Shown here piece by piece: positions 1 through 64,000 of a stretch of DNA of 64,000 bases. Origin of the DNA: Jiangella mangrovi (GTDB lineage Bacteria; Actinomycetota; Actinomycetes; Jiangellales; Jiangellaceae); contig NZ_JACHMM010000001.1 in the NCBI RefSeq assembly GCF_014204975.1, forward strand, positions 1,674,001 through 1,738,000, read 5' to 3'. The first letter of the stretch is position 1. Each line of letters begins with the position of its first letter. Under the pieces are notes generated by a model. That model made no database searches. It saw only the letters and a list, made by a program, of their open reading frames with translations, and was not told where the DNA came from. Made by a program: the position numbers and the translations under genes.

Positions 1-421
1 GCTCCGAGAACAGGACGTACTGCGGGATCAGCACCACGTGCTGCGGCAGCATGATCGTCGCGAGCATGATCGCGAACCAGAACCGCCGGAACCGGAAGTT
101 CAGCCGCGCGAACGCGTACGCCGCGAGCGAGCAGGCCACCAGGTTCCCGACGATCGACCCGATCGCCACGATGAACGAGTTGAGGAAGAACGTCGAGAAC
201 GGGATCCGCAGCGCGTTCCAGCCGTCGGTGTAGTTCGCCAGCGTGAAGGCGCTCGGCCACAGCCCCGAGTCGCTGAAGATCAGCTCCGTCGGCTTGAACG
301 AGCTCGACAGCATCCAGATCAGCGGGTAGAGCAGCAGCAGCCCGAACGCCACCAGCGCCACGTGCTTGAGCAGCCGCCTCGCCCGCGACGGGCGTCCCGT
401 CAGCGTCGTCGCCGCGCTCAT
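1..421 (-). CDS. Carbohydrate ABC transporter permease (MalG type), 3' end cut by window
   Basis: Inner-membrane permease of a sugar-type ABC importer. Only the first 140 codons are present; the rest lies beyond base 1. The N-terminus has a basic stretch, then a membrane segment ending in LLYPLIWMLSSSFKP, which is typical of MalG/SugB subunits, followed by periplasmic and second membrane segments. The ATG overlaps the stop of the upstream permease (ATGA at 418-421), so it is translationally coupled as the last visible gene of the importer operon. No ATPase subunit is visible; such importers often share a MsiK-type ATPase encoded elsewhere. The family call is firm; the substrate is not known. 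Confidence 0.9.
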   Translation of the reverse strand, partial: MSAATTLTGRPSRARRLLKHVALVAFGLLLLYPLIWMLSSSFKPTELIFSDSGLWPSAFTLANYTDGWNALRIPFSTFFLNSFIVAIGSIVGNLVACSLAAYAFARLNFRFRRFWFAIMLATIMLPQHVVLIPQYVLFSE

Positions 422-1374
422 CGCTCGTCTCCGTAGAACACCCAGTACTTCGAGGCGGCGAAGTTCAGCGCCGTGAACAGGGCGATGACCACGAACAGCA
501 CCCAGGCCATGGCCGACGCGTAGCCCATGCGGAAGCTGGCGAAGCCCTCCTGGTACAGGTACAGCGTGTAGAAGAGCGTGGAGTCGACCGGCCCGCCCGT
601 GCCGTCGCTGACCACGAACGCCGGCGTGAACGCCTGGAACGCGCCGATCATCTGCAGGATCAGGTTGAAGAAGATGACCGGCGTCAGCAGCGGCACGGTG
701 ATCGAGAAGAACCGCCGCACCCGGCCGGCGCCGTCGACCGAGGCCGCCTCGTAGTACATGTCCGGGATCTGCCGCAGCCCGGCCAGGAAGATCACCATGG
801 GCGCGCCGAACGTCCACACGCTCAGCGCGACCAGCGTGTACACGGCGGTCGCGGGCTCGGAGATCCAGCTCCGGCCCTCGATGCCGAAGACGCCGAGGAA
901 CCCGTTCACCAGGCCGTCGCCGCTGAACACCCGCCGCCACAGGATCGCGATGGCCACCGACGAGCCGAGCAGCGACGGCAGGTAGTACACCGATCGGTAG
1001 AACGAGAGCCCGCGCAGCCCCTTGTCCAGCACCATGGCCAGGAACAGCGCGAACGCCAGCTGCAGCGGCACCGAAACCACGACGTAGATCAGCGTGACCT
1101 TGACCGACGCGATGAAGCGCGGGTCGTCGGTGAACATCCGGACGTAGTTGTCCAGCCCGATCCACGTCGGCGACGTCAGCGGGTTGTACTCGGTGAAGGA
1201 CAGGTACAGCGAGGCGATCATCGGGCCGATGACGATGACGAACAGCCCGACCAGCCAGGGCGACAGGAACAGGTACCCCGCCACGTTCTCGCTGATCCGG
1301 AACCGGCGCCCGCCGGCGCGGCGGGGCCGCTCCGGCGGGCTCTCGACCCGGCCTCGTGTCGCGACGGCGGACAT
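418..1374 (-). CDS. Carbohydrate ABC transporter permease (MalF/UgpA type)
   Basis: A 318-residue membrane permease. After a basic N-terminus, the first membrane segment carries YLFLSPWLVGLFVIVIG, then about six segments in all. The EAASVDGAGRVRRFF region is the cytoplasmic EAA loop that docks the ATPase (family consensus EAAxxDGA). The start chosen is the ATG at 1374, which overlaps the stop of the binding-protein gene (ATGA); the open frame extends much further upstream but that part is antisense to the binding protein. It pairs with the MalG-type subunit downstream to form the importer channel. Confidence 0.93.
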   Translation of the reverse strand: MSAVATRGRVESPPERPRRAGGRRFRISENVAGYLFLSPWLVGLFVIVIGPMIASLYLSFTEYNPLTSPTWIGLDNYVRMFTDDPRFIASVKVTLIYVVVSVPLQLAFALFLAMVLDKGLRGLSFYRSVYYLPSLLGSSVAIAILWRRVFSGDGLVNGFLGVFGIEGRSWISEPATAVYTLVALSVWTFGAPMVIFLAGLRQIPDMYYEAASVDGAGRVRRFFSITVPLLTPVIFFNLILQMIGAFQAFTPAFVVSDGTGGPVDSTLFYTLYLYQEGFASFRMGYASAMAWVLFVVIALFTALNFAASKYWVFYGDER

Positions 1375-2687
1375 CAGCCGAGGAGTCCCGGCGCTTCGCT
1401 CATGAACTGGTCGACGGCCTCGTCCAGGCTCATGCGGCCGAACGCGTACTCGTAGTACACCCGCTGGTAGAGGTCGTTGAAGTCGCCGAACCCGGTCGGC
1501 AGCACCGGCGTCACCTGGGCGTCGAAGGACTGCACGGTCTCGAGGTGCTCGAACGAGCGCTGCTCGGTCTCGTCGACGGTCCCCAGGACCTCCTCGCGGA
1601 TGGCCGGGGACGCCGGCACGCCGCGGGTGGTCTGCAGCAGCGCGCCCGCCTCGGAGTCGTTGACCAGGAAGTCGATGAGCTTCGCCGCCGTCTCGGCGTT
1701 GGCGCTGGTCCGCGTGATGCTCCAGGCCATGCCGGCCCGCCAGACCTGACCAGGCTCGCCGTCGTCGCCGAACGGGTAGGTCGCCATGCCGACCTCGCCC
1801 TGGCTCAGGCCGACGAAGTTCGTGTACTGGCTCGACGTGGTGAAGTCCATGGCCGCGTAGCCCTGGACGACGCCGGAGTTCTCGGGGTTGGCGCCCTGCG
1901 CGGTCTGCAGGTCGGCCGGCACCGCGGCGCCGTCCTCGCGCAGATCGCCCCAGAACTGCCACAGGTCCTTGACGTCCTGCGCCTCGAAGCCGAGCTCGTT
2001 GCCCTCGAACAGCTGCTTGCCGCGCTGGTTGAGGAAGGACTGCAGCACCTCGTACTGCGGGCCGCCGTCCTCGGTGCCGTAGTAGCCCTCGCCGCCGGCC
2101 GCCGCGATCTCGCGGGCGAGGTCGCCGAACTCGGACCAGGTCCACGTCTCGCTGGGCGGCTCGATGCCCAGCTCCTGCAGCTTCGTGGCGTCGTAGACGA
2201 GCGCGTGGCCGTCGAGGCCCGGCGGGATGCCGTAGAGCGTGCCGTCGATGGTCTGTGCCTCGAGCGGCTCCTCCTCCCAGCCCTCGACGTCGATGGTGCC
2301 GTCGTCGACGAACGGGCCGAGGTCGAGCAGCACGTCGCTGGTCGCGTACTGCGAGAGCACCTGGCCGGACATCTGGATGATGTCCGGGGCGTTGCCCCCG
2401 GCGACCTGTGTGGTCAGCCGGTCCCAGAAGTTCGTCGCGGTGGTGTACTCGACGCTGATGTCGACGTTCGGGTTCTGCTCCATGAACAGGTCGAGGGCAT
2501 CCTGCGTGCGGGTGTTGCGCTCGTCCGAGCCGGACCAGGCGATCCGCAGCGAGACGTCACCGTCGCCACCCTCGGCGCCGGCGGAGTCGCCGTCGGACCC
2601 GCAGGCCGCGAGGCCGGCGACGAGCACGGCGCACATCGTCGCCGTCAGAGCTGTGACTGCCCGCTGACGCGTAGTCCGTACCGTCAT
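1374..2687 (-). CDS. Extracellular solute-binding lipoprotein of sugar ABC importer
   Basis: A 437-residue family 1 solute-binding protein. It has a short signal peptide ending in a lipobox (LAACGSDG, Cys about residue 29), so the mature protein is lipid-anchored outside the membrane. The body shows the usual signatures of sugar-binding proteins: NVDISVEY near the start, APDIIQM, a DLGPFVDD loop and a YGIPPGLDGHALVYD strand. A GGAGGAG ribosome site sits 6-7 bases before the ATG. It lies 75 bases downstream of an ADP-ribosylglycohydrolase gene on the same strand, so the transported compound may be a riboside or ribosyl conjugate; this is inference from context only. Confidence 0.92.
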   Translation of the reverse strand: MTVRTTRQRAVTALTATMCAVLVAGLAACGSDGDSAGAEGGDGDVSLRIAWSGSDERNTRTQDALDLFMEQNPNVDISVEYTTATNFWDRLTTQVAGGNAPDIIQMSGQVLSQYATSDVLLDLGPFVDDGTIDVEGWEEEPLEAQTIDGTLYGIPPGLDGHALVYDATKLQELGIEPPSETWTWSEFGDLAREIAAAGGEGYYGTEDGGPQYEVLQSFLNQRGKQLFEGNELGFEAQDVKDLWQFWGDLREDGAAVPADLQTAQGANPENSGVVQGYAAMDFTTSSQYTNFVGLSQGEVGMATYPFGDDGEPGQVWRAGMAWSITRTSANAETAAKLIDFLVNDSEAGALLQTTRGVPASPAIREEVLGTVDETEQRSFEHLETVQSFDAQVTPVLPTGFGDFNDLYQRVYYEYAFGRMSLDEAVDQFMSEAPGLLG

Positions 2688-2762
2688 AGCGGTCTCCTCC
2701 TTGAGAGCTATCGATCACGGCAGAGTGCGGGGGCGCCGGCTGCGGGTCCGAGTGGCGTCAGA

Positions 2763-3908
2763 TCACGACGCGACGCGGCCGAGCTGGCGGCTGAGCTGGG
2801 CGAGGTTGCCCTGGACGGCCGCGTACAGGCCGTCCGCGGTCTCCTTCGGGGTGCGGGTGGAGACGGTGTACGGGTCGGTGGCCACCTGGGCGGTGATGGT
2901 GGGCTCCCAGTCGGCGGGCAGCGCCCCCGTGCCACGCAGCGCGGCGCAGAGCGACCCCGCCACGCAGGCCCGGCCGTCGGTGTCGCGGCCGAGGTTGACG
3001 GCGGCGACGACGGCCTCGTACGGGTCGGCCCGGCTGATGTTCACGGCGGCCAGCGCCGTGCCGAGCGTCTCGACCGGCCACAGGATCGTGCGGCCGGCGT
3101 ACTCGTCGTCGAGCAGGCCACGCAGGTTGCGCCAGTCGCCACCCGCGGGGACGTGCTCGAGGATGTGCTCGATCTCGGCGCGCGGCAGCGGCGAGAGCCG
3201 GGCCAGCGCGGCGTCGATGACGGTGTCCGCGGTGGCGTCGGCGCTGAGGCCCTCGGCGATGCCGGCGGCGACGGCGGACGCGACCTCGAGGGCGTAGTTG
3301 CCCGGGACGCCGCTCTGGTCCTTGAGCCGGCCGACGTCGAGGGCGTCGGCGGCGGCCTGGGCCGGGTTGCCCGCGTTGACGACGCCGACGGCGGCCATCA
3401 TCGCGGTGACGCCCCAGGCGCCCGGGAAGTAGGCGAACTTGCCGATCTCCCACGGCGGGACGCCGGCCTTGGCGGAGTAGTAGATGACCTGGTCCTGGCC
3501 GCCGAGCAGGATGCCGAACTTCGACGGGTCGATGTCGCGGACCCAGATCTTCGCGACGTCCTCGACGGTGACCCGGCCGCCCTTCTCGATGACGGCGGTG
3601 ACGGTGAGGCGGTGCCGCTCGTGGCCGTCCTCGCTCATGCCGGGCGGGCGGTCGTGCACCTGGTAGGTGTTCGGGTAGCCGCGGACCACCGGCAGGTTCG
3701 GGAACTTGTCCTTCCACTTGTCCGGCTGCGGCAGCATGGTCGTCACGAGGCCGAACTGCTCCTCGATGTCCTTCCAGTGCATCACCTCGGTGACGTCACC
3801 CATCGAGTGGCCGACCGTCGCCGCGATCTCGACCGCGAGGATGCGGTCGTAGAGGCGGCCGTCGTTCGGAGTGTCCTGCTCACCGTCGGACTGTGCGTGC
3901 GGCGCCAT
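2763..3908 (-). CDS. ADP-ribosylglycohydrolase (ARH) family protein, copy 1
   Basis: A 381-residue DraG/ARH-fold hydrolase; family members cleave N- or O-glycosidic bonds of ADP-ribose using two metal ions held by Asp residues. The N-terminal acidic site is seen as HSMGDVTE and the C-terminal site as NLGRDTDGRACVAG, in place of the commoner GDxDT motif. I chose the ATG at 3908 because GGGAGG lies just before it; an in-frame ATG at 3959 has no such site. It is transcribed ahead of the ABC importer genes. A clear paralogue is divergent at 4042. Cytoplasmic; the actual substrate (protein-bound, nucleic-acid-bound or small ribosides) is unknown. Confidence 0.85.
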   Translation of the reverse strand: MAPHAQSDGEQDTPNDGRLYDRILAVEIAATVGHSMGDVTEVMHWKDIEEQFGLVTTMLPQPDKWKDKFPNLPVVRGYPNTYQVHDRPPGMSEDGHERHRLTVTAVIEKGGRVTVEDVAKIWVRDIDPSKFGILLGGQDQVIYYSAKAGVPPWEIGKFAYFPGAWGVTAMMAAVGVVNAGNPAQAAADALDVGRLKDQSGVPGNYALEVASAVAAGIAEGLSADATADTVIDAALARLSPLPRAEIEHILEHVPAGGDWRNLRGLLDDEYAGRTILWPVETLGTALAAVNISRADPYEAVVAAVNLGRDTDGRACVAGSLCAALRGTGALPADWEPTITAQVATDPYTVSTRTPKETADGLYAAVQGNLAQLSRQLGRVAS

Positions 3909-4041
3909 GTCCCTCCCGGTCGTCGTCGGCACGGGTTCCCATCCACTGCGGAGCTCCATGGCGGTGGATGGTATTCCACATTCTGTACTCTGGTCAACGC
4001 ATCCCCGCGCTTCTCACCCCGACCCAACCGGGAGGACATCA
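3909..4041. promoter_or_regulatory. Divergent promoter region between the two ARH genes
   Basis: This 133-base gap must hold the promoters of both ARH genes. Its centre (about 3967-3993) is a local AT-rich stretch, TGGTATTCCACATTCTGTAC, quite unlike the flanking coding sequence, and is the likely site for the core promoters or an operator. GTA and TAC triplets flank it, but I cannot define a clear -35/-10 pair or a convincing palindrome. Confidence 0.45.
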
Positions 4042-5193
4042 ATGCCGACGTTGTTCGAGAAGATCTACGGAGTCGAAGCCGCCACCACCATCGCCAACTC
4101 CATGGGCGACGTGCTCGAGGGCCTGACCTGGTTCGAGATCGAGGAGAGATACGGGCTGGTCACCGAGTTGCTGCCGCAGCCGAACAAGTGGGGCAGCCGG
4201 CCGGTCATGGGCATCAGCGCCGACGAGAACGGCCCGGCCCGCATGCCGCAGGAGTGGGGCAACGACTTCGTCTGGTACCCGCACGACCGGCCGCCGGGGC
4301 AGAGCGAGGACGGGCACGAGCGGCACCGGCTCGCCGTCACCGCGATCATCGAGAAAGGCGGCCGGGTCACCGTCGAGGACGTCGCCCGCATCTGGATGCG
4401 CGACATCGACCCGGCGAAGTTCGGCTACCTGCTCGGCCCGCAGGACCAGGTCATCTACTATGCGCTCAAGGCCGGTGTCTGGCCGTGGGAGTCCGGCCGG
4501 TACGCCACGTTCCCGGGCATGATCGGCACCTCGAAGATGATGATCGCCATCGGGACGGTGAACGCCTGCGACCCGCGGCAGGCGGCCCGCGACGCCCTCG
4601 ACGTCGGGCGCATCAAGGACGTCCGCGGCCCGCGCGACAACTACTCGCTCGAGGTGGCGGCGGCCATCGCGGCCGGCACGGCGGAGGCGCTGAAGCCGTC
4701 GGCCACCGTCGACTCCGTCCTGGCGGTGGCGCTGGAGCAGCTGAGCCGGGTGCCGCGGCGCGAGGTCGAGACGGCGCTGGGCTGGGCGCGCGACGCCGCC
4801 GACTGGCGCGACCTGCGGCCGAAGTTCCAGGACAAGTACCTCGGCCACTGGATGTCCGACGCTGTCGAGATCCTGTCCGGCGGCGCCGCGATCTTCCAGA
4901 TCACCGGCGGCCACGTCGAGGACTCCATCGTCCAGGCGGTCAACCTGGGCCGCGACACCGACTGCCGCGCCTACATCGCCGGCGGCTGGTCGGCGGCGAT
5001 GCGCGGCATCGACGCCGTCCCGGAGCGCTGGCTGAAGACGGTGACCGAGCAGGTCGCGACCGACCCCTACACCGTCTCGACCCGCACCCCGCTCGAGAGC
5101 GCCACCGGTCTCTACGAGGCGGTCCAGAACGAGCTGCGCCTCGCCCGGACCCGCGTCGCCGACCTCGAATCCCTCGGCGCCGCCCCGGAATGA
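4042..5193 (+). CDS. ADP-ribosylglycohydrolase (ARH) family protein, copy 2
   Basis: A 383-residue paralogue of the product of 2763-3908. Shared blocks include NSMGDVLEG, the DRPPGxSEDGHERHRL region, EKGGRVTVEDVA, RDIDPxKFG and the C-terminal NLGRDTDCRAYIAG acidic site. It differs by an insert of about 15 residues near residue 60 and by Cys in the last motif. The ATG at 4042 has GGGAGG 6 bases upstream. The stop codon lies inside the left arm of the inverted-repeat element at 5187-5390. Like its neighbour it is probably a soluble hydrolase connected to the substrate of the ABC importer. Confidence 0.86.
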   Translation: MPTLFEKIYGVEAATTIANSMGDVLEGLTWFEIEERYGLVTELLPQPNKWGSRPVMGISADENGPARMPQEWGNDFVWYPHDRPPGQSEDGHERHRLAVTAIIEKGGRVTVEDVARIWMRDIDPAKFGYLLGPQDQVIYYALKAGVWPWESGRYATFPGMIGTSKMMIAIGTVNACDPRQAARDALDVGRIKDVRGPRDNYSLEVAAAIAAGTAEALKPSATVDSVLAVALEQLSRVPRREVETALGWARDAADWRDLRPKFQDKYLGHWMSDAVEILSGGAAIFQITGGHVEDSIVQAVNLGRDTDCRAYIAGGWSAAMRGIDAVPERWLKTVTEQVATDPYTVSTRTPLESATGLYEAVQNELRLARTRVADLESLGAAPE

Positions 5194-5390
5194 TCACGTT
5201 CACCACGGAATCCCGTGCCACACCAGGCCTGCAGGCCTCGTGATGCACGGGATATCCGGGTGATGTGGCCGAGCCGGCGCGGGCAATCGCTTTCCAGCTG
5301 CCCTTCGTCGACGTCACGAGGGTTACCCGCGCTTCACCACGATCGCAGGCCTGGTTCACCACGGGATTCCGTGGTGAACGTGATCATTCC
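5187..5390. repeat. Short element with 31-bp perfect terminal inverted repeats
   Basis: The arms at 5187-5217 and 5360-5390 are exact reverse complements over 31 bases (left arm begins GGAATGATCACGTTCACCAC). After a short mismatched step the match resumes for ACCAGGCCTGC (5222-5232 against 5345-5355). Each arm also holds its own small hairpin, CACGG-AATC-CCGTG, and a related CACGGGATATCC lies in the middle. The element sits between convergent genes, overlaps the stop of the ARH gene and reaches to 9 bases from the mntH stop. It could be a miniature mobile element, a palindromic intergenic repeat or a long two-way terminator; there is no coding capacity and no obvious target duplication. Confidence 0.8.
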
Positions 5391-5398
5391 CGGCGGGG

Positions 5399-6661
5399 TC
5401 AGCCGGTGATGGTGAGCGCGAGCAGGGCGACGTTGAGGGCGACGACCACGGCGCTGACCAGCACGGCCAGCGCCGTGGTCAGCCGCGAGTTGGCCCACCG
5501 GCCCATGACCGACGACTTCGCCGTGACGGAGACCAGCGGGATGATCGCGAACGGGATGCCGAACGACAGCACCACCTGCGACAGCACCAGCAGCCAGGTC
5601 GGCTCGGCGCCGGTCAGCAGGATCGCGACCGCCGGCACCAGCGTGACCAGGCGCCGGAGCAGCAGCGGGATGCGCCGCACCAGCAGGCCCTCCATGATCA
5701 CCGCGCCGGCGTAGCAGCCCACCGACGTCGACGCCAGGCCCGACACCAGCAGCCCGACGGCGAACAGGGCGCCGATCGCCGTGCCCAGCCCGGACTCGAC
5801 CGCCGCGTGGGCGCCGGCGATGGTGTCGGTGCCGTCGACCCCGCGCAGCGACGCCGCGGCGACCAGCAGCAGGGCGATGTTCACGCTGCCGGCCACCAGC
5901 ATCGCGACGCCGACGTCGGCCCGGGTCGCCTTGAGCAGCCGGCCGACGAGGCCGGGCTCCGGCGTGGCGCCGAACCGGTCGCGGGCCAGTGCCGAGTGCA
6001 GGTACACGACGTGCGGCATGACCGTCGCGCCGAACATGCCGGCCGCCAGCAGCACGGTCTCGGTGCCCTCGAACCTCGGGGTCAGCCCGGAGACGATGCC
6101 CGACGGCGACGGCGGCTCGACGAACAGCCCGGCCACGAACCCGACGGCGATGACCAGCAGCGCCGTCGTGACCACCCGCTCGAACGCCCGCTGACCCCGT
6201 CCGTTCTGGATCGTCAGCAGCGCCATGGAGGCCACGCCGGTGATGACGCCGCCGAGCCAGAGCGGCAGCCCGAACAGCAGGTTCAGCGCGATGGCCCCGC
6301 CGACCACCTCGGCGATGTCGGTGGCCATGGCGACCACCTCGGCCTGCAGCCAGTACGCCAGCCGCCCGCCGCGGGGCAGCCGGTCGCGCAGCACCTCGGG
6401 CAGCGACGAGCCGGTGACCACGCCGAGCTTCGCCGACAGGTACTGCACCAGCCCGGCCATCGCCGTGGCCATGACCAGCACCCACACGAGCAGGTAGCCG
6501 TAGCCGGCGCCGGCCGAGAGGTTGGTCGCGACGTTGCCGGGGTCGACGTAGGCCACCGCCGCCACGAACGCGGGACCGAGCAGGCCCAGTCCCGCGCCGG
6601 GCAGCCGGGTAGGCGGCCCGTCCAGCCGGTCCGGACGGCGACGCCGCACCCGTACGTACAT
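5399..6661 (-). CDS. mntH: Nramp family divalent metal (Mn2+/Fe2+) importer
   Basis: A 420-residue proton-coupled metal importer with about 11 membrane segments. The first carries the metal-site motif DPGN (VAYVDPGNVATN) and a later one carries MPHVVYLHS, matching the family's second metal site (MPHxxYLHS). Metal ligands D, N and M are present, so Mn2+ or Fe2+ is the expected cargo. The ATG at 6661 lies 5 bases after the nrdB stop, so this is the third gene of the nrdA-nrdB transcript and should share its riboswitch control. This position suggests it feeds the NrdB metal site. Confidence 0.93.
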   Translation of the reverse strand: MYVRVRRRRPDRLDGPPTRLPGAGLGLLGPAFVAAVAYVDPGNVATNLSAGAGYGYLLVWVLVMATAMAGLVQYLSAKLGVVTGSSLPEVLRDRLPRGGRLAYWLQAEVVAMATDIAEVVGGAIALNLLFGLPLWLGGVITGVASMALLTIQNGRGQRAFERVVTTALLVIAVGFVAGLFVEPPSPSGIVSGLTPRFEGTETVLLAAGMFGATVMPHVVYLHSALARDRFGATPEPGLVGRLLKATRADVGVAMLVAGSVNIALLLVAAASLRGVDGTDTIAGAHAAVESGLGTAIGALFAVGLLVSGLASTSVGCYAGAVIMEGLLVRRIPLLLRRLVTLVPAVAILLTGAEPTWLLVLSQVVLSFGIPFAIIPLVSVTAKSSVMGRWANSRLTTALAVLVSAVVVALNVALLALTITG

Positions 6662-6666
6662 GGGTC

Positions 6667-7653
6667 CTATCCTCCGCTGGCTCGGGCGTCGACCTCGTAG
6701 CTGGTGTTGATGGACTCGAAGAAGTTCACCAGTTGCAGCGTGTCGTTGGCAGTCGCCATCCACTTGGCGGGATTGGCGACCTTGTAGTGCGGCTCGAAGC
6801 CGAGCTCCTCGAGCCGCCGGTCGGCCAGGTACCTGACGTACTGGTTGATGTAGTCGGCGTTCATCCCCAGGATCCCGGTGGGCAGCAGGTCGCGGTTGTA
6901 CTGCTCCTCCATGGCGACACCGTCGAGGATCATCTGCTCGATCTCGGCGGCGAACTCCGGCGTCTGCAGCTCGGGGTTCTCGTCCAGCACGGTGAGGACG
7001 AGGTTGATGCCGAACTTCAGGTGCAGGCTCTCGTCGCGCACGATCCAGTCGATCAGCGAGGCGAAGTTGCGCAGCAGGTTCCGCTGCCGGAAGCTCAGCG
7101 CGACCATGAACCCGCTGTAGAACCAGATGCCCTCGAGCACGATGTTGTACGCGACGAGGTTGCGGACGAAGTCCTGCTTGCCCTCGACGGTCGTGATGTC
7201 GAGCGTCTGCTCGGTCATCCGCTTGATGTAGCGGACCTCGAACTCCTCCTTCGCCACCATGGACGGCACGCTGACGTGGGCGGCGTAGGCCTGCTCGCGG
7301 TCGATGGGGAACGTCTCGAGGACGTATTCGAAGGCCATGACGTGGTTGGCCTCCTCCCACATCTGCTTGGCGAGGTACAGGTGCGCCTCGGCCGCGCTCA
7401 GGTACGGGTACACCCCGAAGGCCAGCGCCTTGTTCACCAAGAGTTCATTGGGGTTGAAATAGCTCATGAGGAACGTCAGCGCGTGCCGCTCCTCGTCGGA
7501 CATCTTCTTGAAGTCGGCCATGTCCTCGCCGAGCTGGACCTCGTGCGGGAACCAGGTGTTCGCGACGGCCTGGTTGTACAGCTCGTACGCCCAGGGGTAG
7601 CGGACCGGCTTGAGCAGCAGGCCCTCCTGGATGCCGGTGCCGAGAATCCTCAT
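6667..7653 (-). CDS. nrdB: Ribonucleotide reductase class I small subunit, class Ic-like (no radical Tyr)
   Basis: A 328-residue ferritin-like R2 subunit. Metal ligands are E70, E101, H104, E174, E208 and H211 (EEANH and RDESLH motifs). The spacing 31/73/34 residues is the same as in the Chlamydia trachomatis class Ic protein. The residue at the usual radical-Tyr position is F108, followed two residues later by Y110, and the first ligand is Glu instead of Asp; both are features of class Ic enzymes, which use a Mn(IV)/Fe(III) cofactor instead of a tyrosyl radical. The ATG at 7653 has GGGGAG before it and follows the nrdA stop by 14 bases. Class assignment is by residues only. Confidence 0.95.
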   Translation of the reverse strand: MRILGTGIQEGLLLKPVRYPWAYELYNQAVANTWFPHEVQLGEDMADFKKMSDEERHALTFLMSYFNPNELLVNKALAFGVYPYLSAAEAHLYLAKQMWEEANHVMAFEYVLETFPIDREQAYAAHVSVPSMVAKEEFEVRYIKRMTEQTLDITTVEGKQDFVRNLVAYNIVLEGIWFYSGFMVALSFRQRNLLRNFASLIDWIVRDESLHLKFGINLVLTVLDENPELQTPEFAAEIEQMILDGVAMEEQYNRDLLPTGILGMNADYINQYVRYLADRRLEELGFEPHYKVANPAKWMATANDTLQLVNFFESINTSYEVDARASGG

Positions 7654-7667
7654 CGTCTGCTCCCCGC

Positions 7668-10166
7668 TCACTGGCACGACTCGCACTGCAGGCGTTCCTG
7701 CGGATCGACGGGGCAGGCGTCCGCCTCCGGCTCGCTCACCACGGGAAGGGCCTGCGGTGCGGTCCGGACGGCGGTCCGAGCCGCCCCGAAGCCACGCCGA
7801 GGACCGCTCGGCGCAGAACCACTACCGTTCAGCGCTTCGGCTTTGTTGACCCGGACGGTGCTCTGCTCGGCGGTGTGCCGCGGCTTGACGTGCAGGTAGT
7901 ACGTGGTCTTGACGCCCTTGGCCCAGGCCGTGGCGTAGATGTCGACCATGTCGCCGATGTCGCGGGTCTCGAGGTACATGTTGCGGCTGATGGCCTGGTC
8001 GATCCACTTCTGCGCCCGGGCGGCGACCTCGATGAACGCGTACGGCGAGAGCTGGAACGACGTCTTGTAGATCGCCTTGAGGTCGGCGGGCACGGCGTCC
8101 AGCGCGGACACGTCGCCCTGGGCGCGCAGCAGGTCGTCGCGCACCTGCTCCCACAGCCCGCGCGCCTTGAGGTCGGCCACCAGGTTGCGGTTGACCTCGA
8201 GGAACTTGCCCGAGCTGGTGGCCCGGCTGAACAACTGGGAGAACTGCGGGTCCAGGCCCGGCGTCGTGCCCGCGACCAGGCCGATCGACGCCGTCGGGGC
8301 GATCGCCATGAGCGTCGCGTTGCGCATGCCGCCGCGGACCTTGTCGCGCAGGACGTCCCAGTCCAGGCGGCTGGAGCGCGTGACGGTGATCGGCACGCCG
8401 CGCTCACGCTCGGCACGGTCGACGGTGTCGATCGGGACCAGGCCGCGGCTCCAGCCCGAGCCCTCGAAGTTGGCGTAGGCGCCGCGTTCGCGGGCGAGGT
8501 CGGCGCTCTGGTCGATGGCGTGGTAGCTGACGAACTCCATCAGCCGGTCGATGAGGTCGTAGGACTGCTCGCTCTCGTACGACCAGCCCAGCCGCTCGAC
8601 GACGTCGGTGAAGCCCATGACGCCGAGGCCGACGGCGCGGTTCAGCTCGTTGGAGCGCTCCGACTCCGGCACCGACGAGATGGTGATGTCGATGAGGTTG
8701 TCGAGCTGACGGACCGCCAGCCGGACGCTCTCGCGCAGCCGGTCCCACTCGATGCGGCCGTCGGCCAGGTGCGCGGACAGGTTGATCGAGGCCAGGTTGC
8801 AGACGGAGATGTTGTCGCGGTCCTGCGGCAGCGTGATCTCGGTGCACAGGTTCGACAGGTGGATGGTGCCGGTGTTGTCGTTGAGCGCGCGGTTGTTGAT
8901 GGTGTCCTTCCACGTCAGCCAGGGGTGCGACGTGGTCTGCAGGGCGACCAGGATGGCCCGGAACTGCTCGCGCGCCTTGATCTTCGTGAACGCGCGCAGC
9001 TCGCCGGCCTCGGCCGCGGCGACGTATTCGGCGTAGCGCCGGCTGAAGGCGGCGCCGTAGAGCTCGGGCAGGTCCTGGACCTCGAGCGGGTCGAACAGGT
9101 ACCAGTCGTCGTCGTTCGCGACGCGGGTCATGAACTCGTCGGAGATCCAGACCGCGGTGTTGGCGGTGCGGACCCGGCGATACGGGTCGCCGGCGTTCTG
9201 CTTGAGGTCGAGGAACTGGCCGAAGTCGAGGTGCCAGTTCTCGATGTAGAACGCCAGCGCGCCGAACTTCTTGCCGCCACGCGACACCGCCCGCAGCGTG
9301 GAGTCGATGGTGTGCATGAACGGGATCGGGCCGGTCGAGACGGTGTTGTTGCTGCGGATCGGCGAGCCCTCGGCGCGCAGCTTCGTCACCGACAGCCCGA
9401 TGCCGCCGGTGCCCTTGGTCAGCCACATGACGTCGCGCACGCTCTTGGCGATGTGCTCGATGTCGTCCTGCATCTCCATGACGAAGCAGTTCGACAGCTG
9501 CGCATACGCCGTCCCCGCGTTGACCAGCGTCGACCCGGCGGCCAGGTAGTCGAGGCGGGACATCTTGGCGTAGAACCCGATGGCCGCGGCGGTCGGGTCG
9601 TCCTCGTTCAGCGACAGGCCCATGGAGACGCGCATCCAGAAGAACTGCGGCACCTCGAGCCGGTGGCCGTCGCGGTCGTTGATCATGTAGCGGTTGCTCA
9701 TGGTGACCGCGCCGATGTACTTCAGCAGGTCGTCGCGCGACGGGTCCAGCGCGGCGGCCAGCCGGTCGAGGTCGAAGCGGGTCGCGAGCCGTTCGTCGAG
9801 GAGCCCGGCGGCCACGCCCTCCGCCACGTAGCCGGGGAACCTCTGACGATGCAGCTCGGCGAGCTGGCCGGGGGTCTCGTAGTCGCCCAGGACCCGCTTG
9901 TACACCGTCTTCAGCAGCACGCGGGCCGCCACGGTGTCGAAGGCCGGGTCGTCGCGGACGTTCTGCAGCGCGACCTGGATGACGGCCTCGTCGAGCTGCT
10001 GGCTGCTGATGCCGTCGAACAGGGTGATCTCGAGTTCGGACTGCAGCTGCGTGACGCGGGCGACCTGGTTGTCCAGGCCCGCGCTGGCAGCCTCGATGGC
10101 CCGGGCGATCTTGTAGCCGTCGTAGGGCTCCACCGACCCGTCGCGCTTGACGACGTTGACGCTCAT
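7668..10166 (-). CDS. nrdA: Ribonucleoside-diphosphate reductase class I large subunit
   Basis: An 832-residue catalytic subunit that reduces ribonucleoside diphosphates to deoxy forms with NrdB. Residues 1-95 form an ATP-cone (VVKRDGSVEPYDGYKIARAI) for allosteric activity control. Active-site residues seen: C227 (LSNCF), N439/C441/E443 (NLCTE), C456 (SVCNLAS), the Tyr pair in KTTYYLH for radical transfer, and the C-terminal CESC pair (C828, C831) that passes electrons from thioredoxin or glutaredoxin. The ATG at 10166 follows GAGGAGAGAGC; the longer open frame upstream runs through the riboswitch and is not coding. First gene of nrdA-nrdB-mntH. Confidence 0.97.
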   Translation of the reverse strand: MSVNVVKRDGSVEPYDGYKIARAIEAASAGLDNQVARVTQLQSELEITLFDGISSQQLDEAVIQVALQNVRDDPAFDTVAARVLLKTVYKRVLGDYETPGQLAELHRQRFPGYVAEGVAAGLLDERLATRFDLDRLAAALDPSRDDLLKYIGAVTMSNRYMINDRDGHRLEVPQFFWMRVSMGLSLNEDDPTAAAIGFYAKMSRLDYLAAGSTLVNAGTAYAQLSNCFVMEMQDDIEHIAKSVRDVMWLTKGTGGIGLSVTKLRAEGSPIRSNNTVSTGPIPFMHTIDSTLRAVSRGGKKFGALAFYIENWHLDFGQFLDLKQNAGDPYRRVRTANTAVWISDEFMTRVANDDDWYLFDPLEVQDLPELYGAAFSRRYAEYVAAAEAGELRAFTKIKAREQFRAILVALQTTSHPWLTWKDTINNRALNDNTGTIHLSNLCTEITLPQDRDNISVCNLASINLSAHLADGRIEWDRLRESVRLAVRQLDNLIDITISSVPESERSNELNRAVGLGVMGFTDVVERLGWSYESEQSYDLIDRLMEFVSYHAIDQSADLARERGAYANFEGSGWSRGLVPIDTVDRAERERGVPITVTRSSRLDWDVLRDKVRGGMRNATLMAIAPTASIGLVAGTTPGLDPQFSQLFSRATSSGKFLEVNRNLVADLKARGLWEQVRDDLLRAQGDVSALDAVPADLKAIYKTSFQLSPYAFIEVAARAQKWIDQAISRNMYLETRDIGDMVDIYATAWAKGVKTTYYLHVKPRHTAEQSTVRVNKAEALNGSGSAPSGPRRGFGAARTAVRTAPQALPVVSEPEADACPVDPQERLQCESCQ

Positions 10167-10371
10167 GCTCTCTCCTCGCGAGCTCGGCTGGCTCGGTCCA
10201 CGGCCGTCGAAGGCGGGGAGGCAAGGAGAGATGCGTCGCCGGCGCCGCGCCGGGTTCGTCGGGGGTGCTGGTGGCGCCCCCGGGCGCGGCGGTGAGTACG
10301 TCGTCGTATCGTCCCCTGGCCCCTCCCTCGGGAGCCGCGGACCACCGCACGCGTAGGACGTGCGGTGCGCT
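10167..10371 (-). promoter_or_regulatory. nrdA: nrdA leader: possible riboswitch expression platform
   Basis: About 200 bases of mRNA leader between the riboswitch and the nrdA start. Read on the minus strand, a 9-bp perfect stem CACCGCACG/CGTGCGGTG (10343-10367) follows the aptamer. Further down, the leader bases at 10224-10231 (UCUCUCCU in RNA) are exactly complementary to the nrdA ribosome site AGGAGAGA (10169-10176). Pairing would hide the ribosome site, so the switch probably acts on translation. No U-run follows the first stem, so I do not call an intrinsic terminator. Confidence 0.5.
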
Positions 10372-10566
10372 GGCAGGTCTTCGGACTCACGGGCGCGGAG
10401 GCCACCTGGCTGATGGCGTTCCATCTACTGGCCGTCGCTTCCCAGGCCGTGGGGCCCAGTGCTTCGTGACGGCGGTCGTTCCCGTTCACCGCTGCGGGGC
10501 AGTCCCGGACTCACACCGGGTTCCCTCTTGCCTCCGCCGATCTGGATGACCGGCGGAACCAGCTGC
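10372..10566 (-). promoter_or_regulatory. Cobalamin (B12) riboswitch upstream of nrdA
   Basis: Read on the minus strand, the conserved core is complete: GAGGGAACCCGGTGTGAGTC followed by CGGGACTGCCCCGC, then GCACTGGGCCC and CCTGGGAAG, and at the 3' end the B12 box GAGTCCGAAGACCTGCC (10373-10389). These are hallmark blocks of the family. The aptamer ends about 205 bases before the nrdA ATG. In streptomycetes a B12 riboswitch is known to shut off the class I nrdAB operon when cobalamin supports the B12-dependent class II enzyme, and the same logic is expected here. Confidence 0.95.
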
Positions 10567-10573
10567 AAGAGTC

Positions 10574-10619
10574 ACACTATCTGGTAGTTACACAGATGCA
10601 AGTCACCTACATCTAGTGT
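10574..10619 (-). promoter_or_regulatory. Putative pair of NrdR boxes upstream of the nrd riboswitch
   Basis: On the minus strand, ACACTAGATGTAGGTG (10604-10619) matches 11 of 16 positions of the NrdR box ACACTATATATAGTGT, and a second site ending in ATAGTGT (10574-10589) matches 9 of 16, with a fully conserved right half. The sites are 30 bases apart, the spacing typical of NrdR tandem boxes, and lie immediately 5' of the riboswitch where the promoter should be. NrdR is the repressor of nrd operons in most bacteria; no nrdR gene is in the window. Confidence 0.6.
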
Positions 10620-10763
10620 CTCGCCAGCCGGTCGCCCACACCGGGACACATGCGACACCGGCGGTTGTCCCGATGTCGCACCGACATGGCCGAAACTCGC
10701 TGTCGCTGCTGGCTCGCGATCCGTCACAATGAGCGTCGTCAGGACTCACATAGGGAGACACTC
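10620..10763. promoter_or_regulatory. Divergent intergenic region nrdA / EamA gene
   Basis: The remainder of the 0.6-kb gap between nrdA and the EamA gene. It carries a partial inverted repeat of ATGCGACA (10649-10656) and TGTCGCA (10674-10680) and, near 10724, a CACAAT hexamer that could be the -10 of the plus-strand gene. I see no gene here. Confidence 0.3.
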
Positions 10764-11726
10764 ATGACTCAGGCCCCCGCGCGGCCGGCGATGATCTGGG
10801 CCGCGCTGATCGTCGTCTACGTCGTCTGGGGCTCGACGTATCTCGCCATCCGCGTCGTGGTCGAGGCCGACATCCCGCCGTTCCTCGGCATGGGGCTGCG
10901 TTTCCTGTTCGCGGGCGTCATCATGCTGGGCTACCTGTGGCTGCGGCACGGCACCGAGCGCATCCGCATCACCCGGCGCGAACTGCGCGGGGCGGCGGTC
11001 ATGGGACTGCTGCTGCTCGTGCTCGGCAACGCGATGGTCGCCGTGGCCGAGCAGACGGTGCCCAGCGGGCTCGCCGCACTGGTCGTCGGCGCCATCTCCC
11101 TGTGGTTCGTGCTCCTGCAGGTCGCCGGCGGCGAGCGGCCGCCCGTGCTCACCTGGATCGGCGTGCTGGTCGGGCTGGCCGGGGTCGCGGTCATCTGCCT
11201 ACCCCGCGGCGGCATCGAGGGCGTCGAGGCCTGGGGCATCGGCATCCTGCTTTTCGGCACCATCTCGTGGGCGTTCGGGTCCTACTTCTCGCCGCGGCTC
11301 GGACTGCCGCGCAACGCCCTGGTGGCCTCGGCGTACGAGATGCTCACCGGCGGCGTGCTGCTGATGGTGGTGTCGGCTGCGACCGGCGAGTTCGGCGACC
11401 TGCACGTGGCGGAGGTGCCGGCGAAGGGCTGGCTGGCGCTGGCCTACCTCGTGGTGCTGGGCTCGCTGCTGGGCTACACCGCGTACGGGTACCTGCTGGC
11501 CAACGCGCCGCTGTCGCTGGTCGGCACCTACGCCTACGTCAACCCGGTGGTGGCGGTGATCCTGGGCTGGGCGATCCTCTCCGAGCCCGTGACGGCCATC
11601 GTGCTGGGCGGCGGAGCGCTGGTGGTCGGCGGCGTCGTGCTGGTGGTCAACGGCGAGCGCGCGTCGGCGAAGGCGCGGCGCGCGGAGAAGGCGCCCGAGC
11701 CGGCCCCCGACGAGGCCATGGTCTGA
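10764..11726 (+). CDS. EamA/DMT-superfamily exporter (YedA-like)
   Basis: A 320-residue membrane protein with ten predicted segments arranged as two EamA repeats. The opening VYVVWGSTYLAIR is characteristic of the family, and the second half repeats a similar pattern (GTYAYVNPVVAVILGW). Members export amino acids, metabolites or toxic compounds; the cargo cannot be read from sequence. The ATG at 10764 has AGGGAG 6 bases upstream; an upstream in-frame start lacks one. The C-terminal tail is basic then acidic. It is a single-gene unit ending at a hairpin terminator. Confidence 0.88.
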   Translation: MTQAPARPAMIWAALIVVYVVWGSTYLAIRVVVEADIPPFLGMGLRFLFAGVIMLGYLWLRHGTERIRITRRELRGAAVMGLLLLVLGNAMVAVAEQTVPSGLAALVVGAISLWFVLLQVAGGERPPVLTWIGVLVGLAGVAVICLPRGGIEGVEAWGIGILLFGTISWAFGSYFSPRLGLPRNALVASAYEMLTGGVLLMVVSAATGEFGDLHVAEVPAKGWLALAYLVVLGSLLGYTAYGYLLANAPLSLVGTYAYVNPVVAVILGWAILSEPVTAIVLGGGALVVGGVVLVVNGERASAKARRAEKAPEPAPDEAMV

Positions 11727-11780
11727 GCGCGCGGCGGAAGCCGCCCCCGGACCCGTCCCTGGACGGTCCCCGGACATGGC

Positions 11781-11816
11781 GAAGGCGTGAGCGGCGACTC
11801 TGCCGCTCACGCCTTC
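11781..11816. terminator. Bidirectional hairpin between EamA gene and XRE-TPR gene
   Basis: A perfect 15-bp stem, GAAGGCGTGAGCGGC at 11781-11795 and its complement at 11802-11816, with a 6-base loop. It lies between two convergent genes. There is no clear U-tract, as is usual in GC-rich actinobacteria. Confidence 0.8.
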
Positions 11817-11839
11817 ACACGTCGTGCGTGGGACGAACC

Positions 11840-13234
11840 TCAGGCGGTGGTGCCGACGTACTCGCCCACCGAGGCGGTCTCCTCGTCGACCAGGGTGGCG
11901 CCGACGTACGGGCCGACGCGCACCGAGCGCAGGGCCTTGTCGTAGGCGTCCATGGCCTCGTCGATGCGACCGAGGTCGCGGTAGAGGTCGGCCAGCTCGC
12001 GGTAGGCACCCGCCGCCACGCGCGAGGCGTGGACGGCCTCGAGGGCCGAGGCCGCGTGCGCCGCCTCGCGGATGCTGGCGTCGGCCTCGCCCTGCGCCCG
12101 CAGGATGCGCGCGAGGGTGAGCCGGGCGTCGGCGGCCGCGACCGGGGAGTTGCCTTCGAGCTCACGCAGCGAGGTCTCGACCGAGGCGCGGGCCTCGTCG
12201 AGGCGGCCCAGCCGCAGCAGCGCCTCGCCCCGCTTGATGTGCAGGTTGCCGACGTCGACCTTGCTGCCGTGCTTGTTGATGCTGTCCTCGACGTTGTCGA
12301 GGATCTCGAGCGCCTGCTCGGCCTGCGGCTCGCGCGACTGCAGCAGCAGCCAGGCGTAGGCGACCTTGAGACGGGCGAGGTTGCGGAGGTCGTCGCCCTC
12401 GCCGAACATCGCCAGCGCGCGGTCGACCAGGTTGAGCGCCTGGGCCAGCTCGCCGCGGGACTCGGCGATGAGCGAGGCGTTCCAGTAGGCGGCGCCGCGG
12501 GTGTGCGGCGTGCCCAGCGAGTCGGCGGCCTCGACGAGCTCCGCGGCCAGCGCCTGCGACCGGACGATGTCGCCGCGGCCGTGGTAGGCGCCCAGCACGT
12601 TGCAGCCGAGCCGGATGTACTCGTCGGTGCCGTCGAGACCGAGGCCCGAGGCGGCGCGGCGCGCCTCCTCGCCGATCTGGATGGCCATGTCGAAGTCGCC
12701 CGCGTGCGCGTAGCAGCGGGTGAGCGCGATGGCGACGTCGAGCCAGGGCTGGACGGCGGGCGTGTCGCGCGCCTCCTCGGCCAGCTCGCTCAGCAGCTCG
12801 ATGGCGGCCTCGAGGTCGCCGAGGCGCTCCTTGGCCAGCGCCCGGCCCAGCCGGGCCACGCGGCTCTGCTCGTCGTTGAGGCCGGCGTCGCCGACCAGGA
12901 TGGTGAACTGCTCGTACGCCTCGCCGGCGCGGCCCTCGCGCAGCGCCATCTCGGCGCGGCCGAGCGCGAGGCGGGCCTTGGTGCGGACGGAGGCGTCGAC
13001 GCCGTCGCGCAGGTACTCGACGTCGATGCGCAGGCGCTCGGCGATGTGCGAGAGCGCGGAGGCCGCCGGCTGGCGGCGGCCGCTCTCGACGAGCGAGACG
13101 TAACTGGGGGACAGCATGCCCTCTGCGATCTCGGCCTGGGACAGGCCGAGCTCCAACCGGCGGGATCGGATACGCTGCCCGACGGGCGTCGGGACCGGCG
13201 CCTCGTCCTCTGTTGCTGGCTGGTCTACGGTCAT
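11840..13234 (-). CDS. XRE-family regulator with C-terminal TPR repeats
   Basis: A 464-residue cytoplasmic regulator. Residues 17-75 are a Cro/CI-type helix-turn-helix (GQRIRSRRLELGLSQAEIAE, then SPSYVSLVESGRR). The remaining 380 residues are a run of about nine TPR-like helical pairs, with clear examples such as GRAGEAYEQFTILVGDAGLN and LADLYRDLGRIDEAMDAYDK. This HTH-plus-TPR layout is that of RRNPP-type peptide receptors in Firmicutes and of many uncharacterised actinobacterial regulators. It is divergent from a 40-codon secreted peptide gene 68 bases away, which could encode its ligand or target. Function in this organism is not known. Confidence 0.9.
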   Translation of the reverse strand: MTVDQPATEDEAPVPTPVGQRIRSRRLELGLSQAEIAEGMLSPSYVSLVESGRRQPAASALSHIAERLRIDVEYLRDGVDASVRTKARLALGRAEMALREGRAGEAYEQFTILVGDAGLNDEQSRVARLGRALAKERLGDLEAAIELLSELAEEARDTPAVQPWLDVAIALTRCYAHAGDFDMAIQIGEEARRAASGLGLDGTDEYIRLGCNVLGAYHGRGDIVRSQALAAELVEAADSLGTPHTRGAAYWNASLIAESRGELAQALNLVDRALAMFGEGDDLRNLARLKVAYAWLLLQSREPQAEQALEILDNVEDSINKHGSKVDVGNLHIKRGEALLRLGRLDEARASVETSLRELEGNSPVAAADARLTLARILRAQGEADASIREAAHAASALEAVHASRVAAGAYRELADLYRDLGRIDEAMDAYDKALRSVRVGPYVGATLVDEETASVGEYVGTTA

Positions 13235-13241
13235 GACAGTA

Positions 13242-13275
13242 TTGGACTACAGCGAGTCATGTTTTTCCAGTCCAA
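13242..13275. promoter_or_regulatory. Inverted repeat in the regulator/peptide divergent promoter
   Basis: TTGGACT at 13242-13248 and AGTCCAA at 13269-13275 form a perfect 7-bp inverted repeat with a 20-base spacer, and a smaller GACT-N6-AGTC repeat overlaps the left half. It occupies most of the short gap between the XRE-TPR gene and the peptide gene. It may be the binding site of the XRE protein; read on the minus strand, TTGGAC with TGTAGT 18 bases on could also be the core promoter of the regulator. Confidence 0.5.
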
Positions 13276-13302
13276 ATTCCGACTTTAGGGAGATCGATCG
13301 AG

Positions 13303-13425
13303 GTGAGGGGCGCCAAGAGGATCCTGGTCGCGATCATGGCCACACTCGCTCTCACGTTCGTGGCAGCTCCGATGGCCGGCGCGGCGGAAATGCAGCCCCG
13401 CAGCCCTGTCGACTTCTGCTGTTGA
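13303..13425 (+). CDS. Small secreted peptide (40 residues) ending in Cys-Cys
   Basis: A GTG-initiated reading frame of 40 residues. It has a basic N-terminus (RGAKR), a hydrophobic core (ILVAIMATLALTFVAAP), an Ala-x-Ala type cleavage region (MAGAA) and a short mature tail of about a dozen residues ending PVDFCC. AGGGAG lies 10 bases before the start, and a strong terminator begins 17 bases after the stop. It is divergent from an XRE-TPR regulator. The layout resembles pro-peptide/receptor pairs of peptide signalling, but alternatives are a small exported effector or a precursor modified at the cysteines. I do not recognise a named family. Confidence 0.7.
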   Translation: MRGAKRILVAIMATLALTFVAAPMAGAAEMQPRSPVDFCC

Positions 13426-13441
13426 GGCACCACCCATAGCC

Positions 13442-13503
13442 GCACAGACGGTGTCCGGCGTCTCGCCCCCCGAACGCTGGACACCGTCTGTGCTTCTGTT
13501 TCC
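13442..13503 (+). terminator. Strong hairpin terminator after the peptide gene
   Basis: GCACAGACGGTGTCC (13442-13456) pairs perfectly with 13479-13493, a 15-bp stem with a 22-base loop, followed by TTCTGTTTCC. It closes the small peptide transcription unit and may also stop the convergent aminotransferase transcript. Confidence 0.82.
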
Positions 13504-13537
13504 CCAGCATTCGGGGAACTTGGCAGGAACGACGGCG

Positions 13538-14608
13538 TCAGCGTGCCCGCCAGTCAGCGGCCAGTCGAATGAGCCTGTCATTGGCCTCCGGCTCGGCCAC
13601 CGTCACCCGGCAGCCCTCGCCCGCGAAGGGCCGGACGACCAGCCCCGCGCCCTCGCAGTACCGGGCGAAGTCGACCGTCCGATCACCCAGGTCGAGCCAC
13701 ACGAAGTTGGCCTCGGTGTGAGGAATCTCCCATCCCTGCGCGACCAGTTCGTCGCGCACGCGGGTGCGCTCGGCCACCAGGACCTCGACCCGCTCGAGCA
13801 GCTCCGCCTCGCGCGCGAGTGACTCGACGGCCGCCCGCTGGGCGATGCCCGAGACCCCGAACGGCACCGCCGTCTTGCGCAGCGCGTCGGCCACGTCGTC
13901 GTGCGCCACGGCGAAGCCGACCCGAAGCCCGGCCAGGCCGTACGCCTTCGAGAACGTCCGCAGCACGCACACGTTGCGGTGGTCGCGGTAGAGCTCGAGC
14001 CCGTCGGCGGCGTCGGGGTCGCGCACGAACTCGCGGTACGCCTCGTCGACCACCACCAGGACGTCCTCGGGGACGCGGCGGACGAACTCGGCGAGCTCGT
14101 CGCGGTGGACGGCCGTGCCCGTCGGGTTGTTCGGCGTGCAGACGACGACCAGCCGGGTGCGGTCGGTGATGGCGTCGGCCATGGCGGCGAGGTCGTGGCG
14201 CGCCCCGGGCGCCAGCGGCACCTGCACCGCCGTCGCGCCGGAGATGCCCACGACGATGGGGTAGGCCTCGAAGGAGCGCCAGGCATAGACCACTTCGTCG
14301 CCCTCGGTGGCGGTGGCCTGGACGATCTGCTGCAGCACGCCGACGCTGCCGGTGCCGGTGGCGACGTGCTCCGGCGGCACGCCGAACCGGTCGGCCACGG
14401 CCGCGACCAGGCCCGTCGCGAACATGTCCGGATAGCGGTTCATGGACTCCGCGGTGGCCGTGACGGCCTCGAGCACGCCCGGCAGCGGCGGGTACGGGTT
14501 CTCGTTCGACGAGACCTTGAACGCCTGCTCGGCACCGGCCTTCGCGGCGGCCGGCCGGCCCGGCCGGTAGGACGGGAGACCGTCGAGAGCCTTGCGTATG
14601 CGCACCAT
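13538..14608 (-). CDS. PLP aminotransferase, Pat/HisC2 type (aromatic amino acid or histidinol-phosphate)
   Basis: A 356-residue fold-type I aminotransferase. Motifs seen: [15 protein letters not shown] near the N-terminus, [10 protein letters not shown] for phosphate binding, [21 protein letters not shown] with the cofactor-binding Asp and Tyr, and [15 protein letters not shown] with the catalytic Lys. The SVG and WRSFEAYP blocks match the actinobacterial Pat/HisC2 group, which transaminates phenylpyruvate and related aromatic acids, better than the histidine-operon enzyme. No other his gene is near. The ATG at 14608 was chosen by homology; the open frame continues antisense to the next gene. 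Confidence 0.9.
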
Positions 14609-14663
14609 GCTCGGCACGATAGCCGCTCCCGCCGAGGGCCCCGGATGTGTACGCTCGGCAGCC

Positions 14664-15038
14664 GTGACGTCCTTCATCATCCGCCTGCTGGTCAATGGGT
14701 TCGCCCTCTGGGTGGCCACCCAGATCGTCGATGGCGTGACCATCAGTTCTGACAGCACGTCAAGCGAGGTTCTGACCTTGCTTGTCGTGGCCTTGATCTT
14801 CGGACTGGTCAACGCCTTCATCAAACCAGTGGTCCAACTCTTGTCATTGCCGCTGCTCGTGCTGACGCTCGGCTTGTTCACATTGATCGTCAACGCGTTC
14901 ATGTTCTGGCTGACCTCCGCCATCGCCGACGTCCTCGACGTGCCCTTCCACGTCGACGGGTTCTTCTGGGAGGCCGTGCTGGGAGCCCTGGTGGTCTCGT
15001 TCGTCAGCTGGATCCTGAATCTGTTGTTGCCCAACTGA
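14664..15038 (+). CDS. Small four-helix membrane protein (phage holin 4-2 family, PF04020-like)
   Basis: A 124-residue integral membrane protein with four predicted helices. Family marks are [18 protein letters not shown] at the start, [19 protein letters not shown] and [15 protein letters not shown]. Despite the family name it is a common chromosomal gene in actinobacteria with unknown function. The GTG at 14664 starts the conserved part; upstream codons are antisense to the aminotransferase promoter. It is divergent from the aminotransferase gene. Base composition is less GC-rich than the neighbours. Confidence 0.85.
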
Positions 15039-15066
15039 CGAACGGAGCACCGCCCGTCGTCCGTCC

Positions 15067-15105
15067 GTCGTATCGGGGTGGGCCTTAACGTCAACTTGAT
15101 ACGAC
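15067..15105. repeat. Short inverted repeat downstream of the holin-like gene
   Basis: GTCGTATC at 15067-15074 and GATACGAC at 15098-15105 are perfect complements with a 23-base spacer. They lie in a 197-base gap and could end the upstream transcript or serve as an operator for the next gene. Nothing else is recognised in this gap. Confidence 0.4.
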
Positions 15106-15235
15106 CCTTCTTCCGCTGGGCCGATGTTTGACGTACCTTTGGCCTAGCATCCTCTGCACGACGGATAGGCGCCCGTTTCCACGGGTGCTACGGGGGTTCG
15201 TTGTGCCCTGAACTCAGTGTGGGCATGGTGAACAT

Positions 15236-15673
15236 ATGACGATCGGCTACGGCCCCGTCGGTTCGGTTTTGAACGAGCAACCTCCTTCGGGCCATCAGCG
15301 CGCCCGGCACCCCGGCGGCGGCATGTCCGCCCCGCGGCCGGAACGGCTGGCGGTGATCACGCCTGCGGGGTATCCGGAGCCGGACACCAACCGGCACGCG
15401 CTGGTGGGCTCGATGGTCTACGAGGTCGTCTACGACGATCCGAACGGCAACCCCATGCTCGCCTTCGCCGACGGCCAGTGGTTCGACGTCACGTCCTTCG
15501 CTCCGCGCCCGGTGTCGGTCCGGCACGCGCTGCGCCGAGACCCCGCGTGGTCCGGCGCCGTCGTGCAGACCATCTGCCTGTGGATGCGCAGCAACCCCAA
15601 CCACGAGCGGTCCTTCGATCTGGCCACCGAGCTCGCCTTGGCCGTCGGGGAGCTCGCGCGCCAGCGCCGCTGA
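15236..15673 (+). CDS. Hypothetical protein, 145 residues
   Basis: A soluble protein with no recognised domain. The N-terminal 35 residues are low-complexity and Pro/Gly-rich; the rest contains a compact region (HALVGSMVYEVVYDDPNGNPMLAFADGQWFDVTSF) with alternating strand pattern and a helical C-terminus (ATELALAVGELARQRR). The start at 15236 has only a weak ribosome site (GGTGAAC). It lies 11 bases before the phosphatase gene on the same strand, so the two are probably co-transcribed. Confidence 0.65.
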   Translation: MTIGYGPVGSVLNEQPPSGHQRARHPGGGMSAPRPERLAVITPAGYPEPDTNRHALVGSMVYEVVYDDPNGNPMLAFADGQWFDVTSFAPRPVSVRHALRRDPAWSGAVVQTICLWMRSNPNHERSFDLATELALAVGELARQRR

Positions 15674-15684
15674 GGCGCGCGGCC

Positions 15685-16221
15685 GTGACCGATCCCACCC
15701 GCCCGTACCGCGTCTGCGTCGTCTGCGCCGGCAACATCTGCCGCTCGCCCATCGCCGAGTTCGTGCTGCGCCGGCGGCTCGACGACGCGGGGCTCGGTGA
15801 CCTCGTCACCGTCGACTCCGCCGGCACCGGCGGCTGGCACTCCGGGCAGCAGGCCGACCCGCGCGCTCTCACGGCGCTGCTGGACCACGGGTACGACGGC
15901 GACAGCCACCGCGCCCGGCAGTTCCGCCGCGAGTGGTTCGACGACGTCGACCTCGTGCTCGCGCTGGACCGCGAGAACTTCGCCGATCTCAGCGCCCTGG
16001 CGCCCGACGACGACGCGCGCGCCAAGGTGCAGCTGCTGCGCGGGTACGACGCCGACGCCGTGGCCGGCGACGACACCGACGTGCCCGACCCCTACTACGG
16101 CGACGCCGCCTCGTTCGAGCAGGTCCTGGTCATGATCGAGCGGGCCGCCGACGGCTTCGTCGCCGCGGTCCGGCAGGAGATCGAGCTCGACGTGCCGGGC
16201 GGTGAGCCCAGTCGACACTGA
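15685..16221 (+). CDS. Low-molecular-weight protein-tyrosine phosphatase
   Basis: A 178-residue phosphatase that removes phosphate from tyrosine residues through a cysteine intermediate. The P-loop VCAGNICRSP is near residue 15 and the general-acid loop DPYYGD is near the C-terminus, as the family requires. The GTG at 15685 starts the conserved region; longer in-frame starts overlap the previous gene. Bacterial homologues often act on tyrosine kinases of capsule synthesis or as secreted virulence factors, but no kinase is nearby. Its end overlaps the start of the fructosamine kinase gene by 20 bases. Confidence 0.92.
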   Translation: MTDPTRPYRVCVVCAGNICRSPIAEFVLRRRLDDAGLGDLVTVDSAGTGGWHSGQQADPRALTALLDHGYDGDSHRARQFRREWFDDVDLVLALDRENFADLSALAPDDDARAKVQLLRGYDADAVAGDDTDVPDPYYGDAASFEQVLVMIERAADGFVAAVRQEIELDVPGGEPSRH

Positions 16222-17069
16222 GCATCTGCACACGCTGCTGGGCACCGCCGTCGAATCGCTCACCCCGGTCGGCGGCGGTTCCATCTGCGTGGCCCATCGC
16301 GCGGTGCTCGACGACGGCCGCACCGTCTTCGTCAAGGCCCGCGACGGCGCACCGGCCGGCTTCTTCCGCACCGAGGCGCACGGCCTGGAACGGCTGGGCG
16401 GCGCGCGCGACGGCGTCCCGGTGCCGCGGGTGCTCGCCTACGACGACCGCTGCCTGATCCTCGAGTGGATCGCCACCGGCGTGCCGTCCGCCGCGGCCGC
16501 CGAGCGGTTCGGCCGCGCGCTCGCCGCCACCCACCGGGCCGGAGGCGACGTCTTCGGCTGCGCCGACGGCGACGGCTGGATCGGCAGCCTGGACCTGCCC
16601 GGCGGGCCGTGGAAGTCCTGGTCCGACCTGTGGGCCTACGGCCCGGCTCGAGCCGTACCTGCGCGCGGCCCGCAAGGCCGGCACCGTCGACAAACGCACC
16701 GTCGCCGACGTCGAGAAGGTCATCGCCGAGCTCCCTCGGCTGGCCGGTCCGGCCGAGCCGGTGGCGCTGATCCACGGCGACCTCTGGGCCGGCAACGTCC
16801 TGTGGACCGAGCGCGACGCCCACCTCGTCGACCCCGCGGCACACGGCGGGCACCGCGAGACCGACCTCGCCATGCTCACGCTGTTCGGGCTGCCGCACCT
16901 CGACCGCGTCCTGGCCGCCTACGACGAGGCCGCGCCGCTGGCGCCCGGATGGCGCGAGCGGACGGCGCTGCACCAGCTGCACCCGGTGCTCGTCCACGCC
17001 GTCCTGTTCGGCGGCTCGTACGGCGCCCAGGCCGGCCAGCTGGCCCGGCAGGCCCTGCGCGCCGGCTGA
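16202..17069 (+). pseudogene. Fructosamine kinase family protein, frameshifted
   Basis: The first part (GTG at 16202) encodes the N-lobe of a fructosamine/ketosamine-3-kinase with the nucleotide-binding Lys (VFVKARDG) and the hinge region up to WSDLWAYG. The remainder, LEPYLRAARKAG onward, the catalytic loop LIHGDLWAGNVLW and the metal-binding DPAAHGGHRETDLAM, lies in the next frame. One extra C in the run at 16642-16644 accounts for it; removing it gives 288 residues, the normal length. Fructosamine kinases phosphorylate sugar adducts on protein amines for repair. It is either a recent inactivation or a sequencing error; both halves look otherwise intact. Confidence 0.85.
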
Positions 17070-17073
17070 GGAC

Positions 17074-17157
17074 CGGTTCGCGGGGGAATCGCCCTCCTCC
17101 TGAGGTCGGACACGCACGTTCAGCAGTGCGAATGAGCTGGTCCGGCCCCGCGAACCG
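17074..17157. repeat. 12-bp inverted repeat before the ABC exporter operon
   Basis: CGGTTCGCGGGG at 17074-17085 and its exact complement at 17146-17157 flank 60 bases. It starts 5 bases after the kinase stop and ends 34 bases before the ABC gene, so it could be a terminator with a large loop or a regulatory site for the exporter. Confidence 0.4.
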
Positions 17158-17191
17158 ATAGGTTCGCAGGCGACCGACCATCAGGAGAAGC

Positions 17192-18268
17192 ATGATCACC
17201 GCCCAAGGGCTCTACAAGAGATACGGCGCGAAGGTCGCCGTCGACCATCTGTCGTTCGAGGTGCGGCCGGGTATGGTGACCGGCTTCCTCGGACCGAACG
17301 GCGCCGGCAAGTCCACGACCATGCGGCTGATGCTCGACCTCGACAACGGGGGCGGCGAGACGCTGTTCGACGGCCGGCGCTTCGGGACCATCCGCCATCC
17401 CATGCGCGAGATCGGCGCGGTGCTGGAGTCCAAGGCCTTCCACCCCACCCGCACCGCCCGCAACCACCTGCGCATGCTGGCCGCGGGCAGCGGCATCCCG
17501 TTCTCGCGGGTCGACGAGGTGCTCGAGTTCGTCGGCCTGACCGAGGTCAAGAACAAGAAGCCGAAGAACTACTCCCTCGGCATGGCGCAGCGCCTCGGCC
17601 TGGCCCAGGCGCTGCTCGGCGACCCGAAGACGCTGATCCTCGACGAGCCCGCCAACGGCCTGGACCCCAGCGGCATCCACTGGCTGCGCACCGTGCTCAA
17701 GTCGCTGGCCGACCAGGGCCGGACGATCTTCGTCTCCAGCCATCTGCTGTCCGAGATGGCGCTCATGGCCGACCAGCTCGTCGTCATCGGCCGCGGCACC
17801 ATGATCTACAACGGCGACGTCGACGGCTTCGTCCGCAACTTCACCCAGGCCACCGTCGTGGTGCGCTCGCCGAACGCGGCGCAGCTGGCCACGCTGCTGC
17901 GCCAGGTCGACGGCGTCACCGTCGAGGAGCTGACGGACCAGCATCGGCACTCCGGGGCAGCGGCGCCCGACGGACAGGCCGTCGTCGCGGCTCAGGCCCC
18001 GGCGGCGTCGCCCGGCCTGAGCGTGTCCGGCATCGAGACCGCCGCCGTCGGCGAGCTCGCCTTCCAGAACGGCATCATGCTGCACGAGCTCTCGACCCAG
18101 ACCGCCTCGCTCGAGACGGCGTTCATGACGGCCACCGGCGAGTCGGTGGAGTACCGGGCGCACGATCTCGACGAGACACCGCCCGCCGGCCCGCAGGACG
18201 GTCCGCCCGCGGCACCGCCGGTTCCGCCGTCGCAACCCGGTGGCCCCACTCCGGGAGGTGCGGCATGA
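17192..18268 (+). CDS. ABC transporter ATP-binding protein (CcmA/DrrA type)
   Basis: A 358-residue ATPase. Walker A GPNGAGKST is at about residue 39, the signature YSLGMAQRLGLAQALLG and Walker B LILDEPANGLDP follow, then the switch His in VSSHLL. Residues beyond 220 form a C-terminal extension rich in Ala, Pro and Gly that is common in actinobacterial exporters of this group. AGGAG precedes the ATG by 4 bases. The stop overlaps the permease start (ATGA). With the permease it should form an exporter of a hydrophobic compound or peptide; the cargo is not known. Confidence 0.92.
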   Translation: MITAQGLYKRYGAKVAVDHLSFEVRPGMVTGFLGPNGAGKSTTMRLMLDLDNGGGETLFDGRRFGTIRHPMREIGAVLESKAFHPTRTARNHLRMLAAGSGIPFSRVDEVLEFVGLTEVKNKKPKNYSLGMAQRLGLAQALLGDPKTLILDEPANGLDPSGIHWLRTVLKSLADQGRTIFVSSHLLSEMALMADQLVVIGRGTMIYNGDVDGFVRNFTQATVVVRSPNAAQLATLLRQVDGVTVEELTDQHRHSGAAAPDGQAVVAAQAPAASPGLSVSGIETAAVGELAFQNGIMLHELSTQTASLETAFMTATGESVEYRAHDLDETPPAGPQDGPPAAPPVPPSQPGGPTPGGAA

Positions 18269-19041
18269 GCAGCGCGCTCCGCTTCGAGTGGGTGCGGTTG
18301 CGCACCCTGCGCTCGACCTACTGGCTCATCGGCATCGGGCTGCTCATCACCGCCGGCGTGGCGTTCATCATCGCCTACGCCACCCGCAACGAGCCGCTCG
18401 ACGCCGACATCGCGGCCCAGGTGCTCACCGGCGGCGCCGACTTCGCCACGTTCATCCCGGTGTTCATGGCGATCATCGGCATCTTCTCCACCGGCCACGA
18501 GTACCGCCACGGCACCATCCAGCCGACGCTCACGGCCATCCCGCAGCGCTCGCGGCTGCTGCTGGCGAAGATCATCATGGTGGCGATCTGCTGCGTCGTG
18601 GTGGTCGCGCTGTCGCTGGCCATCAACCTGGTCATCGGCATGATCTTCTGGGGCGAGACGCCGTCGTTCGGCGAACCGCTCGACCAGGTCATTCCCGGCT
18701 ACTTCGTGCTCGTCATCCTGTACGGCATCTGCGGGCTGGCGCTCGCTCAGCTGTTCCGCGGCGTGCCCAGCGCGATCGTGGTGCTGCTGGTGACGCCGCT
18801 GCTGGTCGAGGGGCTGATCTCCGGGCTGTCGCTGGTGCCGGCGCTCGACTGGCTGCAGCCGGCGCTGAAGTTCCTGCCGTTCTCGGCCGGCTCGCGGCTG
18901 CTCGCCACGGGTCCGTACGAGGCGAACGGCGGGCCGGAGTTCGACTACCTGAGCCGGTGGGAGTCCGGGGGCGTGTTCGCCGCGTTCGTGGCGATCATCC
19001 TGGCCATCGCCTGGTACCTGTTCAAGAAGCGCGACGCCTGA
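18265..19041 (+). CDS. ABC-2 type transporter permease
   Basis: A 258-residue membrane protein with six predicted segments. It starts with an amphipathic FEWVRLRTLRSTYW stretch and includes GHEYRHGTIQPTLTAIPQRSRLLLAK, a hallmark of ABC-2 permeases of the NatB type (the EYRxGTI motif). It ends AWYLFKKRDA. It is translationally coupled to the preceding ATPase gene, and together they form a two-gene exporter. It ends 12 bases before the convergent SIMPL gene. Confidence 0.9.
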   Translation: MSSALRFEWVRLRTLRSTYWLIGIGLLITAGVAFIIAYATRNEPLDADIAAQVLTGGADFATFIPVFMAIIGIFSTGHEYRHGTIQPTLTAIPQRSRLLLAKIIMVAICCVVVVALSLAINLVIGMIFWGETPSFGEPLDQVIPGYFVLVILYGICGLALAQLFRGVPSAIVVLLVTPLLVEGLISGLSLVPALDWLQPALKFLPFSAGSRLLATGPYEANGGPEFDYLSRWESGGVFAAFVAIILAIAWYLFKKRDA

Positions 19042-19053
19042 CCGGCGCCGTGC

Positions 19054-19707
19054 TCAGGAGCCGCTGAAGTCGGCGGTGACGGTGGCCGTGATCTCGATCT
19101 GCTCCGGGCGCATCGAGACCACGGCGCCGCCGGCGTCGGCGGCCATGCGGGCGAACCGGGGCGAGCCGCCGTCGTACACGGGCTGGGTGTGCGGCCGCAG
19201 CCCGGGCTCGAACAGCGCGACGACCTCGACGGTGGCGAAGCCCAGCTCGGCGGCGTAGGCGGCGGCCCGTTCGCGGGCGTCGCGCACCGCCTCGGCCCGC
19301 ACCTCGCGCTCGGCCTCGCGGCGCCGCTCGTCCGTCAACTCCCACTCGACGCCGTCGACGACCACACCGTCGACGGTGCCGGTCTCGGTGACCCACGCGG
19401 ACAGCGCCGTGAAGTCGGTGAACCGCACGGCCACCCCAGCGGCCGCGACCTGGAACGTCTCGCTGACGTCGGAGTCGCGCAGGTAGCGCTGGACGGTGGA
19501 GACGTAGAGCTGGTCGGCCGACCACCGCGTGGCCGCGCCGGCCGCCACGTGCCGCTCGGCGTCGGCGGAGAGCCGGGCGTGCAGCTCGGCGACGACGGAG
19601 ACGACGTCGGCCGACCGACGCGCCTCGGCCGTGGCGCGCAGGTGGACGGTGCCCCGCTCGGCGGGCAGGAGACGCTGGGCGGTCCCGGCGACCGTGATGG
19701 TGACCAT
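19054..19707 (-). CDS. SIMPL (DUF541) domain protein
   Basis: A 217-residue protein of the SIMPL family. It begins directly with the domain (MVTITVAGTAQRLLPAERGTV) and lacks a signal peptide, so it is probably cytoplasmic, unlike many secreted relatives. The alternating helix-strand pattern and the conserved RERAAAYAAELGFATVEVVAL helix-strand near residue 145 support the call. The family is linked to IRAK signalling in animals and to oxidative-stress phenotypes in bacteria, but its biochemical role is not established. It is 14 bases downstream of the VOC gene, so the two form an operon. Confidence 0.82.
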   Translation of the reverse strand: MVTITVAGTAQRLLPAERGTVHLRATAEARRSADVVSVVAELHARLSADAERHVAAGAATRWSADQLYVSTVQRYLRDSDVSETFQVAAAGVAVRFTDFTALSAWVTETGTVDGVVVDGVEWELTDERRREAEREVRAEAVRDARERAAAYAAELGFATVEVVALFEPGLRPHTQPVYDGGSPRFARMAADAGGAVVSMRPEQIEITATVTADFSGS

Positions 19708-19721
19708 GCGCTCATTGTGGC

Positions 19722-20357
19722 TCAGAGAGTGACCTCGCCGTGGGCCGTTCGGAACCGGACGGAGCGCACGCCCGGCCCGCCGTTCGTGGGCAGCCAGCGC
19801 ACGTCGACGTCGTCGAGCGGGTGGTCCTCGGGCTCGCCGAGCCAGGCCGTCACGAAGTGCGGGTCGCCGGCGATCTCGAGGCTGACCAGCTCGACGTCGT
19901 GGCCGCCCTTCGACGGGTGCTCGGCGGGGTCGGACTCCCAGTGGACGAAGAACGGCAGCTGCGGATCGTTCATCAGGCCCATGACGCCGATCTGCCGCCA
20001 CACGAGGTCGAACCCGTCGGGCCGCACGCGGTGGCCGTCGACGGCGGGGCGGCCGAGCCGCTCCTCGACCGGGGTGAGGTCGTCGACGGCGACCACCCAG
20101 CCGAGCCAGCCGCCGCCGGCCTCGGAGCGGGTCTTCACCGCCTGCCCGAACGGCACCTTGTCGACGGCGGGGTGGTCCAGGGCCGCCACCACCTCGAGGT
20201 AGTGGCCGCCGGCGAGCGGGAGCACCCGGTTGCGGGTGCCGAACCGCGGGTGCAGCCCGCCGTCGACGAGCTCGACACCGAGCTCGCCCGCGAGCCGTTC
20301 CGCCGTGGCATCGAGTCCGTCCGGTCCTGCGGCGTACGAGACGTGATCGAGGCGCAT
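19722..20357 (-). CDS. VOC/glyoxalase-like domain protein
   Basis: A 211-residue protein of the glyoxalase-like (PF13468-type) group. The opening MRLDHVSYAAGPDGLDATAE and the YLEVVAALDHPAVD strand with a metal-site-like Glu are typical. The second half holds FFVHWESDPAEHPS. The ATG at 20357 starts the conserved domain; an upstream start adds 18 residues with no homology features. VOC proteins include dioxygenases, isomerases and resistance proteins; nothing here identifies the substrate. Confidence 0.82.
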   Translation of the reverse strand: MRLDHVSYAAGPDGLDATAERLAGELGVELVDGGLHPRFGTRNRVLPLAGGHYLEVVAALDHPAVDKVPFGQAVKTRSEAGGGWLGWVVAVDDLTPVEERLGRPAVDGHRVRPDGFDLVWRQIGVMGLMNDPQLPFFVHWESDPAEHPSKGGHDVELVSLEIAGDPHFVTAWLGEPEDHPLDDVDVRWLPTNGGPGVRSVRFRTAHGEVTL

Positions 20358-20565
20358 CCCCGCATCGTGGCAGTCTCCGGACCGGTTTGGCGAACCGGCT
20401 GGCGCCCGCACCGTGCCACCGCCGAGTCCGGGGGGTGCGTTACGGTTGCAGATCGGTGATCACCTTCGAATCGGGAAGATCCGGTACGAAGGGTCACCCG
20501 CACCCGATAGAAATGATCAAGCACCGTCTGTGGCATCGATCCAGCACCCCTGGAGGCGACTGCGC

Positions 20566-20841
20566 GTGAGCATCGAGATCACCAGGACCGCCCGCAGCTA
20601 CGCCGCCTACCTGGGCGGAACCCGGGTCGGCGAACTCACCTACTCCCGCCGCGACGACGAGATCGTGGCGCTGCACACCGTCGTCGAAGAGGCGGCCGAG
20701 GGCAAGGGCGTCGGCGGCGCGCTGGCCCGGGCACTCCTCGACGACGCCCGCGAAGGCGGCCTCAAGGTCGTCCCCCAGTGCCCGTTCGTGGCCGCATACC
20801 TCGAGCGGCACCCCGAGTACACCGACCTCGTGGCCGGCTGA
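20566..20841 (+). CDS. Small GNAT-family N-acetyltransferase (COG2388 type)
   Basis: A 91-residue single-domain acetyltransferase. The acetyl-CoA binding segment is [21 protein letters not shown], followed by the family-specific [18 protein letters not shown], in which the Cys and the YLxxHPEY block mark the small YidJ/GTP-like group (COG2388). The GTG at 20566 has TGGAGG 9 bases upstream. The substrate is unknown. It ends 6 bases before the convergent thiE gene. Confidence 0.88.
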
Positions 20842-20847
20842 GCTCGA

Positions 20848-21498
20848 CTACTCCCGCAGGGCCGCCCGCAGCCGGCGGGCGGCACCCTCGGGATCGTCCG
20901 CGGCGGTGATGGCCCGCACCACGACCACCCGCCGGGCGCCCGCGTCGACGACCTCGCCGACGGTGCGCTCGTCGATGCCGCCGATGGCGAACCAGGGTGT
21001 GACGGGCGCCGTGGCGGCGACCGCCCGGACCGTGTCGACGCCGACCGCCGGCCGGCCCTGCTTGGTGGGCGTGGGCCAGACCGGCCCGACGCAGAAGTAG
21101 TCGACGTCCGGGTCCGCCTCGGCCACGGCGGCCTGCTCGACGGAGTGCGTCGAGCGGCCCAGCAGCACGTGCGGCCCGAGCAGCCGCCGGCTCGCCGCGA
21201 CCGGCAGATCCTCCTGGCCGGTGTGCAGGATCGCCGACCCGGCCAGCTCCGCGAGGTCGGCGCGGTCGTTGACGGCCACCAGCGCGCCGTACTGCGCGGC
21301 CACCGACGCCACCAGCGGCTGCAGCTCGAGCTCGGTGCGGGCGTCCAGCGTCTTGTCGCGCAGCTGGACGATGTCGACGCCGCCGGACAGCGCCGCGCGC
21401 AGGAAACGCTCGAGGTCGCCGCGGTCGCGCCGCGCGTCGGTGCACAGGTACAGCCGGGCGTCGGCCAGCCGCCGCGTCCGCTCGGGTCCGGAGGTCAC
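20848..21498 (-). CDS. thiE: Thiamine-phosphate synthase
   Basis: A 216-residue TIM-barrel enzyme that couples the pyrimidine diphosphate and thiazole phosphate halves into thiamine phosphate. Seen are [15 protein letters not shown] with the Mg2+-binding Asp, [11 protein letters not shown] for thiazole and diphosphate binding, and FAIGGID near the C-terminus. The GTG at 21498 begins the conserved region. It is divergent from thiOSG; the TPP riboswitch is on the other strand, so it does not control this gene directly. Confidence 0.93.
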
Positions 21499-21547
21499 AC
21501 GCGGAGTCTGCCACGGCCTCGTCGGAGATGAGGGGTACGGTGGAAGG

Positions 21548-21626
21548 GCACGGGAGCCCTGGCGGCAGGGCTGAGAGGGCCAGCGGGCCGACCGTCGAAC
21601 CTGAACTGGGTCATGCCAGCGGAGGG
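21548..21626 (+). promoter_or_regulatory. TPP riboswitch controlling thiOSG
   Basis: The plus strand carries the conserved TPP blocks in order: CACGGGAGCCC, GGGCTGAGAGGG, then ACCGTCGAACCTGAACTGGG and TCATGCCAGCGGAGGGAG. These bind the pyrimidine and diphosphate parts of thiamine diphosphate. The final GGAGGG (21621-21626) is also the ribosome site of thiO, 10 bases before its GTG, so ligand binding should directly block translation start. Confidence 0.95.
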
Positions 21627-21636
21627 AGCGATCAGG

Positions 21637-22775
21637 GTGAGTGCGTCCGTCGACGTGGCCGTCGTCGGCTGCGGCATCATCGGCGCCGCCGCCGCATGGC
21701 GCCTCTCGCAGCGGGGACTCACGGTGACCTGCTTCGACCCTGCCCCCGGCGACGGCGCCACCCACGCCGCCGCGGGCATGCTGGCCGACGTCACCGAGGC
21801 GGAGTTCGGCGAGGACCGCCTCACGGCGCTGAACGTGGCCTCGGCGCGCGCCTGGCCCGACTTCGCCGCCGAGCTGTCCTCGGCCACCGGCGCGGACCTG
21901 GCGTTCCGGCGCACCGGCACGCTCACCGTCGCCTACGACTCCGGCGACCGGCAGCAGCTACGCCGGCTGCTGTCGTTGCGCCGTGACCTCGGCCTGCCCA
22001 TCGAGGAGATCACCGTCGACGACGCCCGCGGGCTGGAGCCGCTGCTCGGCCCGCGCATCGCCGGTGCCACCTGGACGCCGGACGAGCACCAGGTCGACCC
22101 GCGCCGGGTGCACGCGGCGCTGCTGGCCGTGCTGGCGGACCTGGGCGTGGCGGTGGTCCGCCGCCGCGTCACGGAGCTGCAGCTGACGCCGTCGGGCACC
22201 GTCAACGGGGTGGTCGACGAGACCGGCGAACGGCACCCGGCCGGGTCGGTGCTGCTGGCGGCCGGCTGGGCCAGCCGCGAGCTGACCGGGGTGCCGACCC
22301 GGCCGGTCAAGGGGCAGTTGCTGCGGCTGGACGCGTCGGGGCAGCCCGGGTTCACGCTGAGCCGGGTGGTCCGCGGCTTCGTCCAGGCCCGCTCGGTGTA
22401 CCTGGTGCCGCGGGCCGACGGCGAGGTCGTCGTCGGCGCCACCAGCGAGGAGCAGCCCGACGACCGGCAGGTCACGGCGGGCGGGACGTTCGCGGTGCTG
22501 CGCGATGCACGGGCGCTGGTGCCCGGCATCGACGAGCTGCCCGTGACGGAGCTGACGGCGCGGGCCCGGCCGGGCAGCCCCGACAACCTGCCACTGATCG
22601 GCGATTCGGGCATACCGGGCCTGGTGCTGGCGACCGGCCACTATCGCAACGGCATCCTCCTCGCGCCGCTCACCGCGTCGGTGCTCGCCGCTCGGTACGG
22701 TGCGGGAACGGTGCCCGAGTGGGCCACGGCGGCGGACCCGAGCCGGTTCGCCGCGACTGTGACGGGAGGACCCAC

Positions 22776-22779
<4 letters not shown>
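21637..22779 (+). CDS. thiO: Glycine oxidase ThiO
   Basis: A 380-residue flavoenzyme that oxidises glycine to the imine used by ThiG for the thiazole ring. The FAD-binding Rossmann motif [18 protein letters not shown] lies near the N-terminus and the C-terminal FAD region has [15 protein letters not shown] chose the GTG at 21637. An in-frame ATG at 21613 lies inside the conserved 3' part of the TPP riboswitch and cannot be the normal start. The stop overlaps the thiS start (ATGA). Confidence 0.95.
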
Positions 22780-23811
<1,032 letters not shown>

Positions 23812-23876
23812 CTGGTTTTGACGGGTATAGGGGTCCGGCTGTCGCCGGATGATCGTTCCTGGCACCATTCGTCCAC

Positions 23877-24467
23877 ATGGGTCTGATCGACGTCCTGCTG
23901 CTCGACCTCGACGGCGTGGTGCGCCATTACGACCCCGCGGCGACCGACGCCATCGAGAAGCGGTCCGGACTGTCGCCGGGGAAGCTGCACGAGACGGCGT
24001 TCGAGCCGCGGCTGCTGCAGCGGGTCGTCACCGGCGGCCTCACCCGGGCCCAGTGGGTCGACCACGTGGCCGCGGCCGTTGGGCCGGTGGCCGCCACCGC
24101 CTGGGCGACGCAGCGTCCCTCCGTCGACCGCGAGGTGCTGGCGACGATCCGCCGGCTGCGCGTCGCCGGCGTCAAGGTCTGCCTGCTCACCAACGGCACG
24201 GACCGCATCGGCGCCGAGCTGGCCGAGCTGCGCATCGCCGACGACTTCGACGAGGTCTTCAACTCCGCCGAGATCGGCGTCGCCAAGCCGGACCTGCGGA
24301 TCTTCATGCACGTGCTGCGCGTCCTCGGGGTGCCGCGGTCGTCGGTCCTCTTCCTCGACGACTCCCAGGCCAACGTCCGCGGCGCGTCGGCGGTCGGCAT
24401 GCGGGCGCACCTGTTCACGTCGGCGAGCGACCTCACCGACGCCTGCAAGACGTATCACCTGGCCTGA
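23877..24467 (+). CDS. HAD-family hydrolase (subfamily IA)
   Basis: A 196-residue haloacid-dehalogenase-type phosphatase. The four motifs are present: DLDGV near residue 10, LLTNGT, the Lys in AKPD, and LFLDDSQANV. A helical cap is inserted between motifs I and II. It begins 65 bases after thiG and may belong to the same transcript, so a phosphatase role in thiamine metabolism is possible but unproven. It overlaps the convergent SulP gene by 13 bases. Confidence 0.88.
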   Translation: MGLIDVLLLDLDGVVRHYDPAATDAIEKRSGLSPGKLHETAFEPRLLQRVVTGGLTRAQWVDHVAAAVGPVAATAWATQRPSVDREVLATIRRLRVAGVKVCLLTNGTDRIGAELAELRIADDFDEVFNSAEIGVAKPDLRIFMHVLRVLGVPRSSVLFLDDSQANVRGASAVGMRAHLFTSASDLTDACKTYHLA

Positions 24468-26122
24468 GCGCCCGCCAGCACCTCGTGTGCATAGCCGATC
24501 GCCTCGGGGGTCGTGGCGAAGACCCGCCCCTGGTCGCGCAGCCGCGAGATGACGCCCAGCCGGTCCAGCGGGCGGGCGTGGCCGCCGCGGAGCCCGGACA
24601 CCAGCACGACGGTGTGCCGGCGTTCCAGGCGTTCGATGGCGTCCTTGAGCACCAGAGCACCGGTCGCGTCGACGGTCGTCACCCGCGACATCCTCAGGAT
24701 GACGACCCGCACGTCCGCGACCTCGGACAGCTCGAGCAGGAAACGGTGGGCGGCGGCGAAGAACAGCGGCCCGTCCAGACGGTAGGCGACGACGTGCGAC
24801 ATCAGCAGCGCCCGCTCCTCGTCGCCGTGGCCGTCGGGGATGTCGTCGTGCAACGGCACCTGGTCGAGCCGGACGTTGCGAGCGACGGCGCGCAGGGCCA
24901 GCGCGCCCGCCACGACCAGGCCGAGGATCACCGCCTGCACCAGGTCGAGCGCGAGCGTGGCGGCCGCCGTCAGCACCAGCACGACGGCGTCGGACCGGGT
25001 GGCGCGCAGCATCGCCCGGACGGAACCGGCCTCGACCATGCGCACCGCGGTGGCCAGCAGCACGCCGGCCAGCGCGGCGAGCGGGATGCGGCCGACCACC
25101 GCCGCGGCCGCGAACACGACGACGGCGAGGACCACCGCGTGCGACAGCGCCGCCAGCCGCGACCCCGCGCCCGACCGCACGTTGACCGCCGTCCGCGCGA
25201 TGGCCGCCGTGGCCGGGACGCCGCCGAACAGCGGCGTGGCCAGGTTGGCCAGACCCTGCCCGAACAGCTCCTTGTCCGAGTCGTGCCGCTGGTCGACGCT
25301 CATGCCGTCGGCGACGGTGGCGGACAGCAGCGACTCGAGTGCGGCCAGCGCCGCGACGGCGACGGCGGGCGCGAGCAGGTCCGGCAGCATCGCGGGGTCG
25401 ACGAAGTCGAGGGACGGCGCCGGCAGACCCGCCGGCAGCGCGCCGATGCGGGCGGCGTCGAGCCCGGCCAGCTCCGCGACGGCGGTCGCGGCGACCACGG
25501 CGAGCAGCGAGAACGGGACGGCCGGGCGCCAGCGAGCGCCGGCGAGCATGACCGCGACGACCCCGGCCGCGATGCCGACGGCGGTCCAGTCCGGCGCGGC
25601 CGCGAAGTCGCGCACGGCCTCGGCCGCCACGAGGACCACGCGGTCGCCGTCGGGCACCGGCACCCCCAGCGCGGCCGGCACCTGCTGCAGCGCGATGACC
25701 GCGGCGATGCCGATGGTGAAGCCCTCGACCACGGGGGCCGGGACGTAGGCCATGTACCGGCCCGCGCGGCCGACGGCGAGGCCCACGAGGATCAGCCCGG
25801 CCAGCAGGCCGACCATCAGCACGCCGTCGGCGCCGTACTGGTGGACGATCGGCACCAGCACCACCGTCATGGCGCCGGTCGGCCCCGAGACCTGCAGGTT
25901 CGAGCCGCCGCAGAGCGCGGCCACGGCGCCCGCGACGACGGCGGTGGCGATGCCGGCCGCCGCGCCCAGTCCCGACGAGATGCCGAACCCCAGGGCCAGC
26001 GGCAGCGCCACGATCGCGACCGTCGCCCCGGCCAGCAGGTCGCGGCGGGGCTGGCGGCGCATGCTCGCGAGGTCGGCGCGGGTGGGCAGGACGGAGCGGA
26101 GCCGGGACCACGCCCGGCTCAT
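24455..26122 (-). CDS. SulP family anion transporter with STAS domain
   Basis: A 555-residue inorganic anion transporter (sulfate, bicarbonate or related). About twelve membrane segments are followed by a cytoplasmic STAS domain from residue 435 (DGPLFFAAAHRF, then VILRMSRVTTVDATGALVL). The SulP region shows LPLALGFGISSG near the start and TATAAIART-like GVPATAAIARTAVNVRSGAGS in the middle. Its start overlaps the stop of the ArsR regulator (ATGA), so the two form a coupled operon. Which anion it carries cannot be read. Confidence 0.92.
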   Translation of the reverse strand: MSRAWSRLRSVLPTRADLASMRRQPRRDLLAGATVAIVALPLALGFGISSGLGAAAGIATAVVAGAVAALCGGSNLQVSGPTGAMTVVLVPIVHQYGADGVLMVGLLAGLILVGLAVGRAGRYMAYVPAPVVEGFTIGIAAVIALQQVPAALGVPVPDGDRVVLVAAEAVRDFAAAPDWTAVGIAAGVVAVMLAGARWRPAVPFSLLAVVAATAVAELAGLDAARIGALPAGLPAPSLDFVDPAMLPDLLAPAVAVAALAALESLLSATVADGMSVDQRHDSDKELFGQGLANLATPLFGGVPATAAIARTAVNVRSGAGSRLAALSHAVVLAVVVFAAAAVVGRIPLAALAGVLLATAVRMVEAGSVRAMLRATRSDAVVLVLTAAATLALDLVQAVILGLVVAGALALRAVARNVRLDQVPLHDDIPDGHGDEERALLMSHVVAYRLDGPLFFAAAHRFLLELSEVADVRVVILRMSRVTTVDATGALVLKDAIERLERRHTVVLVSGLRGGHARPLDRLGVISRLRDQGRVFATTPEAIGYAHEVLAGAQAR

Positions 26123-26460
26123 CGGGCGGCGGCCTCTTCCTCTCGGAGCTCCTGCAGGAGTTCGCGCTGGCCGGCGAGGAGCTCGGTCAGGATGCGGCGG
26201 GCGGCGCGCAGCAGGTCGGCGACGTCGGGACCCGCCATGGCGTAGACCACCGTGGACCCTTCGCGGGCCGACGTGACGATGCCCGAGCGGCGCAGCACCG
26301 CCAGCTGCTGTGAGAGGTTCGACGGCTCGACGTCGATCTGCTCGAGCAGGTCGCGCACCGGCACCGGGCCGTCCTGGAGCAGCTCGAGCACCCGGATGCG
26401 GACCGGGTGGCCGAGCATGCGGAAGAACTCCGCCTTGGCGTGGTGCAGCGGGACCGGCAT
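26119..26460 (-). CDS. ArsR-family winged-helix repressor
   Basis: A 113-residue regulator. It has the wHTH core LGHPVRIRVLELLQDGPVPV and the recognition helix EPSNLSQQLAVLRRSGIV, then a wing (SAREGSTVVYA) and a C-terminal dimer helix. There is no Cys in the protein, so it cannot use the classic thiol metal site and must sense something else. It is encoded directly upstream of, and overlapping, the SulP gene, which it probably represses. A perfect palindrome lies 20 bases upstream of its start. Confidence 0.9.
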   Translation of the reverse strand: MPVPLHHAKAEFFRMLGHPVRIRVLELLQDGPVPVRDLLEQIDVEPSNLSQQLAVLRRSGIVTSAREGSTVVYAMAGPDVADLLRAARRILTELLAGQRELLQELREEEAAAR

Positions 26461-26479
26461 GAATCCATCATCTGCGAAA

Positions 26480-26495
26480 TTGAAGAATTCTTCAA
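26480..26495. promoter_or_regulatory. Operator-like palindrome of the ArsR-SulP operon
   Basis: TTGAAGAATTCTTCAA is a perfect 16-bp palindrome, 20 bases upstream of the ArsR start, in an otherwise GC-rich region. ArsR-family operators are typically AT-rich 12-2-12 palindromes with TTGAA/TTCAA ends, so this is a good candidate for autoregulation. Confidence 0.78.
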
Positions 26496-26587
26496 ACCGT
26501 GATCGATGGGCGTGATCGGATCGGAATGCCGAACGTCCAGCCGCTGTCGGTGGGGTCCGCTACGGTCTGAGCCACGAGGTGAGGCCG

Positions 26588-27106
26588 ATGACCGACGTCG
26601 ACGCCGTGGTGCCGCTCACGAGGGTCGAACCGCCGCTGCGGGCAGCCGAGAAGGACGCACTCGTGCTGCGCCTCGACTTCCTGCGCGAGACCGTGGTCAA
26701 CAAGGTGGCCGGGCTGTCCACCGAGCAGGCCACCACGGCCCCGGTGCCGCCCAGCACCCTCACCCCGGCCGGCATCGTCCGTCACCTCATGTGCGTCGAG
26801 CGGTGGTGGTTCGCGCTCGACTTCGCCGCCCTGCCCGACGTCCCCGACCCCTGGGGCGAGCACGACGCCGGCGGCTTCGACCTCGAGCCCGGCGAGACGC
26901 TCGCGTCCGTCGTGCGCACCTACCTCGCCGAGTGCGCGCGCTCCAACGAGGTCATCGCCGCCCACTCCCTCGACGACGTCGCGCGCAGCGAGGGCTTCGA
27001 CTTCGACCTGCGCTACGCCGTCGTCCACCTGATCGAGGAGACCGGGCGGCACTGCGGCCACCTCGACCTCCTCCGCCAAGCCATCGACGGCGCCGTCGGC
27101 GAGTGA
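26588..27106 (+). CDS. DinB-like/DUF664 family protein
   Basis: A 172-residue four-helix-bundle protein of the DinB/mycothiol-transferase superfamily. The metal-binding His triad pattern is seen as GIVRHLMCVERWW in the first half and HLIEETGRHCGHLDLLR near the C-terminus. Members include mycothiol- and bacillithiol-dependent transferases and isomerases, which would fit an actinomycete. GAGGTGAGG precedes the ATG; a GTG nine bases earlier is an alternative start. It ends 7 bases before the convergent Fic gene. Confidence 0.87.
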   Translation: MTDVDAVVPLTRVEPPLRAAEKDALVLRLDFLRETVVNKVAGLSTEQATTAPVPPSTLTPAGIVRHLMCVERWWFALDFAALPDVPDPWGEHDAGGFDLEPGETLASVVRTYLAECARSNEVIAAHSLDDVARSEGFDFDLRYAVVHLIEETGRHCGHLDLLRQAIDGAVGE

Positions 27107-27113
27107 GCCGCCC

Positions 27114-28274
27114 TCAGTCGGCCCCCGCGCCGTCGAGGACGTCGAGAATGCCGCTGGCGATGAACAACCGCGGCCGGGCATGGCCGGCGAGTTCGACGAG
27201 GACACCCGCCTTGACCAGCTTCTCGATGTTCAGTGCTGCGGTCCGGTGGGTCACCCCCAGCACCTCCTGGGCACGGCCGATGGTCAGGCCCGGCACTCGG
27301 AACACCTCGTCGACCAGCAGACCGAGCAGCCCGGACGAGCCCACGGTGGCGACGCGGGCGCGGTAGTCATCGCGAAGGGCCTGCAGCCGAGCGGCCCGGC
27401 GGACCGCGTCACGTGCTTGCTCCTCGACGATCTCGAGGAAGAAGGCGAACCACGTCGGCCAGTCACCTTGTGTCGACACCTTCAGCAGGCCGTCGTAGTA
27501 ACGGTCCCGCCGTGGCTCGATGTACGCGGAGACATCCAGCACGGGGGCCGGCAGGATGCCCCACTCCACGAGCAGAAGGATCACGAGGAGTCGCCCGATG
27601 CGCCCGTTCCCGTCGAGGAACGGGTGGATCGCCTCGAACTGGTAGTGCACCGCCGCCAGGGTCAGCAGAGGCGGAAGTTCGTGATCCGCGTGCAGGTACT
27701 TCTCGAAGGCATCCAGAGCGGACCACATCTGTTCTGGTGGCGGCGGTACGTAGGCTGCGTCGGCGAGCAGCGAGCCGGACGCGCCGATCCAGTTCTGAGA
27801 CCGCCGGAAGTCACCGGGTGTGGCTGTACTCGCACCGCGCACGCCGTCGAACAGCAGCGCGTGAGCCTCCTTGAGCAACGGCAGGCTCACCGGGAATCGT
27901 CGCCCGGGCGCGATGAGATGGTCGAGTGCGGCCAGGTAGTTGAAGACCTCGCGGGCGTCGTCGGAGGCCGCACCCGTAGGTCGTTCCACCTCGAACAGGA
28001 CGAGGTCCGACAGTGAGGACCGGGTCCCTTCGATGCGGCTGGACAACACGGCCTCGCGGCGCATCATCGTCTGGGACAGCAATGCCGGGTTGGCGATGGT
28101 CCGAGCCATGCCGGCGAGTTCACCCAGAGCGCGGTCGGCGGAGGAGAGGCGGCGCGCCAGAGCGTGCGACAGTTCGACGGCAGGTGGCAGCGGCGGAGGA
28201 ACGAACGCGTTGTAGCCGCTCTTCGCACGCACCACATGAGCCCGCTGCGCGGCGCTGAAGCCGTCGAGCCGCAT
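27114..28274 (-). CDS. Fic-domain AMP-transferase with C-terminal winged helix
   Basis: A 386-residue Fic protein. The catalytic motif HPFLDGNGRIGR (H217) is intact, so it should transfer AMP or another nucleotide part onto a protein hydroxyl. An N-terminal inhibitory helix SSRIEG (S78, E82) marks it as a class II Fic protein that can block its own ATP site. The last 60 residues form a winged helix (TIGRAQEVLGVTHRTAALNIEKLV), so it may bind DNA and regulate itself. Its promoter has an AT-rich palindrome. No antitoxin gene is seen next to it. Confidence 0.93.
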   Translation of the reverse strand: MRLDGFSAAQRAHVVRAKSGYNAFVPPPLPPAVELSHALARRLSSADRALGELAGMARTIANPALLSQTMMRREAVLSSRIEGTRSSLSDLVLFEVERPTGAASDDAREVFNYLAALDHLIAPGRRFPVSLPLLKEAHALLFDGVRGASTATPGDFRRSQNWIGASGSLLADAAYVPPPPEQMWSALDAFEKYLHADHELPPLLTLAAVHYQFEAIHPFLDGNGRIGRLLVILLLVEWGILPAPVLDVSAYIEPRRDRYYDGLLKVSTQGDWPTWFAFFLEIVEEQARDAVRRAARLQALRDDYRARVATVGSSGLLGLLVDEVFRVPGLTIGRAQEVLGVTHRTAALNIEKLVKAGVLVELAGHARPRLFIASGILDVLDGAGAD

Positions 28275-28303
28275 CGATACCTTCTTATCACTCGCCCGAG
28301 CTA

Positions 28304-28331
28304 ATGATACTTGTCGCTTGATAAGTATCAT
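28304..28331. promoter_or_regulatory. Palindromic AT-rich operator/promoter of the fic gene
   Basis: ATGATACTT (28304-28312) and AAGTATCAT (28323-28331) form a perfect 9-bp inverted repeat with a 10-base spacer. Partial repeats of the same TGATAAG/GTATC words occur at 28276-28290. The block lies 30 bases upstream of the fic ATG and is much richer in AT than its surroundings. Confidence 0.65.
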
Positions 28332-28354
28332 AGCCGGTTTTCGACTGAGCGCCC

Positions 28355-29092
28355 TCAGTCGGCGATGCGCAGGCGGATACGGCGGAAGCCGCGGCCCTTG
28401 TTCTCGACCTTGGCCACCTCGATGCGCCCGATCTGCTTCGTCGACGCGACATGGGTGCCGCCGTCGGCTTGCAGGTCCAACCCGACCACATCGACCAGGC
28501 GGATGTCCTCGAGGTCGGGCGGCAGCAGGTCGGTCGCCGTCTTGACGATGGGGCCGAGCGCGTAGGCCTCGGCGCGGGGCAGCACGCGGACCTGGATGGC
28601 GCGGTCGGCCGTCACCTCGGTGTTGAGCGCCGCGGTGAGGTCGTCCTTGAACCCGGCCGGCACCTCGGCGAGGTCGAAGTCGAGCCGGGCCACGCCCGGC
28701 TCCATGTTGCCGCCGGTCACCGGCACGCCGAAGTCGCGCGCCATGACGCCGCAGAGGACGTGCAGGCCCGAGTGGGTGCGCATGAGCAGGCTGCGCCGGT
28801 CGTCGTCGACGGCGCCGCGAACGACGGTGCCGGCCGGCGGCAGCGGGTCGTCGGGGTCGGGGACCAGCCAGAGGTCGTCGCGCGGGCGGACGCCGACGAT
28901 GCGGGTCTGGACGCCGCCCCAGATCAGGACGCCCTGGTCCGGCGGCTGGCCGCCGCCGCCCGGGTAGAAGGCGGAGCGGTCCAGCACCAGACCGTCCTCG
29001 GGATCGCTGGCCACAACCGTGCAGTCCCACTCGCGCAGCGTCTGGTCGTCGAGCTCGAGCCGGTGGGTACGGCCGTGATGGTCATGTCGCAC
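28355..29092 (-). CDS. AlaX-type alanyl-tRNA editing hydrolase
   Basis: A 245-residue stand-alone editing domain that removes serine or glycine wrongly attached to tRNA(Ala). It has the N-terminal beta-barrel (SAFYPGGGGQPPDQG), the zinc motif HSGLH near residue 120, and a second motif ADGGTHV, where most relatives have CGGTH; here the Cys is Asp. Otherwise the domain order is standard. The GTG at 29092 is the best start; no convincing ATG is in frame before the conserved part. It is 28 bases after the aldehyde dehydrogenase stop on the same strand. Confidence 0.86.
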   Translation of the reverse strand: MRHDHHGRTHRLELDDQTLREWDCTVVASDPEDGLVLDRSAFYPGGGGQPPDQGVLIWGGVQTRIVGVRPRDDLWLVPDPDDPLPPAGTVVRGAVDDDRRSLLMRTHSGLHVLCGVMARDFGVPVTGGNMEPGVARLDFDLAEVPAGFKDDLTAALNTEVTADRAIQVRVLPRAEAYALGPIVKTATDLLPPDLEDIRLVDVVGLDLQADGGTHVASTKQIGRIEVAKVENKGRGFRRIRLRIAD

Positions 29093-29120
29093 CTTCGCGA
29101 CCGTACTCCCGGCCCCGACG

Positions 29121-30587
29121 CTACGGAAGGCTGATCGCCACGTACTTGGTCTCGAGGAACTCCTCGATGCCCTGCACGCCGCCCTCGCGGCCGAAGCCGC
29201 TGGCCTTGACGCCACCGAAGGGGGCGGCGGGGTTCGAGACGATGCCGGCGTTCAGGCCGACCATGCCCACCTCGAGAGCCTCGCTCACCCGAAGAGCCCG
29301 CTGCAGGTCGCGGGTGAAGACGTACGCGACCAGGCCGTACTCGGTGGCGTTGGCCCGCGCCACCGCCTCGTCGTCCGACGAGAAGGTGGTGACGGGCGCG
29401 ACCGGGCCGAAGATCTCCTCGGTCAGCAGCCGGGCGTCGTCGGGGATCTGGGCGAGGACCGTGGGCTGGAAGAAGTAGCCGGTGTCGCCGACCCGGCCGC
29501 CGCCGGTGACGAGCTTCGCGCCGCGGTCGACGGCGTCGGCGAGCAGCTCCTCGACGGTGCCGCGCTGCTTCGCGCTGACCAGAGGACCGACGTCGACGCC
29601 GTCGTCGGTGCCGCGGCCGACCGTCAGCGCGCCCATGCGCTCGGCCAGCCGCGACGTGAACTCGTCCGCCACCGACTCGTGGACGTGGAAGCGGTTGGCC
29701 GCCGTGCACGCCTCGCCGACGTTGCGCATCTTGGCGAGCATGGCGCCGTCGACGGCGGCGTCGAGGTCGGCGTCCTCGAACACCAGGAACGGCGCGTTGC
29801 CGCCCAGCTCCATGCTGACCCGGAGCACCTGCTCGGCGGACTGCTCGATGAGCCGGCGCCCGACGCCGGTGGAGCCGGTGAAGGAGAGCTTGCGCAGCCG
29901 CGGGTCGCGGATGATCGGCTCGGAGACCTCGCCGCTGGCGGTGGTCGGGATGACGTTGAGGACGCCGTCGGGCAGGCCGGCCTCGCGCAGGATCTGCGCC
30001 AGCGCGAGCATCGAGAGCGGCGTCTCGTGTGCCGGCTTCACGACCATGGTGCAGCCGGCCGCGATGGCCGGGGCGATCTTGCGGGTGCCCATGGCCATGG
30101 GGAAGTTCCACGGCGTGATGAAGAAGCACGGCCCGACCGGCTGCTTCAGGGTGAGCAGGCGGCTGCCGCCGGCCGGCGCCACCGAGTAGCCGCCGCTGAC
30201 GCGCACGGCCTCTTCGGAGAACCAGCGCAGGAACTCCGCGGCGTAGGTGACCTCGGCCTTGGACTCCTTGACCGCCTTGCCCATCTCGAGCGTCATCACC
30301 AGCGCGAGGTCGTCCGCGCGCTCCGTGACCAGCTCGAACGCCCGGCGCAGCAGCTCGCCGCGCTCGCGCGGCGGGGTGGCCGCCCACGAGGCCTGCGCCC
30401 CGGCCGCCGCCGCCAGCGCCGCCTGCCCGTCCTCGACGGTGGCGTCGGCGACGGTGGCCACGACCTCGCCCGTGGACGGGTCCTCGACGTCGAACCTCGC
30501 GCCGGAGGCGGCGGCCCGCCACTGGCCGCCGATCAGCAGGTCGGTCGGCACCCCGGAGACCACTGCACGCTCATTGTCCGCACTCAT
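29121..30587 (-). CDS. Succinate-semialdehyde dehydrogenase-type aldehyde dehydrogenase
   Basis: A 488-residue NAD(P)+-dependent aldehyde dehydrogenase most like GabD. Motifs: ITPWNFPMAMGTRKIAPA, KPAHETPLS, FTGSTGVGRRL for cofactor binding, MELGGNAPFLVF with the general-base Glu and EACTAANRF with the catalytic Cys. Substrate is probably succinate semialdehyde or a similar short semialdehyde. Its ATG overlaps the stop of the very long protease gene (ATGA at 30584-30587), an unexpected coupling between unrelated products. Confidence 0.92.
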   Translation of the reverse strand: MSADNERAVVSGVPTDLLIGGQWRAAASGARFDVEDPSTGEVVATVADATVEDGQAALAAAAGAQASWAATPPRERGELLRRAFELVTERADDLALVMTLEMGKAVKESKAEVTYAAEFLRWFSEEAVRVSGGYSVAPAGGSRLLTLKQPVGPCFFITPWNFPMAMGTRKIAPAIAAGCTMVVKPAHETPLSMLALAQILREAGLPDGVLNVIPTTASGEVSEPIIRDPRLRKLSFTGSTGVGRRLIEQSAEQVLRVSMELGGNAPFLVFEDADLDAAVDGAMLAKMRNVGEACTAANRFHVHESVADEFTSRLAERMGALTVGRGTDDGVDVGPLVSAKQRGTVEELLADAVDRGAKLVTGGGRVGDTGYFFQPTVLAQIPDDARLLTEEIFGPVAPVTTFSSDDEAVARANATEYGLVAYVFTRDLQRALRVSEALEVGMVGLNAGIVSNPAAPFGGVKASGFGREGGVQGIEEFLETKYVAISLP

Positions 30588-33500
30588 GGATCCATTCCTA
30601 CCCCCGCGGGCCATGCCATGTCGCGACCCGTCCCGGGGATCGACACGGCGGGACCGGGGACGACGAGCTGCAGTCCGGACACGGAGACCTCGGCGCTCAG
30701 CGTGTAGGTGCCGCCGGCCAGCCCGGACAGCACGTGCAGGTAGCGCACGGCGGCCCAGCGCAGGTCGTGCTGGCCGACCTCGGTGCCGGTCGCGTCGCGG
30801 ACGACGAGAACAGCGGTCTCGGCGGGCGCTCCCGGTGCGGACGGGCCCTCGAAGTCGAGCGTGACGGGGCGCACCCGGCCGGAGCCGGTGACGCTCCACT
30901 GCGGCTCCCATCGCTCGACGGCGACCGCTTCCGTCGCGGCCGACTCGCCCGCGGAGTTGGCGGCGACGGCGGTGAGCTCGTTCCCGCCGACGGCGACCGG
31001 TGCGGCGACGCTCCAGGTGCCGTCCGGCGCCGTCCGCGCGGTCGCCACCGCCGAGCCGCCGGCCAGCACCGTCACCGTCGACGGCCAGTCCGCCGTGCCG
31101 GTCGCCGCGACGGTGCCGCTCACGGTGACCGCGGGCGCCTCCAGCGTCGGAACCGACGGCGCCGTCAGAGAAGCGTCGCGGGCCCAGTCGACGGCGTTGA
31201 GCAACAGCCGCTCGCCCTCGCCGGTCCAGCCCAGCCCGGGACCGACCGCGCCGGTCACCGCGCTCGCGGACAGCACGACCTCGACGCTGCCGCCGGTGCG
31301 CCAGTCGTACCCGGCCGCGATCCCCGTCGCCGGCGAGGACAGCATCGCCAGTGGCCGGCCCACGTACGACGCCAGCGCGCTGTAGTAGCCGCCGTCGGTG
31401 ATGAGGGTCGCCGGGTCCGGCAGACCCGCGAACAGCGAGTGCGACGGGTCGAAGCCGGTGATCGTCACCGGTCCGTCGCCGTAGCCCTGGGCCCCGACGG
31501 CGACCCGGTCGGTGTACGCCTCGAGCAGGCGGACGCCGCCCTGGTCCACGCCCCAGGTGCCGGTGAAGACCAGGCTCGCCTCGGCGGCGTCGGCCGCGGT
31601 GAGCACGCCCTCGAACGTCGCGCGGTCCGGCTCGCCGCCGTTGACCACGACCACCTCGTAGGCGTCCAGGCTCCCAGCCGCGACGGTCCAATCCAGCGGT
31701 GCGGCGGCGACCCCGGAGTCGCGCAGGAACGCCGTCACGGCTCCACCCACGTCGCCGAGCACACCGACGTCCAGCGGCTCCAGCGTCACGTCCAGCGTGG
31801 CCGTGGCGTCCGCCGTCACGACCACCGACGCCGTCGCCGGCAGGTGGCCGGCGGCGGTCACGGTGACGGCGTACGAGCCCTCGAGCAGGCCGTTCGCCAC
31901 GTACGCGCCGGACGCATCGGCGGTCGCGGTCCAGCCGTCCGGCCCGGTGCCGGTGACGACGGCGCCGGCCACCGGCTCGCCGCCCGCCGACGTGACGGTG
32001 CCGGCCACGCTCCCTCGCGGCAGCGGCGTCAGCGCGACGTCCAGCGTCACCGTCCCCGAGGCCGGGACCTCGACGGTCCGCGTCGCCGGAGCGAACCCGA
32101 ACGCCTCGACCCGGATCGTGTGCGCGCCGGCCGCCAGCCCCAGCACGTAGGCGCCGTCGGCCCCGGTGGTCGCCGACACCGCCGCCTCGACGGCCGTCAC
32201 GGTGGCGCCGTCGAGCGGTGACCCGTCCGCCGTCACGACCCCCGCGACCTGCGCCTGCCGGGCCTCGGTCGCCCACGCGACGGCGTTGAGGTAGATCCGT
32301 GCCGCGTCGGACGTCCAGCGGTCGCCGGGCCGGCCGTACGAGCTGGCCGCCAGCCCGCCGAGCAGGATCTCGACGCTGGTCCCCGACGTGAACCGGTAGC
32401 CGATGCCGTCGCCGAGGCCCATCCCGTCCGTCCCGGACCGCAGGGTTCCCACCGTCGTGCCGCTGTAGCCGGAGTAGGTCAGGTACTGCTGGTTGCCGCC
32501 GGGGTTGACCAGCAGCGGGATCGGCTCGCCGACGGGGTGCCCGGCGAAGATCGGATGCTCGGCCGTGGGGACGACCTCGACCGTCTCGGGTACGAAGTCG
32601 TACTCGACGGCGGCCGGGTCGCCGCGCAGGGCCGACAGCGCGCCGACGGCGTACCCGCCCCACTGGCCGGCGTGGACGACGGAGACGCCCGCGGCCGCCG
32701 CGGCGTCGACGACCTGCCCGAACGCGGCCCGCTCCGAGGTCAGGATCGTGCCGTTGAACACGACCAGCCGGAAGTCGCCGACCCGTTCCGCGAGGCCGGC
32801 CAGCTGCGCCCCGCTGACCTGCTCGACGGCGTAGCCCTCGCCCTGCAGCAGCCCGGTGATCGACGACGACAGGTCCTTGACGACGGCAACCGGCAGCGAC
32901 GCGCGCAGCCGGACGTCGGCGTCCACCGTCCCGCCGCCCGGCACGGCCACGGACCGCTCGAACGCCTGGAAGCCCGCGGCCGTCACGCGCAGCGTCCACC
33001 CGTCGGCCGGCACCGACCCGATCGAGAACGAGCCGTCCGCGCCCGTCGTCGTCGACAACGGCGTGCCGAGCAGCTCGACCCGCGCACCGCCGACCGCGGC
33101 GCCGTCGGGACCCGTGACCGTTCCCGCGACGGTGCCCATCGGCCGGGTCGCGAGCTGGATCGGCCGGGTGAGCACCTGGCCGGCGGCAACGGTGACCGGC
33201 ACATCCGCCGTCACGTGCCCGAAGCTCTCCGCCCGCAGCGTCCACGTGCCGGGCGGCAGCGGGACGACGAAGCTGCCGTCGCCGGGCCGCGCCGGCACCG
33301 TCGCACCCGTCTCGGCGACGGTGACCGAGCCGGTCAGCGCCGTGCCGCCGGTGTCGGTGAGGGTGCCGCGGACCTCGGCGCCGACGCGGTCGGTGTCCAG
33401 CGCGTAGCCGAGCGCGTTGCGCAGCAACCGCTCCGCCTCCGGCGACCAGCTCAGCCCGGGCTGTGCGCCGTACGCCGGGTAGCCATAAGTGCTCACGGAC

Positions 33501-36500
33501 AGCGTCCCGAGCAGCACGTCGACGGCGCGGGCGCCACGGTGCCGGACGCCGGCCAGGCCGCGCTCGGTACCGCCGTCCGAGCGCACCGTCGCCACCGTCG
33601 TGCCGCTGAACTCCTCGAACCAGGAGTACTCGGCGTCGTCCTCGACCAGCGGGAACGTCGCCGGCAGGCCGGCCAGCAGCGGGTGCTCCGGCTGGGCGGC
33701 GGACGCCGTGACGGCGCCGTCGTTGCGGGTCTCGCCGGCCACGCCGGGGTCGCCGCCGTAGTCGGACAGGTAGCGGAACGAGCCGCGGCCGAACTGGTCC
33801 AGCCAGATCGCCGGAACGCTGGCGCGGTTCAGCGCGTCGTCGAACGCGGCGTGGCCCGCGGCGCCGGGGTCGAACCCGGACGACGAGCCGAGGTTGGCGA
33901 CGACGAGGTCGAGGTCGCCGACGGCGGCGGTGTCGGCCCAGGTCAGCGGCTGTGGCGTGTAGCCCCAGTGCTGCAGGTACCCGGCGAGGCGCCCCTGGTG
34001 GTCGTCCAGGACGCCGACCGTGGGCGAGGACCGCAGCTCGACGTCGGCGCCGGTCTCCGCGCCGATCGTGATCGACACCGGGACCCGGGTGCGCACGTGC
34101 CCGTCGGCGACCACCTCGAGCTCGTAGTCGCCCGGCTCGACCAGCCCGAGCGCATAGGTGCCGTCCTCGGCGGTCGTGGCGGTCAGCGGGGTGCCGAGCA
34201 GCGCGACCGTCGCGCCGGCGATCGGCTCGCCCAGGGCGGACGGCCCGCTGATCTCCGCCTCGCCGGTGATCCGGCCGCGGACGGTCCCGGTGTCGGCCGG
34301 GGTCAGCTCGGCGTCGAGCCTGGTGACGCCGTTGCGGGTGACGGTGACGCCGTGCTCGACGGTCTTGTAGCCGAACGCGCTGATCCGCAGCGTGTACTCG
34401 CCGGCCTCGAGCGGGACGACGTACGCGCCGGTCTCGTCGGCCGACACGGAGCGGCCGGTCTCGACGACCTCGACGTCGGCAGGCACGCGGACGCCGTCGG
34501 CGCCGGTGACCGTGCCCTCGACGCTGCCCAGCCCGGGCGCGGCGGCCCAGCGGACGGCGTTGAGGTAGAGCGCGCGGCCGTCGTCGGTCCAGTCCTCGGC
34601 CGGGTGCTGCAGCAGCGTCGCGGCCAGGCCCGAGAGCAGCAGGTGGACGCTGCCGGGCGTGCGTGCGGTGTAGGCCGCGCCGACGCCGCGGTCGCCACCC
34701 TCCTCGGTGACGGTGTGCGCCAGCGGGACGCCGGAGTAGCCGACGATCCCGGTGCTGTACCGGTCGGCGAGCAGGATCTCCGGCTGGCCGGACAAGCCGG
34801 CGAACAGCGGGTGGTCCGGCCGCGTCGGCGCCAGCGAGACGATGCCCTCGCCGCTGACCGGCGTCGTGCCGGCCGGGTCGCCGAGATACTTGCGTAGCAG
34901 CCGCACGCCACCGTCGGAGCTGAACCGGTCGTCCGGGAAGATGCCGCTGACCTGCGCGGCGTCCATCGCGTCGAGGAATCCTTCGAACGCGTCGGCACCC
35001 GGGTCCGGCGGGTCGTTGAAGACGATGACGTCGAACTCGCCGACGCGGGTGACGTCGGTGAACGCGATCGGCTCGGCGGCGATCTCCGCACCCGTCAGCA
35101 GGGCGACGATGCCGTCGCTCGCGTAGTCGCCGATGACTCCGACCCGCGGCGCCGGCTCCAGCTCGACGTCCGCGACGGCCTCCTGACCGGCGACGACGGT
35201 GACCGCTGCGGTCGCGGAGAAGTGGCCGCCGGCCGACACCCGCAACTCGTACGTCCCGCCGGGGACGTCGGCCAGCGCGTAGGCGCCGGTCGCGTCGGTC
35301 GTGGCGGTCAGCTCGGTCCCGGAGAGCGCGACCAGCGCGCCCGCGACCGGGGCGCCGTCGCGGCCGCTGGTGACGGTGCCGCTGACCGCGCCGAGGCCGG
35401 AGCTCGTGAGGGTCGCGTCGGCGGTGAGCTCACCGCCCGCGGTGACCGTGACGGCCTGTTCGACCGGCGTGCTGCCGGGCCGGGCGAACCGCAGCGTGTG
35501 GTCGCCGGGCTCGAGCAGCAGCCGGTAGCGGCCGTCGGCGCCGGTGGTGGCGCTCTGCGCACCCGCCTGGACGGTGGCTCCCGCGAGCGGCTGGCCGGTC
35601 TCGTCCACGACCGTGCCCGCGACCGCGCCGAACTCCGCGTCTGCCGCGTAGCGCACGGCGTTGTCGAGGACGGCGAACGCCGGCGCGAGCCAGTCGGTGT
35701 CCGGGACGCCCCAACTGGCGGCCGCCGCCAGCGAGCCGAGCAGCACGTGCGCGCTGCCGGTGCCGCGCGGCGCGTAGCCGATGCCGCTGCCCGCCGCGCC
35801 GGTCTCGTCGGTGTGCAGCTCGGCGACGGTGACGCCGGAGTAGCCCGTGAACGCCGACCAGGCCGAGCCCGGCGTCAGGATCTCGGTCCGTTCGCCCGGC
35901 GACAGGCCCGCGGTCAGCGGGTGCTCCGCGGTCGCGACCAGCGAGATCCGGCCGGCGCTGCCGAGGTCGCCGGGCGCGGCCTGCGGGTCGCCGGTGTAGT
36001 CGACGAGGTGGTTGATCGCACCCCAGCCCAGCGACCACTGGTCCAGCCAGACGACGCTGGTCCCGGCCGCGTCGGTGGCGGCGAGGAACGCGTCGAACGC
36101 CTCCTGGCCGGGCTCGGTGCCGTCGGCGCCGTTGGCCACGACGACCTCGAAGTCGCCCGGCCGCGCGGCGACGTCAGCGTAGTCGGTGGCCTGCGCGGCG
36201 TAGCCGAGGTCCTCGAGGACGGCCAGGATGCGGCCGCGGTCGTCACCGACGACGGCGACCTCGTACCGGGTGAGGGTCAGCTGGACGTCCGCCGTCTCGC
36301 CGGCGGTGACGGTGATCCGCTCACGCAGCGGGGCGTAGCCGGTCAGCTCCGCCTCGACGGTGTAGGTGCCGGCGGCGACGTCGCCGAAGCCGAAGCTGCC
36401 GCCGCCGTCCGTGGTGACGGGGTCGAGCGGGGTGCCGGCCAGGGTGACGGCGACGCCGTCGAGCGGATCGCCGGCCGCGTCGCGGACGGTGCCGGTGACG

Positions 36501-39500
36501 GCTCCGGTCTCGACGGCGGTCAGCTCGGCGTCGATCGTGACCGTGGCGCCGGCCGCCAGCTCGACCGTCTCGGTGTGCGTGCTGAGCCCGTAGTGCGCGA
36601 CGGTGACTGTGTAGCTGCCAGGCGGCTCGGTGAGCTCGAACGCACCGGTGCCCGGGTCGGCCGTGGCCTCGGCACCGGTCTCCTCGATCCGGACGGTCGC
36701 GGCGACCGGTCCGCCGGGACCGGCGACGGTGCCGCGGATGGTGCCGGTCGGGTGGAACGCGAACACGTTGCCGCGGACGTCGGCACTGACCAGCAGCCCG
36801 TCGGCGTAGGCGGGCGAGGTCGTCACGTTGCCCTCGGCCGGCGCCTCCCACACCAGCTCGCCGGTCGCGGCGTCCAGCGCCCAGAGCCGGTAGTCCAGCT
36901 GCGAGCCGCCGACCACGAAGCCGTCGTCGGTGACCGCGACCGACGCGCTCACGGCGCCGGACACCGCGTACTGCCAGACCTGCTCTCCGGTCTCGCGGTC
37001 GTAGGCCACGACCAGCCCGAGGCCGTGCGACCCGGCGATGACGAGGTCGCCGTAGACGGCCGGCGTGCTGCCCTGGCCGTCGCCGTGGGTGCCGGCCTCC
37101 CAGCGCAGCGTGCCGGTGGCGGCGTCGACCGCGAGCAGGCTGCCGCCGCCGTCGCCGTCCGTCGTCGGGACGAACACGGTGCCGTCGACGATGCTCGCGC
37201 CGCCGATGAAGTAGTCGTCTTCACGGGTCAGGGTCCAGCGGACCTCTCCGCTGGCCGCGTCGAGCGCGATCAGCTCGCCGTCGTCGGCGTTCCCGACGAT
37301 CGCCAGGCCCTCGCCGACCGAGGGGCCGGCGAAGACCGAGGTGCCGACGTCGGTGGCCCAGAGCTGCTCGCCGGTGGCCGCGTCCAGCGCGAACACGGTG
37401 TCCTCGCGGTCCTGCGTCGGGCCGGTCGCCGCGTAGACGACGCCGCCGACCACGCTGGGCGCGGTGTAGACGGTGAGCCGGTCCGGCGTCGGGACCGACC
37501 AGCGCTGGGCGCCGGTGGCCGCGTCGAGGGCGACCAGTCCGCCGTCGAGCCCGCCGCCGCTGACGACCAGGTCGCCGGCCACGGCCGGGGTGCCGCGCAG
37601 AACGTCGCCGGCCTGGAACGACCAGAGCCGCTCGCCGCTGCCGGCGTCGTAGGCGGCCAGCCGGCCGGCATCGGAGCCGAGGAACACCCGGCCGCCGGCG
37701 ATGACCGGCGAGGCGAACGTCACCGGACTGTCCGCGTCCTGCGTCCAGCTCGGCTGCAGCGTGCCGGCGGCCAGAGCGTCGCCGCTCATGCCGCTGCGGG
37801 TGGCGTTGTTCTGGTACTGCGACCAGCCGGGGTCGGTGGGCTGGTCCAGGGCGTCGAGGGCGACGTCGAGCTGCTCGTCGCCGTCGAGCGTCAGGTCGAG
37901 GGTCGCCGGCTGGTGTCCGGCCGCACTGACCCGGACCTCGTACGTGCCGGCGGCGACGCCGTCGAACCCGAAGCGGCCCTCGTCGTCAGTGCTGACGGCG
38001 TCGAACGGGGTGCCGGCCAGGGTGACGCGGGCATGCGCGATGGGTCCGGCGGGCCCGGTGACGGTGCCGGTGAGGTCGTGCGTCGCGGCGGCGTCGAGTG
38101 CGAGGTCGATCGTGGTGGTCTCGCCGATCGCGACGGTGACGTCCTCGGTGGCGGTGACGTAGCCGTAGGCGGCGGCCGTGACGGTGTGGTCGCCGGCCGC
38201 GACGGGGACGGCGTAGGCGCCGGTGTCGTCGGTGGTCGCGGTGGCGGTGTCGCCGACGGCGATGGTGGCGCCCGCGACGGGGTCGCCGTCCGGGCCGGTG
38301 ACGGTGCCGGAGACCGTGCCCGAGTAGGCCGCGCGGGTGACGGCGGCGTAGGCGTCGACGATGCCGGCGCCGTAGCTGTCGTTCGGCAGGTCGCCCATGT
38401 GCGGCTCGGTGCGAGCGGTGTCCTCCAGCAGGGCGCGGATGTCGTCGATGGTGAGGCCCGGGTTGGCCGAGAGCATCAGCGCGACGACGCCGGTGGCGTG
38501 CGGCGAGGCCATCGAGGTGCCGGAGATCGTGTGGTAACCGTCCTCGCCGTCGGGCAGGTCCCGCGGCCAGGTCGAGCGGATCTGGTGGCCGGGCGCGCTG
38601 ACCTGCGGCTTGCGGATGCGCTCGCCGTCCCAGATCGCCGGGCCGCGGCTGGAGAAGCTCGCGACCACGTCGTTGACGTCCGTCGCGCCGATGCCGATCG
38701 CGTGCGGGAAGCTGCCCGGTGAGCCGACCGTGCCCGGCGCCGGGCCGTTGTTGCCGTTGGCGAAGATCGGCACGATGCCGGCGGCCTCCCAGGCGGCGAC
38801 GTCGTCCCAGAACGTCGTCGCGCCGCCCGCGTCGGACCCCCACGAGTTGTTCACGACGTCGGGCGCGGCGGCCGGGTCGCCGCCGGGCGCGAGCATCCAC
38901 TGGAAGCCGTCGTGGATGATCGACTCGGTGGTGCTGCCGGAGTCGCGGAAGATCTTCGCCGCGATCCACTGGACGCCGGGCGCGACGCCGGTCAGCTCCC
39001 CCGGCGCGCTGCCGACGATGCTGCCGGTGACGTGGGTGCCGTGGCCGTGACCGTCGCCAGGGGTCGGGTAGTTCTCGCCGGTCGGGGCGTACCAGCTGGT
39101 GGCGGGGTCGCCGGTGGTACCGCGCCAGGACGCGCTGAGCGCCGGGTGGCCGCCGTCGGCGCCGCCGTCCATGATGCCGACCACGACGCCCTCGCCGCGG
39201 ACCCCGTACTCGCCCCACACCTGCGGCGCGTGGATCTTCTCCAGACTCCAGCTGGGCAGCAGCGGCACGCCGGGCGCGGGCTCGATCGGCTCCTCGAGGG
39301 TGATCTCCTCGTCCAGCCCGACGCTGGCGACGCCGGGATGGGCCTCGAGGGCGGCGAGCGTCTCGGCGTCGACGGTGGCGGCGACGCCGTTGAAGATCCA
39401 GTACGGGGTGACGGCGGTGGCGCCGCGGTCGGCGAGCAGGTCGAGCACCGCGGGCTGGGTGGCGTCGGCGGCCGCCTGGAGCTCGGTCATGACGGTCTCG

Positions 39501-39934
39501 GTGCGGGCGACCCGGGCGGCCTCGAGGGCGGCGGCGCTGCTGCTGCGGTGGCGGGCGCGTGCCGCGTCCGCGGCGGCGTCGGCCTGTGCGGCCACGGCGT
39601 CGAGGTCGGCCTGGTCGCGCAGCCGGATGATCACCGGGACGGTGCCGTCGTCCGCTACTGCGGTGCGGACGGCGTCCTCCACTCCGGTGGGTGCCGCGGT
39701 CTCCTGATCCGCCGGGGTCCCGGTGCCGGAGCCGAACTCGGACGGGTCGACGGGCAGTCCTGCGGTCAGGTCGGCGGGAACGGCCTCGCTTTCGGCCGCC
39801 GCCTTCGCCGTCGTGACTGCGGCCCGCACCGGGAGTGAGCCGGACGCCGTCGCCGCCGGTGGCACCAGGCCGAGAGCCAGCAGCGGCACCAGGAGCAGCG
39901 CGAGCGTGCGTGGGAGCAGCGTGCGTACAGGCAT
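30584..39934 (-). CDS. Giant secreted S8 subtilase with repeated CarbReg/amidotransferase-like modules
   Basis: A 3116-residue exported serine protease. Signal peptide: residues 1-30. An inhibitor-like prodomain (about 95-210) is followed by the peptidase domain with D256 (GIMDGGAD, instead of DTG), H301 (GHGTHVTG), oxyanion N395 and S474 (GTSMASPH). Then come two carboxypeptidase-regulatory-like (CarbReg) domains, a PQQ-type beta-propeller (about 725-1060; repeated LWxFQ/GxxxALDAATG blades), and five repeats of two CarbReg domains plus one 200-residue amidotransferase-like domain. The C-terminus is a beta-sandwich with no sortase or membrane anchor. It may digest and bind polymers outside the cell; the target is unknown. 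Confidence 0.93.
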   Translation of the reverse strand: MPVRTLLPRTLALLLVPLLALGLVPPAATASGSLPVRAAVTTAKAAAESEAVPADLTAGLPVDPSEFGSGTGTPADQETAAPTGVEDAVRTAVADDGTVPVIIRLRDQADLDAVAAQADAAADAARARHRSSSAAALEAARVARTETVMTELQAAADATQPAVLDLLADRGATAVTPYWIFNGVAATVDAETLAALEAHPGVASVGLDEEITLEEPIEPAPGVPLLPSWSLEKIHAPQVWGEYGVRGEGVVVGIMDGGADGGHPALSASWRGTTGDPATSWYAPTGENYPTPGDGHGHGTHVTGSIVGSAPGELTGVAPGVQWIAAKIFRDSGSTTESIIHDGFQWMLAPGGDPAAAPDVVNNSWGSDAGGATTFWDDVAAWEAAGIVPIFANGNNGPAPGTVGSPGSFPHAIGIGATDVNDVVASFSSRGPAIWDGERIRKPQVSAPGHQIRSTWPRDLPDGEDGYHTISGTSMASPHATGVVALMLSANPGLTIDDIRALLEDTARTEPHMGDLPNDSYGAGIVDAYAAVTRAAYSGTVSGTVTGPDGDPVAGATIAVGDTATATTDDTGAYAVPVAAGDHTVTAAAYGYVTATEDVTVAIGETTTIDLALDAAATHDLTGTVTGPAGPIAHARVTLAGTPFDAVSTDDEGRFGFDGVAAGTYEVRVSAAGHQPATLDLTLDGDEQLDVALDALDQPTDPGWSQYQNNATRSGMSGDALAAGTLQPSWTQDADSPVTFASPVIAGGRVFLGSDAGRLAAYDAGSGERLWSFQAGDVLRGTPAVAGDLVVSGGGLDGGLVALDAATGAQRWSVPTPDRLTVYTAPSVVGGVVYAATGPTQDREDTVFALDAATGEQLWATDVGTSVFAGPSVGEGLAIVGNADDGELIALDAASGEVRWTLTREDDYFIGGASIVDGTVFVPTTDGDGGGSLLAVDAATGTLRWEAGTHGDGQGSTPAVYGDLVIAGSHGLGLVVAYDRETGEQVWQYAVSGAVSASVAVTDDGFVVGGSQLDYRLWALDAATGELVWEAPAEGNVTTSPAYADGLLVSADVRGNVFAFHPTGTIRGTVAGPGGPVAATVRIEETGAEATADPGTGAFELTEPPGSYTVTVAHYGLSTHTETVELAAGATVTIDAELTAVETGAVTGTVRDAAGDPLDGVAVTLAGTPLDPVTTDGGGSFGFGDVAAGTYTVEAELTGYAPLRERITVTAGETADVQLTLTRYEVAVVGDDRGRILAVLEDLGYAAQATDYADVAARPGDFEVVVANGADGTEPGQEAFDAFLAATDAAGTSVVWLDQWSLGWGAINHLVDYTGDPQAAPGDLGSAGRISLVATAEHPLTAGLSPGERTEILTPGSAWSAFTGYSGVTVAELHTDETGAAGSGIGYAPRGTGSAHVLLGSLAAAASWGVPDTDWLAPAFAVLDNAVRYAADAEFGAVAGTVVDETGQPLAGATVQAGAQSATTGADGRYRLLLEPGDHTLRFARPGSTPVEQAVTVTAGGELTADATLTSSGLGAVSGTVTSGRDGAPVAGALVALSGTELTATTDATGAYALADVPGGTYELRVSAGGHFSATAAVTVVAGQEAVADVELEPAPRVGVIGDYASDGIVALLTGAEIAAEPIAFTDVTRVGEFDVIVFNDPPDPGADAFEGFLDAMDAAQVSGIFPDDRFSSDGGVRLLRKYLGDPAGTTPVSGEGIVSLAPTRPDHPLFAGLSGQPEILLADRYSTGIVGYSGVPLAHTVTEEGGDRGVGAAYTARTPGSVHLLLSGLAATLLQHPAEDWTDDGRALYLNAVRWAAAPGLGSVEGTVTGADGVRVPADVEVVETGRSVSADETGAYVVPLEAGEYTLRISAFGYKTVEHGVTVTRNGVTRLDAELTPADTGTVRGRITGEAEISGPSALGEPIAGATVALLGTPLTATTAEDGTYALGLVEPGDYELEVVADGHVRTRVPVSITIGAETGADVELRSSPTVGVLDDHQGRLAGYLQHWGYTPQPLTWADTAAVGDLDLVVANLGSSSGFDPGAAGHAAFDDALNRASVPAIWLDQFGRGSFRYLSDYGGDPGVAGETRNDGAVTASAAQPEHPLLAGLPATFPLVEDDAEYSWFEEFSGTTVATVRSDGGTERGLAGVRHRGARAVDVLLGTLSVSTYGYPAYGAQPGLSWSPEAERLLRNALGYALDTDRVGAEVRGTLTDTGGTALTGSVTVAETGATVPARPGDGSFVVPLPPGTWTLRAESFGHVTADVPVTVAAGQVLTRPIQLATRPMGTVAGTVTGPDGAAVGGARVELLGTPLSTTTGADGSFSIGSVPADGWTLRVTAAGFQAFERSVAVPGGGTVDADVRLRASLPVAVVKDLSSSITGLLQGEGYAVEQVSGAQLAGLAERVGDFRLVVFNGTILTSERAAFGQVVDAAAAAGVSVVHAGQWGGYAVGALSALRGDPAAVEYDFVPETVEVVPTAEHPIFAGHPVGEPIPLLVNPGGNQQYLTYSGYSGTTVGTLRSGTDGMGLGDGIGYRFTSGTSVEILLGGLAASSYGRPGDRWTSDAARIYLNAVAWATEARQAQVAGVVTADGSPLDGATVTAVEAAVSATTGADGAYVLGLAAGAHTIRVEAFGFAPATRTVEVPASGTVTLDVALTPLPRGSVAGTVTSAGGEPVAGAVVTGTGPDGWTATADASGAYVANGLLEGSYAVTVTAAGHLPATASVVVTADATATLDVTLEPLDVGVLGDVGGAVTAFLRDSGVAAAPLDWTVAAGSLDAYEVVVVNGGEPDRATFEGVLTAADAAEASLVFTGTWGVDQGGVRLLEAYTDRVAVGAQGYGDGPVTITGFDPSHSLFAGLPDPATLITDGGYYSALASYVGRPLAMLSSPATGIAAGYDWRTGGSVEVVLSASAVTGAVGPGLGWTGEGERLLLNAVDWARDASLTAPSVPTLEAPAVTVSGTVAATGTADWPSTVTVLAGGSAVATARTAPDGTWSVAAPVAVGGNELTAVAANSAGESAATEAVAVERWEPQWSVTGSGRVRPVTLDFEGPSAPGAPAETAVLVVRDATGTEVGQHDLRWAAVRYLHVLSGLAGGTYTLSAEVSVSGLQLVVPGPAVSIPGTGRDMAWPAGVGMDP
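31165..36740 (-). repeat. Five tandem copies of a ~1.1-kb protein module inside the subtilase gene
   Basis: Each unit encodes a CarbReg pair followed by a ThuA/class I amidotransferase-like domain. The amidotransferase-like parts start near 36265, 35147, 34025, 32900 and 31783 and share GVLGD-like openings, a VVVxNG strand, HPLxAGL, YSG, a GIGY strand and end in NAVxWA. The last CarbReg of each pair usually contains LxGTPL. Divergence between copies is high, so the duplication is old and no nucleotide-level identity is obvious. Confidence 0.85.
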
Positions 39935-40014
39935 GGTGACCGCCCTTCACCACCGAGTCAGCGCCGTCACCCGACTGCGGAATCGGGGCGAAACGGCGCA
40001 GGATGGTGCGCAAC

Positions 40015-40042
40015 GGTATAGACCAGTCATGGACGGTGTAAA
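40015..40042 (-). promoter_or_regulatory. Putative sigma-A-type promoter of the subtilase gene
   Basis: On the minus strand TTTACA (40037-40042) and TATACC (40015-40020) are 16 bases apart, a good -35/-10 pair, about 80 bases upstream of the ATG at 39934. The surrounding 150-base gap is otherwise without recognised features except short AGTC/GACT repeats. Confidence 0.5.
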
Positions 40043-40086
40043 GACTGACTCGCGAAGATCACGTGACCGGTTGCTGCCAATGGCGG

Positions 40087-41073
40087 CTACCCGACAGCGT
40101 GAGCCGCCCGGTACGCCGTCGGCGCGAGCCCGGTCTGCCGGCGGAAGTGCTGGCGCAGGTTGGCGGCGGTCCCGAACCCGGCGGCCCGCGCGATCTCGGC
40201 GACGTCCATGGCCGTGGTCTCGAGCAGCGTGCGGGCGTGGTCGATGCGCTCGTGGTGCAGCCAGCGCAGCGGGGTCGTGCCGGTCTCGGCGAGGAAGCGG
40301 CGGTGGAACGTGCTGGGGCTCATCGCCGCGCGGCCGGCCAGGTCGGCGACGGTGTGTGGGTGGTCCAGGTGGGTGGCGGCCCAGTCGAGGACGCCGGCGA
40401 GCGTGGCCTCGTCGGGCCGCGGGACCGGGCGCTCGATGAACTGCTGCTGGCCGCCCTCGCGGTGGGCGGGGAAGACCAGCCGCCGGCTGACGGCGCCGGC
40501 GACGGCCGCGCCGTGGTCGGACCGGATGATGTGCAGGCACAGGTCCATGGCCGCCGCACTGCCGGCCGCCGTCAGCACCTGGCCGTCGTCGACGAACAGC
40601 ACGTTCGGCCGCAGGTCGACCTTCGGGAAGCGGCGGCGGAACCGGTCGGCCCAGCGCCAGTGCGTGGTGACCGTATGCCCGTCGAGCACGCCGGCCTCGG
40701 CCAGGGTGAACGCGCCGGTGCAGAAGCTGACCATGCGCGCGCCGTCGTCGTGGGCGGCGCGAAGGGCTTCGAGGGTGTCGGCGCCGAAGCCCGCCTCCGG
40801 GTCCGGCCGGTTCGGCGCGATCACGGTGTCCGCCGTCGCGACGTCGTCGAGCGTGCCGGGGCAGCGCATGGTGAACAGCCCCTCGCGCACGTCGAGGTCG
40901 TCGCCCGCGGAGCAGACGACGAGGTCGTACCAGTCGACGTCGAGCTCCGGCCGGCTGATGCCGAACAGTTCCATGCCGATCGCCATCTCGAGCGGGTTCG
41001 ACCCCGGCCCGGCGACCAGCGCGACCCGGTGCCGTCCTGGCCGTCGTCGTGACTGCGAGGATCCTTGCGACAT
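40087..41073 (-). CDS. GlxA-family regulator (DJ-1/PfpI domain plus AraC-type HTH)
   Basis: A 328-residue transcription factor. Residues 15-190 are a DJ-1/PfpI-like amidotransferase fold with the conserved SFCTGAFTLAEAG loop carrying the nucleophile-like Cys; residues 225-325 hold the two AraC helix-turn-helix units (VADLAGRAAMSPSTFHRRF and AEIARAAGFGTAANLRQHF). Such proteins usually activate adjacent catabolic genes. It is divergent from a cupin gene 53 bases away, its likely target. Confidence 0.92.
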   Translation of the reverse strand: MSQGSSQSRRRPGRHRVALVAGPGSNPLEMAIGMELFGISRPELDVDWYDLVVCSAGDDLDVREGLFTMRCPGTLDDVATADTVIAPNRPDPEAGFGADTLEALRAAHDDGARMVSFCTGAFTLAEAGVLDGHTVTTHWRWADRFRRRFPKVDLRPNVLFVDDGQVLTAAGSAAAMDLCLHIIRSDHGAAVAGAVSRRLVFPAHREGGQQQFIERPVPRPDEATLAGVLDWAATHLDHPHTVADLAGRAAMSPSTFHRRFLAETGTTPLRWLHHERIDHARTLLETTAMDVAEIARAAGFGTAANLRQHFRRQTGLAPTAYRAAHAVG

Positions 41074-41126
41074 ATGCCATTCCTAGCACTCACGGTGCGG
41101 CTGTGTCGTGGCGGAGGCTGGGTGGC

Positions 41127-41507
41127 ATGACCTCTTCCGCCCCGATCAACCTCGACGCCGCACTCGCCTCGTTCGAGGATCTGTGGAGCCCGCGCATCGT
41201 CACGCGGATCAACGACTACGACGTCCGGATCGCCAAGGTCCAGGGCGAGTTCGTCTGGCATACGCACGACGACACCGACGAGTTCTTCCTGGTGCTGGAC
41301 GGCGAGCTGACGATCTCGCTGCCGGACTCCTCGGTGGCGCTGCGGCGTGGTGACGTCTTCGTCGTCCCGCGCGGCACGCAGCACCGCCCGTCGTCCGCCG
41401 AGGGCGCGTCCATCCTCATGTTCGAGCCGACCGGCACCGTCAACACCGGCGACCACGACGGTGACACGCCCGCGCACATCGCCAGCACCACCGGCCAGGC
41501 GCTCTAG
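41127..41507 (+). CDS. Cupin-domain protein
   Basis: A 126-residue single-domain cupin. The metal-binding motif WHTHDDTDEFFLVLDGELTI carries two His and one Glu, and the second motif GDVFVVPRGTQHRP adds a third His, so a mononuclear metal site is complete. Small cupins include isomerases, dioxygenases and sugar-binding sensors. GCGGAGG lies 9 bases before the ATG. Its stop overlaps that of the convergent nitroreductase gene. Confidence 0.88.
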   Translation: MTSSAPINLDAALASFEDLWSPRIVTRINDYDVRIAKVQGEFVWHTHDDTDEFFLVLDGELTISLPDSSVALRRGDVFVVPRGTQHRPSSAEGASILMFEPTGTVNTGDHDGDTPAHIASTTGQAL

Positions 41508-42151
41508 GGGACCAGTGGGGTGCCCCAGCGGTCGAGGTAGCTGAGGTCCTCGACCGGCTGGCGGGTGCCCGGCTTGAAGTCCTGGGTGGTCGTGTAGGCG
41601 ATCGGCAGCAGGCCCACCTGAGTGACGTCGTCGGGGATGCCGAGGATGCGCGCCGCCTCGGCCTCCTTGACCAGGTGGTACGACGTCAGCGTGGAGCCGA
41701 GCCCGCGCGAGCGCAGCGCCAGCTGGAAGCTCCACACGGCCGGGAAGATGCCGCCGTAGAACACGGAGTCGGCGGCGTTGGTGCCGTGCGGCCGGCCCTG
41801 CACGCACGGGATGACGAACACCGGCACCCGCTCGATGATGTCGACGAGGTACTGGCCGGACTCGAGGATCCGCTTCATCGGCTGCCGCTCGGCCGCCTCG
41901 CCCGCGGCCTCGCGCCGGTGCTGCATGTACGCCGTGCCGACCTCGCGGAAGATCGCGCCGAGCTGGTTGCGTAGCTCTTGGTCGCGGACCACCAGCCACC
42001 GCCAGCTCTGCGCGGCGCCCGGCGTCGGTGCCTGGACCGCGAGGCGCAGGCACTCGGTGATGACCTCGGGCTCCACCTCGCGCTCGAGGTCGAGCTTCCG
42101 CCGGACCGCGCGCGTCGTGCTGAGCAAGTGGTCGGTGACGGCGGTGTCCAT
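41504..42151 (-). CDS. Nitroreductase family protein
   Basis: A 215-residue FMN-dependent oxidoreductase. It has the N-terminal TTRAVRRKLDLEREVEP segment, APTPGAAQSWRWLVV with FMN-binding residues, and a C-terminal GIPDDVTQVGLLPIAY strand. The family reduces nitro or quinone groups or removes halides; the substrate is unknown. I used the ATG at 42151; an in-frame start 36 bases earlier is possible, and neither has a clear ribosome site. The stop lies in CTAG shared with the cupin stop. Confidence 0.88.
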   Translation of the reverse strand: MDTAVTDHLLSTTRAVRRKLDLEREVEPEVITECLRLAVQAPTPGAAQSWRWLVVRDQELRNQLGAIFREVGTAYMQHRREAAGEAAERQPMKRILESGQYLVDIIERVPVFVIPCVQGRPHGTNAADSVFYGGIFPAVWSFQLALRSRGLGSTLTSYHLVKEAEAARILGIPDDVTQVGLLPIAYTTTQDFKPGTRQPVEDLSYLDRWGTPLVP

Positions 42152-42219
42152 GCGCGTCAGAGTACTGATCGTCCGAAGCCGGGGGGACATGGGTCTGCGA
42201 CCCCGGGATCCCGGTTGAT

Positions 42220-42268
42220 CATGGAGAAGAGCGGGTTTCCAGGGCCGTGGAAGCCGCACTTCTCCATG
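42220..42268. repeat. Intergenic palindromic element (21-bp stem hairpin)
   Basis: CATGGAGAAGAGCGGGTTTCCA (42220-42241) and its near-complement (42248-42268, read in reverse CATGGAGAAGTGCGGCTTCCA) form a 21-bp stem with two mismatches, one bulge and a 6-base loop. It is in a 184-base gap between genes on the same strand, and no U-run follows. It looks like a palindromic repeat unit or the remains of a small mobile element. Confidence 0.75.
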
Positions 42269-42334
42269 GTCGACAACAGATACGTCGGCCTGACGGTAGG
42301 AAGGGCACGTCGATCCGTCAGACACTCCCCAGCG

Positions 42335-43042
42335 CTACGGGGTCCAGTCCGGCGCGTCGACGGACCCGGTCTCACTGACGAAGAGCACGTGGACGCCCGC
42401 GGCGGCGCGTCCGGTCCGGGTGCGCTCGGCGAGGCCGCGGTAGCGCAGCAGGTCCGGCAGCACGATGAGGGACTCGTGCCCGGGCTGGGAGTCGAGGAGC
42501 ATGACCGCCCGCAGCAGTGCCTGGGAGAACCAGTGCGCCGCCCGCGAGGCCGGATAGGTCTTCGTGATCCCGGCGGCCCGCCGCACGCCGGCGTCGTCCG
42601 CCGAGGGCCAGCCCTTCACCTCGGCGCCGAGCCGGCGATCGCCCTTGCGAGCGGCCACGTCGACACCGCGCTCGCGCGAGGCGGTGTCGGCTGTGGAGAC
42701 CACCTGCCAGCCGTGGTCGTGCAGGAACGCCGCGAACATCGACCGCACCTCGCCGTCCCACGGCCAGCCCTGACCGGCGGCCGGGTCGAGCGGCGACGCT
42801 CCGCCTGCCTCGGAACCGAGGATCTCGAAGCCCAGCGCCCGCAGGTGCCGCCGGGCGACCGCACTGGAGAACTGGCCGAGCGGCAGGCCGGTGACCAGGT
42901 GGTACACCTGCTTGACGGGGAAGACGACGTCGCCGACGCGGACGCCGTACTTCTGCACACGGCCGGGCTGCACACCGTTGAGCACACGCACGATGTCCTC
43001 GCGGTCCAGGTCGACCTCGACTCCTCTGACGACGAACCGCAT
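42335..43042 (-). CDS. PD-(D/E)XK nuclease-like protein with ScoMcrA-like N-terminus
   Basis: A 235-residue protein. Residues 1-75 (VGDVVFPVKQVYHLVTGLPL, then HLRALGFEI) resemble the small head domain seen in ScoMcrA-type restriction proteins. The second half has an E98 helix, then GVDV (D128) and EVKGW (E141, K143), the order of a PD-(D/E)XK nuclease site. The start is 27 bases after the helicase-nuclease stop, so it is the second gene of that operon. A DNA-end or restriction function is likely but unproven. Confidence 0.72.
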   Translation of the reverse strand: MRFVVRGVEVDLDREDIVRVLNGVQPGRVQKYGVRVGDVVFPVKQVYHLVTGLPLGQFSSAVARRHLRALGFEILGSEAGGASPLDPAAGQGWPWDGEVRSMFAAFLHDHGWQVVSTADTASRERGVDVAARKGDRRLGAEVKGWPSADDAGVRRAAGITKTYPASRAAHWFSQALLRAVMLLDSQPGHESLIVLPDLLRYRGLAERTRTGRAAAGVHVLFVSETGSVDAPDWTP

Positions 43043-43069
43043 GGGCCGAGGATGCCGGGAGCCTCGGAC

Positions 43070-46000
43070 TCAACCCGCGGCGACGCGACCCGTCGCGTAC
43101 TCGACCAGGCGGCACAGCGTGTTGACGCCCTGGACCTGGTCGAGACTGCGCACCGGCGCACTCAGCAGGGCCGGGCTGCCGACCAGGACGGCCAGCGACC
43201 GGGCCCGCGAGACCGCGACGTTGAGACGGTTGCGGTTGGCGACGAAGTCGACGCCGCGGGGAGCGTCGGCGGCGGACGACGTGGTGAGGGAGACGATGAC
43301 GACCGGCGCCTCCTGCCCCTGGAACTTGTCGACGGTGCCGACGCGCGCCCGGCCGTCGAGCACGCCGAGCAGCTGGCCGACCTGCGCGTTGTAGGGCGCG
43401 ACCACCAGGATGTCGGCCGGCCCGAGCACGCGCGCGGACCCGTCGGCCGCCGTCCAGGTGCGGCCGGTGAGCGAGGCCACCAGGTCGGATACCACCGCCA
43501 CCTCGGCGTCGCTGCGGACCGAGCAGCCGGCGTGAGCAACCGGCACCCACCGCACGCCCGCGCCCGCCAGCTCGTCGGAGCCGCCGACCCGCTGGTTCTC
43601 CATGCCGGAGCGCGGCACCAGCAGGGAGTCGTAGGACAGCTCGGACACCGGCGCGCACACGTCGGGGTGCATGCGCCAGGTGGTGTCGAGGAACAGGCCG
43701 CGTTCGGGCGGGACGGTGTCGTGCTCGCCCAGCACGTGGTCGAGTGCGGAGAGGCCGGCGCCGTCGGGGTGGATGCCCTTGGCCGGCTGCGGCAGCTGGC
43801 GGGGGTCGCCGAGCAGGATGACGGACTGGGCGGCGGCCCCGGCGGCGACGGTGTTGGCCAGCGAGAACTGCCCGGCCTCGTCGACCACCAGGACGTCGAC
43901 GTGGATGTCGGGGCGGGCGAACAGCCAGCCGGTGCCGGCGACCAGGTTGACGGCGCCGGTCGCGATGGCCGCCTCGACCTGGTCGTTCGAGTTCGTCACC
44001 AGCACCGACGGGTGTCGGCTGCCGTTGCCGTCGTCGGCCTTCTGGACGGCCCGCACGACACCGCCGCCGACACCGACGGCGTCGGCGGCCATGACCGCGT
44101 CGAGCAGGTTGGTGATGACCCGGTGACTGAGCGCCGTGATGCCGACGGTCTTGCCCGCGCGCAGCAGCTCGATGACGGCGTGCGAGCCGGAGTACGTCTT
44201 GCCCGCGCCCGGCGGACCCTGGACCGGCAGCGCGCCGTCGAGCGCCGGCGCCACCCGTCGCAGCGCGTCGGAACCGGACTCGCCGTCCAGCCGCAGCCGG
44301 ACCCCGTCCCCCAGCCGCGGCGACGCGCCGGACAGCAGGTCGCGGACGCCGCGGAACGGGCCGTCGGCGTCGAACCCGTGGTCGGCGATCCAGGAGCCGA
44401 CCCGGCAGATGGCCGTCTCTTGCACCTTGGACGGGATGGGGCCGACCTTCAGGACGCCGTCGGGATGCGGGTGCTCGTTGGCCAGCGACCGCTTGAGGTC
44501 GACGTGCCCGCGCTCGAGGTCGAGCCCGACGACGATGCTGCTCCGGCCCTCCTGCTCGGCGTGGTCGACCCGCTCGCCGACGCGGATGCGGCAGTCCTGG
44601 ACCGGCATGGAGTAACGCCAAACCCCGGACCTCAGCTCGGTGCGCAGCAACTGCGGATCGGACAGACCGCCGAGCGGCGACACGTCGTCGACCAGCTCGG
44701 CGGAACTGAGCCAGCGCAGCCTGAAGTACTCCCACCACTCCGCCCGCGCCTCGCGCCGATGCCATTCGAGCAGCCCCGCCAACAGGGCGCGGGCCCGCTG
44801 ATCGGGCGTGCGGGAATCGGGGTCGGCCGGGACGCCGGCGAGCAACCGCTCTTCGAGCGCGACCAGGTCGGGATCGCGCTCCTTCAGGTAGTCGTCCTGC
44901 CCGTCGCCGAGGGCCGGCCGCGGGACGGCATGCCCGGCCTCGACCGCCTCGGCCCGCCGGTCCTCGAGCCAGTCGCGCAGCTGCCGAGTGCTGATGCAGT
45001 CGTCGCGGTTGTAGGCCTCGATGTCGTCGAGGATCTGCTGGTCGTGGTCGGCCAGCCAGCGCTCGTACTCGACGATGCTGGACCCGGCGTCCTTGACGGC
45101 GGCGCCGGCCCGGCCGTCGGGCGAGTAGAAACGCTCCAGAGCCTTGATGGAGTACGACTCGGTCCCGACCAGCAGCCCCTGCTTGACCACGGCGTAGAGG
45201 TCGACCAGCCGCTCGCCCCGCAGCAGCGCGTCGACCTCGTCGACCCGGGTGCCGTAGCGCTGCGACAGCCCCTTCAACCGGCTCGGCTCGTACGGCGCGT
45301 AATGGTAGACGTGCATGCCGGGACGGGCCTGCCAGGCGGCCATGAGGTGGTCGACGACGTGCTCGAACGCTCGCCGCTCGGCCTGCGGGTCGTGCGCCCA
45401 CCAGGACACGAAGCCGTCGTGCACATCGGACACGCCCCACAGGTACTCGAGGCCGTGGTCGCCGAAGAACGGGTCGCCCTCGAGGTCGAGGAAGAGGTCG
45501 CCGTCGTCGGGGGCGGGCAGCAGGGCCAGGCCGCGGCGCGCCTCGATGGGGGTGACCAGCTCGTACGGCGGCAGCTGCTGCGAGCGTGCGCCGACCTGCA
45601 GCCGGGCCTGCGTGGCGAGCTTGCGCCTGCTGGACCCGCCCACCCGCGTGACGGTGTCGAGTTCAGCCGGCGTGGCGGCGGCCAGCTGGTCGACGGTGGT
45701 GATGCCGGCGGCCCGGAGGGAGTCGCGCTGGTCGCGGCGCAGGAACGGCACCAGCACGAGGTCGTCGTCGGTGTGCCACTGCTCGGCGCACTGGTCCTTC
45801 CATGGGCAGATGGCGCAGTGGCTGACGCGCAGCGGATAGGTCGGCAGCGGGTCAGCGAGCCACTGCCCGTACTGCCGCATGGCGTGGCGCGCGTAGGCGG
45901 CGACGTCGACGTACGGGACGGCGACCTGCTGGCGGTCGCCCAGGATGACGGTGAGGGTCTGCGGAGGAACGCCCTGCAGCTGCTCGAGACGCTGGGCGTA

Positions 46001-46450
46001 GACGGCCATCTGCAGCAGCGCCGCCGCCTTGACGTGCCGGGCCAGCTTGGTGTCGGCGATGTCGTAGGACCACGGCCCGAGCTCGGAGGAACGGTCGTCG
46101 TTGCGGATGAGGAAGTCGGCGTGCCCGCGCCAGCGCCCGTCGAAGAAGGTGGCCTGGAAGATGCGGTCGGCGCCGTCCTTCATGGCGGCCAGGGTGCGGT
46201 CCTCGGCGTCGGCGGGGCCGGTGCCGCGCGGGATCTCGACGACGCGGTGCGCCGCGGACATCTCGGCCAGGATGGCGGCCTCGTGCTCGTCGCCGCGGCG
46301 GCGGACGACGTCGGCGCCGGGATCGTCGGCCCGCGGCCGCGCGCGCCGTCCTTCCGCCACCTCGCGGTTGAGCGTGGTGAGGTGCGGGCACTCGAGGTGG
46401 CCGACCAGGTCGGTCGGGCTGAGGACCAGCCCGCCGTCGGTGACGTACAT
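43070..46450 (-). CDS. RecB-like (TM0106) Fe-S nuclease fused to SF1 helicase
   Basis: A 1126-residue DNA-processing enzyme. Residues 1-230 are a RecB/Cas4-like nuclease: D112, D133-T-K135 and Q147xxxY151, with four Cys (C21, C212, C215, C221) set for a 4Fe-4S cluster. A middle RNase H-like region shows LFLDLEGDPFF. The last 450 residues are an SF1 helicase with GPPGAGKT, VDEAGQFS, LLGDPRQLPQP, DKFQGQEA and NVAVSRAR. The ATG at 46450 follows AAGGAGG; a start ten codons earlier lacks one. It leads an operon with the PD-(D/E)XK gene. Confidence 0.92.
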   Translation of the reverse strand: MYVTDGGLVLSPTDLVGHLECPHLTTLNREVAEGRRARPRADDPGADVVRRRGDEHEAAILAEMSAAHRVVEIPRGTGPADAEDRTLAAMKDGADRIFQATFFDGRWRGHADFLIRNDDRSSELGPWSYDIADTKLARHVKAAALLQMAVYAQRLEQLQGVPPQTLTVILGDRQQVAVPYVDVAAYARHAMRQYGQWLADPLPTYPLRVSHCAICPWKDQCAEQWHTDDDLVLVPFLRRDQRDSLRAAGITTVDQLAAATPAELDTVTRVGGSSRRKLATQARLQVGARSQQLPPYELVTPIEARRGLALLPAPDDGDLFLDLEGDPFFGDHGLEYLWGVSDVHDGFVSWWAHDPQAERRAFEHVVDHLMAAWQARPGMHVYHYAPYEPSRLKGLSQRYGTRVDEVDALLRGERLVDLYAVVKQGLLVGTESYSIKALERFYSPDGRAGAAVKDAGSSIVEYERWLADHDQQILDDIEAYNRDDCISTRQLRDWLEDRRAEAVEAGHAVPRPALGDGQDDYLKERDPDLVALEERLLAGVPADPDSRTPDQRARALLAGLLEWHRREARAEWWEYFRLRWLSSAELVDDVSPLGGLSDPQLLRTELRSGVWRYSMPVQDCRIRVGERVDHAEQEGRSSIVVGLDLERGHVDLKRSLANEHPHPDGVLKVGPIPSKVQETAICRVGSWIADHGFDADGPFRGVRDLLSGASPRLGDGVRLRLDGESGSDALRRVAPALDGALPVQGPPGAGKTYSGSHAVIELLRAGKTVGITALSHRVITNLLDAVMAADAVGVGGGVVRAVQKADDGNGSRHPSVLVTNSNDQVEAAIATGAVNLVAGTGWLFARPDIHVDVLVVDEAGQFSLANTVAAGAAAQSVILLGDPRQLPQPAKGIHPDGAGLSALDHVLGEHDTVPPERGLFLDTTWRMHPDVCAPVSELSYDSLLVPRSGMENQRVGGSDELAGAGVRWVPVAHAGCSVRSDAEVAVVSDLVASLTGRTWTAADGSARVLGPADILVVAPYNAQVGQLLGVLDGRARVGTVDKFQGQEAPVVIVSLTTSSAADAPRGVDFVANRNRLNVAVSRARSLAVLVGSPALLSAPVRSLDQVQGVNTLCRLVEYATGRVAAG

Positions 46451-46517
46451 GCCGCACCTCCTTCTTCTCGTCGGGTCCAAGCCTGCCGCATGCCTCCGAC
46501 AGAATCGGTACGGCGCG

Positions 46518-47240
46518 TCAGCCGGCGAGTGAACGAACGATCAGTGTGATCGCCGACAGCGCGCACACCACCATGACCGCCAGCCGCAGCCGTCCGCCGT
46601 CGGCGACCCTCCGCAGCGAGGACGCCGCCGCGAACCCGGCCGCGAGCAGCGGCGAGAGCGAGAGAGCCGCCGTCGTCTGCGTCATCGTCAGCTCGCCGAA
46701 CAGCCGCAACGAGGCGAGCGAGAACCCCGCGCCGATGAGGAAGTACACCGCGAGCGTCGAGCGCACCTTCGGACCCAGCTCGCTCTGGTAGACCAGCGCC
46801 AGCGGCGGCCCGCCGATCGACGTCGCCGTCCCCGAGATGCCCGACACCGTGCCGGCCGCGACCAGCACGCCGCGCGTCATCGGCAGCCGGATCGTCCGGA
46901 CCGTGAGGACCACCGCGACCAGGATCACCAGTCCGACGATCACGCTCAGCACGCGCTGCGAGATCACCGAGACGATCCACGCGCCGAGCACGGTGGCCGG
47001 GAACCGCCCGAGGAACGCCCAGCGCAGCCCCCACCAGTCGATGTGCGACCACTCGCGGGCCAGCGTGAACACCGGCAGCAGCATGGACAGCCAGAGCAGC
47101 GTCCCCGGCATCAGCTCCGGCGCCAGCAGCGCGGCCACGGGCGCAGCGAGCAGGCCCAGCCCGAGTCCGATCGCGCCCTGCACGGCGGCGCCCAGGAACA
47201 CGGCGACCGCGAGCACGAGCATGACGTCAACCGGCGGCAT
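46518..47240 (-). CDS. TSUP (TauE/SafE) family membrane exporter
   Basis: A 240-residue membrane protein with eight predicted segments. GAAVQGAIGLGLGLLAAPV in the first half and the repeated SGISGTATSIGGPPLALVYQ in the second are the paired family motifs. TSUP proteins export sulfite, sulfonates or organic acids. It starts 45 bases after the DUF4862 stop and may be the last gene of the dipeptidase operon, where it could export a waste anion. Confidence 0.9.
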   Translation of the reverse strand: MPPVDVMLVLAVAVFLGAAVQGAIGLGLGLLAAPVAALLAPELMPGTLLWLSMLLPVFTLAREWSHIDWWGLRWAFLGRFPATVLGAWIVSVISQRVLSVIVGLVILVAVVLTVRTIRLPMTRGVLVAAGTVSGISGTATSIGGPPLALVYQSELGPKVRSTLAVYFLIGAGFSLASLRLFGELTMTQTTAALSLSPLLAAGFAAASSLRRVADGGRLRLAVMVVCALSAITLIVRSLAG

Positions 47241-47285
47241 CGTCGGCCCCGTGCCGCCGGGTGCGTGACGTCATCGGCGACGGCG

Positions 47286-48233
47286 TCAGCTGCGGCTCTG
47301 TGCGCGCTCGACCGCGTCGGCGACGATCGCTACGTTGGCCGCCACCAGGTCCAGGCACTCGGCCGGCGTGGCCGTGCTGGGCGAGGAGACCTTGACGCCG
47401 GCGAACCGCGGCGAGGCGGCCGCGTCGACGCAGGCCCGTACCTCGTCGGCGGTGAGCAGGCTGGTGGCGGCCTCGGCGGCGACCGGGGCGCCGGACCAGT
47501 CGCGGATCGGCAGGTGCAGGTCGGCCCAGGCCGGCCCGTCGAGCGTGTCGGCGTCGGACACCCCGGAGAACACGAGCGCGCCGAGCCGGCCCTGCGCCAG
47601 CACGGCGGCGAGGTGCTCGCGGGCGCCGGCGACGCGGCGGGTCTCGATGACCGAGCGGCCCCAGTTCACCGAGAAGCCGATGCCGCGCTCGGCCGCGACG
47701 GCGAGCTCGTCGTCGAGCGTCAGGAAGCCCTTGGCCGGCTCGTGCTCGTCGCTGTGCGCGTCGGAGTGCTCGATCAGCAGCTCGGTGCCGCCCCAGTCCC
47801 AGGCCAGGACCTCGTCGAGCGAGGCCCGGAACGCGTCGGCGGACGTGTACGGGTGCCGCGGCGCGGAGTGCACCTCGACGGCGGCGAACGTGCCGCCCGG
47901 GCCCTCGTTGACGGCGGTGACGAACTCGAAGGCACGGCGCAGCTGCTCCACGGCCTGCTTCCGGCCGCCGTCGTCGGACGAGGCGAGGCCCTGAGTGGGC
48001 GATCCGGCCAGCGCCATGATCGTCGCCGGGATCATCGTCAGCACGTGCTCACTGCCGGCGGCGGTCGCGTGCAGGTAGGCCGGATCGTTCCACGTGGAAC
48101 CTTCTCCTTGGAACGGCACCTCCAGCCCGTCGACCGCCGGCAGCGCCAGCACGTCGTCCACGTAGGTCCGGAACTGCGTGCCGGGCTCGAGGCCCCGGGG
48201 TGCCGCCGCATACGCACCGACGATGAAGGGCAT
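47286..48233 (-). CDS. DUF4862 family protein
   Basis: A 315-residue protein of a family of unknown function with a TIM-barrel-like pattern (GLEVPFQGE, FAAVEVHSAP, ELLIEHSDAH, IGFSVNWGR, GALVFSGVS), reminiscent of sugar-phosphate isomerases. The ATG at 48233 has GAGGAG 6 bases upstream, and the conserved MPFIVGAYA begins there; an earlier start adds 19 unrelated residues. It is 84 bases downstream of the reductase gene in the same operon. Confidence 0.85.
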   Translation of the reverse strand: MPFIVGAYAAAPRGLEPGTQFRTYVDDVLALPAVDGLEVPFQGEGSTWNDPAYLHATAAGSEHVLTMIPATIMALAGSPTQGLASSDDGGRKQAVEQLRRAFEFVTAVNEGPGGTFAAVEVHSAPRHPYTSADAFRASLDEVLAWDWGGTELLIEHSDAHSDEHEPAKGFLTLDDELAVAAERGIGFSVNWGRSVIETRRVAGAREHLAAVLAQGRLGALVFSGVSDADTLDGPAWADLHLPIRDWSGAPVAAEAATSLLTADEVRACVDAAASPRFAGVKVSSPSTATPAECLDLVAANVAIVADAVERAQSRS

Positions 48234-48317
48234 GCCGAACTCCTCGCTGGCTGGTGGACTGGCCGCGCTCAGCGTAGGTCGCCCCGACATGGAACGGTAT
48301 GCCGGGTCGGCAGCGGG

Positions 48318-49367
48318 TCACGTGAGGTCGATCACGACCTTGCCGATGTGCTCGTCGCGCTCGATGATCCGGTGGCCGTCGCCGGTGCGTTCCATGGGAA
48401 CCGTCGCGTGGACGAGCGGGCGGATGCCGGTGCGTTCCATGAGGCCGACGACGTCGACGAAGTCGTTCCAGCCGCCGAACGGCGCGCCCAGGATCTGCCG
48501 GTGCGCCTGGTAGAGCTCGCGGATGCTGATGTCGGGCCGATCGCCGCCCGTCGCCCCGCAGATCACCAGGCGTCCACCCATCGCCAGGGCGCGGATGGAG
48601 TCGCGCCACGTCGGCGCGCCGACGGCGTCGGCCACCAGGTCGACCCCCTGGCCCGCCGTCCGCTCGCGCACCTGCGCCGACCAGCCCGGCGCGCTGCTGT
48701 CGACCACGTGGTGGACGTACGGGAGCTCGCTCAGCCGCCGCGCCTTGTCCGGGCTCCGGGTGGCGGCCCACACCTCGGCTCCGGCCCGTGCCGCGAGCTG
48801 CATGGCGGCGGTGGCGACGCCGCCGCTGGCGCCCACCACGAGGACCCGTTCCCCCAGCCGCAGGCGACCGGTCGTCATGAGCATGGTCCAGGCGGTGGTG
48901 AACGTGGTGGGGACCGCGGCCGCCTCGATCGACGACATGCCCGGCGGCACCCGGAGCAGGCTCGCGGGATCCAGGGCCACGAGCTCGCGCTGCACGCCCC
49001 ACGCGTCCTCGCCGAGGATCGCGTAGGCCGGGCACCTGCTGGTCTCGCCGCGGCGGCAGTAGCGGCAGTGCCCGCACGACAACCCGCAGAACACCATGAC
49101 GTGGTCGCCCGGCACCAGGTCGGTGCGGGCCACCGGGCCGACGTCGACCACGGTGCCGGCACCCTCGGCCCCCATGACGTGCGGAAGCGCCCGTGGCTGG
49201 CGCACACCCGGGCCGGTGAGCCCCTGCCGGACGAACACGTCGAGCCGGTTCAGCCCGGACGCCGCCATGCGGACGACCACCTGGCCGGGCCCGGGCTCGG
49301 GGTCGGCGAGGTCGCGGACGGTGAGCACCTCGGGCCCGCCGTAACGGTCGATGACGACAGCACGCAT
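48318..49367 (-). CDS. Zinc-type alcohol dehydrogenase/quinone reductase (MDR family)
   Basis: A 349-residue medium-chain dehydrogenase. The N-terminal GroES-like fold holds a four-Cys structural zinc site, CGLSCGHCRYCRRGETSRC, and the Rossmann NAD(P)-binding motif is VLVVGASGGVATAAMQ. The usual catalytic zinc Cys near residue 40 is replaced (SGLNRLDV), so it may be a quinone-reductase-like enzyme. It starts 6 bases after the dipeptidase stop and is co-transcribed with it. Confidence 0.9.
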   Translation of the reverse strand: MRAVVIDRYGGPEVLTVRDLADPEPGPGQVVVRMAASGLNRLDVFVRQGLTGPGVRQPRALPHVMGAEGAGTVVDVGPVARTDLVPGDHVMVFCGLSCGHCRYCRRGETSRCPAYAILGEDAWGVQRELVALDPASLLRVPPGMSSIEAAAVPTTFTTAWTMLMTTGRLRLGERVLVVGASGGVATAAMQLAARAGAEVWAATRSPDKARRLSELPYVHHVVDSSAPGWSAQVRERTAGQGVDLVADAVGAPTWRDSIRALAMGGRLVICGATGGDRPDISIRELYQAHRQILGAPFGGWNDFVDVVGLMERTGIRPLVHATVPMERTGDGHRIIERDEHIGKVVIDLT

Positions 49368-49373
49368 GCGGGC

Positions 49374-50603
49374 TCAGACCCAGATCTCACCGAGTGCCCG
49401 CATGACGTTGCCGCCCGTGACCGCGATGATGTCGGCATCGCTGTAGCCGTGCTTCACCAGCCAGCCGACGAGGTTGTGGAAGCACTCGGTCGGGTTCTCG
49501 AGCCCGGCCACGTACGGCATCTTGGGGTAGGACGGCCCCTTGTGCGCGTCGTGCACGCCGAGGTTCGCCGCGAAGACGTCGTGGAGTGTGACGTGGTCAC
49601 CGTAGAGCGTGTCCGGACCGAAGGTGACGTGCTCGATGCCGACCAGCTCGGCGCAGTACTCGAAGTGCTCCATGACCGACTCGATGGAGTGCTCGATGTG
49701 CGCCTCGGTCAGCGTGGTGTGGGGCGCGGCCTCGATGCCGATGACGCCCCCGGTCTCGGCGCAGCCGCGGATGACCTCGTCGGGCTTCATGCGCGGCGTC
49801 GGCCAGAGGGCGCGCGCGCCGGCGTGGGTGATGAGCACCGGCTTGGTGGAGGCCGCGAAGGTGTCCATGCAGGTCTTGTCGCCGGAGTGTGAGACATCGA
49901 TGGCGATGCCGACCTTGTTCATGCGCTCCACGGCGCGGTGGCCGAACACCGTCAGGCCGCCGTCGCCGGCCTCCTTGAGGCCCGACCCCAGTGTGTTCGC
50001 CTCGGAGTAGGCGATGCCCATCTGGCGCACGCCGAGGCCGTAGAGCAGGTCGATGCGGTCGACCTCGTTCTCGATGGGCGTGGCCGCCTCGAGGCAGAGC
50101 ACGATGGCCAGCTGGTCGTTCTCGTGCGCGGACCGGATGTCGTCGAGGCCGAGGGCGATGGTGACGTAGTCCTGGTGCGCGATGTCGGACGTGCGCATGC
50201 CGATGTCGTAGACGATGTCGTCGAACTTCCAGCCGGACTTGCTGGTGACACACGCGGTGCCGTCCATCATGTTGTCGAAGACGGCCGTCATGCCCGACTG
50301 CGAGAGGCCGAGGTAGCCGGTGCGCTCCCGGCCCGTGCGGATGTAGGCGCGCACCTCGTTCATGTCGTCGGGGAAGACCTGCGGGTGGTCGTGCAGGCTG
50401 ATGATGATGTTGTCCCGGACGAGGCGTCGGGTGCGCTCCTCCTGGTCCTCGTCGAGCCCCAGGTCGTGGGCCGGTACCCGGCCCAGCTCCGGCGCGAGGG
50501 CGAACGCCTCGTAGTCGCGTCCCTCCTCGAGGTAGGAGAAGGACGTGTACCCGGTGTATCGGCCGGACCGGTAGGGGGTGGCCGGCTTGACGGTGTCGGT
50601 CAT
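49374..50603 (-). CDS. Peptidase M19 (membrane dipeptidase-like) family protein
   Basis: A 409-residue zinc dipeptidase fold. Metal-site motifs: ISLHDHPQVFPDD replaces the common DxHxD, followed by CLEAATPIENE with the bridging Glu, VSHSGDKT, ITHAGAR and FGPDTLYG. Members cleave dipeptides, many with a D-residue at the second position. GAGG lies before the ATG at 50603. It follows the Lrp-type gene by 36 bases and precedes the dehydrogenase by 6, making it the first enzyme of a catabolic operon. The altered first motif makes the substrate uncertain. Confidence 0.9.
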   Translation of the reverse strand: MTDTVKPATPYRSGRYTGYTSFSYLEEGRDYEAFALAPELGRVPAHDLGLDEDQEERTRRLVRDNIIISLHDHPQVFPDDMNEVRAYIRTGRERTGYLGLSQSGMTAVFDNMMDGTACVTSKSGWKFDDIVYDIGMRTSDIAHQDYVTIALGLDDIRSAHENDQLAIVLCLEAATPIENEVDRIDLLYGLGVRQMGIAYSEANTLGSGLKEAGDGGLTVFGHRAVERMNKVGIAIDVSHSGDKTCMDTFAASTKPVLITHAGARALWPTPRMKPDEVIRGCAETGGVIGIEAAPHTTLTEAHIEHSIESVMEHFEYCAELVGIEHVTFGPDTLYGDHVTLHDVFAANLGVHDAHKGPSYPKMPYVAGLENPTECFHNLVGWLVKHGYSDADIIAVTGGNVMRALGEIWV

Positions 50604-50639
50604 GCGGTTACCTCATCTCCCGCCCCTGGGCGCCACGGG

Positions 50640-51695
50640 TCAGCGCGGCATGTACGGGGCGATGTCGGGAAGCACGGTCGAGCTGGTCAGGAACCCTCGC
50701 TTGACGATCTGCAGCTCCTGGCCCATCTCGACCCGGCGGATGCCGGGCAGCGAGCCCAGCACCTCGGTGTTGAACCGGTAGAGGTCGTCGAGGTCGCGCA
50801 GCACGAGCTCGCAGGCGAGGTCGCTGTAGCCCGCCGTCGCGGAGAGGTAGCGCACCTCGGGATGCCGGGCGAGCTCCGCCGCGACCTCCTCGAGGCGCGC
50901 GAAGTCGACGCCGAGCCACAGGAACATCTCGGTCTGAAAACCCATGGCCTGCGGGTCGGCGAAGGTGGCGAACCACAGGGCGCCCTGCGACGTCAGGGCG
51001 TCGAGCCGGCGGCGGGCGGCAGCCTCGCCGATGCCGACGCGCGCGGCCACCTCCGACATGGTCGTCCGGCCGTCGGCGGCCAGGATCTGGATCATCTGCA
51101 GGTCGGTGGCGTCGAGGGAGACCCGGCCTCCGCTCGGCGCCGGGGGCCGCTCCAGGAGCGCTGCACGGTCGCCGAGGAGCCCGCGGCTCCAGTCATAGGA
51201 CGTCTTGAAGTTGCGCACGACGGTCTCGGTGCTGGTGTGCGTGATGCCCGGGACCGATCGGAGCTGGTCGACCAGGACGTCGGCGAGGTGCGCCCGGGAC
51301 CCGACGATCACCTCGAGCACGAGGTCGTGGGACCCGGTGAGCAAGGCCAGGAACCGCACGTCGGAGCGCACGGCGAGCACACCGGCCACGGCCGTGGTGG
51401 CGCCGACGGCGCACTCCACCTGCATGAGCACCGGCGTGCCGAGACCACAGCGCGCCGGATCGGGCACCGCCGAGACGCACACGACGCGATTGGCGAGCAG
51501 GCGGTTGGCGCGGCGCGACACCGTCGACTCCGAAGCGCCGACCACCGCCCCGACCTGCTGCCACGTGGCCCGGCCGTTCAACTGGAGGCAGGCGATGATC
51601 GCCCGGTCGAGCTCGTCGAGCCGGCTGAGTCCGGCTGACAGGGACGGCAACCTTCCGGAGAGCCAGGCGGGCGGTTCTTGCGACATGTCGCTCAT
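50640..51695 (-). CDS. Lrp/AsnC regulator with duplicated HTH-RAM units
   Basis: A 351-residue regulator, twice the normal Lrp length. The first HTH is LDELDRAIIACLQLNGRATW (about residue 26), the second is LDATDLQMIQILAADGRTTM (about residue 192), and each is followed by a ligand-binding RAM-like domain. Both halves keep the recognition helix pattern (GASESTVSRRANRL and GIGEAAARRRLDAL). This tandem form is common in actinobacteria. It is divergent from the CapA/amidase operon and first in the dipeptidase operon, so it likely controls both in response to an amino acid. Confidence 0.92.
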   Translation of the reverse strand: MSDMSQEPPAWLSGRLPSLSAGLSRLDELDRAIIACLQLNGRATWQQVGAVVGASESTVSRRANRLLANRVVCVSAVPDPARCGLGTPVLMQVECAVGATTAVAGVLAVRSDVRFLALLTGSHDLVLEVIVGSRAHLADVLVDQLRSVPGITHTSTETVVRNFKTSYDWSRGLLGDRAALLERPPAPSGGRVSLDATDLQMIQILAADGRTTMSEVAARVGIGEAAARRRLDALTSQGALWFATFADPQAMGFQTEMFLWLGVDFARLEEVAAELARHPEVRYLSATAGYSDLACELVLRDLDDLYRFNTEVLGSLPGIRRVEMGQELQIVKRGFLTSSTVLPDIAPYMPR

Positions 51696-51696
51696 A

Positions 51697-51849
51697 TTTG
51701 CAAAGACTCATCGGCCGGGCAACCACCAGGGCAGAAAATCCTTCGATCGAGCCCGATGCCTGGCGTGCGTGATCACTTCAACCCGCTTGGTCCTCGCATT
51801 TCGGAGCGATCACCCATCACCCCTTGTCATATCGGCGGAATCTTGCAAG
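51697..51849. promoter_or_regulatory. Paired TTGCAA palindromes in the Lrp/CapA divergent promoter
   Basis: TTTGCAAA (51697-51704) and CTTGCAAG (51842-51849) are perfect 8-bp palindromes sharing the core TTGCAA, one next to each divergent start. AT-rich Lrp-family sites often come as spaced palindromes. The core promoters of the two operons lie between them. Confidence 0.5.
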
Positions 51850-51885
51850 GCTCCCAGGCACCATCGTGAGCGGGAGGAGGCAGCC

Positions 51886-53025
51886 GTGTCCGACCATCTC
51901 GGGACCCACACCCTCGGCCCCGCCTGGCTCGCCGTCGTCGGTGACGTCGTGGTCATGGATCCGCCGGCGGGCGTCGACCCTCGGCTGTCCGAACTGCTCC
52001 GGGACGCGGAGACCGCGTTCGCGAACATCGAGTCCCCGCTCACGGCACGCGGCGTCCCGGCCGAGAAGGCGTTCGTCCACCGCTCGGCACCGGACCGGGC
52101 GGCGGACCTCGCGGCGCTCGGCGTCGACGTCGCCACCCTCGCGAACAACCACGTCCTCGACTTCGGCGCCGAGGGCCTCGAGGACACCCTGGCCGCGCTG
52201 GCCCGCCACGGAATCGCCGCCGTCGGCGCCGGACCCGACGACACCGCCGCGCGGGCGGCCGCCGTCCGTACGACCACTTCGGGCCGAGTGGCGCTCATCG
52301 GCCTGTCCGCCGCACTCCCCCCGGGGTTCGCCGCGGCGTCCGACCGGCCCGGAGCGGCGCCCTTGCGGGTCCGGCAGCAGGTGTCGATCGACCCGGTCCT
52401 GGCGGCCGAACAGCCTGGGATGGCGCCCTACGTGCACACGTCGGTCGTCGCCGCAGACCTCGACGCCGCGTGCGAGGTCGTCGAAGCCGCCCACGCGAGC
52501 GCCGACCTCGTCGTCGTCGCCGTCCACTGGGGCGTCCCGCACGGGTTCGCGGCGCCCTCCTACGGCCTCCTGGCCGAGTACCAGCGACCGGCCGGACATG
52601 CTCTGGTCGAGGCCGGTGCCCACCTCGTCGTAGGTCACCACCCGCACGAACTGCATCCGGTCGAACGACACCGCGGCGGGCTCATCGCGTACTCCGTCGG
52701 CAACTTCATCTTCCATGCCTGGTCGGACCTGGCCGGGGCCGGGACCTTCCCCATGCGGGTGCCGGCAGCGCCGTACCGCAGCGCGTTCGGGTCCGACGTC
52801 ACGCTCGACTCGGTGGTCGTGCTGGTCGCACCGCCCGACGGGGACCGGCTGACCGTCCGGTTCGTCCCGGCCACCATGGTGGGCGGCGAACCGGTCCTGG
52901 CCACGGGCGATCGCGCACGGGCGATCGTCCACCGGCTCGGCGGCAGCGACGCCGGTGGCGCCGTCGTCGCCCGGCCGGATCTCCTGCCCGACACGACGAT
53001 CGGCGAGGTGCATCTCCAGCCATGA
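51886..53025 (+). CDS. CapA-like (PGA-cap) metallophosphoesterase-fold protein
   Basis: A 379-residue protein of the CapA/poly-gamma-glutamate family. The fold motifs are AVVGDVVVMDP, FANIESPLT, LANNHVLDFG, VVAVHWGVPH and VVGHHPHELHPVE, ending YSVGNFIF. There is no signal peptide or membrane segment, so it is not the usual cell-surface form. The GTG at 51886 has GGGAGGAGG 5 bases upstream. It opens an operon of amide-hydrolysing enzymes, so here it may act on a glutamyl or phospho compound instead of capsule. Confidence 0.88.
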   Translation: MSDHLGTHTLGPAWLAVVGDVVVMDPPAGVDPRLSELLRDAETAFANIESPLTARGVPAEKAFVHRSAPDRAADLAALGVDVATLANNHVLDFGAEGLEDTLAALARHGIAAVGAGPDDTAARAAAVRTTTSGRVALIGLSAALPPGFAAASDRPGAAPLRVRQQVSIDPVLAAEQPGMAPYVHTSVVAADLDAACEVVEAAHASADLVVVAVHWGVPHGFAAPSYGLLAEYQRPAGHALVEAGAHLVVGHHPHELHPVERHRGGLIAYSVGNFIFHAWSDLAGAGTFPMRVPAAPYRSAFGSDVTLDSVVVLVAPPDGDRLTVRFVPATMVGGEPVLATGDRARAIVHRLGGSDAGGAVVARPDLLPDTTIGEVHLQP

Positions 53026-54263
53026 CCGACATGACGTTCTTCCGCGCTGCCGGAGTGTTCGACGCCGTCCGGCCCGGGCTTCGCGCCGGATCCGGGCTGC
53101 TGGTCCAGGACGGCCGGGTCGCCGCCGTCGGCCCGCCGGCCGACGTCTGTCCTCCCGGCGCGGCGCAGGTCGACCTCGGCGACGTCTACCTCGTGCCCGG
53201 ATTCGTCGACGCCCACACCCACGTCACCATCAGGCCGGGCGAGGGCGATCAGCACGGCCAGTTGCAGCGCCCGGCCGCCTGGCAGACCGTCCGCGGCGTC
53301 GACAACCTGCGCCGCATGCTCGCGTCCGGAGTCACGACCGCGCGGATCATGACCGAGGAGCACGACATCGACGTGCACTTCAAGGCCGCCGTCGCCGCCG
53401 GTGAGGTAGCCGGTCCACGGTTACGGGTCGCCGGGCGCGGGCTGAGCCCGAGCGGCAAGCACGGCAGCGCGGCCGGTGGCGTCGACGGAGCCGACGCGGC
53501 CCGCGCAGCGGTCCGGGCCAACGCGGCGAAGGGCGCCGACCACATCAAGATCTTCACCACCGGCGGGGTGTCCTCCACGGACACGTCACTGGAGGAGTCG
53601 AACTACTCCGCCGAGGAGATCACCGCGATCGTCGATGCCGCGGCCCAGCTCGGGCTCATGGTCTCCGCGCACGCCCACGGCGGCGCCGGCGTGGACCTCG
53701 CGGCGGCCGCGGGTGTCCGGTCGGTGGAGCACGGCGCGCTGCTGACCGAGCAGAACATCGCCGCCCTCGTCGCCCACGGCACCTGGCTGGTCCTGACCAA
53801 CACGATCCTGTTCCACCCCACCGGCATCGAGCAAGGCGATGCCGCGGAGCCGGCCATCCTGGCCAAGGTCCGGCAGGCGCGAGCCTCCATGGAGAGCGCG
53901 GTGGGCCGCATCCGTGCGGCGGGGCTGCCCATCGCGCTCGGCACCGACTCGATGCACGGTCTGTTCGGCTACGAGATGCAGTGGCTGGTCGAGCACGGGT
54001 GGTCCGCCGAGGATGCCCTGCTCGCCGGTACCGTCCGCGGCGCCGAGCTGATGGGCGTCACCGACATCGGCGCGCTCGAGCCCGGCCGCCGTGCCGACTT
54101 CGTCGCGCTGCGACGCGACCCGCTCCAGGACATCGACGCCGTCCGCGAGGTCGCCGGCGTCTACCGCGACGGCCACCGGGTCGTCGACGCCGACGGCTTC
54201 ACCCGCCCCGCCCCGTCCTCAGACGACGGCCGCGCACCGACGCACCGCGAGGAGCAGCCATGA
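53022..54263 (+). CDS. Amidohydrolase family metal enzyme
   Basis: A 413-residue amidohydrolase. Metal ligands: DAHTHV near residue 62, the probable carboxylated Lys in HIKIFTTGG, then SAHAHGG, VEHGALL and GTDSMHG. The layout is that of imidazolonepropionase-like/Xaa-dipeptidase amidohydrolases and not of classical hydantoinases, so a dipeptide, N-acyl amino acid or cyclic amide are all possible substrates. It overlaps the CapA gene (ATGA) and the racemase gene (ATGA), showing tight coupling. Confidence 0.9.
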   Translation: MTDMTFFRAAGVFDAVRPGLRAGSGLLVQDGRVAAVGPPADVCPPGAAQVDLGDVYLVPGFVDAHTHVTIRPGEGDQHGQLQRPAAWQTVRGVDNLRRMLASGVTTARIMTEEHDIDVHFKAAVAAGEVAGPRLRVAGRGLSPSGKHGSAAGGVDGADAARAAVRANAAKGADHIKIFTTGGVSSTDTSLEESNYSAEEITAIVDAAAQLGLMVSAHAHGGAGVDLAAAAGVRSVEHGALLTEQNIAALVAHGTWLVLTNTILFHPTGIEQGDAAEPAILAKVRQARASMESAVGRIRAAGLPIALGTDSMHGLFGYEMQWLVEHGWSAEDALLAGTVRGAELMGVTDIGALEPGRRADFVALRRDPLQDIDAVREVAGVYRDGHRVVDADGFTRPAPSSDDGRAPTHREEQP

Positions 54264-55069
54264 CACCGAACCCGAACGACCCGTCCCGCGGCACCCGCCG
54301 CATCGCCTACCTCGTTCCCGGGCCGATGCACCGGACCGAGCTCGGCGCCGCCGAGGTGGAACGCCGTCAGGACAAGCTCCGCGGCTGGGCGTTCCCCGGC
54401 ACAGAGGTCGAGGTCCGCGCCGTCGACCGCGGCCCGGCCTCCATCGAGTCGATGTACGAGGAGTACCTGAGCATCCCCGCCATGGCCGAGCTCCTGGTCG
54501 CCACCGAGGCCGACGGCTTCGACGCGGCGATCGTCGGCTGCTTCGGCGACCCCGGACTCGACGGTCTGCGCGAGATCAGCGACATGCTCGTCGTCGGGCC
54601 GGCGTCGGCGTCCATCGCCCTCGCCACGACCCTGGGTCATCGATTCAGCTTCGTCACCGTGACCGCCAGCATCGTCCCGGCCCTGCGCCGCCTGGCGTGG
54701 GAAGCCGGGGCCGCCGACGCTCTCGCGTCCGTGCGGTACATCGAGACCTCCGTCCTCGACGTCAACAAGGACCACGGCGCCGCCTTGGGCCGCATGCTCG
54801 AACAGGGCCGCCTGGCGGTGGAGCACGACGGCGCCGACGTGCTCGTCCTCGGGTGCATGAGCATGGGCTTCCTCGACGTCGCCGAGCAGATGACCGAGGC
54901 GCTCGGTGTCCCGGTCGTCAACCCGTCCCAGGCCGGCCTGCACGTCGCGGAGTCGACGGTGGCGCTCGGCCTGACCCACAGCAGGCGCGCCTACATGACG
55001 CCACCGAAGATCGCCGCCGGCGCGAAGCTCGGCGAGCTCTTCCTCGGCGGCGACGGGACCCGGCCATGA
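54260..55069 (+). CDS. Asp/Glu/hydantoin racemase family protein
   Basis: A 269-residue cofactor-free racemase. The two catalytic Cys are in IVGCFGDPGLD (first half) and LVLGCMSMGFLD (second half), both with the expected surroundings. Family members racemise aspartate, glutamate or 5-substituted hydantoins; the neighbouring N-carbamoylase-type amidase favours hydantoin-like or N-carbamoyl substrates. Its start and stop both overlap adjacent genes (ATGA), so it is co-translated within the operon. Confidence 0.9.
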   Translation: MTPNPNDPSRGTRRIAYLVPGPMHRTELGAAEVERRQDKLRGWAFPGTEVEVRAVDRGPASIESMYEEYLSIPAMAELLVATEADGFDAAIVGCFGDPGLDGLREISDMLVVGPASASIALATTLGHRFSFVTVTASIVPALRRLAWEAGAADALASVRYIETSVLDVNKDHGAALGRMLEQGRLAVEHDGADVLVLGCMSMGFLDVAEQMTEALGVPVVNPSQAGLHVAESTVALGLTHSRRAYMTPPKIAAGAKLGELFLGGDGTRP

Positions 55070-55920
55070 CCCGTCGGGCCGCGCGGCGTGCCGCCACGGC
55101 CGGAGCGGCGGCCGCCGTGCTGCCCCTGGTCGTCGCGGCGGCCGCGGCGGCGGCGCCGGCCCTCGGCGAGGCCACCGCGACGGTCGACGTGGACGAGCAG
55201 GGGACGGCGCGGGTCGAGCTGACCTACGTCATCGACGGCGGCGCCGGCGGCACCGAGCCCGCGACGACCCTGTCCTTCTCGGCCCTCGACTTCGGCGGCA
55301 CCGGCGCCGTTCCGGTCGAGGACGTCGAGGTCACGTCCGGTGGGGGCGACCGGCTGGACACCTCGGTCGAGACCGCCGATCTGAAGACCACCGTGACGGT
55401 GACCCTGGACGAGCCGCTCGAACCCGGGGCCCAGGCCGAGCTGACCATCGGCTACGTCGTTCCCACAGCCGGCGTGGTCGACGGCGACCGGATGACCACC
55501 GAGGTCCCCGTGCTGGCCTTCGACCTGCCCGCCGCGACGACGGAGCCCGGCGTCTTCACCGCGACGGTGCGGCTGGCTCCCGGGTACGACTACGTCGAGG
55601 GCTTCCCCGCCAATCCCGAGAGGGTGTCGGCCTCCGGCGGCCGCGCCGAGATCACCTACGACGCCCCGGCCGTGCCCTCGCTGGTGCGCTCGGTCGGCAC
55701 CACGGGCAACGCCCCGCTGCTGACCCTGGGCGGCTGGGTGAACCTGGCGCTGTTCCTGACCCTCCTGGCCGGTGGCACCGCCCTGGCCCTCTCGTTCACC
55801 CGCGGTCGTGCCCGCGCGGCCGGCGGCTCGGGCGCGGACGACCCCGGCGCCGCTGATCCGAGCGCCGACGACACCGGCACCGGTGCCACCGGCGCCGCGT
55901 CCACCGGACGGAGGCTCTGA
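55066..55920 (+). CDS. Hypothetical membrane-anchored secreted protein
   Basis: A 284-residue protein. An N-terminal signal segment (AAVLPLVVAAAAAAAPALG) is followed by about 190 residues of beta-rich external domain (ATVDVDEQGTARVELTYVI and similar strands), a membrane helix (LGGWVNLALFLTLLAGGTALAL) and a low-complexity Gly/Ala/Asp tail inside. I do not recognise the family. It sits between the racemase and the symporter in an operon, so it may be a binding or accessory protein for uptake. Confidence 0.75.
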   Translation: MTRRAARRAATAGAAAAVLPLVVAAAAAAAPALGEATATVDVDEQGTARVELTYVIDGGAGGTEPATTLSFSALDFGGTGAVPVEDVEVTSGGGDRLDTSVETADLKTTVTVTLDEPLEPGAQAELTIGYVVPTAGVVDGDRMTTEVPVLAFDLPAATTEPGVFTATVRLAPGYDYVEGFPANPERVSASGGRAEITYDAPAVPSLVRSVGTTGNAPLLTLGGWVNLALFLTLLAGGTALALSFTRGRARAAGGSGADDPGAADPSADDTGTGATGAASTGRRL

Positions 55921-56060
55921 TGTCGATCTTCGAGGCCGGCTTCGTCTTCTGGGGCTACCTGGCCATCTACATCGTGCTCACCCTCGCCTACTTCGGCTGG
56001 ATGGCCGCCCTGAACCGACGCGAGTCGCGACGGACCGGCGACCGCCGCGAGAACGGATGA
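55920..56060 (+). CDS. Small symporter accessory membrane protein (46 residues)
   Basis: A 46-residue frame, too short for many gene finders. It has one membrane helix (GFVFWGYLAIYIVLTLAYFG) and a charged tail (RRESRRTGDRRENG). Its ATG shares a base with the stop of the preceding gene (TGATG) and the symporter starts 4 bases after its stop. Small single-helix proteins are found next to sodium/solute symporters in many bacteria, where they may help assembly. Confidence 0.75.
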   Translation: MSIFEAGFVFWGYLAIYIVLTLAYFGWMAALNRRESRRTGDRRENG

Positions 56061-56064
56061 CGCC

Positions 56065-57519
56065 ATGACCGAATGGGCCGTACTCCTCGGCTACCTCGTC
56101 CTGACCCTCGCCCTCGGCTACTTCGGGCTGCGCATGACGAGGAACGACGAGGACTTCTACATCGCCGGCGGCGGGCTCGGCTGGGCCGTCGGCGGCGCGA
56201 GCATCGCCGCCACCCAGATGAGTTCCGGTCTGTTCATCGGGACCATCGGCATCATGTACGCCGTCGGCTGGTCGTTCGCCTGGGTGGTGTTCGTCTTCCC
56301 GCTGGCCTACTGGATCATGGTCGCGGTCATCGCGCCCCGGTTCACGCGGCAGCGCAAGATCTCGCTGCCGGACTTCATCGAGGCCCGCTACTACAGCCGC
56401 GGCGCCCGGGTCGTCGCGGCTCTGATCATCCTGGTGGCGTTCGTCGTCTACATCTCGGCACAGGTCATCGCCGGCGGACTGATCGCCAACGCGCTGTTCG
56501 GCGTCTCCGTCGAGTCCGGGATGATCGGATTCACGGTGGTCGTGCTGGCGTACACCGCCATCGGCGGCATGTTCGCCGTCGTCTACACCGACTTCCTCCA
56601 GATGATGATCATGATCGTCGGCGCCGCCGCGGCGATCCCGATGGTCCTGGGCCAGACGGGCGGTCTGAGCTCCATGCTCGCCCTGGTCGACAGCGCCAAC
56701 CCGGTCACGTTCACGTGGGACGGCATGGCGCCGTCGTTGCTGCTGACGCTGTCGCTGGCCTTCTTCCTCGGGGCCGTGGCACGGCCCGAGCAGCTGGTGC
56801 GCTTCTACGCGATGAAGGACATGGCGACCATCCGCAAGGGCATCGGCTTCGTCATCGTGCTCGTCGGCCTCGCCCACACGCTCGTGTTCGTCCTCGCGCT
56901 CGGCAGCCGGACGCTCTTCCCCGCGCTCAGCACCGCCGACCAGGCGATGCCGGTGCTCGCCGTCCATGCGCTGCCGGTCTTCCTCGGCACCCTGCTGCTG
57001 GTGGCAGTGGCCTCCGCCATGATGTCGACCATCTCGTCGGTGCTGCTCGTCGCGGGCACCGCGCTGTCACACGACATCTACGGCGTCATCCGGCCGGGCG
57101 GCTCACCGGAGCGCCGCGTGCTCATCGGACGCATCGGAACCGTGGTGGTGGGCATCGTGCCCATGGTCATGGTGCTCACCGGCTTCGGCGCGGGTGAACT
57201 GGTGCAGTTCATCGTCGCGCTCTTCAGCGCTCTCATGGGTGCGGTCTTCCTGGTCCCGGTGGTCGCCGGAGTGCTGTGGCGGCGCGCCACTCGCGAGGGC
57301 GCCATCGCGGCCATGCTCGGCGGACTGGCCGGCACGGTGGGCTGGCGGCAGTGGGGCGACATCGGGTCGGTCGACCCGGTCGTGCCCGGCTTCGCCGCCT
57401 CGCTGGTGCTGATGGTCGTCGTCAGCCTGCTCACGGCGCCGCCGCCGGCCAGCGCCACCGACCCCTACTTCAGCGACGACGAACCGGCACCGGTCGTCGA
57501 GGCACGGGGGCGGGCATGA
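56065..57519 (+). CDS. Sodium/solute symporter (SSS family)
   Basis: A 484-residue Na+-coupled importer with 13 predicted membrane segments. Family features include FYIAGGGLGWAVGGASIAAT near the start, the Na+-site region FSYTAIGGMFAVVYTDFLQ (here VLAYTAIGGMFAVVYTDF) and AVARPEQLVRFYAMKD. Members import proline, pantothenate, sugars or small acids. It is the uptake step of the operon; the amidase gene overlaps its end (ATGA). Confidence 0.92.
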   Translation: MTEWAVLLGYLVLTLALGYFGLRMTRNDEDFYIAGGGLGWAVGGASIAATQMSSGLFIGTIGIMYAVGWSFAWVVFVFPLAYWIMVAVIAPRFTRQRKISLPDFIEARYYSRGARVVAALIILVAFVVYISAQVIAGGLIANALFGVSVESGMIGFTVVVLAYTAIGGMFAVVYTDFLQMMIMIVGAAAAIPMVLGQTGGLSSMLALVDSANPVTFTWDGMAPSLLLTLSLAFFLGAVARPEQLVRFYAMKDMATIRKGIGFVIVLVGLAHTLVFVLALGSRTLFPALSTADQAMPVLAVHALPVFLGTLLLVAVASAMMSTISSVLLVAGTALSHDIYGVIRPGGSPERRVLIGRIGTVVVGIVPMVMVLTGFGAGELVQFIVALFSALMGAVFLVPVVAGVLWRRATREGAIAAMLGGLAGTVGWRQWGDIGSVDPVVPGFAASLVLMVVVSLLTAPPPASATDPYFSDDEPAPVVEARGRA

Positions 57520-58763
57520 GCGACGACGACCTGACCATCGACGGCGCACGGCTGCGCGCGACCCTGGAGACCCTCGCCACCTTCGGCGCCGAGCCGTCCG
57601 GCGGCGTCAGCCGGACCAGTTTCTCCCCCGCCGACGCCGCCGCGCGAGCCTGGCTGCGCGACCAGTGCGAGGCATCCGGGCTGAGCCAGCGGACCGACGG
57701 CATCGGCAACATCGTCGTGACGGTGCCCGCCCCGGACGCCTCCGAGCAGGCCGCGGTGTGGACCGGCTCGCACATCGACAGCGTGCCCGACGGTGGCCGG
57801 TTCGACGGCGCCCTGGGCAGCATGGCGGCGCTCGAGGTGGTCAGGCGCCTGGCGGAGACGCGCGTCCCGCTGCGACGGCCGGTCGAGATGGTGGTGTTCG
57901 CCGACGAGGAGGGTTGCTATCACCATCTTCTCGGCTCGACCGCGCTCGTGCGGCCCTACGCGGCGGACGAGCTGGAGCGACTCCGAGGGCGTGACGGCGA
58001 CCGCCTGGTCGACGCGCTGGACGCTCTCGGCTGGGACGTCGCCGCGGCCACCCGGACGACCGTGCCACCCGGCACTGTGCACGCCTTCGTCGAGCTGCAC
58101 ATCGAGCAGGGCGCCGTCCTCGAGTCGGCCGGCACGGACCTCGGCGTCGTGACGTCGATCGTCGGCATGGGCGGCGGAGCGCTGGAGTTCATCGGCCGGG
58201 CCGATCACGCCGGTACGACTCCCATGCGCCTGCGCCGCGACCCGCTCCGAGGTGCCGGCGAGTTCCTGGCCGGGCTACCGGCAGTGACCGCCTCCATCAG
58301 CGAGACCGCCGTGGCGACGTGCGGGATCATCGCCGTCGAGCCCGGCGGGGCCAACGTGGTGCCGTCCCTCGCCCGGCTGCAGCTCGACTTCCGCGACGTG
58401 CGCCGATCGTCGATCGAGGCGCTCGAGTCGGCGCTGGTCGACGCGGCCCGGCGCGCGGCCGCCGCGCACGATCTCGAGGTCCGGTACACGCGCGACAGCA
58501 TCACCGATCCCGCCCCGCTCGACCCGCGGATCCAGGACCTGATCGAGTCGGTGGCCTCCGCGCAAGGGCACTCGACCCGGCGGATGCCGTCCGGTGCCGG
58601 CCACGACTCCCAGAACATGAGCCGCATCGCACCCACGGGGATGATCTTCATTCCGAGCACCGGAGGGCGGAGTCACTCCCCGGCCGAGCACAGCAGCTGG
58701 GAGGACATCGAGCGCGGTGCCAACGTGCTGTTGCGGACCATCGTCGCCCTCGCCACCGAGTGA
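57516..58763 (+). CDS. Zn-dependent N-carbamoylase/allantoate amidohydrolase family amidase (M20)
   Basis: A 415-residue enzyme of the hydantoinase/carbamoylase branch of peptidase M20. Seen are TGSHIDSVPDGGRFDGALG (metal His and Asp), VVFADEEG (catalytic and metal Glu), ELHIEQGAVLE (metal His) and SGAGHDSQNM (metal His), with the central lid domain IGRADHAGTTPM. It should hydrolyse an N-carbamoyl-L-amino acid or ureido acid to the free amino acid, CO2 and ammonia. It is the last gene of the operon. Confidence 0.92.
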   Translation: MSDDDLTIDGARLRATLETLATFGAEPSGGVSRTSFSPADAAARAWLRDQCEASGLSQRTDGIGNIVVTVPAPDASEQAAVWTGSHIDSVPDGGRFDGALGSMAALEVVRRLAETRVPLRRPVEMVVFADEEGCYHHLLGSTALVRPYAADELERLRGRDGDRLVDALDALGWDVAAATRTTVPPGTVHAFVELHIEQGAVLESAGTDLGVVTSIVGMGGGALEFIGRADHAGTTPMRLRRDPLRGAGEFLAGLPAVTASISETAVATCGIIAVEPGGANVVPSLARLQLDFRDVRRSSIEALESALVDAARRAAAAHDLEVRYTRDSITDPAPLDPRIQDLIESVASAQGHSTRRMPSGAGHDSQNMSRIAPTGMIFIPSTGGRSHSPAEHSSWEDIERGANVLLRTIVALATE

Positions 58764-58783
58764 CCGTTCGCCGGCCGGGCGTG

Positions 58784-60178
58784 TCAGCGGCGGCGCACGG
58801 CGAGCAGGCCGAGCACGAACAGCACGACGGCGACACTCGTCATGAGCAGGCCGACGTCGTGCAGGCCGTCGGTCGAGAGGTTCTGCTCGAGGATGACGCC
58901 GAGGACGCTGGTCGCGGCGATCGCGCCGAGGTAGCGGAAGGTCTGGAACAGCCCGGCCGAGGCGCCCATCCGGCCGACCGGCGCCGCCGAGTAGAGGGCC
59001 GTCTGCAGGCTGATGTTGTTGACGCCGTTCGGGACGCCCAGCAGGACGGCGATCCCGAGCAGCAGCACCACCGGCGTCGCGTCGCCGAGCAGCTGCAGCG
59101 CCGACGCCGCCACCACCATGAGCCCGAGCCCCAGCAGCCGCGGTCCCGTCGGGCCGTGCCGGCGGATCGCGCGAGCGGTGATCGGCGTGACGATGATGCT
59201 GAGGACCGTCGTCGGCAGCACCAGCAGGCCGACCGTCGCCGGGTCGAAGCCGCGGACGTTCTCGAGCCAGATCGGCATGCCGAAGAAGATGCAGTAGAAG
59301 ATGAGGTTGATGCCGCCCTGCTGCACGAGGACGGTGCTGAGCGCCCGGTTCGCCACCAGTCCGCGCACGTCGAGGAACGGCTCGGCCACGGCCCGCTCGC
59401 GCAGCACCAGCAGGACGCCCAGCACGGCGACCACCGGGACCAGCCACCACAGCGGCTCGTCGGCGAACGACAGGACGGCGAAGATCAGCGCCACCAGCAG
59501 GCCGCTGAACAGCGCGATCCCCGGCAGGTCCAGCTCGCGCAGGCCGATCCGCCGGCCCTGCTCGACCGTCACGCCGCGCAGCACGCGCATCGCCAGCACG
59601 ATCCCCACCAGCGTCACCGGCACGTTGACCAGGAACACCGCCTCCCAGCCGGCGACGGCGATCAGCAGTCCGCCGAGCACGGGGCCGAGCGCGGCGCTCC
59701 CCGACGCGGCGACGGACAGGACGGCGAGCGCCCGGGCGGGCGGCCCGGCACCACCGCCGCTGCCCGCCGCGGCCCGCACCAGGATCAGCGCCGACGGGTA
59801 CGCCGTCGACGTCGCCGCGGCCTGCACCAGCCGGACCACGAGCAGCCACCCGAACGACGGCGCGAGCGGCGCCAGCGCGGACGCCGTCCCCATGACCACC
59901 AGCCCGCCGATGAACAGCCGCCGCGCGCCGAACTGGTCGGCGAGCCGGCCCATCAGCGGCTGGCACACCGCGGCGACGACGTAGAACCCCGACGCGAGCC
60001 AGGTCGTCGTCGCGATGCCGATGCCGAAGTCGTGCTGCAGACTGACCAGCGCCACCGCGATCATCGACGAGTTCAGCGGGTTGAGCAGCGTGCCCAGCGA
60101 CAGCGTCAGCAGGAGCCGGGCCGGGACCCCACCGGCACCGTCGGCTCCGCCCCGGCCCCGGGGGGCCCCTCGGGTCAC
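58784..60178 (-). CDS. MFS multidrug-type exporter (DHA2/QacA-like)
   Basis: A 464-residue exporter with 14 predicted membrane segments. SLGTLLNPLNSSMIAVAL opens the first helix, and the PLMGRLADQFGARRLFIGG loop between helices 2 and 3 is the MFS signature. Such proteins expel drugs or metabolites using the proton gradient. Its GTG overlaps the stop of the next MFS gene (GTGA), so the two exporters form one operon. Confidence 0.88.
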   Translation of the reverse strand: MTRGAPRGRGGADGAGGVPARLLLTLSLGTLLNPLNSSMIAVALVSLQHDFGIGIATTTWLASGFYVVAAVCQPLMGRLADQFGARRLFIGGLVVMGTASALAPLAPSFGWLLVVRLVQAAATSTAYPSALILVRAAAGSGGGAGPPARALAVLSVAASGSAALGPVLGGLLIAVAGWEAVFLVNVPVTLVGIVLAMRVLRGVTVEQGRRIGLRELDLPGIALFSGLLVALIFAVLSFADEPLWWLVPVVAVLGVLLVLRERAVAEPFLDVRGLVANRALSTVLVQQGGINLIFYCIFFGMPIWLENVRGFDPATVGLLVLPTTVLSIIVTPITARAIRRHGPTGPRLLGLGLMVVAASALQLLGDATPVVLLLGIAVLLGVPNGVNNISLQTALYSAAPVGRMGASAGLFQTFRYLGAIAATSVLGVILEQNLSTDGLHDVGLLMTSVAVVLFVLGLLAVRRR

Positions 60179-61377
60179 GGCGCGGCGCCGTGCCGCGGGA
60201 CCCAGCGCGCCATGAGGGTGGCGGCGACGAACGCGACGGCGCCGGCCGCCGCGATGGCGGCACCCAGGGTGGCGGCGGCGGTGATGACGCTGACGAGGAC
60301 CGGCCCGGCGCCGTTGCCGAGGTCGGCGAAGAGCCGCCAGGCGCCGAGGAAGGTCGCCCGGCTGACCTCGGGAGAGACGTCGGAGCCGATGGTCATGATG
60401 ATGCCGCTGCCCAGGCCGTTGCCGAAACCCATGAGCAGGGCGACGGCGGTGTAGGTCGCGATGCCGCTGGTCAGCGGCAGCAGCACGAGCGACAGGCCGA
60501 GCAGCACCATGGACGGGACGACGATCCAGCGGCGGCCGAGGCGGTCCATGGCGTAGCCGGCCGGGTAGAAGATCAGCATCTCCATGGCGCCGGAGAGGCC
60601 GAACAGGAGGCTCACGGTGGCCGGGTCGAGGCCGATGTGCTCGCCCCACAGCGGGATCGCGACCTGCCGCGACGCCCGGGCCGCGCCGATGAGCAGCGCC
60701 CCGAAGCCGAGCGTGCGCAGGATGGGCAGGTGACGGCGGATGATGCGGGCCGTGCTGTCGGGCTTGCCGGACGGCTGGAGCTCGGCGCGCTCGCTGCCGC
60801 CGTCGGCCATCTCGGGTTCGCGCACCACGATCAGCACGACGGCGGCGGCGACCGCGACCACGATGTGCACCCAGTACCCGCCGGCGAGGCCCAGCCGGCT
60901 CATGACCGCCGCGCCGAGGAACGGGCCCACGAACAGGCCGATGCGCTGCATGCCGCCGAGCGTCGACAGCGCCCGGCCACGCAGGTGGAACGGGATCGCC
61001 TCGGTGACGTACGCATGCCTGGCCAGCCCGAACACCGACGACGAGATGCCGATGAGCACGACCGCGACCGCCAGCAGGTGCACCGACGGCGCCAGCAGGC
61101 AGGCGGTGAGCGCCGCCAGGACGACGACGAGCGCGAACAGCATGGCCCGCCGCTCCCCCAGCCGGACCGCGAGGACACCGGCCGGCAGGTCGCCCACGAT
61201 CTTGCCCACGCCCAGCAGCGCGACGATCAGACCGGCGGTGGCGACGGAGCCGCCCAGGTCACGCGCCGTCAGCGGGATGATCGGGGCGATGGCGCCCTGA
61301 CCGATGCCGAACAGGAGCGACGGAAGGTACACCGAGGGACCGATCGACCAGATGCCGACCTGCTTGCGGGCCGTCAA
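60175..61377 (-). CDS. MFS transporter, 12 segments
   Basis: A 400-residue transporter with 12 predicted membrane segments. The GDLPAGVLAVRLGERRAML loop matches the MFS loop 2-3 signature, and the AMDRLGRRW loop its second-half equivalent. The substrate is unknown. It is the first gene of a two-gene exporter unit; upstream 228 bases contain TACAAT on the minus strand (61561-61566), a possible -10 element, and nothing else that I recognise. Confidence 0.88.
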   Translation of the reverse strand: MTARKQVGIWSIGPSVYLPSLLFGIGQGAIAPIIPLTARDLGGSVATAGLIVALLGVGKIVGDLPAGVLAVRLGERRAMLFALVVVLAALTACLLAPSVHLLAVAVVLIGISSSVFGLARHAYVTEAIPFHLRGRALSTLGGMQRIGLFVGPFLGAAVMSRLGLAGGYWVHIVVAVAAAVVLIVVREPEMADGGSERAELQPSGKPDSTARIIRRHLPILRTLGFGALLIGAARASRQVAIPLWGEHIGLDPATVSLLFGLSGAMEMLIFYPAGYAMDRLGRRWIVVPSMVLLGLSLVLLPLTSGIATYTAVALLMGFGNGLGSGIIMTIGSDVSPEVSRATFLGAWRLFADLGNGAGPVLVSVITAAATLGAAIAAAGAVAFVAATLMARWVPRHGAAP

Positions 61378-61604
61378 CGTCGGTCCTGGCGCACTGCGGC
61401 AGCCTCCCTGACCCGACTCGCCGGGTCGCGGCTCTCGATCTGTCCGGGGTGTGTCGTACCGTCCTCTCGCTTCGGTCGACCTGCTCGGTCTTGGGGGTGC
61501 GGGCAGGTCGGCCGGAGTCCAGCTGCCTCACTGCAGCGGCGGGGTGTACGTCCAGTGGATATTGTAGCGATCCGGCCGGTCCCTGACGTGCGACTTGACC
61601 GACG

Positions 61605-62942
61605 TCACACGTACAGTCCGGCCCCGGTCTCGGGCTCCCACGCACCGTCGCGGACGAACCGCAGCAGCGTCGCCGTCGTCACCTCGTCGCCGTCGGCCAG
61701 CACCGCCCGGCGCACCAGCTCGCGCAGGTCGGCACCCGACGCTCCGTCGGTGCCGGCGGCGATGGTCCCGGCGTCGACGGCGGCCGCCAGCGGCCCGAGG
61801 TAGCGGCGCAGGATGGCCCGGCGCTGCGTGGCGTCGGGCAGCGGCACCTCGATGGTGCGGTCGAACCGCGCGGCCCGCACCGCGGCGTCGTCGAGCACCT
61901 GGGGATCGTTGGTGGTGGCGACGGTGACCACGCCCTGGTGCCGGCTCATGGCGCCGTCGAGCGCGGCGAGGAACCCGTGCAGGCCGACGTCGTTGCCGTG
62001 CCGGCGCCGCCCGACGACGAGGTCGAGGTCCTCGAGCACGACCAGCGCGGGCGAGAGCCGGGTGAGCTCCTCGTACACCGCCTCGATGGAGTCGACGATG
62101 GTGCGGGCGTCGCAGAACACGACCGTGACCTCGCCGGCCAGCTCGGCCGCGAGCACCCGGCAGAGCGCCGACTTGCCCGTGCCCGGCGCGCCGAACAGCA
62201 GCAGCCCGCGGTTGGTGCCCAGGCCCAGCTCTTCGAGCAGGGCACGACGGCGGAACAGCCCGGCGACGTTGAGGTCGATCTCGGCCCACACCGCCGCCGG
62301 CACGATGACGCCGTCGCGCGTCGCCTCGGGCACCGGGACCGTGCCGACCTGGAAGCCGCTGTGGTCGGCGCGGACCTGCAGGCAACGGCCCTTGAAGTAG
62401 TTGCGCGGGCCGCGGCCGCGCTCGACCACGCTGTGGAGATACGCCTCGGCCGCCTCGACGTCGCCCGCGCGGGCGTGCACGATCAGCTCCTTGGACGACC
62501 ACCGCGCGTCGATGGCCACGACCAGCGGCGCCGTCGCGTCGAGCGTTCCCGCCGCGAACGCCGCGACCAGCGACGTCGGCACCGTCTCGACGGCGTCGGC
62601 GAGCTGGAGGCGGTCCCAGCGAGGGCTCTCGTCGCTCTCGAGTCCGGCGAGGGCGAACGGCGGGTGTGCGCGCAGGTCCTCGGCGAGCACCCGGGCCACC
62701 AGCGGCGCGGTGAACGGGCCGAGCTGCTCGCGGACGGCGACGACTCCGGCGCCGTCGGCGCTCGTGGTGCCGCTCAGCACGCGGCGGGCGAACTCGTCGT
62801 GGTCCTCGGCCGCACGCAGCGGCAGCGTCGCGTCCAGCACGTGCGCCAGCCACGACAGCGTGTCCCTGACGCTCGCCGGCATGCGCCGGGTCGCGTCGTC
62901 GATGCGCCTCACGTCATCGGTCGGTTCCTGCTCGGCGTCCAT
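61605..62942 (-). CDS. AAA-family ATPase (FtsH/CDC48-like domain)
   Basis: A 445-residue protein with one AAA+ module. Walker A is GAPGTGKS, Walker B is LVVLEDLDLV, and the second region of homology has TTNDPQVLDDAAVRAARFDR with Arg fingers. The N-terminal 190 residues are unknown; KELIVHARAGDVEAAEAYLH resembles a small helical domain of related actinobacterial ATPases. The ATG at 62942 has GGGAGGTG before it. It is a lone gene; the role of this family is not known to me. Confidence 0.85.
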   Translation of the reverse strand: MDAEQEPTDDVRRIDDATRRMPASVRDTLSWLAHVLDATLPLRAAEDHDEFARRVLSGTTSADGAGVVAVREQLGPFTAPLVARVLAEDLRAHPPFALAGLESDESPRWDRLQLADAVETVPTSLVAAFAAGTLDATAPLVVAIDARWSSKELIVHARAGDVEAAEAYLHSVVERGRGPRNYFKGRCLQVRADHSGFQVGTVPVPEATRDGVIVPAAVWAEIDLNVAGLFRRRALLEELGLGTNRGLLLFGAPGTGKSALCRVLAAELAGEVTVVFCDARTIVDSIEAVYEELTRLSPALVVLEDLDLVVGRRRHGNDVGLHGFLAALDGAMSRHQGVVTVATTNDPQVLDDAAVRAARFDRTIEVPLPDATQRRAILRRYLGPLAAAVDAGTIAAGTDGASGADLRELVRRAVLADGDEVTTATLLRFVRDGAWEPETGAGLYV

Positions 62943-63167
62943 CGCCTTCACCTCCCTGGGCGTTGAAGCGCACCACCTCCTGCCGCGGGCTCCCCCATGG
63001 AGCCGCTGGTCGTTGCGGGGCCGGATGCCATGGTTCGACGATACGGGCGGCCTCCGACAGAACTCCATCGGATTTCCGCGCGCGGGGACGCGGCGCGTGC
63101 GGGCCGCGGAACAGGACGACCGTTAGCGTCGGACCGGAGGTTCGAGCATCTGCGTCGAGGAGTGACC

Positions 63168-63773
63168 ATGCACCGAAGCACCGGAATCCGGCACCTGCGC
63201 ACCACGCTCGAGCTCTGTGATCGGACGGCTCAGCGGGCCGAGGAGGGTCGCGTGCTGGTGGCGGCCTACGCGTTCGGCCAGATCCTGGAAGACGCCGGCG
63301 ACCTCGACGTCGTGCAGGTTGCGATCGTCCTCGACCTACCCGCAGCACAACTGACCTGGGGCGCCCAGCCCGCGGCGTGCCGATGGCTCCGCTACGTCCT
63401 GGATCTCGGCAGGAACCCGGTGTCGGCTCGGTGGCGACCGGCGGCCTGGCCGGTGTGGAATCACAGGATCCAGCGTCCGCTGCGGCTCTGGTCGGCCGCC
63501 GACGGCATCGACTCGGCGGCACTCGACGCTCTGTCGCGGGGGAAGGCAGAGTCTTTCCGGCTGCCGAGCCCTCCGCACGAAGAGCGGGCCGAGCAGTATC
63601 GGCTCGAGCTGACCGCCTGTCGCGATCACCTGCGTACCGTCCGCGACCACTACTGGGACCGCGACTGGCGACGTGAACACCACGGTGACGGTGACTACCC
63701 CGATCAGCAGCTGTGGAGTGCGACGGATGGCTACCTGGAGATGGTTGACGTCGTCCACAGCCTCGCCGACTAG
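63168..63773 (+). CDS. Hypothetical protein, 201 residues
   Basis: A soluble protein with no recognised domain. It opens with a helical region (RHLRTTLELCDRTAQRAEEG), and a Trp-rich middle section (AQPAACRWLRYVLDLGRNPV, then WRPAAWPVWNH) is followed by a charged C-terminal helix pair. CGAGGAG lies 6 bases before the ATG. It is divergent from the ATPase gene with a 225-base gap. Confidence 0.72.
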   Translation: MHRSTGIRHLRTTLELCDRTAQRAEEGRVLVAAYAFGQILEDAGDLDVVQVAIVLDLPAAQLTWGAQPAACRWLRYVLDLGRNPVSARWRPAAWPVWNHRIQRPLRLWSAADGIDSAALDALSRGKAESFRLPSPPHEERAEQYRLELTACRDHLRTVRDHYWDRDWRREHHGDGDYPDQQLWSATDGYLEMVDVVHSLAD

Positions 63774-63954
63774 CCTCGGAAGGCGAGGAGCAGCTACACG
63801 AGCCCGCCGCGAACCGTACGGGTCGGTCCACGGACGAACTCCCTGCCGGGTTGCGCGGCGAGCGGCCGGCGACGAGCGTTGCGTCGCCTGCCACGTTCCG
63901 TCCGGGGTGGCGCCTAGGCTGCGGCTCGACCCCGTCGGGCGGCGAAGGGCATGC

Positions 63955-64000
63955 ATGCCAGGAGGACGTGACCAGCTCGGTCCGCTGGAGCGGCTGACCC
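63955..64000 (+). CDS. Possible start of a gene cut by the window end
   Basis: An ATG at 63955 opens a frame still open at the last base (MPGGRDQLGPLERLT). There is no clear ribosome site, and only 15 codons are visible, so this is a guess from the N-terminal pattern, which resembles some regulators. The 180 bases before it hold nothing I recognise. Confidence 0.25.
   Translation, partial: MPGGRDQLGPLERLT

Follow-up and report, generated by a model that had tools for sequence, protein, structure and literature searches.

The two adjacent genes described here, found in a 64,000-nucleotide window of the Jiangella mangrovi genome, are probably functionally separate, the large one encoding a DNA2-like repair helicase-nuclease and the small one an orphan restriction nuclease, captured and likely to serve in defence. 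The first-pass annotation had proposed the pair as a candidate DNA-defence or repair operon. The joint module did not stand; repair was retained for the large gene and defence for the small gene alone, the latter being supported by the neighbours of its relatives and by the other cargo of the slot in which it lies. The features of the locus, in window positions, are:

41504..42325, minus strand: nitroreductase gene, slot boundary (Pfam Nitroreductase, 3.4e-20; synteny)
42190..42282, no strand: dispersed palindromic (REP-like) repeat (own-genome matches, hairpin)
42335..43042, minus strand: small gene, head domain, linker and PD-(D/E)XK nuclease, 235 aa (profile, AlphaFold model, alignment of relatives)
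42335..43069, no strand: putative mini-hotspot cargo, bounded by the large gene and the nitroreductase gene (size and content of this gap in syntenic genomes)
42806..43042, minus strand: head domain of the small protein, residues 1-79, modelled alone (model and structural match)
43043..43069, minus strand: spacer of 27 bases between the large and small genes
43070..46450, minus strand: large gene, TM0106-type Fe-S RecB-family nuclease, RNase_H_2 and SF1B helicase (profile and PDB-sequence matches)
46518..47240, minus strand: TauE/SafE-family transporter gene, flanking the large gene opposite the slot (Pfam TauE, 1.7e-20; syntenic in the genus)

Both genes were present as first annotated, as co-directional minus-strand ORFs, and the 27-base gap reported between them was exact, the large gene ending at 43070 and the small gene starting at 43042. 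The boundary given at 46450 agreed with the most likely start of the large gene, an ATG at that position, which is preferred because the orthologues start with '..MY..LVLSPTDLV'. The conserved start of the nitroreductase is probably near the motif MDTAVTDHLL rather than at 42325. No consensus promoter or terminator-like site was found within 41400-47400.

The repeat element that had been placed beside the genes is real, with about 71 strand-wise matches in its own genome, but it is unrelated to them. It forms a hairpin, and was rejected as part of the system because it is a dispersed palindrome with a copy number that varies across the genus; in one genome with an intact small gene (G011), the short gap behind that gene leaves no room for it.

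The large protein and its relatives

The large protein matched TIGR03491 (TM0106 RecB-like) over residues 11-493 (E 2.8e-81), scoring 273.8 bits against a curated cut-off of 97.45 and covering model positions 4-462 of 462. The nuclease part extends over approximately residues 11-300, RNase_H_2 was matched at residues 317-493 (1.4e-22), and an SF1B (UPF1/DNA2-like) helicase occupies approximately residues 720-1110. AAA_12 was matched at residues 913-1090 (2.5e-23), AAA_11 was also matched, and the PDB sequence matches of the helicase part were SMUBP-2, DNA2 and UPF1. Four cluster cysteines, C19, C210, C213 and C219 (counted from the GTG at 46444), were retained in 17 aligned sequences together with the GxxD, DTK and Q-rich motifs; the helicase motifs were likewise conserved in the orthologues. 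Profiles and motifs thus confirmed the initial description of a RecB-like nuclease with four cysteines, an RNase H-like part and an SF1 helicase fused in one protein.

Judged by its sequence, the protein is of the type of Bad, with RecB motifs, four cysteines and a C-terminal SF1B helicase. Bad is the bacterial DNA2-like helicase-nuclease of Geobacillus stearothermophilus, with a 'second class' in Mycobacteria and Rhodococcus (PMC7430649). From its domains and motifs, the large protein would most likely work as Geobacillus Bad does, loading where a 5' single strand or flap is free, translocating 5' to 3', and cleaving single-stranded DNA by means of the Fe-S RecB domain.

The large gene was found in 12 of 12 Jiangella genomes as a single, syntenic copy with its catalytic residues kept, and in nine of them it occupies the conserved chromosomal position without the small gene. 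A conserved core position without defence context was what the first-pass annotation had named as evidence against its proposal, and for the large gene this was the pattern observed. Its neighbours were mostly ordinary, both in Jiangella and in 16 further genomes from other families, and in none of those 16 was the small gene among them. The best reading is that the large protein is an ordinary, vertically inherited bacterial relative of DNA2, for which repair would be a better label than defence.

Assignment of the large protein to Mokosh was rejected, as its PADLOC matches to MkoA (3.7e-43) and MkoC (3.4e-21) fall in the shared helicase part. The best stretches (residues 919-1116 for MkoA and 914-1096 for MkoC) are not full-length. 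Mokosh partner genes are not beside the large gene, which is flanked by TauE and nitroreductase.

The small protein and its family

The small protein (235 aa) consists of a head (residues 1-78), a linker and a PD-(D/E)XK nuclease (residues 93-235). In its AlphaFold model (pLDDT 81.7) the nuclease core shows the alpha-beta-beta-beta-alpha-beta order by DSSP, and on this model the protein is a member of the PD-(D/E)XK superfamily. The restriction-type site noted earlier is canonical (D96/D128/E141/K143) and conserved in the alignment of relatives, E141 being lost only in a distant Thermus relative. A lack of conservation of the active sites in homologues, which had likewise been named as counter-evidence, was checked for; the residues are conserved in both proteins. 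The nearest fold was the XisH-family structure 2okf (Z 11.4 over 116 residues, 96-233), and a second member, 2inb, gave Z 10.1; AF1548, PaqCI and EndoMS were also close, and restriction enzymes were among the closest folds. Sequence searches yielded less: Pfam gave no match even at E 10, the PDB just weak matches to UPF0102 and Hjc (E 0.038 and 0.24), the PADLOC models no match to the family, and NCBIfam the head-domain model only. The dN/dS of the small gene was 0.49, a sign of only moderate constraint.

The earlier proposal of a ScoMcrA-like head is plausible: structure and NCBIfam NF038312 (SCO5918 family; 7.4e-8, residues 1-75) pointed to such a domain, but Pfam did not, and the NF038312 score of 32.4 bits does not reach the cut-off of 60 bits. 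When the head was modelled alone (pLDDT 91.6), its best structural match, top in both Foldseek and VIA-align, was the ScoMcrA head 5zmm (5zmm_B), with Z 6.1 over 62 residues compared to Z 3.3 for the next entry; the Foldseek probability was 0.89 but the E value 0.33, and identity was 18%. In a genome search with an alignment model, stand-alone SCO5918-type proteins of ~100 aa were found to adjoin a DEAD-box helicase in several genomes belonging to the same genus. As a side observation, another Jiangella genome (L094) appears by eye to carry a fusion of the head to a GIY-YIG domain, split by a frameshift; Pfam did not confirm the GIY-YIG part and a plasmid search for the fusion was empty, and it is kept as a lead.

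The small protein would be a metal-dependent endonuclease of the PD-(D/E)XK type to which a small head like that of ScoMcrA is joined, and would most likely act against incoming DNA as a restriction nuclease of the orphan kind (type IV-like or solitary). Its family was represented by 32 loci in genome contigs. The neighbours of its relatives include a type I R-M system (HsdM 2.4e-263 and HsdR-like 3.4e-27, at L053), DrmD (E 0, at L054), DpdE-like and DruE-like proteins (1.6e-85 and 1.1e-92, at L064) and a further DpdE-like protein (2e-285, at L072). The L064 neighbour had been guessed by eye to be DISARM, a guess dropped when DpdE/DruE-like helicases fitted better in a per-protein scan. The control set of large-gene neighbours held scattered PADLOC matches too, one of them strong (SngC 6.9e-265), and the contrast between large-gene and small-gene neighbours is therefore only qualitative; moreover, helicase models of PADLOC cross-match. 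The family spans actinobacterial chromosomes and plasmids, and could readily be taken into restriction screens as a new candidate.

A conserved plasmid- or ICE-like backbone of Nocardioides carries many relatives of the small gene, the full-length ones on plasmids having ParB, ssb and DprA as neighbours; none was found in phage records or IMG/VR viral contigs. One alternative explanation is that the small protein serves such a mobile element, controlling excision, entry or maintenance in an XisH-like manner, and not defence. Both this backbone and the XisH family as best structural match speak for it, yet we consider it improbable, since the likeness to XisH is one of fold, no element genes surround the small gene in Jiangella, and relatives adjoin R-M genes and defence-type helicases.

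Gene pairing and the slot behind the large gene

The gap after the large gene holds cargo in six of 11 syntenic Jiangella genomes and is empty in five. The cargo is of four unrelated kinds, each nuclease or toxin-antitoxin-like: the small gene (intact in G000 and G011, broken in G003), PDC-S11 (3.8e-147; beside the broken copy in G003), a PDC-M05A-type nucleotidyltransferase accompanied by another small ORF (G004), and an AbiEii-like pair (G001 and G010). Other gaps of the same syntenic block, read by eye, hold metabolic or housekeeping-type inserts. In the best reading of these contents, the stretch just 3' of the large gene is a putative mini-hotspot in which sister species would park other candidate defence or toxin-antitoxin genes. 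The small gene would be exchangeable cargo downstream of the large gene, with read-through from upstream genes possible. Such a slot would allow single defence genes to be swapped behind a housekeeping gene, with no integrase or phage nearby, on a scale below that of usual defence islands.

The small gene was present in three of 12 Jiangella genomes and broken in one of these. In the comparison across genomes that had been suggested as a check, the genes were adjacent only in these three, and no locus examined in another genus pairs them. A conserved two-gene defence operon was rejected, as the large gene stands alone in the remaining Jiangella genomes and the small family occurs without it elsewhere. 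Given these separate distributions, the 'operon' of two nucleases is no conserved module but a juxtaposition of local extent. For the DNA2-like protein this is a caution that a nuclease nearby in one genome is no evidence of a defence machine.

It is nevertheless conceivable, if unlikely, that the two proteins form a single restriction or defence machine, with the helicase-nuclease degrading foreign DNA that the small protein has marked or cut. They are encoded on the same strand at close spacing, and the Geobacillus neighbour of Bad, a type III-like DNA methyltransferase, led the authors of the Bad study to propose a restriction role for Bad (PMC7430649). The two intact genomes also retain the pair, at comparable synonymous divergence (dS 0.32 and 0.27), and some cooperation in Jiangella is therefore possible. 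Against a single machine, the large gene lacks the small one in nine of 12 Jiangella genomes and at all 16 loci examined in other families, the large gene is within ~7 kb of no small-family locus outside Jiangella (14 of 20 such genomes from other genera lack it altogether), and unrelated cargo occupies the same slot. That both are DNA-repair enzymes, the small one a structure-specific nuclease of Hjc/EndoMS type, is very unlikely: the weak resemblance to Hjc (2eo0) and EndoMS/NucS in fold and sequence and the operon-like proximity to a repair-type enzyme are set against a gene of patchy occurrence, broken in one genome, with relatives on plasmids and neighbours of defence type, where universal presence would be expected of a core repair nuclease, and against the presence of restriction enzymes and XisH among its closest folds.

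Beyond the preferred reading of two separate genes, the small protein may found a new family of solitary restriction nucleases (ScoMcrA-type head with XisH-like PD-(D/E)XK), its head being a module, swapped among nucleases, that senses a substrate or partner, and the slot may be a true defence/toxin-antitoxin mini-hotspot in Jiangella; this larger proposal is a serious possibility, put forward tentatively.

Comparison with known systems

Literature searches on TM0106, SCO5918 and XisH returned nothing on the function of the large or the small gene. TIGR03491 spans only the N-terminal half of the large protein, to which the helicase is an addition. Bad shares with the large protein, by domains and motifs, the N-terminal RecB-family nuclease with four cluster cysteines and the C-terminal SF1B helicase, but only the large protein has a recognisable RNase_H_2 between them; the central domain of Bad was reported to resemble nothing known (PMC7430649). 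The methyltransferase neighbour of Bad has no counterpart at the Jiangella locus.

The SCO5918 family model (98 positions) includes no nuclease domain, whereas the small protein has one. XisH, the fdxN excision controlling factor, offers the nearest fold to that nuclease but at 16% identity; XisH-family chains of known structure (128-129 aa) are without a head domain, and their genomic setting is unlike that of the small gene. ScoMcrA, a phosphorothioate-dependent type IV enzyme, has the head domain that gave the best structural match to the N-terminus of the small protein, but its sulfur-binding, SRA-like and HNH domains are absent from the latter, in which the head is joined only to a PD-(D/E)XK nuclease; classification as a ScoMcrA or SBD-type type IV restriction enzyme was rejected on these grounds. 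The head of the small protein provides a handle on the role of the ScoMcrA head domain.

The two genes and their products

The genome carrying the window (7.16 Mb, one contig) belongs to a genus represented by 12 genomes in the collection used, and to an order represented by 22. The features concerned are:

43070-46450, minus strand: large gene, from its open reading frame and domain searches
42335-43042, minus strand: small gene, from its open reading frame, an NCBIfam match and the predicted fold
42190-42282, strand not given: REP-like palindrome with ~71 strand-wise matches in the window's genome

The first-pass annotation had joined the two genes in a candidate defence or repair operon, and the pair itself was correctly observed: both run in the same direction with 27 bases between them. 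The RecB-like nuclease, RNase H-like part and SF1 helicase proposed for the large protein were confirmed by a TIGR03491 match (273.8 bits over residues 11-493, cut-off 97.45), RNase_H_2 at residues 317-493 and C-terminal SF1 helicase domains in domain searches; PDB sequence matches of the helicase part are SMUBP-2, DNA2, UPF1 and SEN1. Its four cluster cysteines (C19, C210, C213 and C219, numbered from the GTG at 46444) are kept in 17 aligned sequences, one of them from another family (~47% identity); all 17 also keep the RecB, RNase H-like and helicase motifs.

The small protein matched a single NCBIfam model, SCO5918 (residues 1-75), at 32.4 bits, under the model's cut-off of 60; no Pfam model was found up to E 10, and no PADLOC model matched. 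The restriction-type nuclease site ascribed to it held when its active-site conservation was checked: D128, E141 and K143 are invariant across 25 aligned relatives, while position 96 is Asp in the window copy and Glu in most relatives. In the AlphaFold model (pLDDT 81.7), residues 96-233 aligned by VIA-align with XisH (Z 11.4, 2.6 Å, 116 residues), and the same stretch also fits AF1548, PaqCI and EndoMS. For the head domain modelled alone (pLDDT 91.6), the ScoMcrA head, a domain without known function (PMC6224610), was the single standout (Z 6.1, 62 residues, 3.2 Å), followed by the PhoB winged helix (Z 3.3). As the aligner itself cautions that Z < 8 can reflect common arrangement alone, the ScoMcrA-like head claimed earlier stands as the best structural match of the model and is graded probable, not proved.

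The head domain also occurs fused to DUF6308 (locus L087, 1501-2511) and followed by DUF5678 (L088, 1219-1731, in a locus that also holds a C5-methyltransferase-like ORF), arrangements from which it may be a shared module. In Jiangella genome G008 (L094, 1240-2258) a head-domain frame passes via a frameshift into a GIY-YIG-like frame (GLYGF..LYIGES), possibly a broken fusion of the two; Pfam gave no confirmation of the GIY-YIG part. Stand-alone SCO5918-type head proteins adjoin or sit near a DEAD-box RNA helicase gene in L089, L090 and L093.

A conserved large gene and its variable slot

The large gene is single-copy in all 12 Jiangella genomes, in a block ordered AraC regulator, cupin, nitroreductase, slot, large gene, TauE and DUF4862, followed in several genomes by ADH, dipeptidase and AsnC; G005 is rearranged on the nitroreductase side. 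The small gene is present in 3/12, always in the same slot, intact in G000 and G011 and frameshifted in G003. Measured from the large gene stop to the conserved nitroreductase start, the slot is empty in five genomes (G002, G006, G007, G008 and G009; 23-447 bases). Besides the small gene in G000 and G011, its cargo, oriented as the large gene, comprises the broken small gene with a NucS-like protein (full-length match to PDC-S11, a PADLOC candidate, 3.8e-147) in G003; an HTH-like protein with an AbiEii-like nucleotidyltransferase, marginally below the Pfam cut-off, in G001 and G010; and an HTH-nucleotidyltransferase (PDC-M05A, 5.9e-15) with a second small ORF, HEPN-partner-like by eye only, in G004. 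Inserts in other gaps of the block are, by eye, fumarate reductase/succinate dehydrogenase-like, MazG-like and secreted hypothetical proteins. The 11 syntenic genomes are suggestive, not a statistic, of a site for exchangeable defence-type cargo.

The repeat reported beside the genes exists and is a strong palindrome, with 0-67 matches in other Jiangella genomes. It is ruled out as a part of the system, since the gap between small gene and nitroreductase in G011 is only ~60 bases. Because the frame from the mechanical nitroreductase start at 42325 crosses the palindrome, the true start probably lies further in, near MDTAVTDHLL.

Elsewhere in the window, an ORF at 30584-39934 reads by eye as a secreted subtilisin-like protease of 3116 aa that contains numerous repeats of carboxypeptidase-regulatory-like and PQQ-like type; several Jiangella genomes have its N-terminal part in synteny.

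The two genes outside Jiangella

Across the class, the large gene was found in 38/394 sampled genomes (E <= 1e-100). In 16 of these, all from other families, the flanks look mostly ordinary (by eye ribonuclease Z-like, RlpA-like, Hsp20-like and biotin-carboxylase-like), and no small-gene relative was seen beside the large gene in them; in one (L148) an SMC-like ATPase and a transposase-like ORF adjoin it. In a sister genus the large gene is disrupted or fragmented (L042, 6504-10088; L045, 5759-9661, with a run of unknown bases), with an AbiEi-like protein directly behind.

Relatives of the small gene were found at 32 loci in bacterial genomes, mostly full-length, and on Nocardioides and Pimelobacter plasmids; versions that consist of just the nuclease half come from plasmids of Arthrobacter and Thermus, those of Thermus mostly annotated as MarR regulators. 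Among these Thermus relatives (L052, 5767-6408, and other plasmids), the one aligned keeps D and K, with Thr replacing the catalytic Glu141. The large gene is absent from all small-gene loci outside Jiangella within ~7 kb flanks (shorter at some loci), and by a cautious count 14 of 20 non-Jiangella genomes with the small gene lack a large-gene relative (E <= 1e-40; 6/21 matched including a Jiangella genome, leaving 15/20, less one further partial match). On a Pimelobacter plasmid (L050, 12289-13941) an annotated TM0106-family RecB-like nuclease lies beside an ADP-ribosylglycohydrolase, ~3.5 kb from a small-gene relative.

Many Nocardioides-type loci have in common a backbone that resembles a plasmid or ICE and carries ParB, ssb, DUF4192 and DprA. 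Two unnamed proteins, one of 240 aa without Pfam match and one of 269 aa, GIY-YIG-like, recur there by small-gene relatives (L060, L063 and L072; gene clusters 5 and 7). At the loci closest to Jiangella, type I R-M genes adjoin the relative (Cellulomonas L053; HsdM 2.4e-263, HsdR-like 3.4e-27), or a DrmD helicase (E 0) with a DUF4365/PDC-M02A protein (3e-64) lies near it (Phytohabitans L054). DpdE/DruE-like helicases adjoin it in L064 and L072; in L062 its neighbours are a relaxase and a PLD/SNF2-type helicase. The control PADLOC scan of 84 large-gene neighbours gave scattered single members, one of them strong (SngC, 6.9e-265), and the two AbiEi-like proteins of the sister genus. The contrast between the neighbours of the two genes is only qualitative, since control matches exist, PADLOC helicase models cross-match and loci are non-independent draws.

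Two probable functions and the comparison with Bad

The proposal of one defence module was not borne out: within Jiangella only a minority of genomes have the small gene, and at the loci examined in other genera the pair was not found together. Between G000 and G011 the dS values of the two genes are alike (0.32 and 0.27), which points to probable co-inheritance of the small gene with its neighbour since that split, under moderate constraint (dN/dS 0.49, against 0.34). Most likely the two genes act separately: the large one would encode a DNA2-like processing enzyme, and the small one, likely a defence gene, a solitary restriction-type nuclease that would be expressed by read-through from its position behind the large gene. 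Cleavage by this nuclease, its target and its effect on phages are inferred. A scan of the region of both genes gave no consensus promoter or terminator, though such a scan says little in a GC-rich actinobacterium.

The nearest characterised protein to the large one is Bad of Geobacillus, an Fe-S cluster protein with a 5'-3' ssDNA motor and ssDNA endonuclease activity; a second class of Bad proteins is mentioned for Mycobacteria and Rhodococcus (PMC7430649). A restriction role for Bad was its authors' speculation from a methyltransferase neighbour (PMC7430649), and a domain search of the window revealed no methyltransferase adjoining the large gene. We read the large gene as encoding a putative Bad-like repair or processing enzyme.
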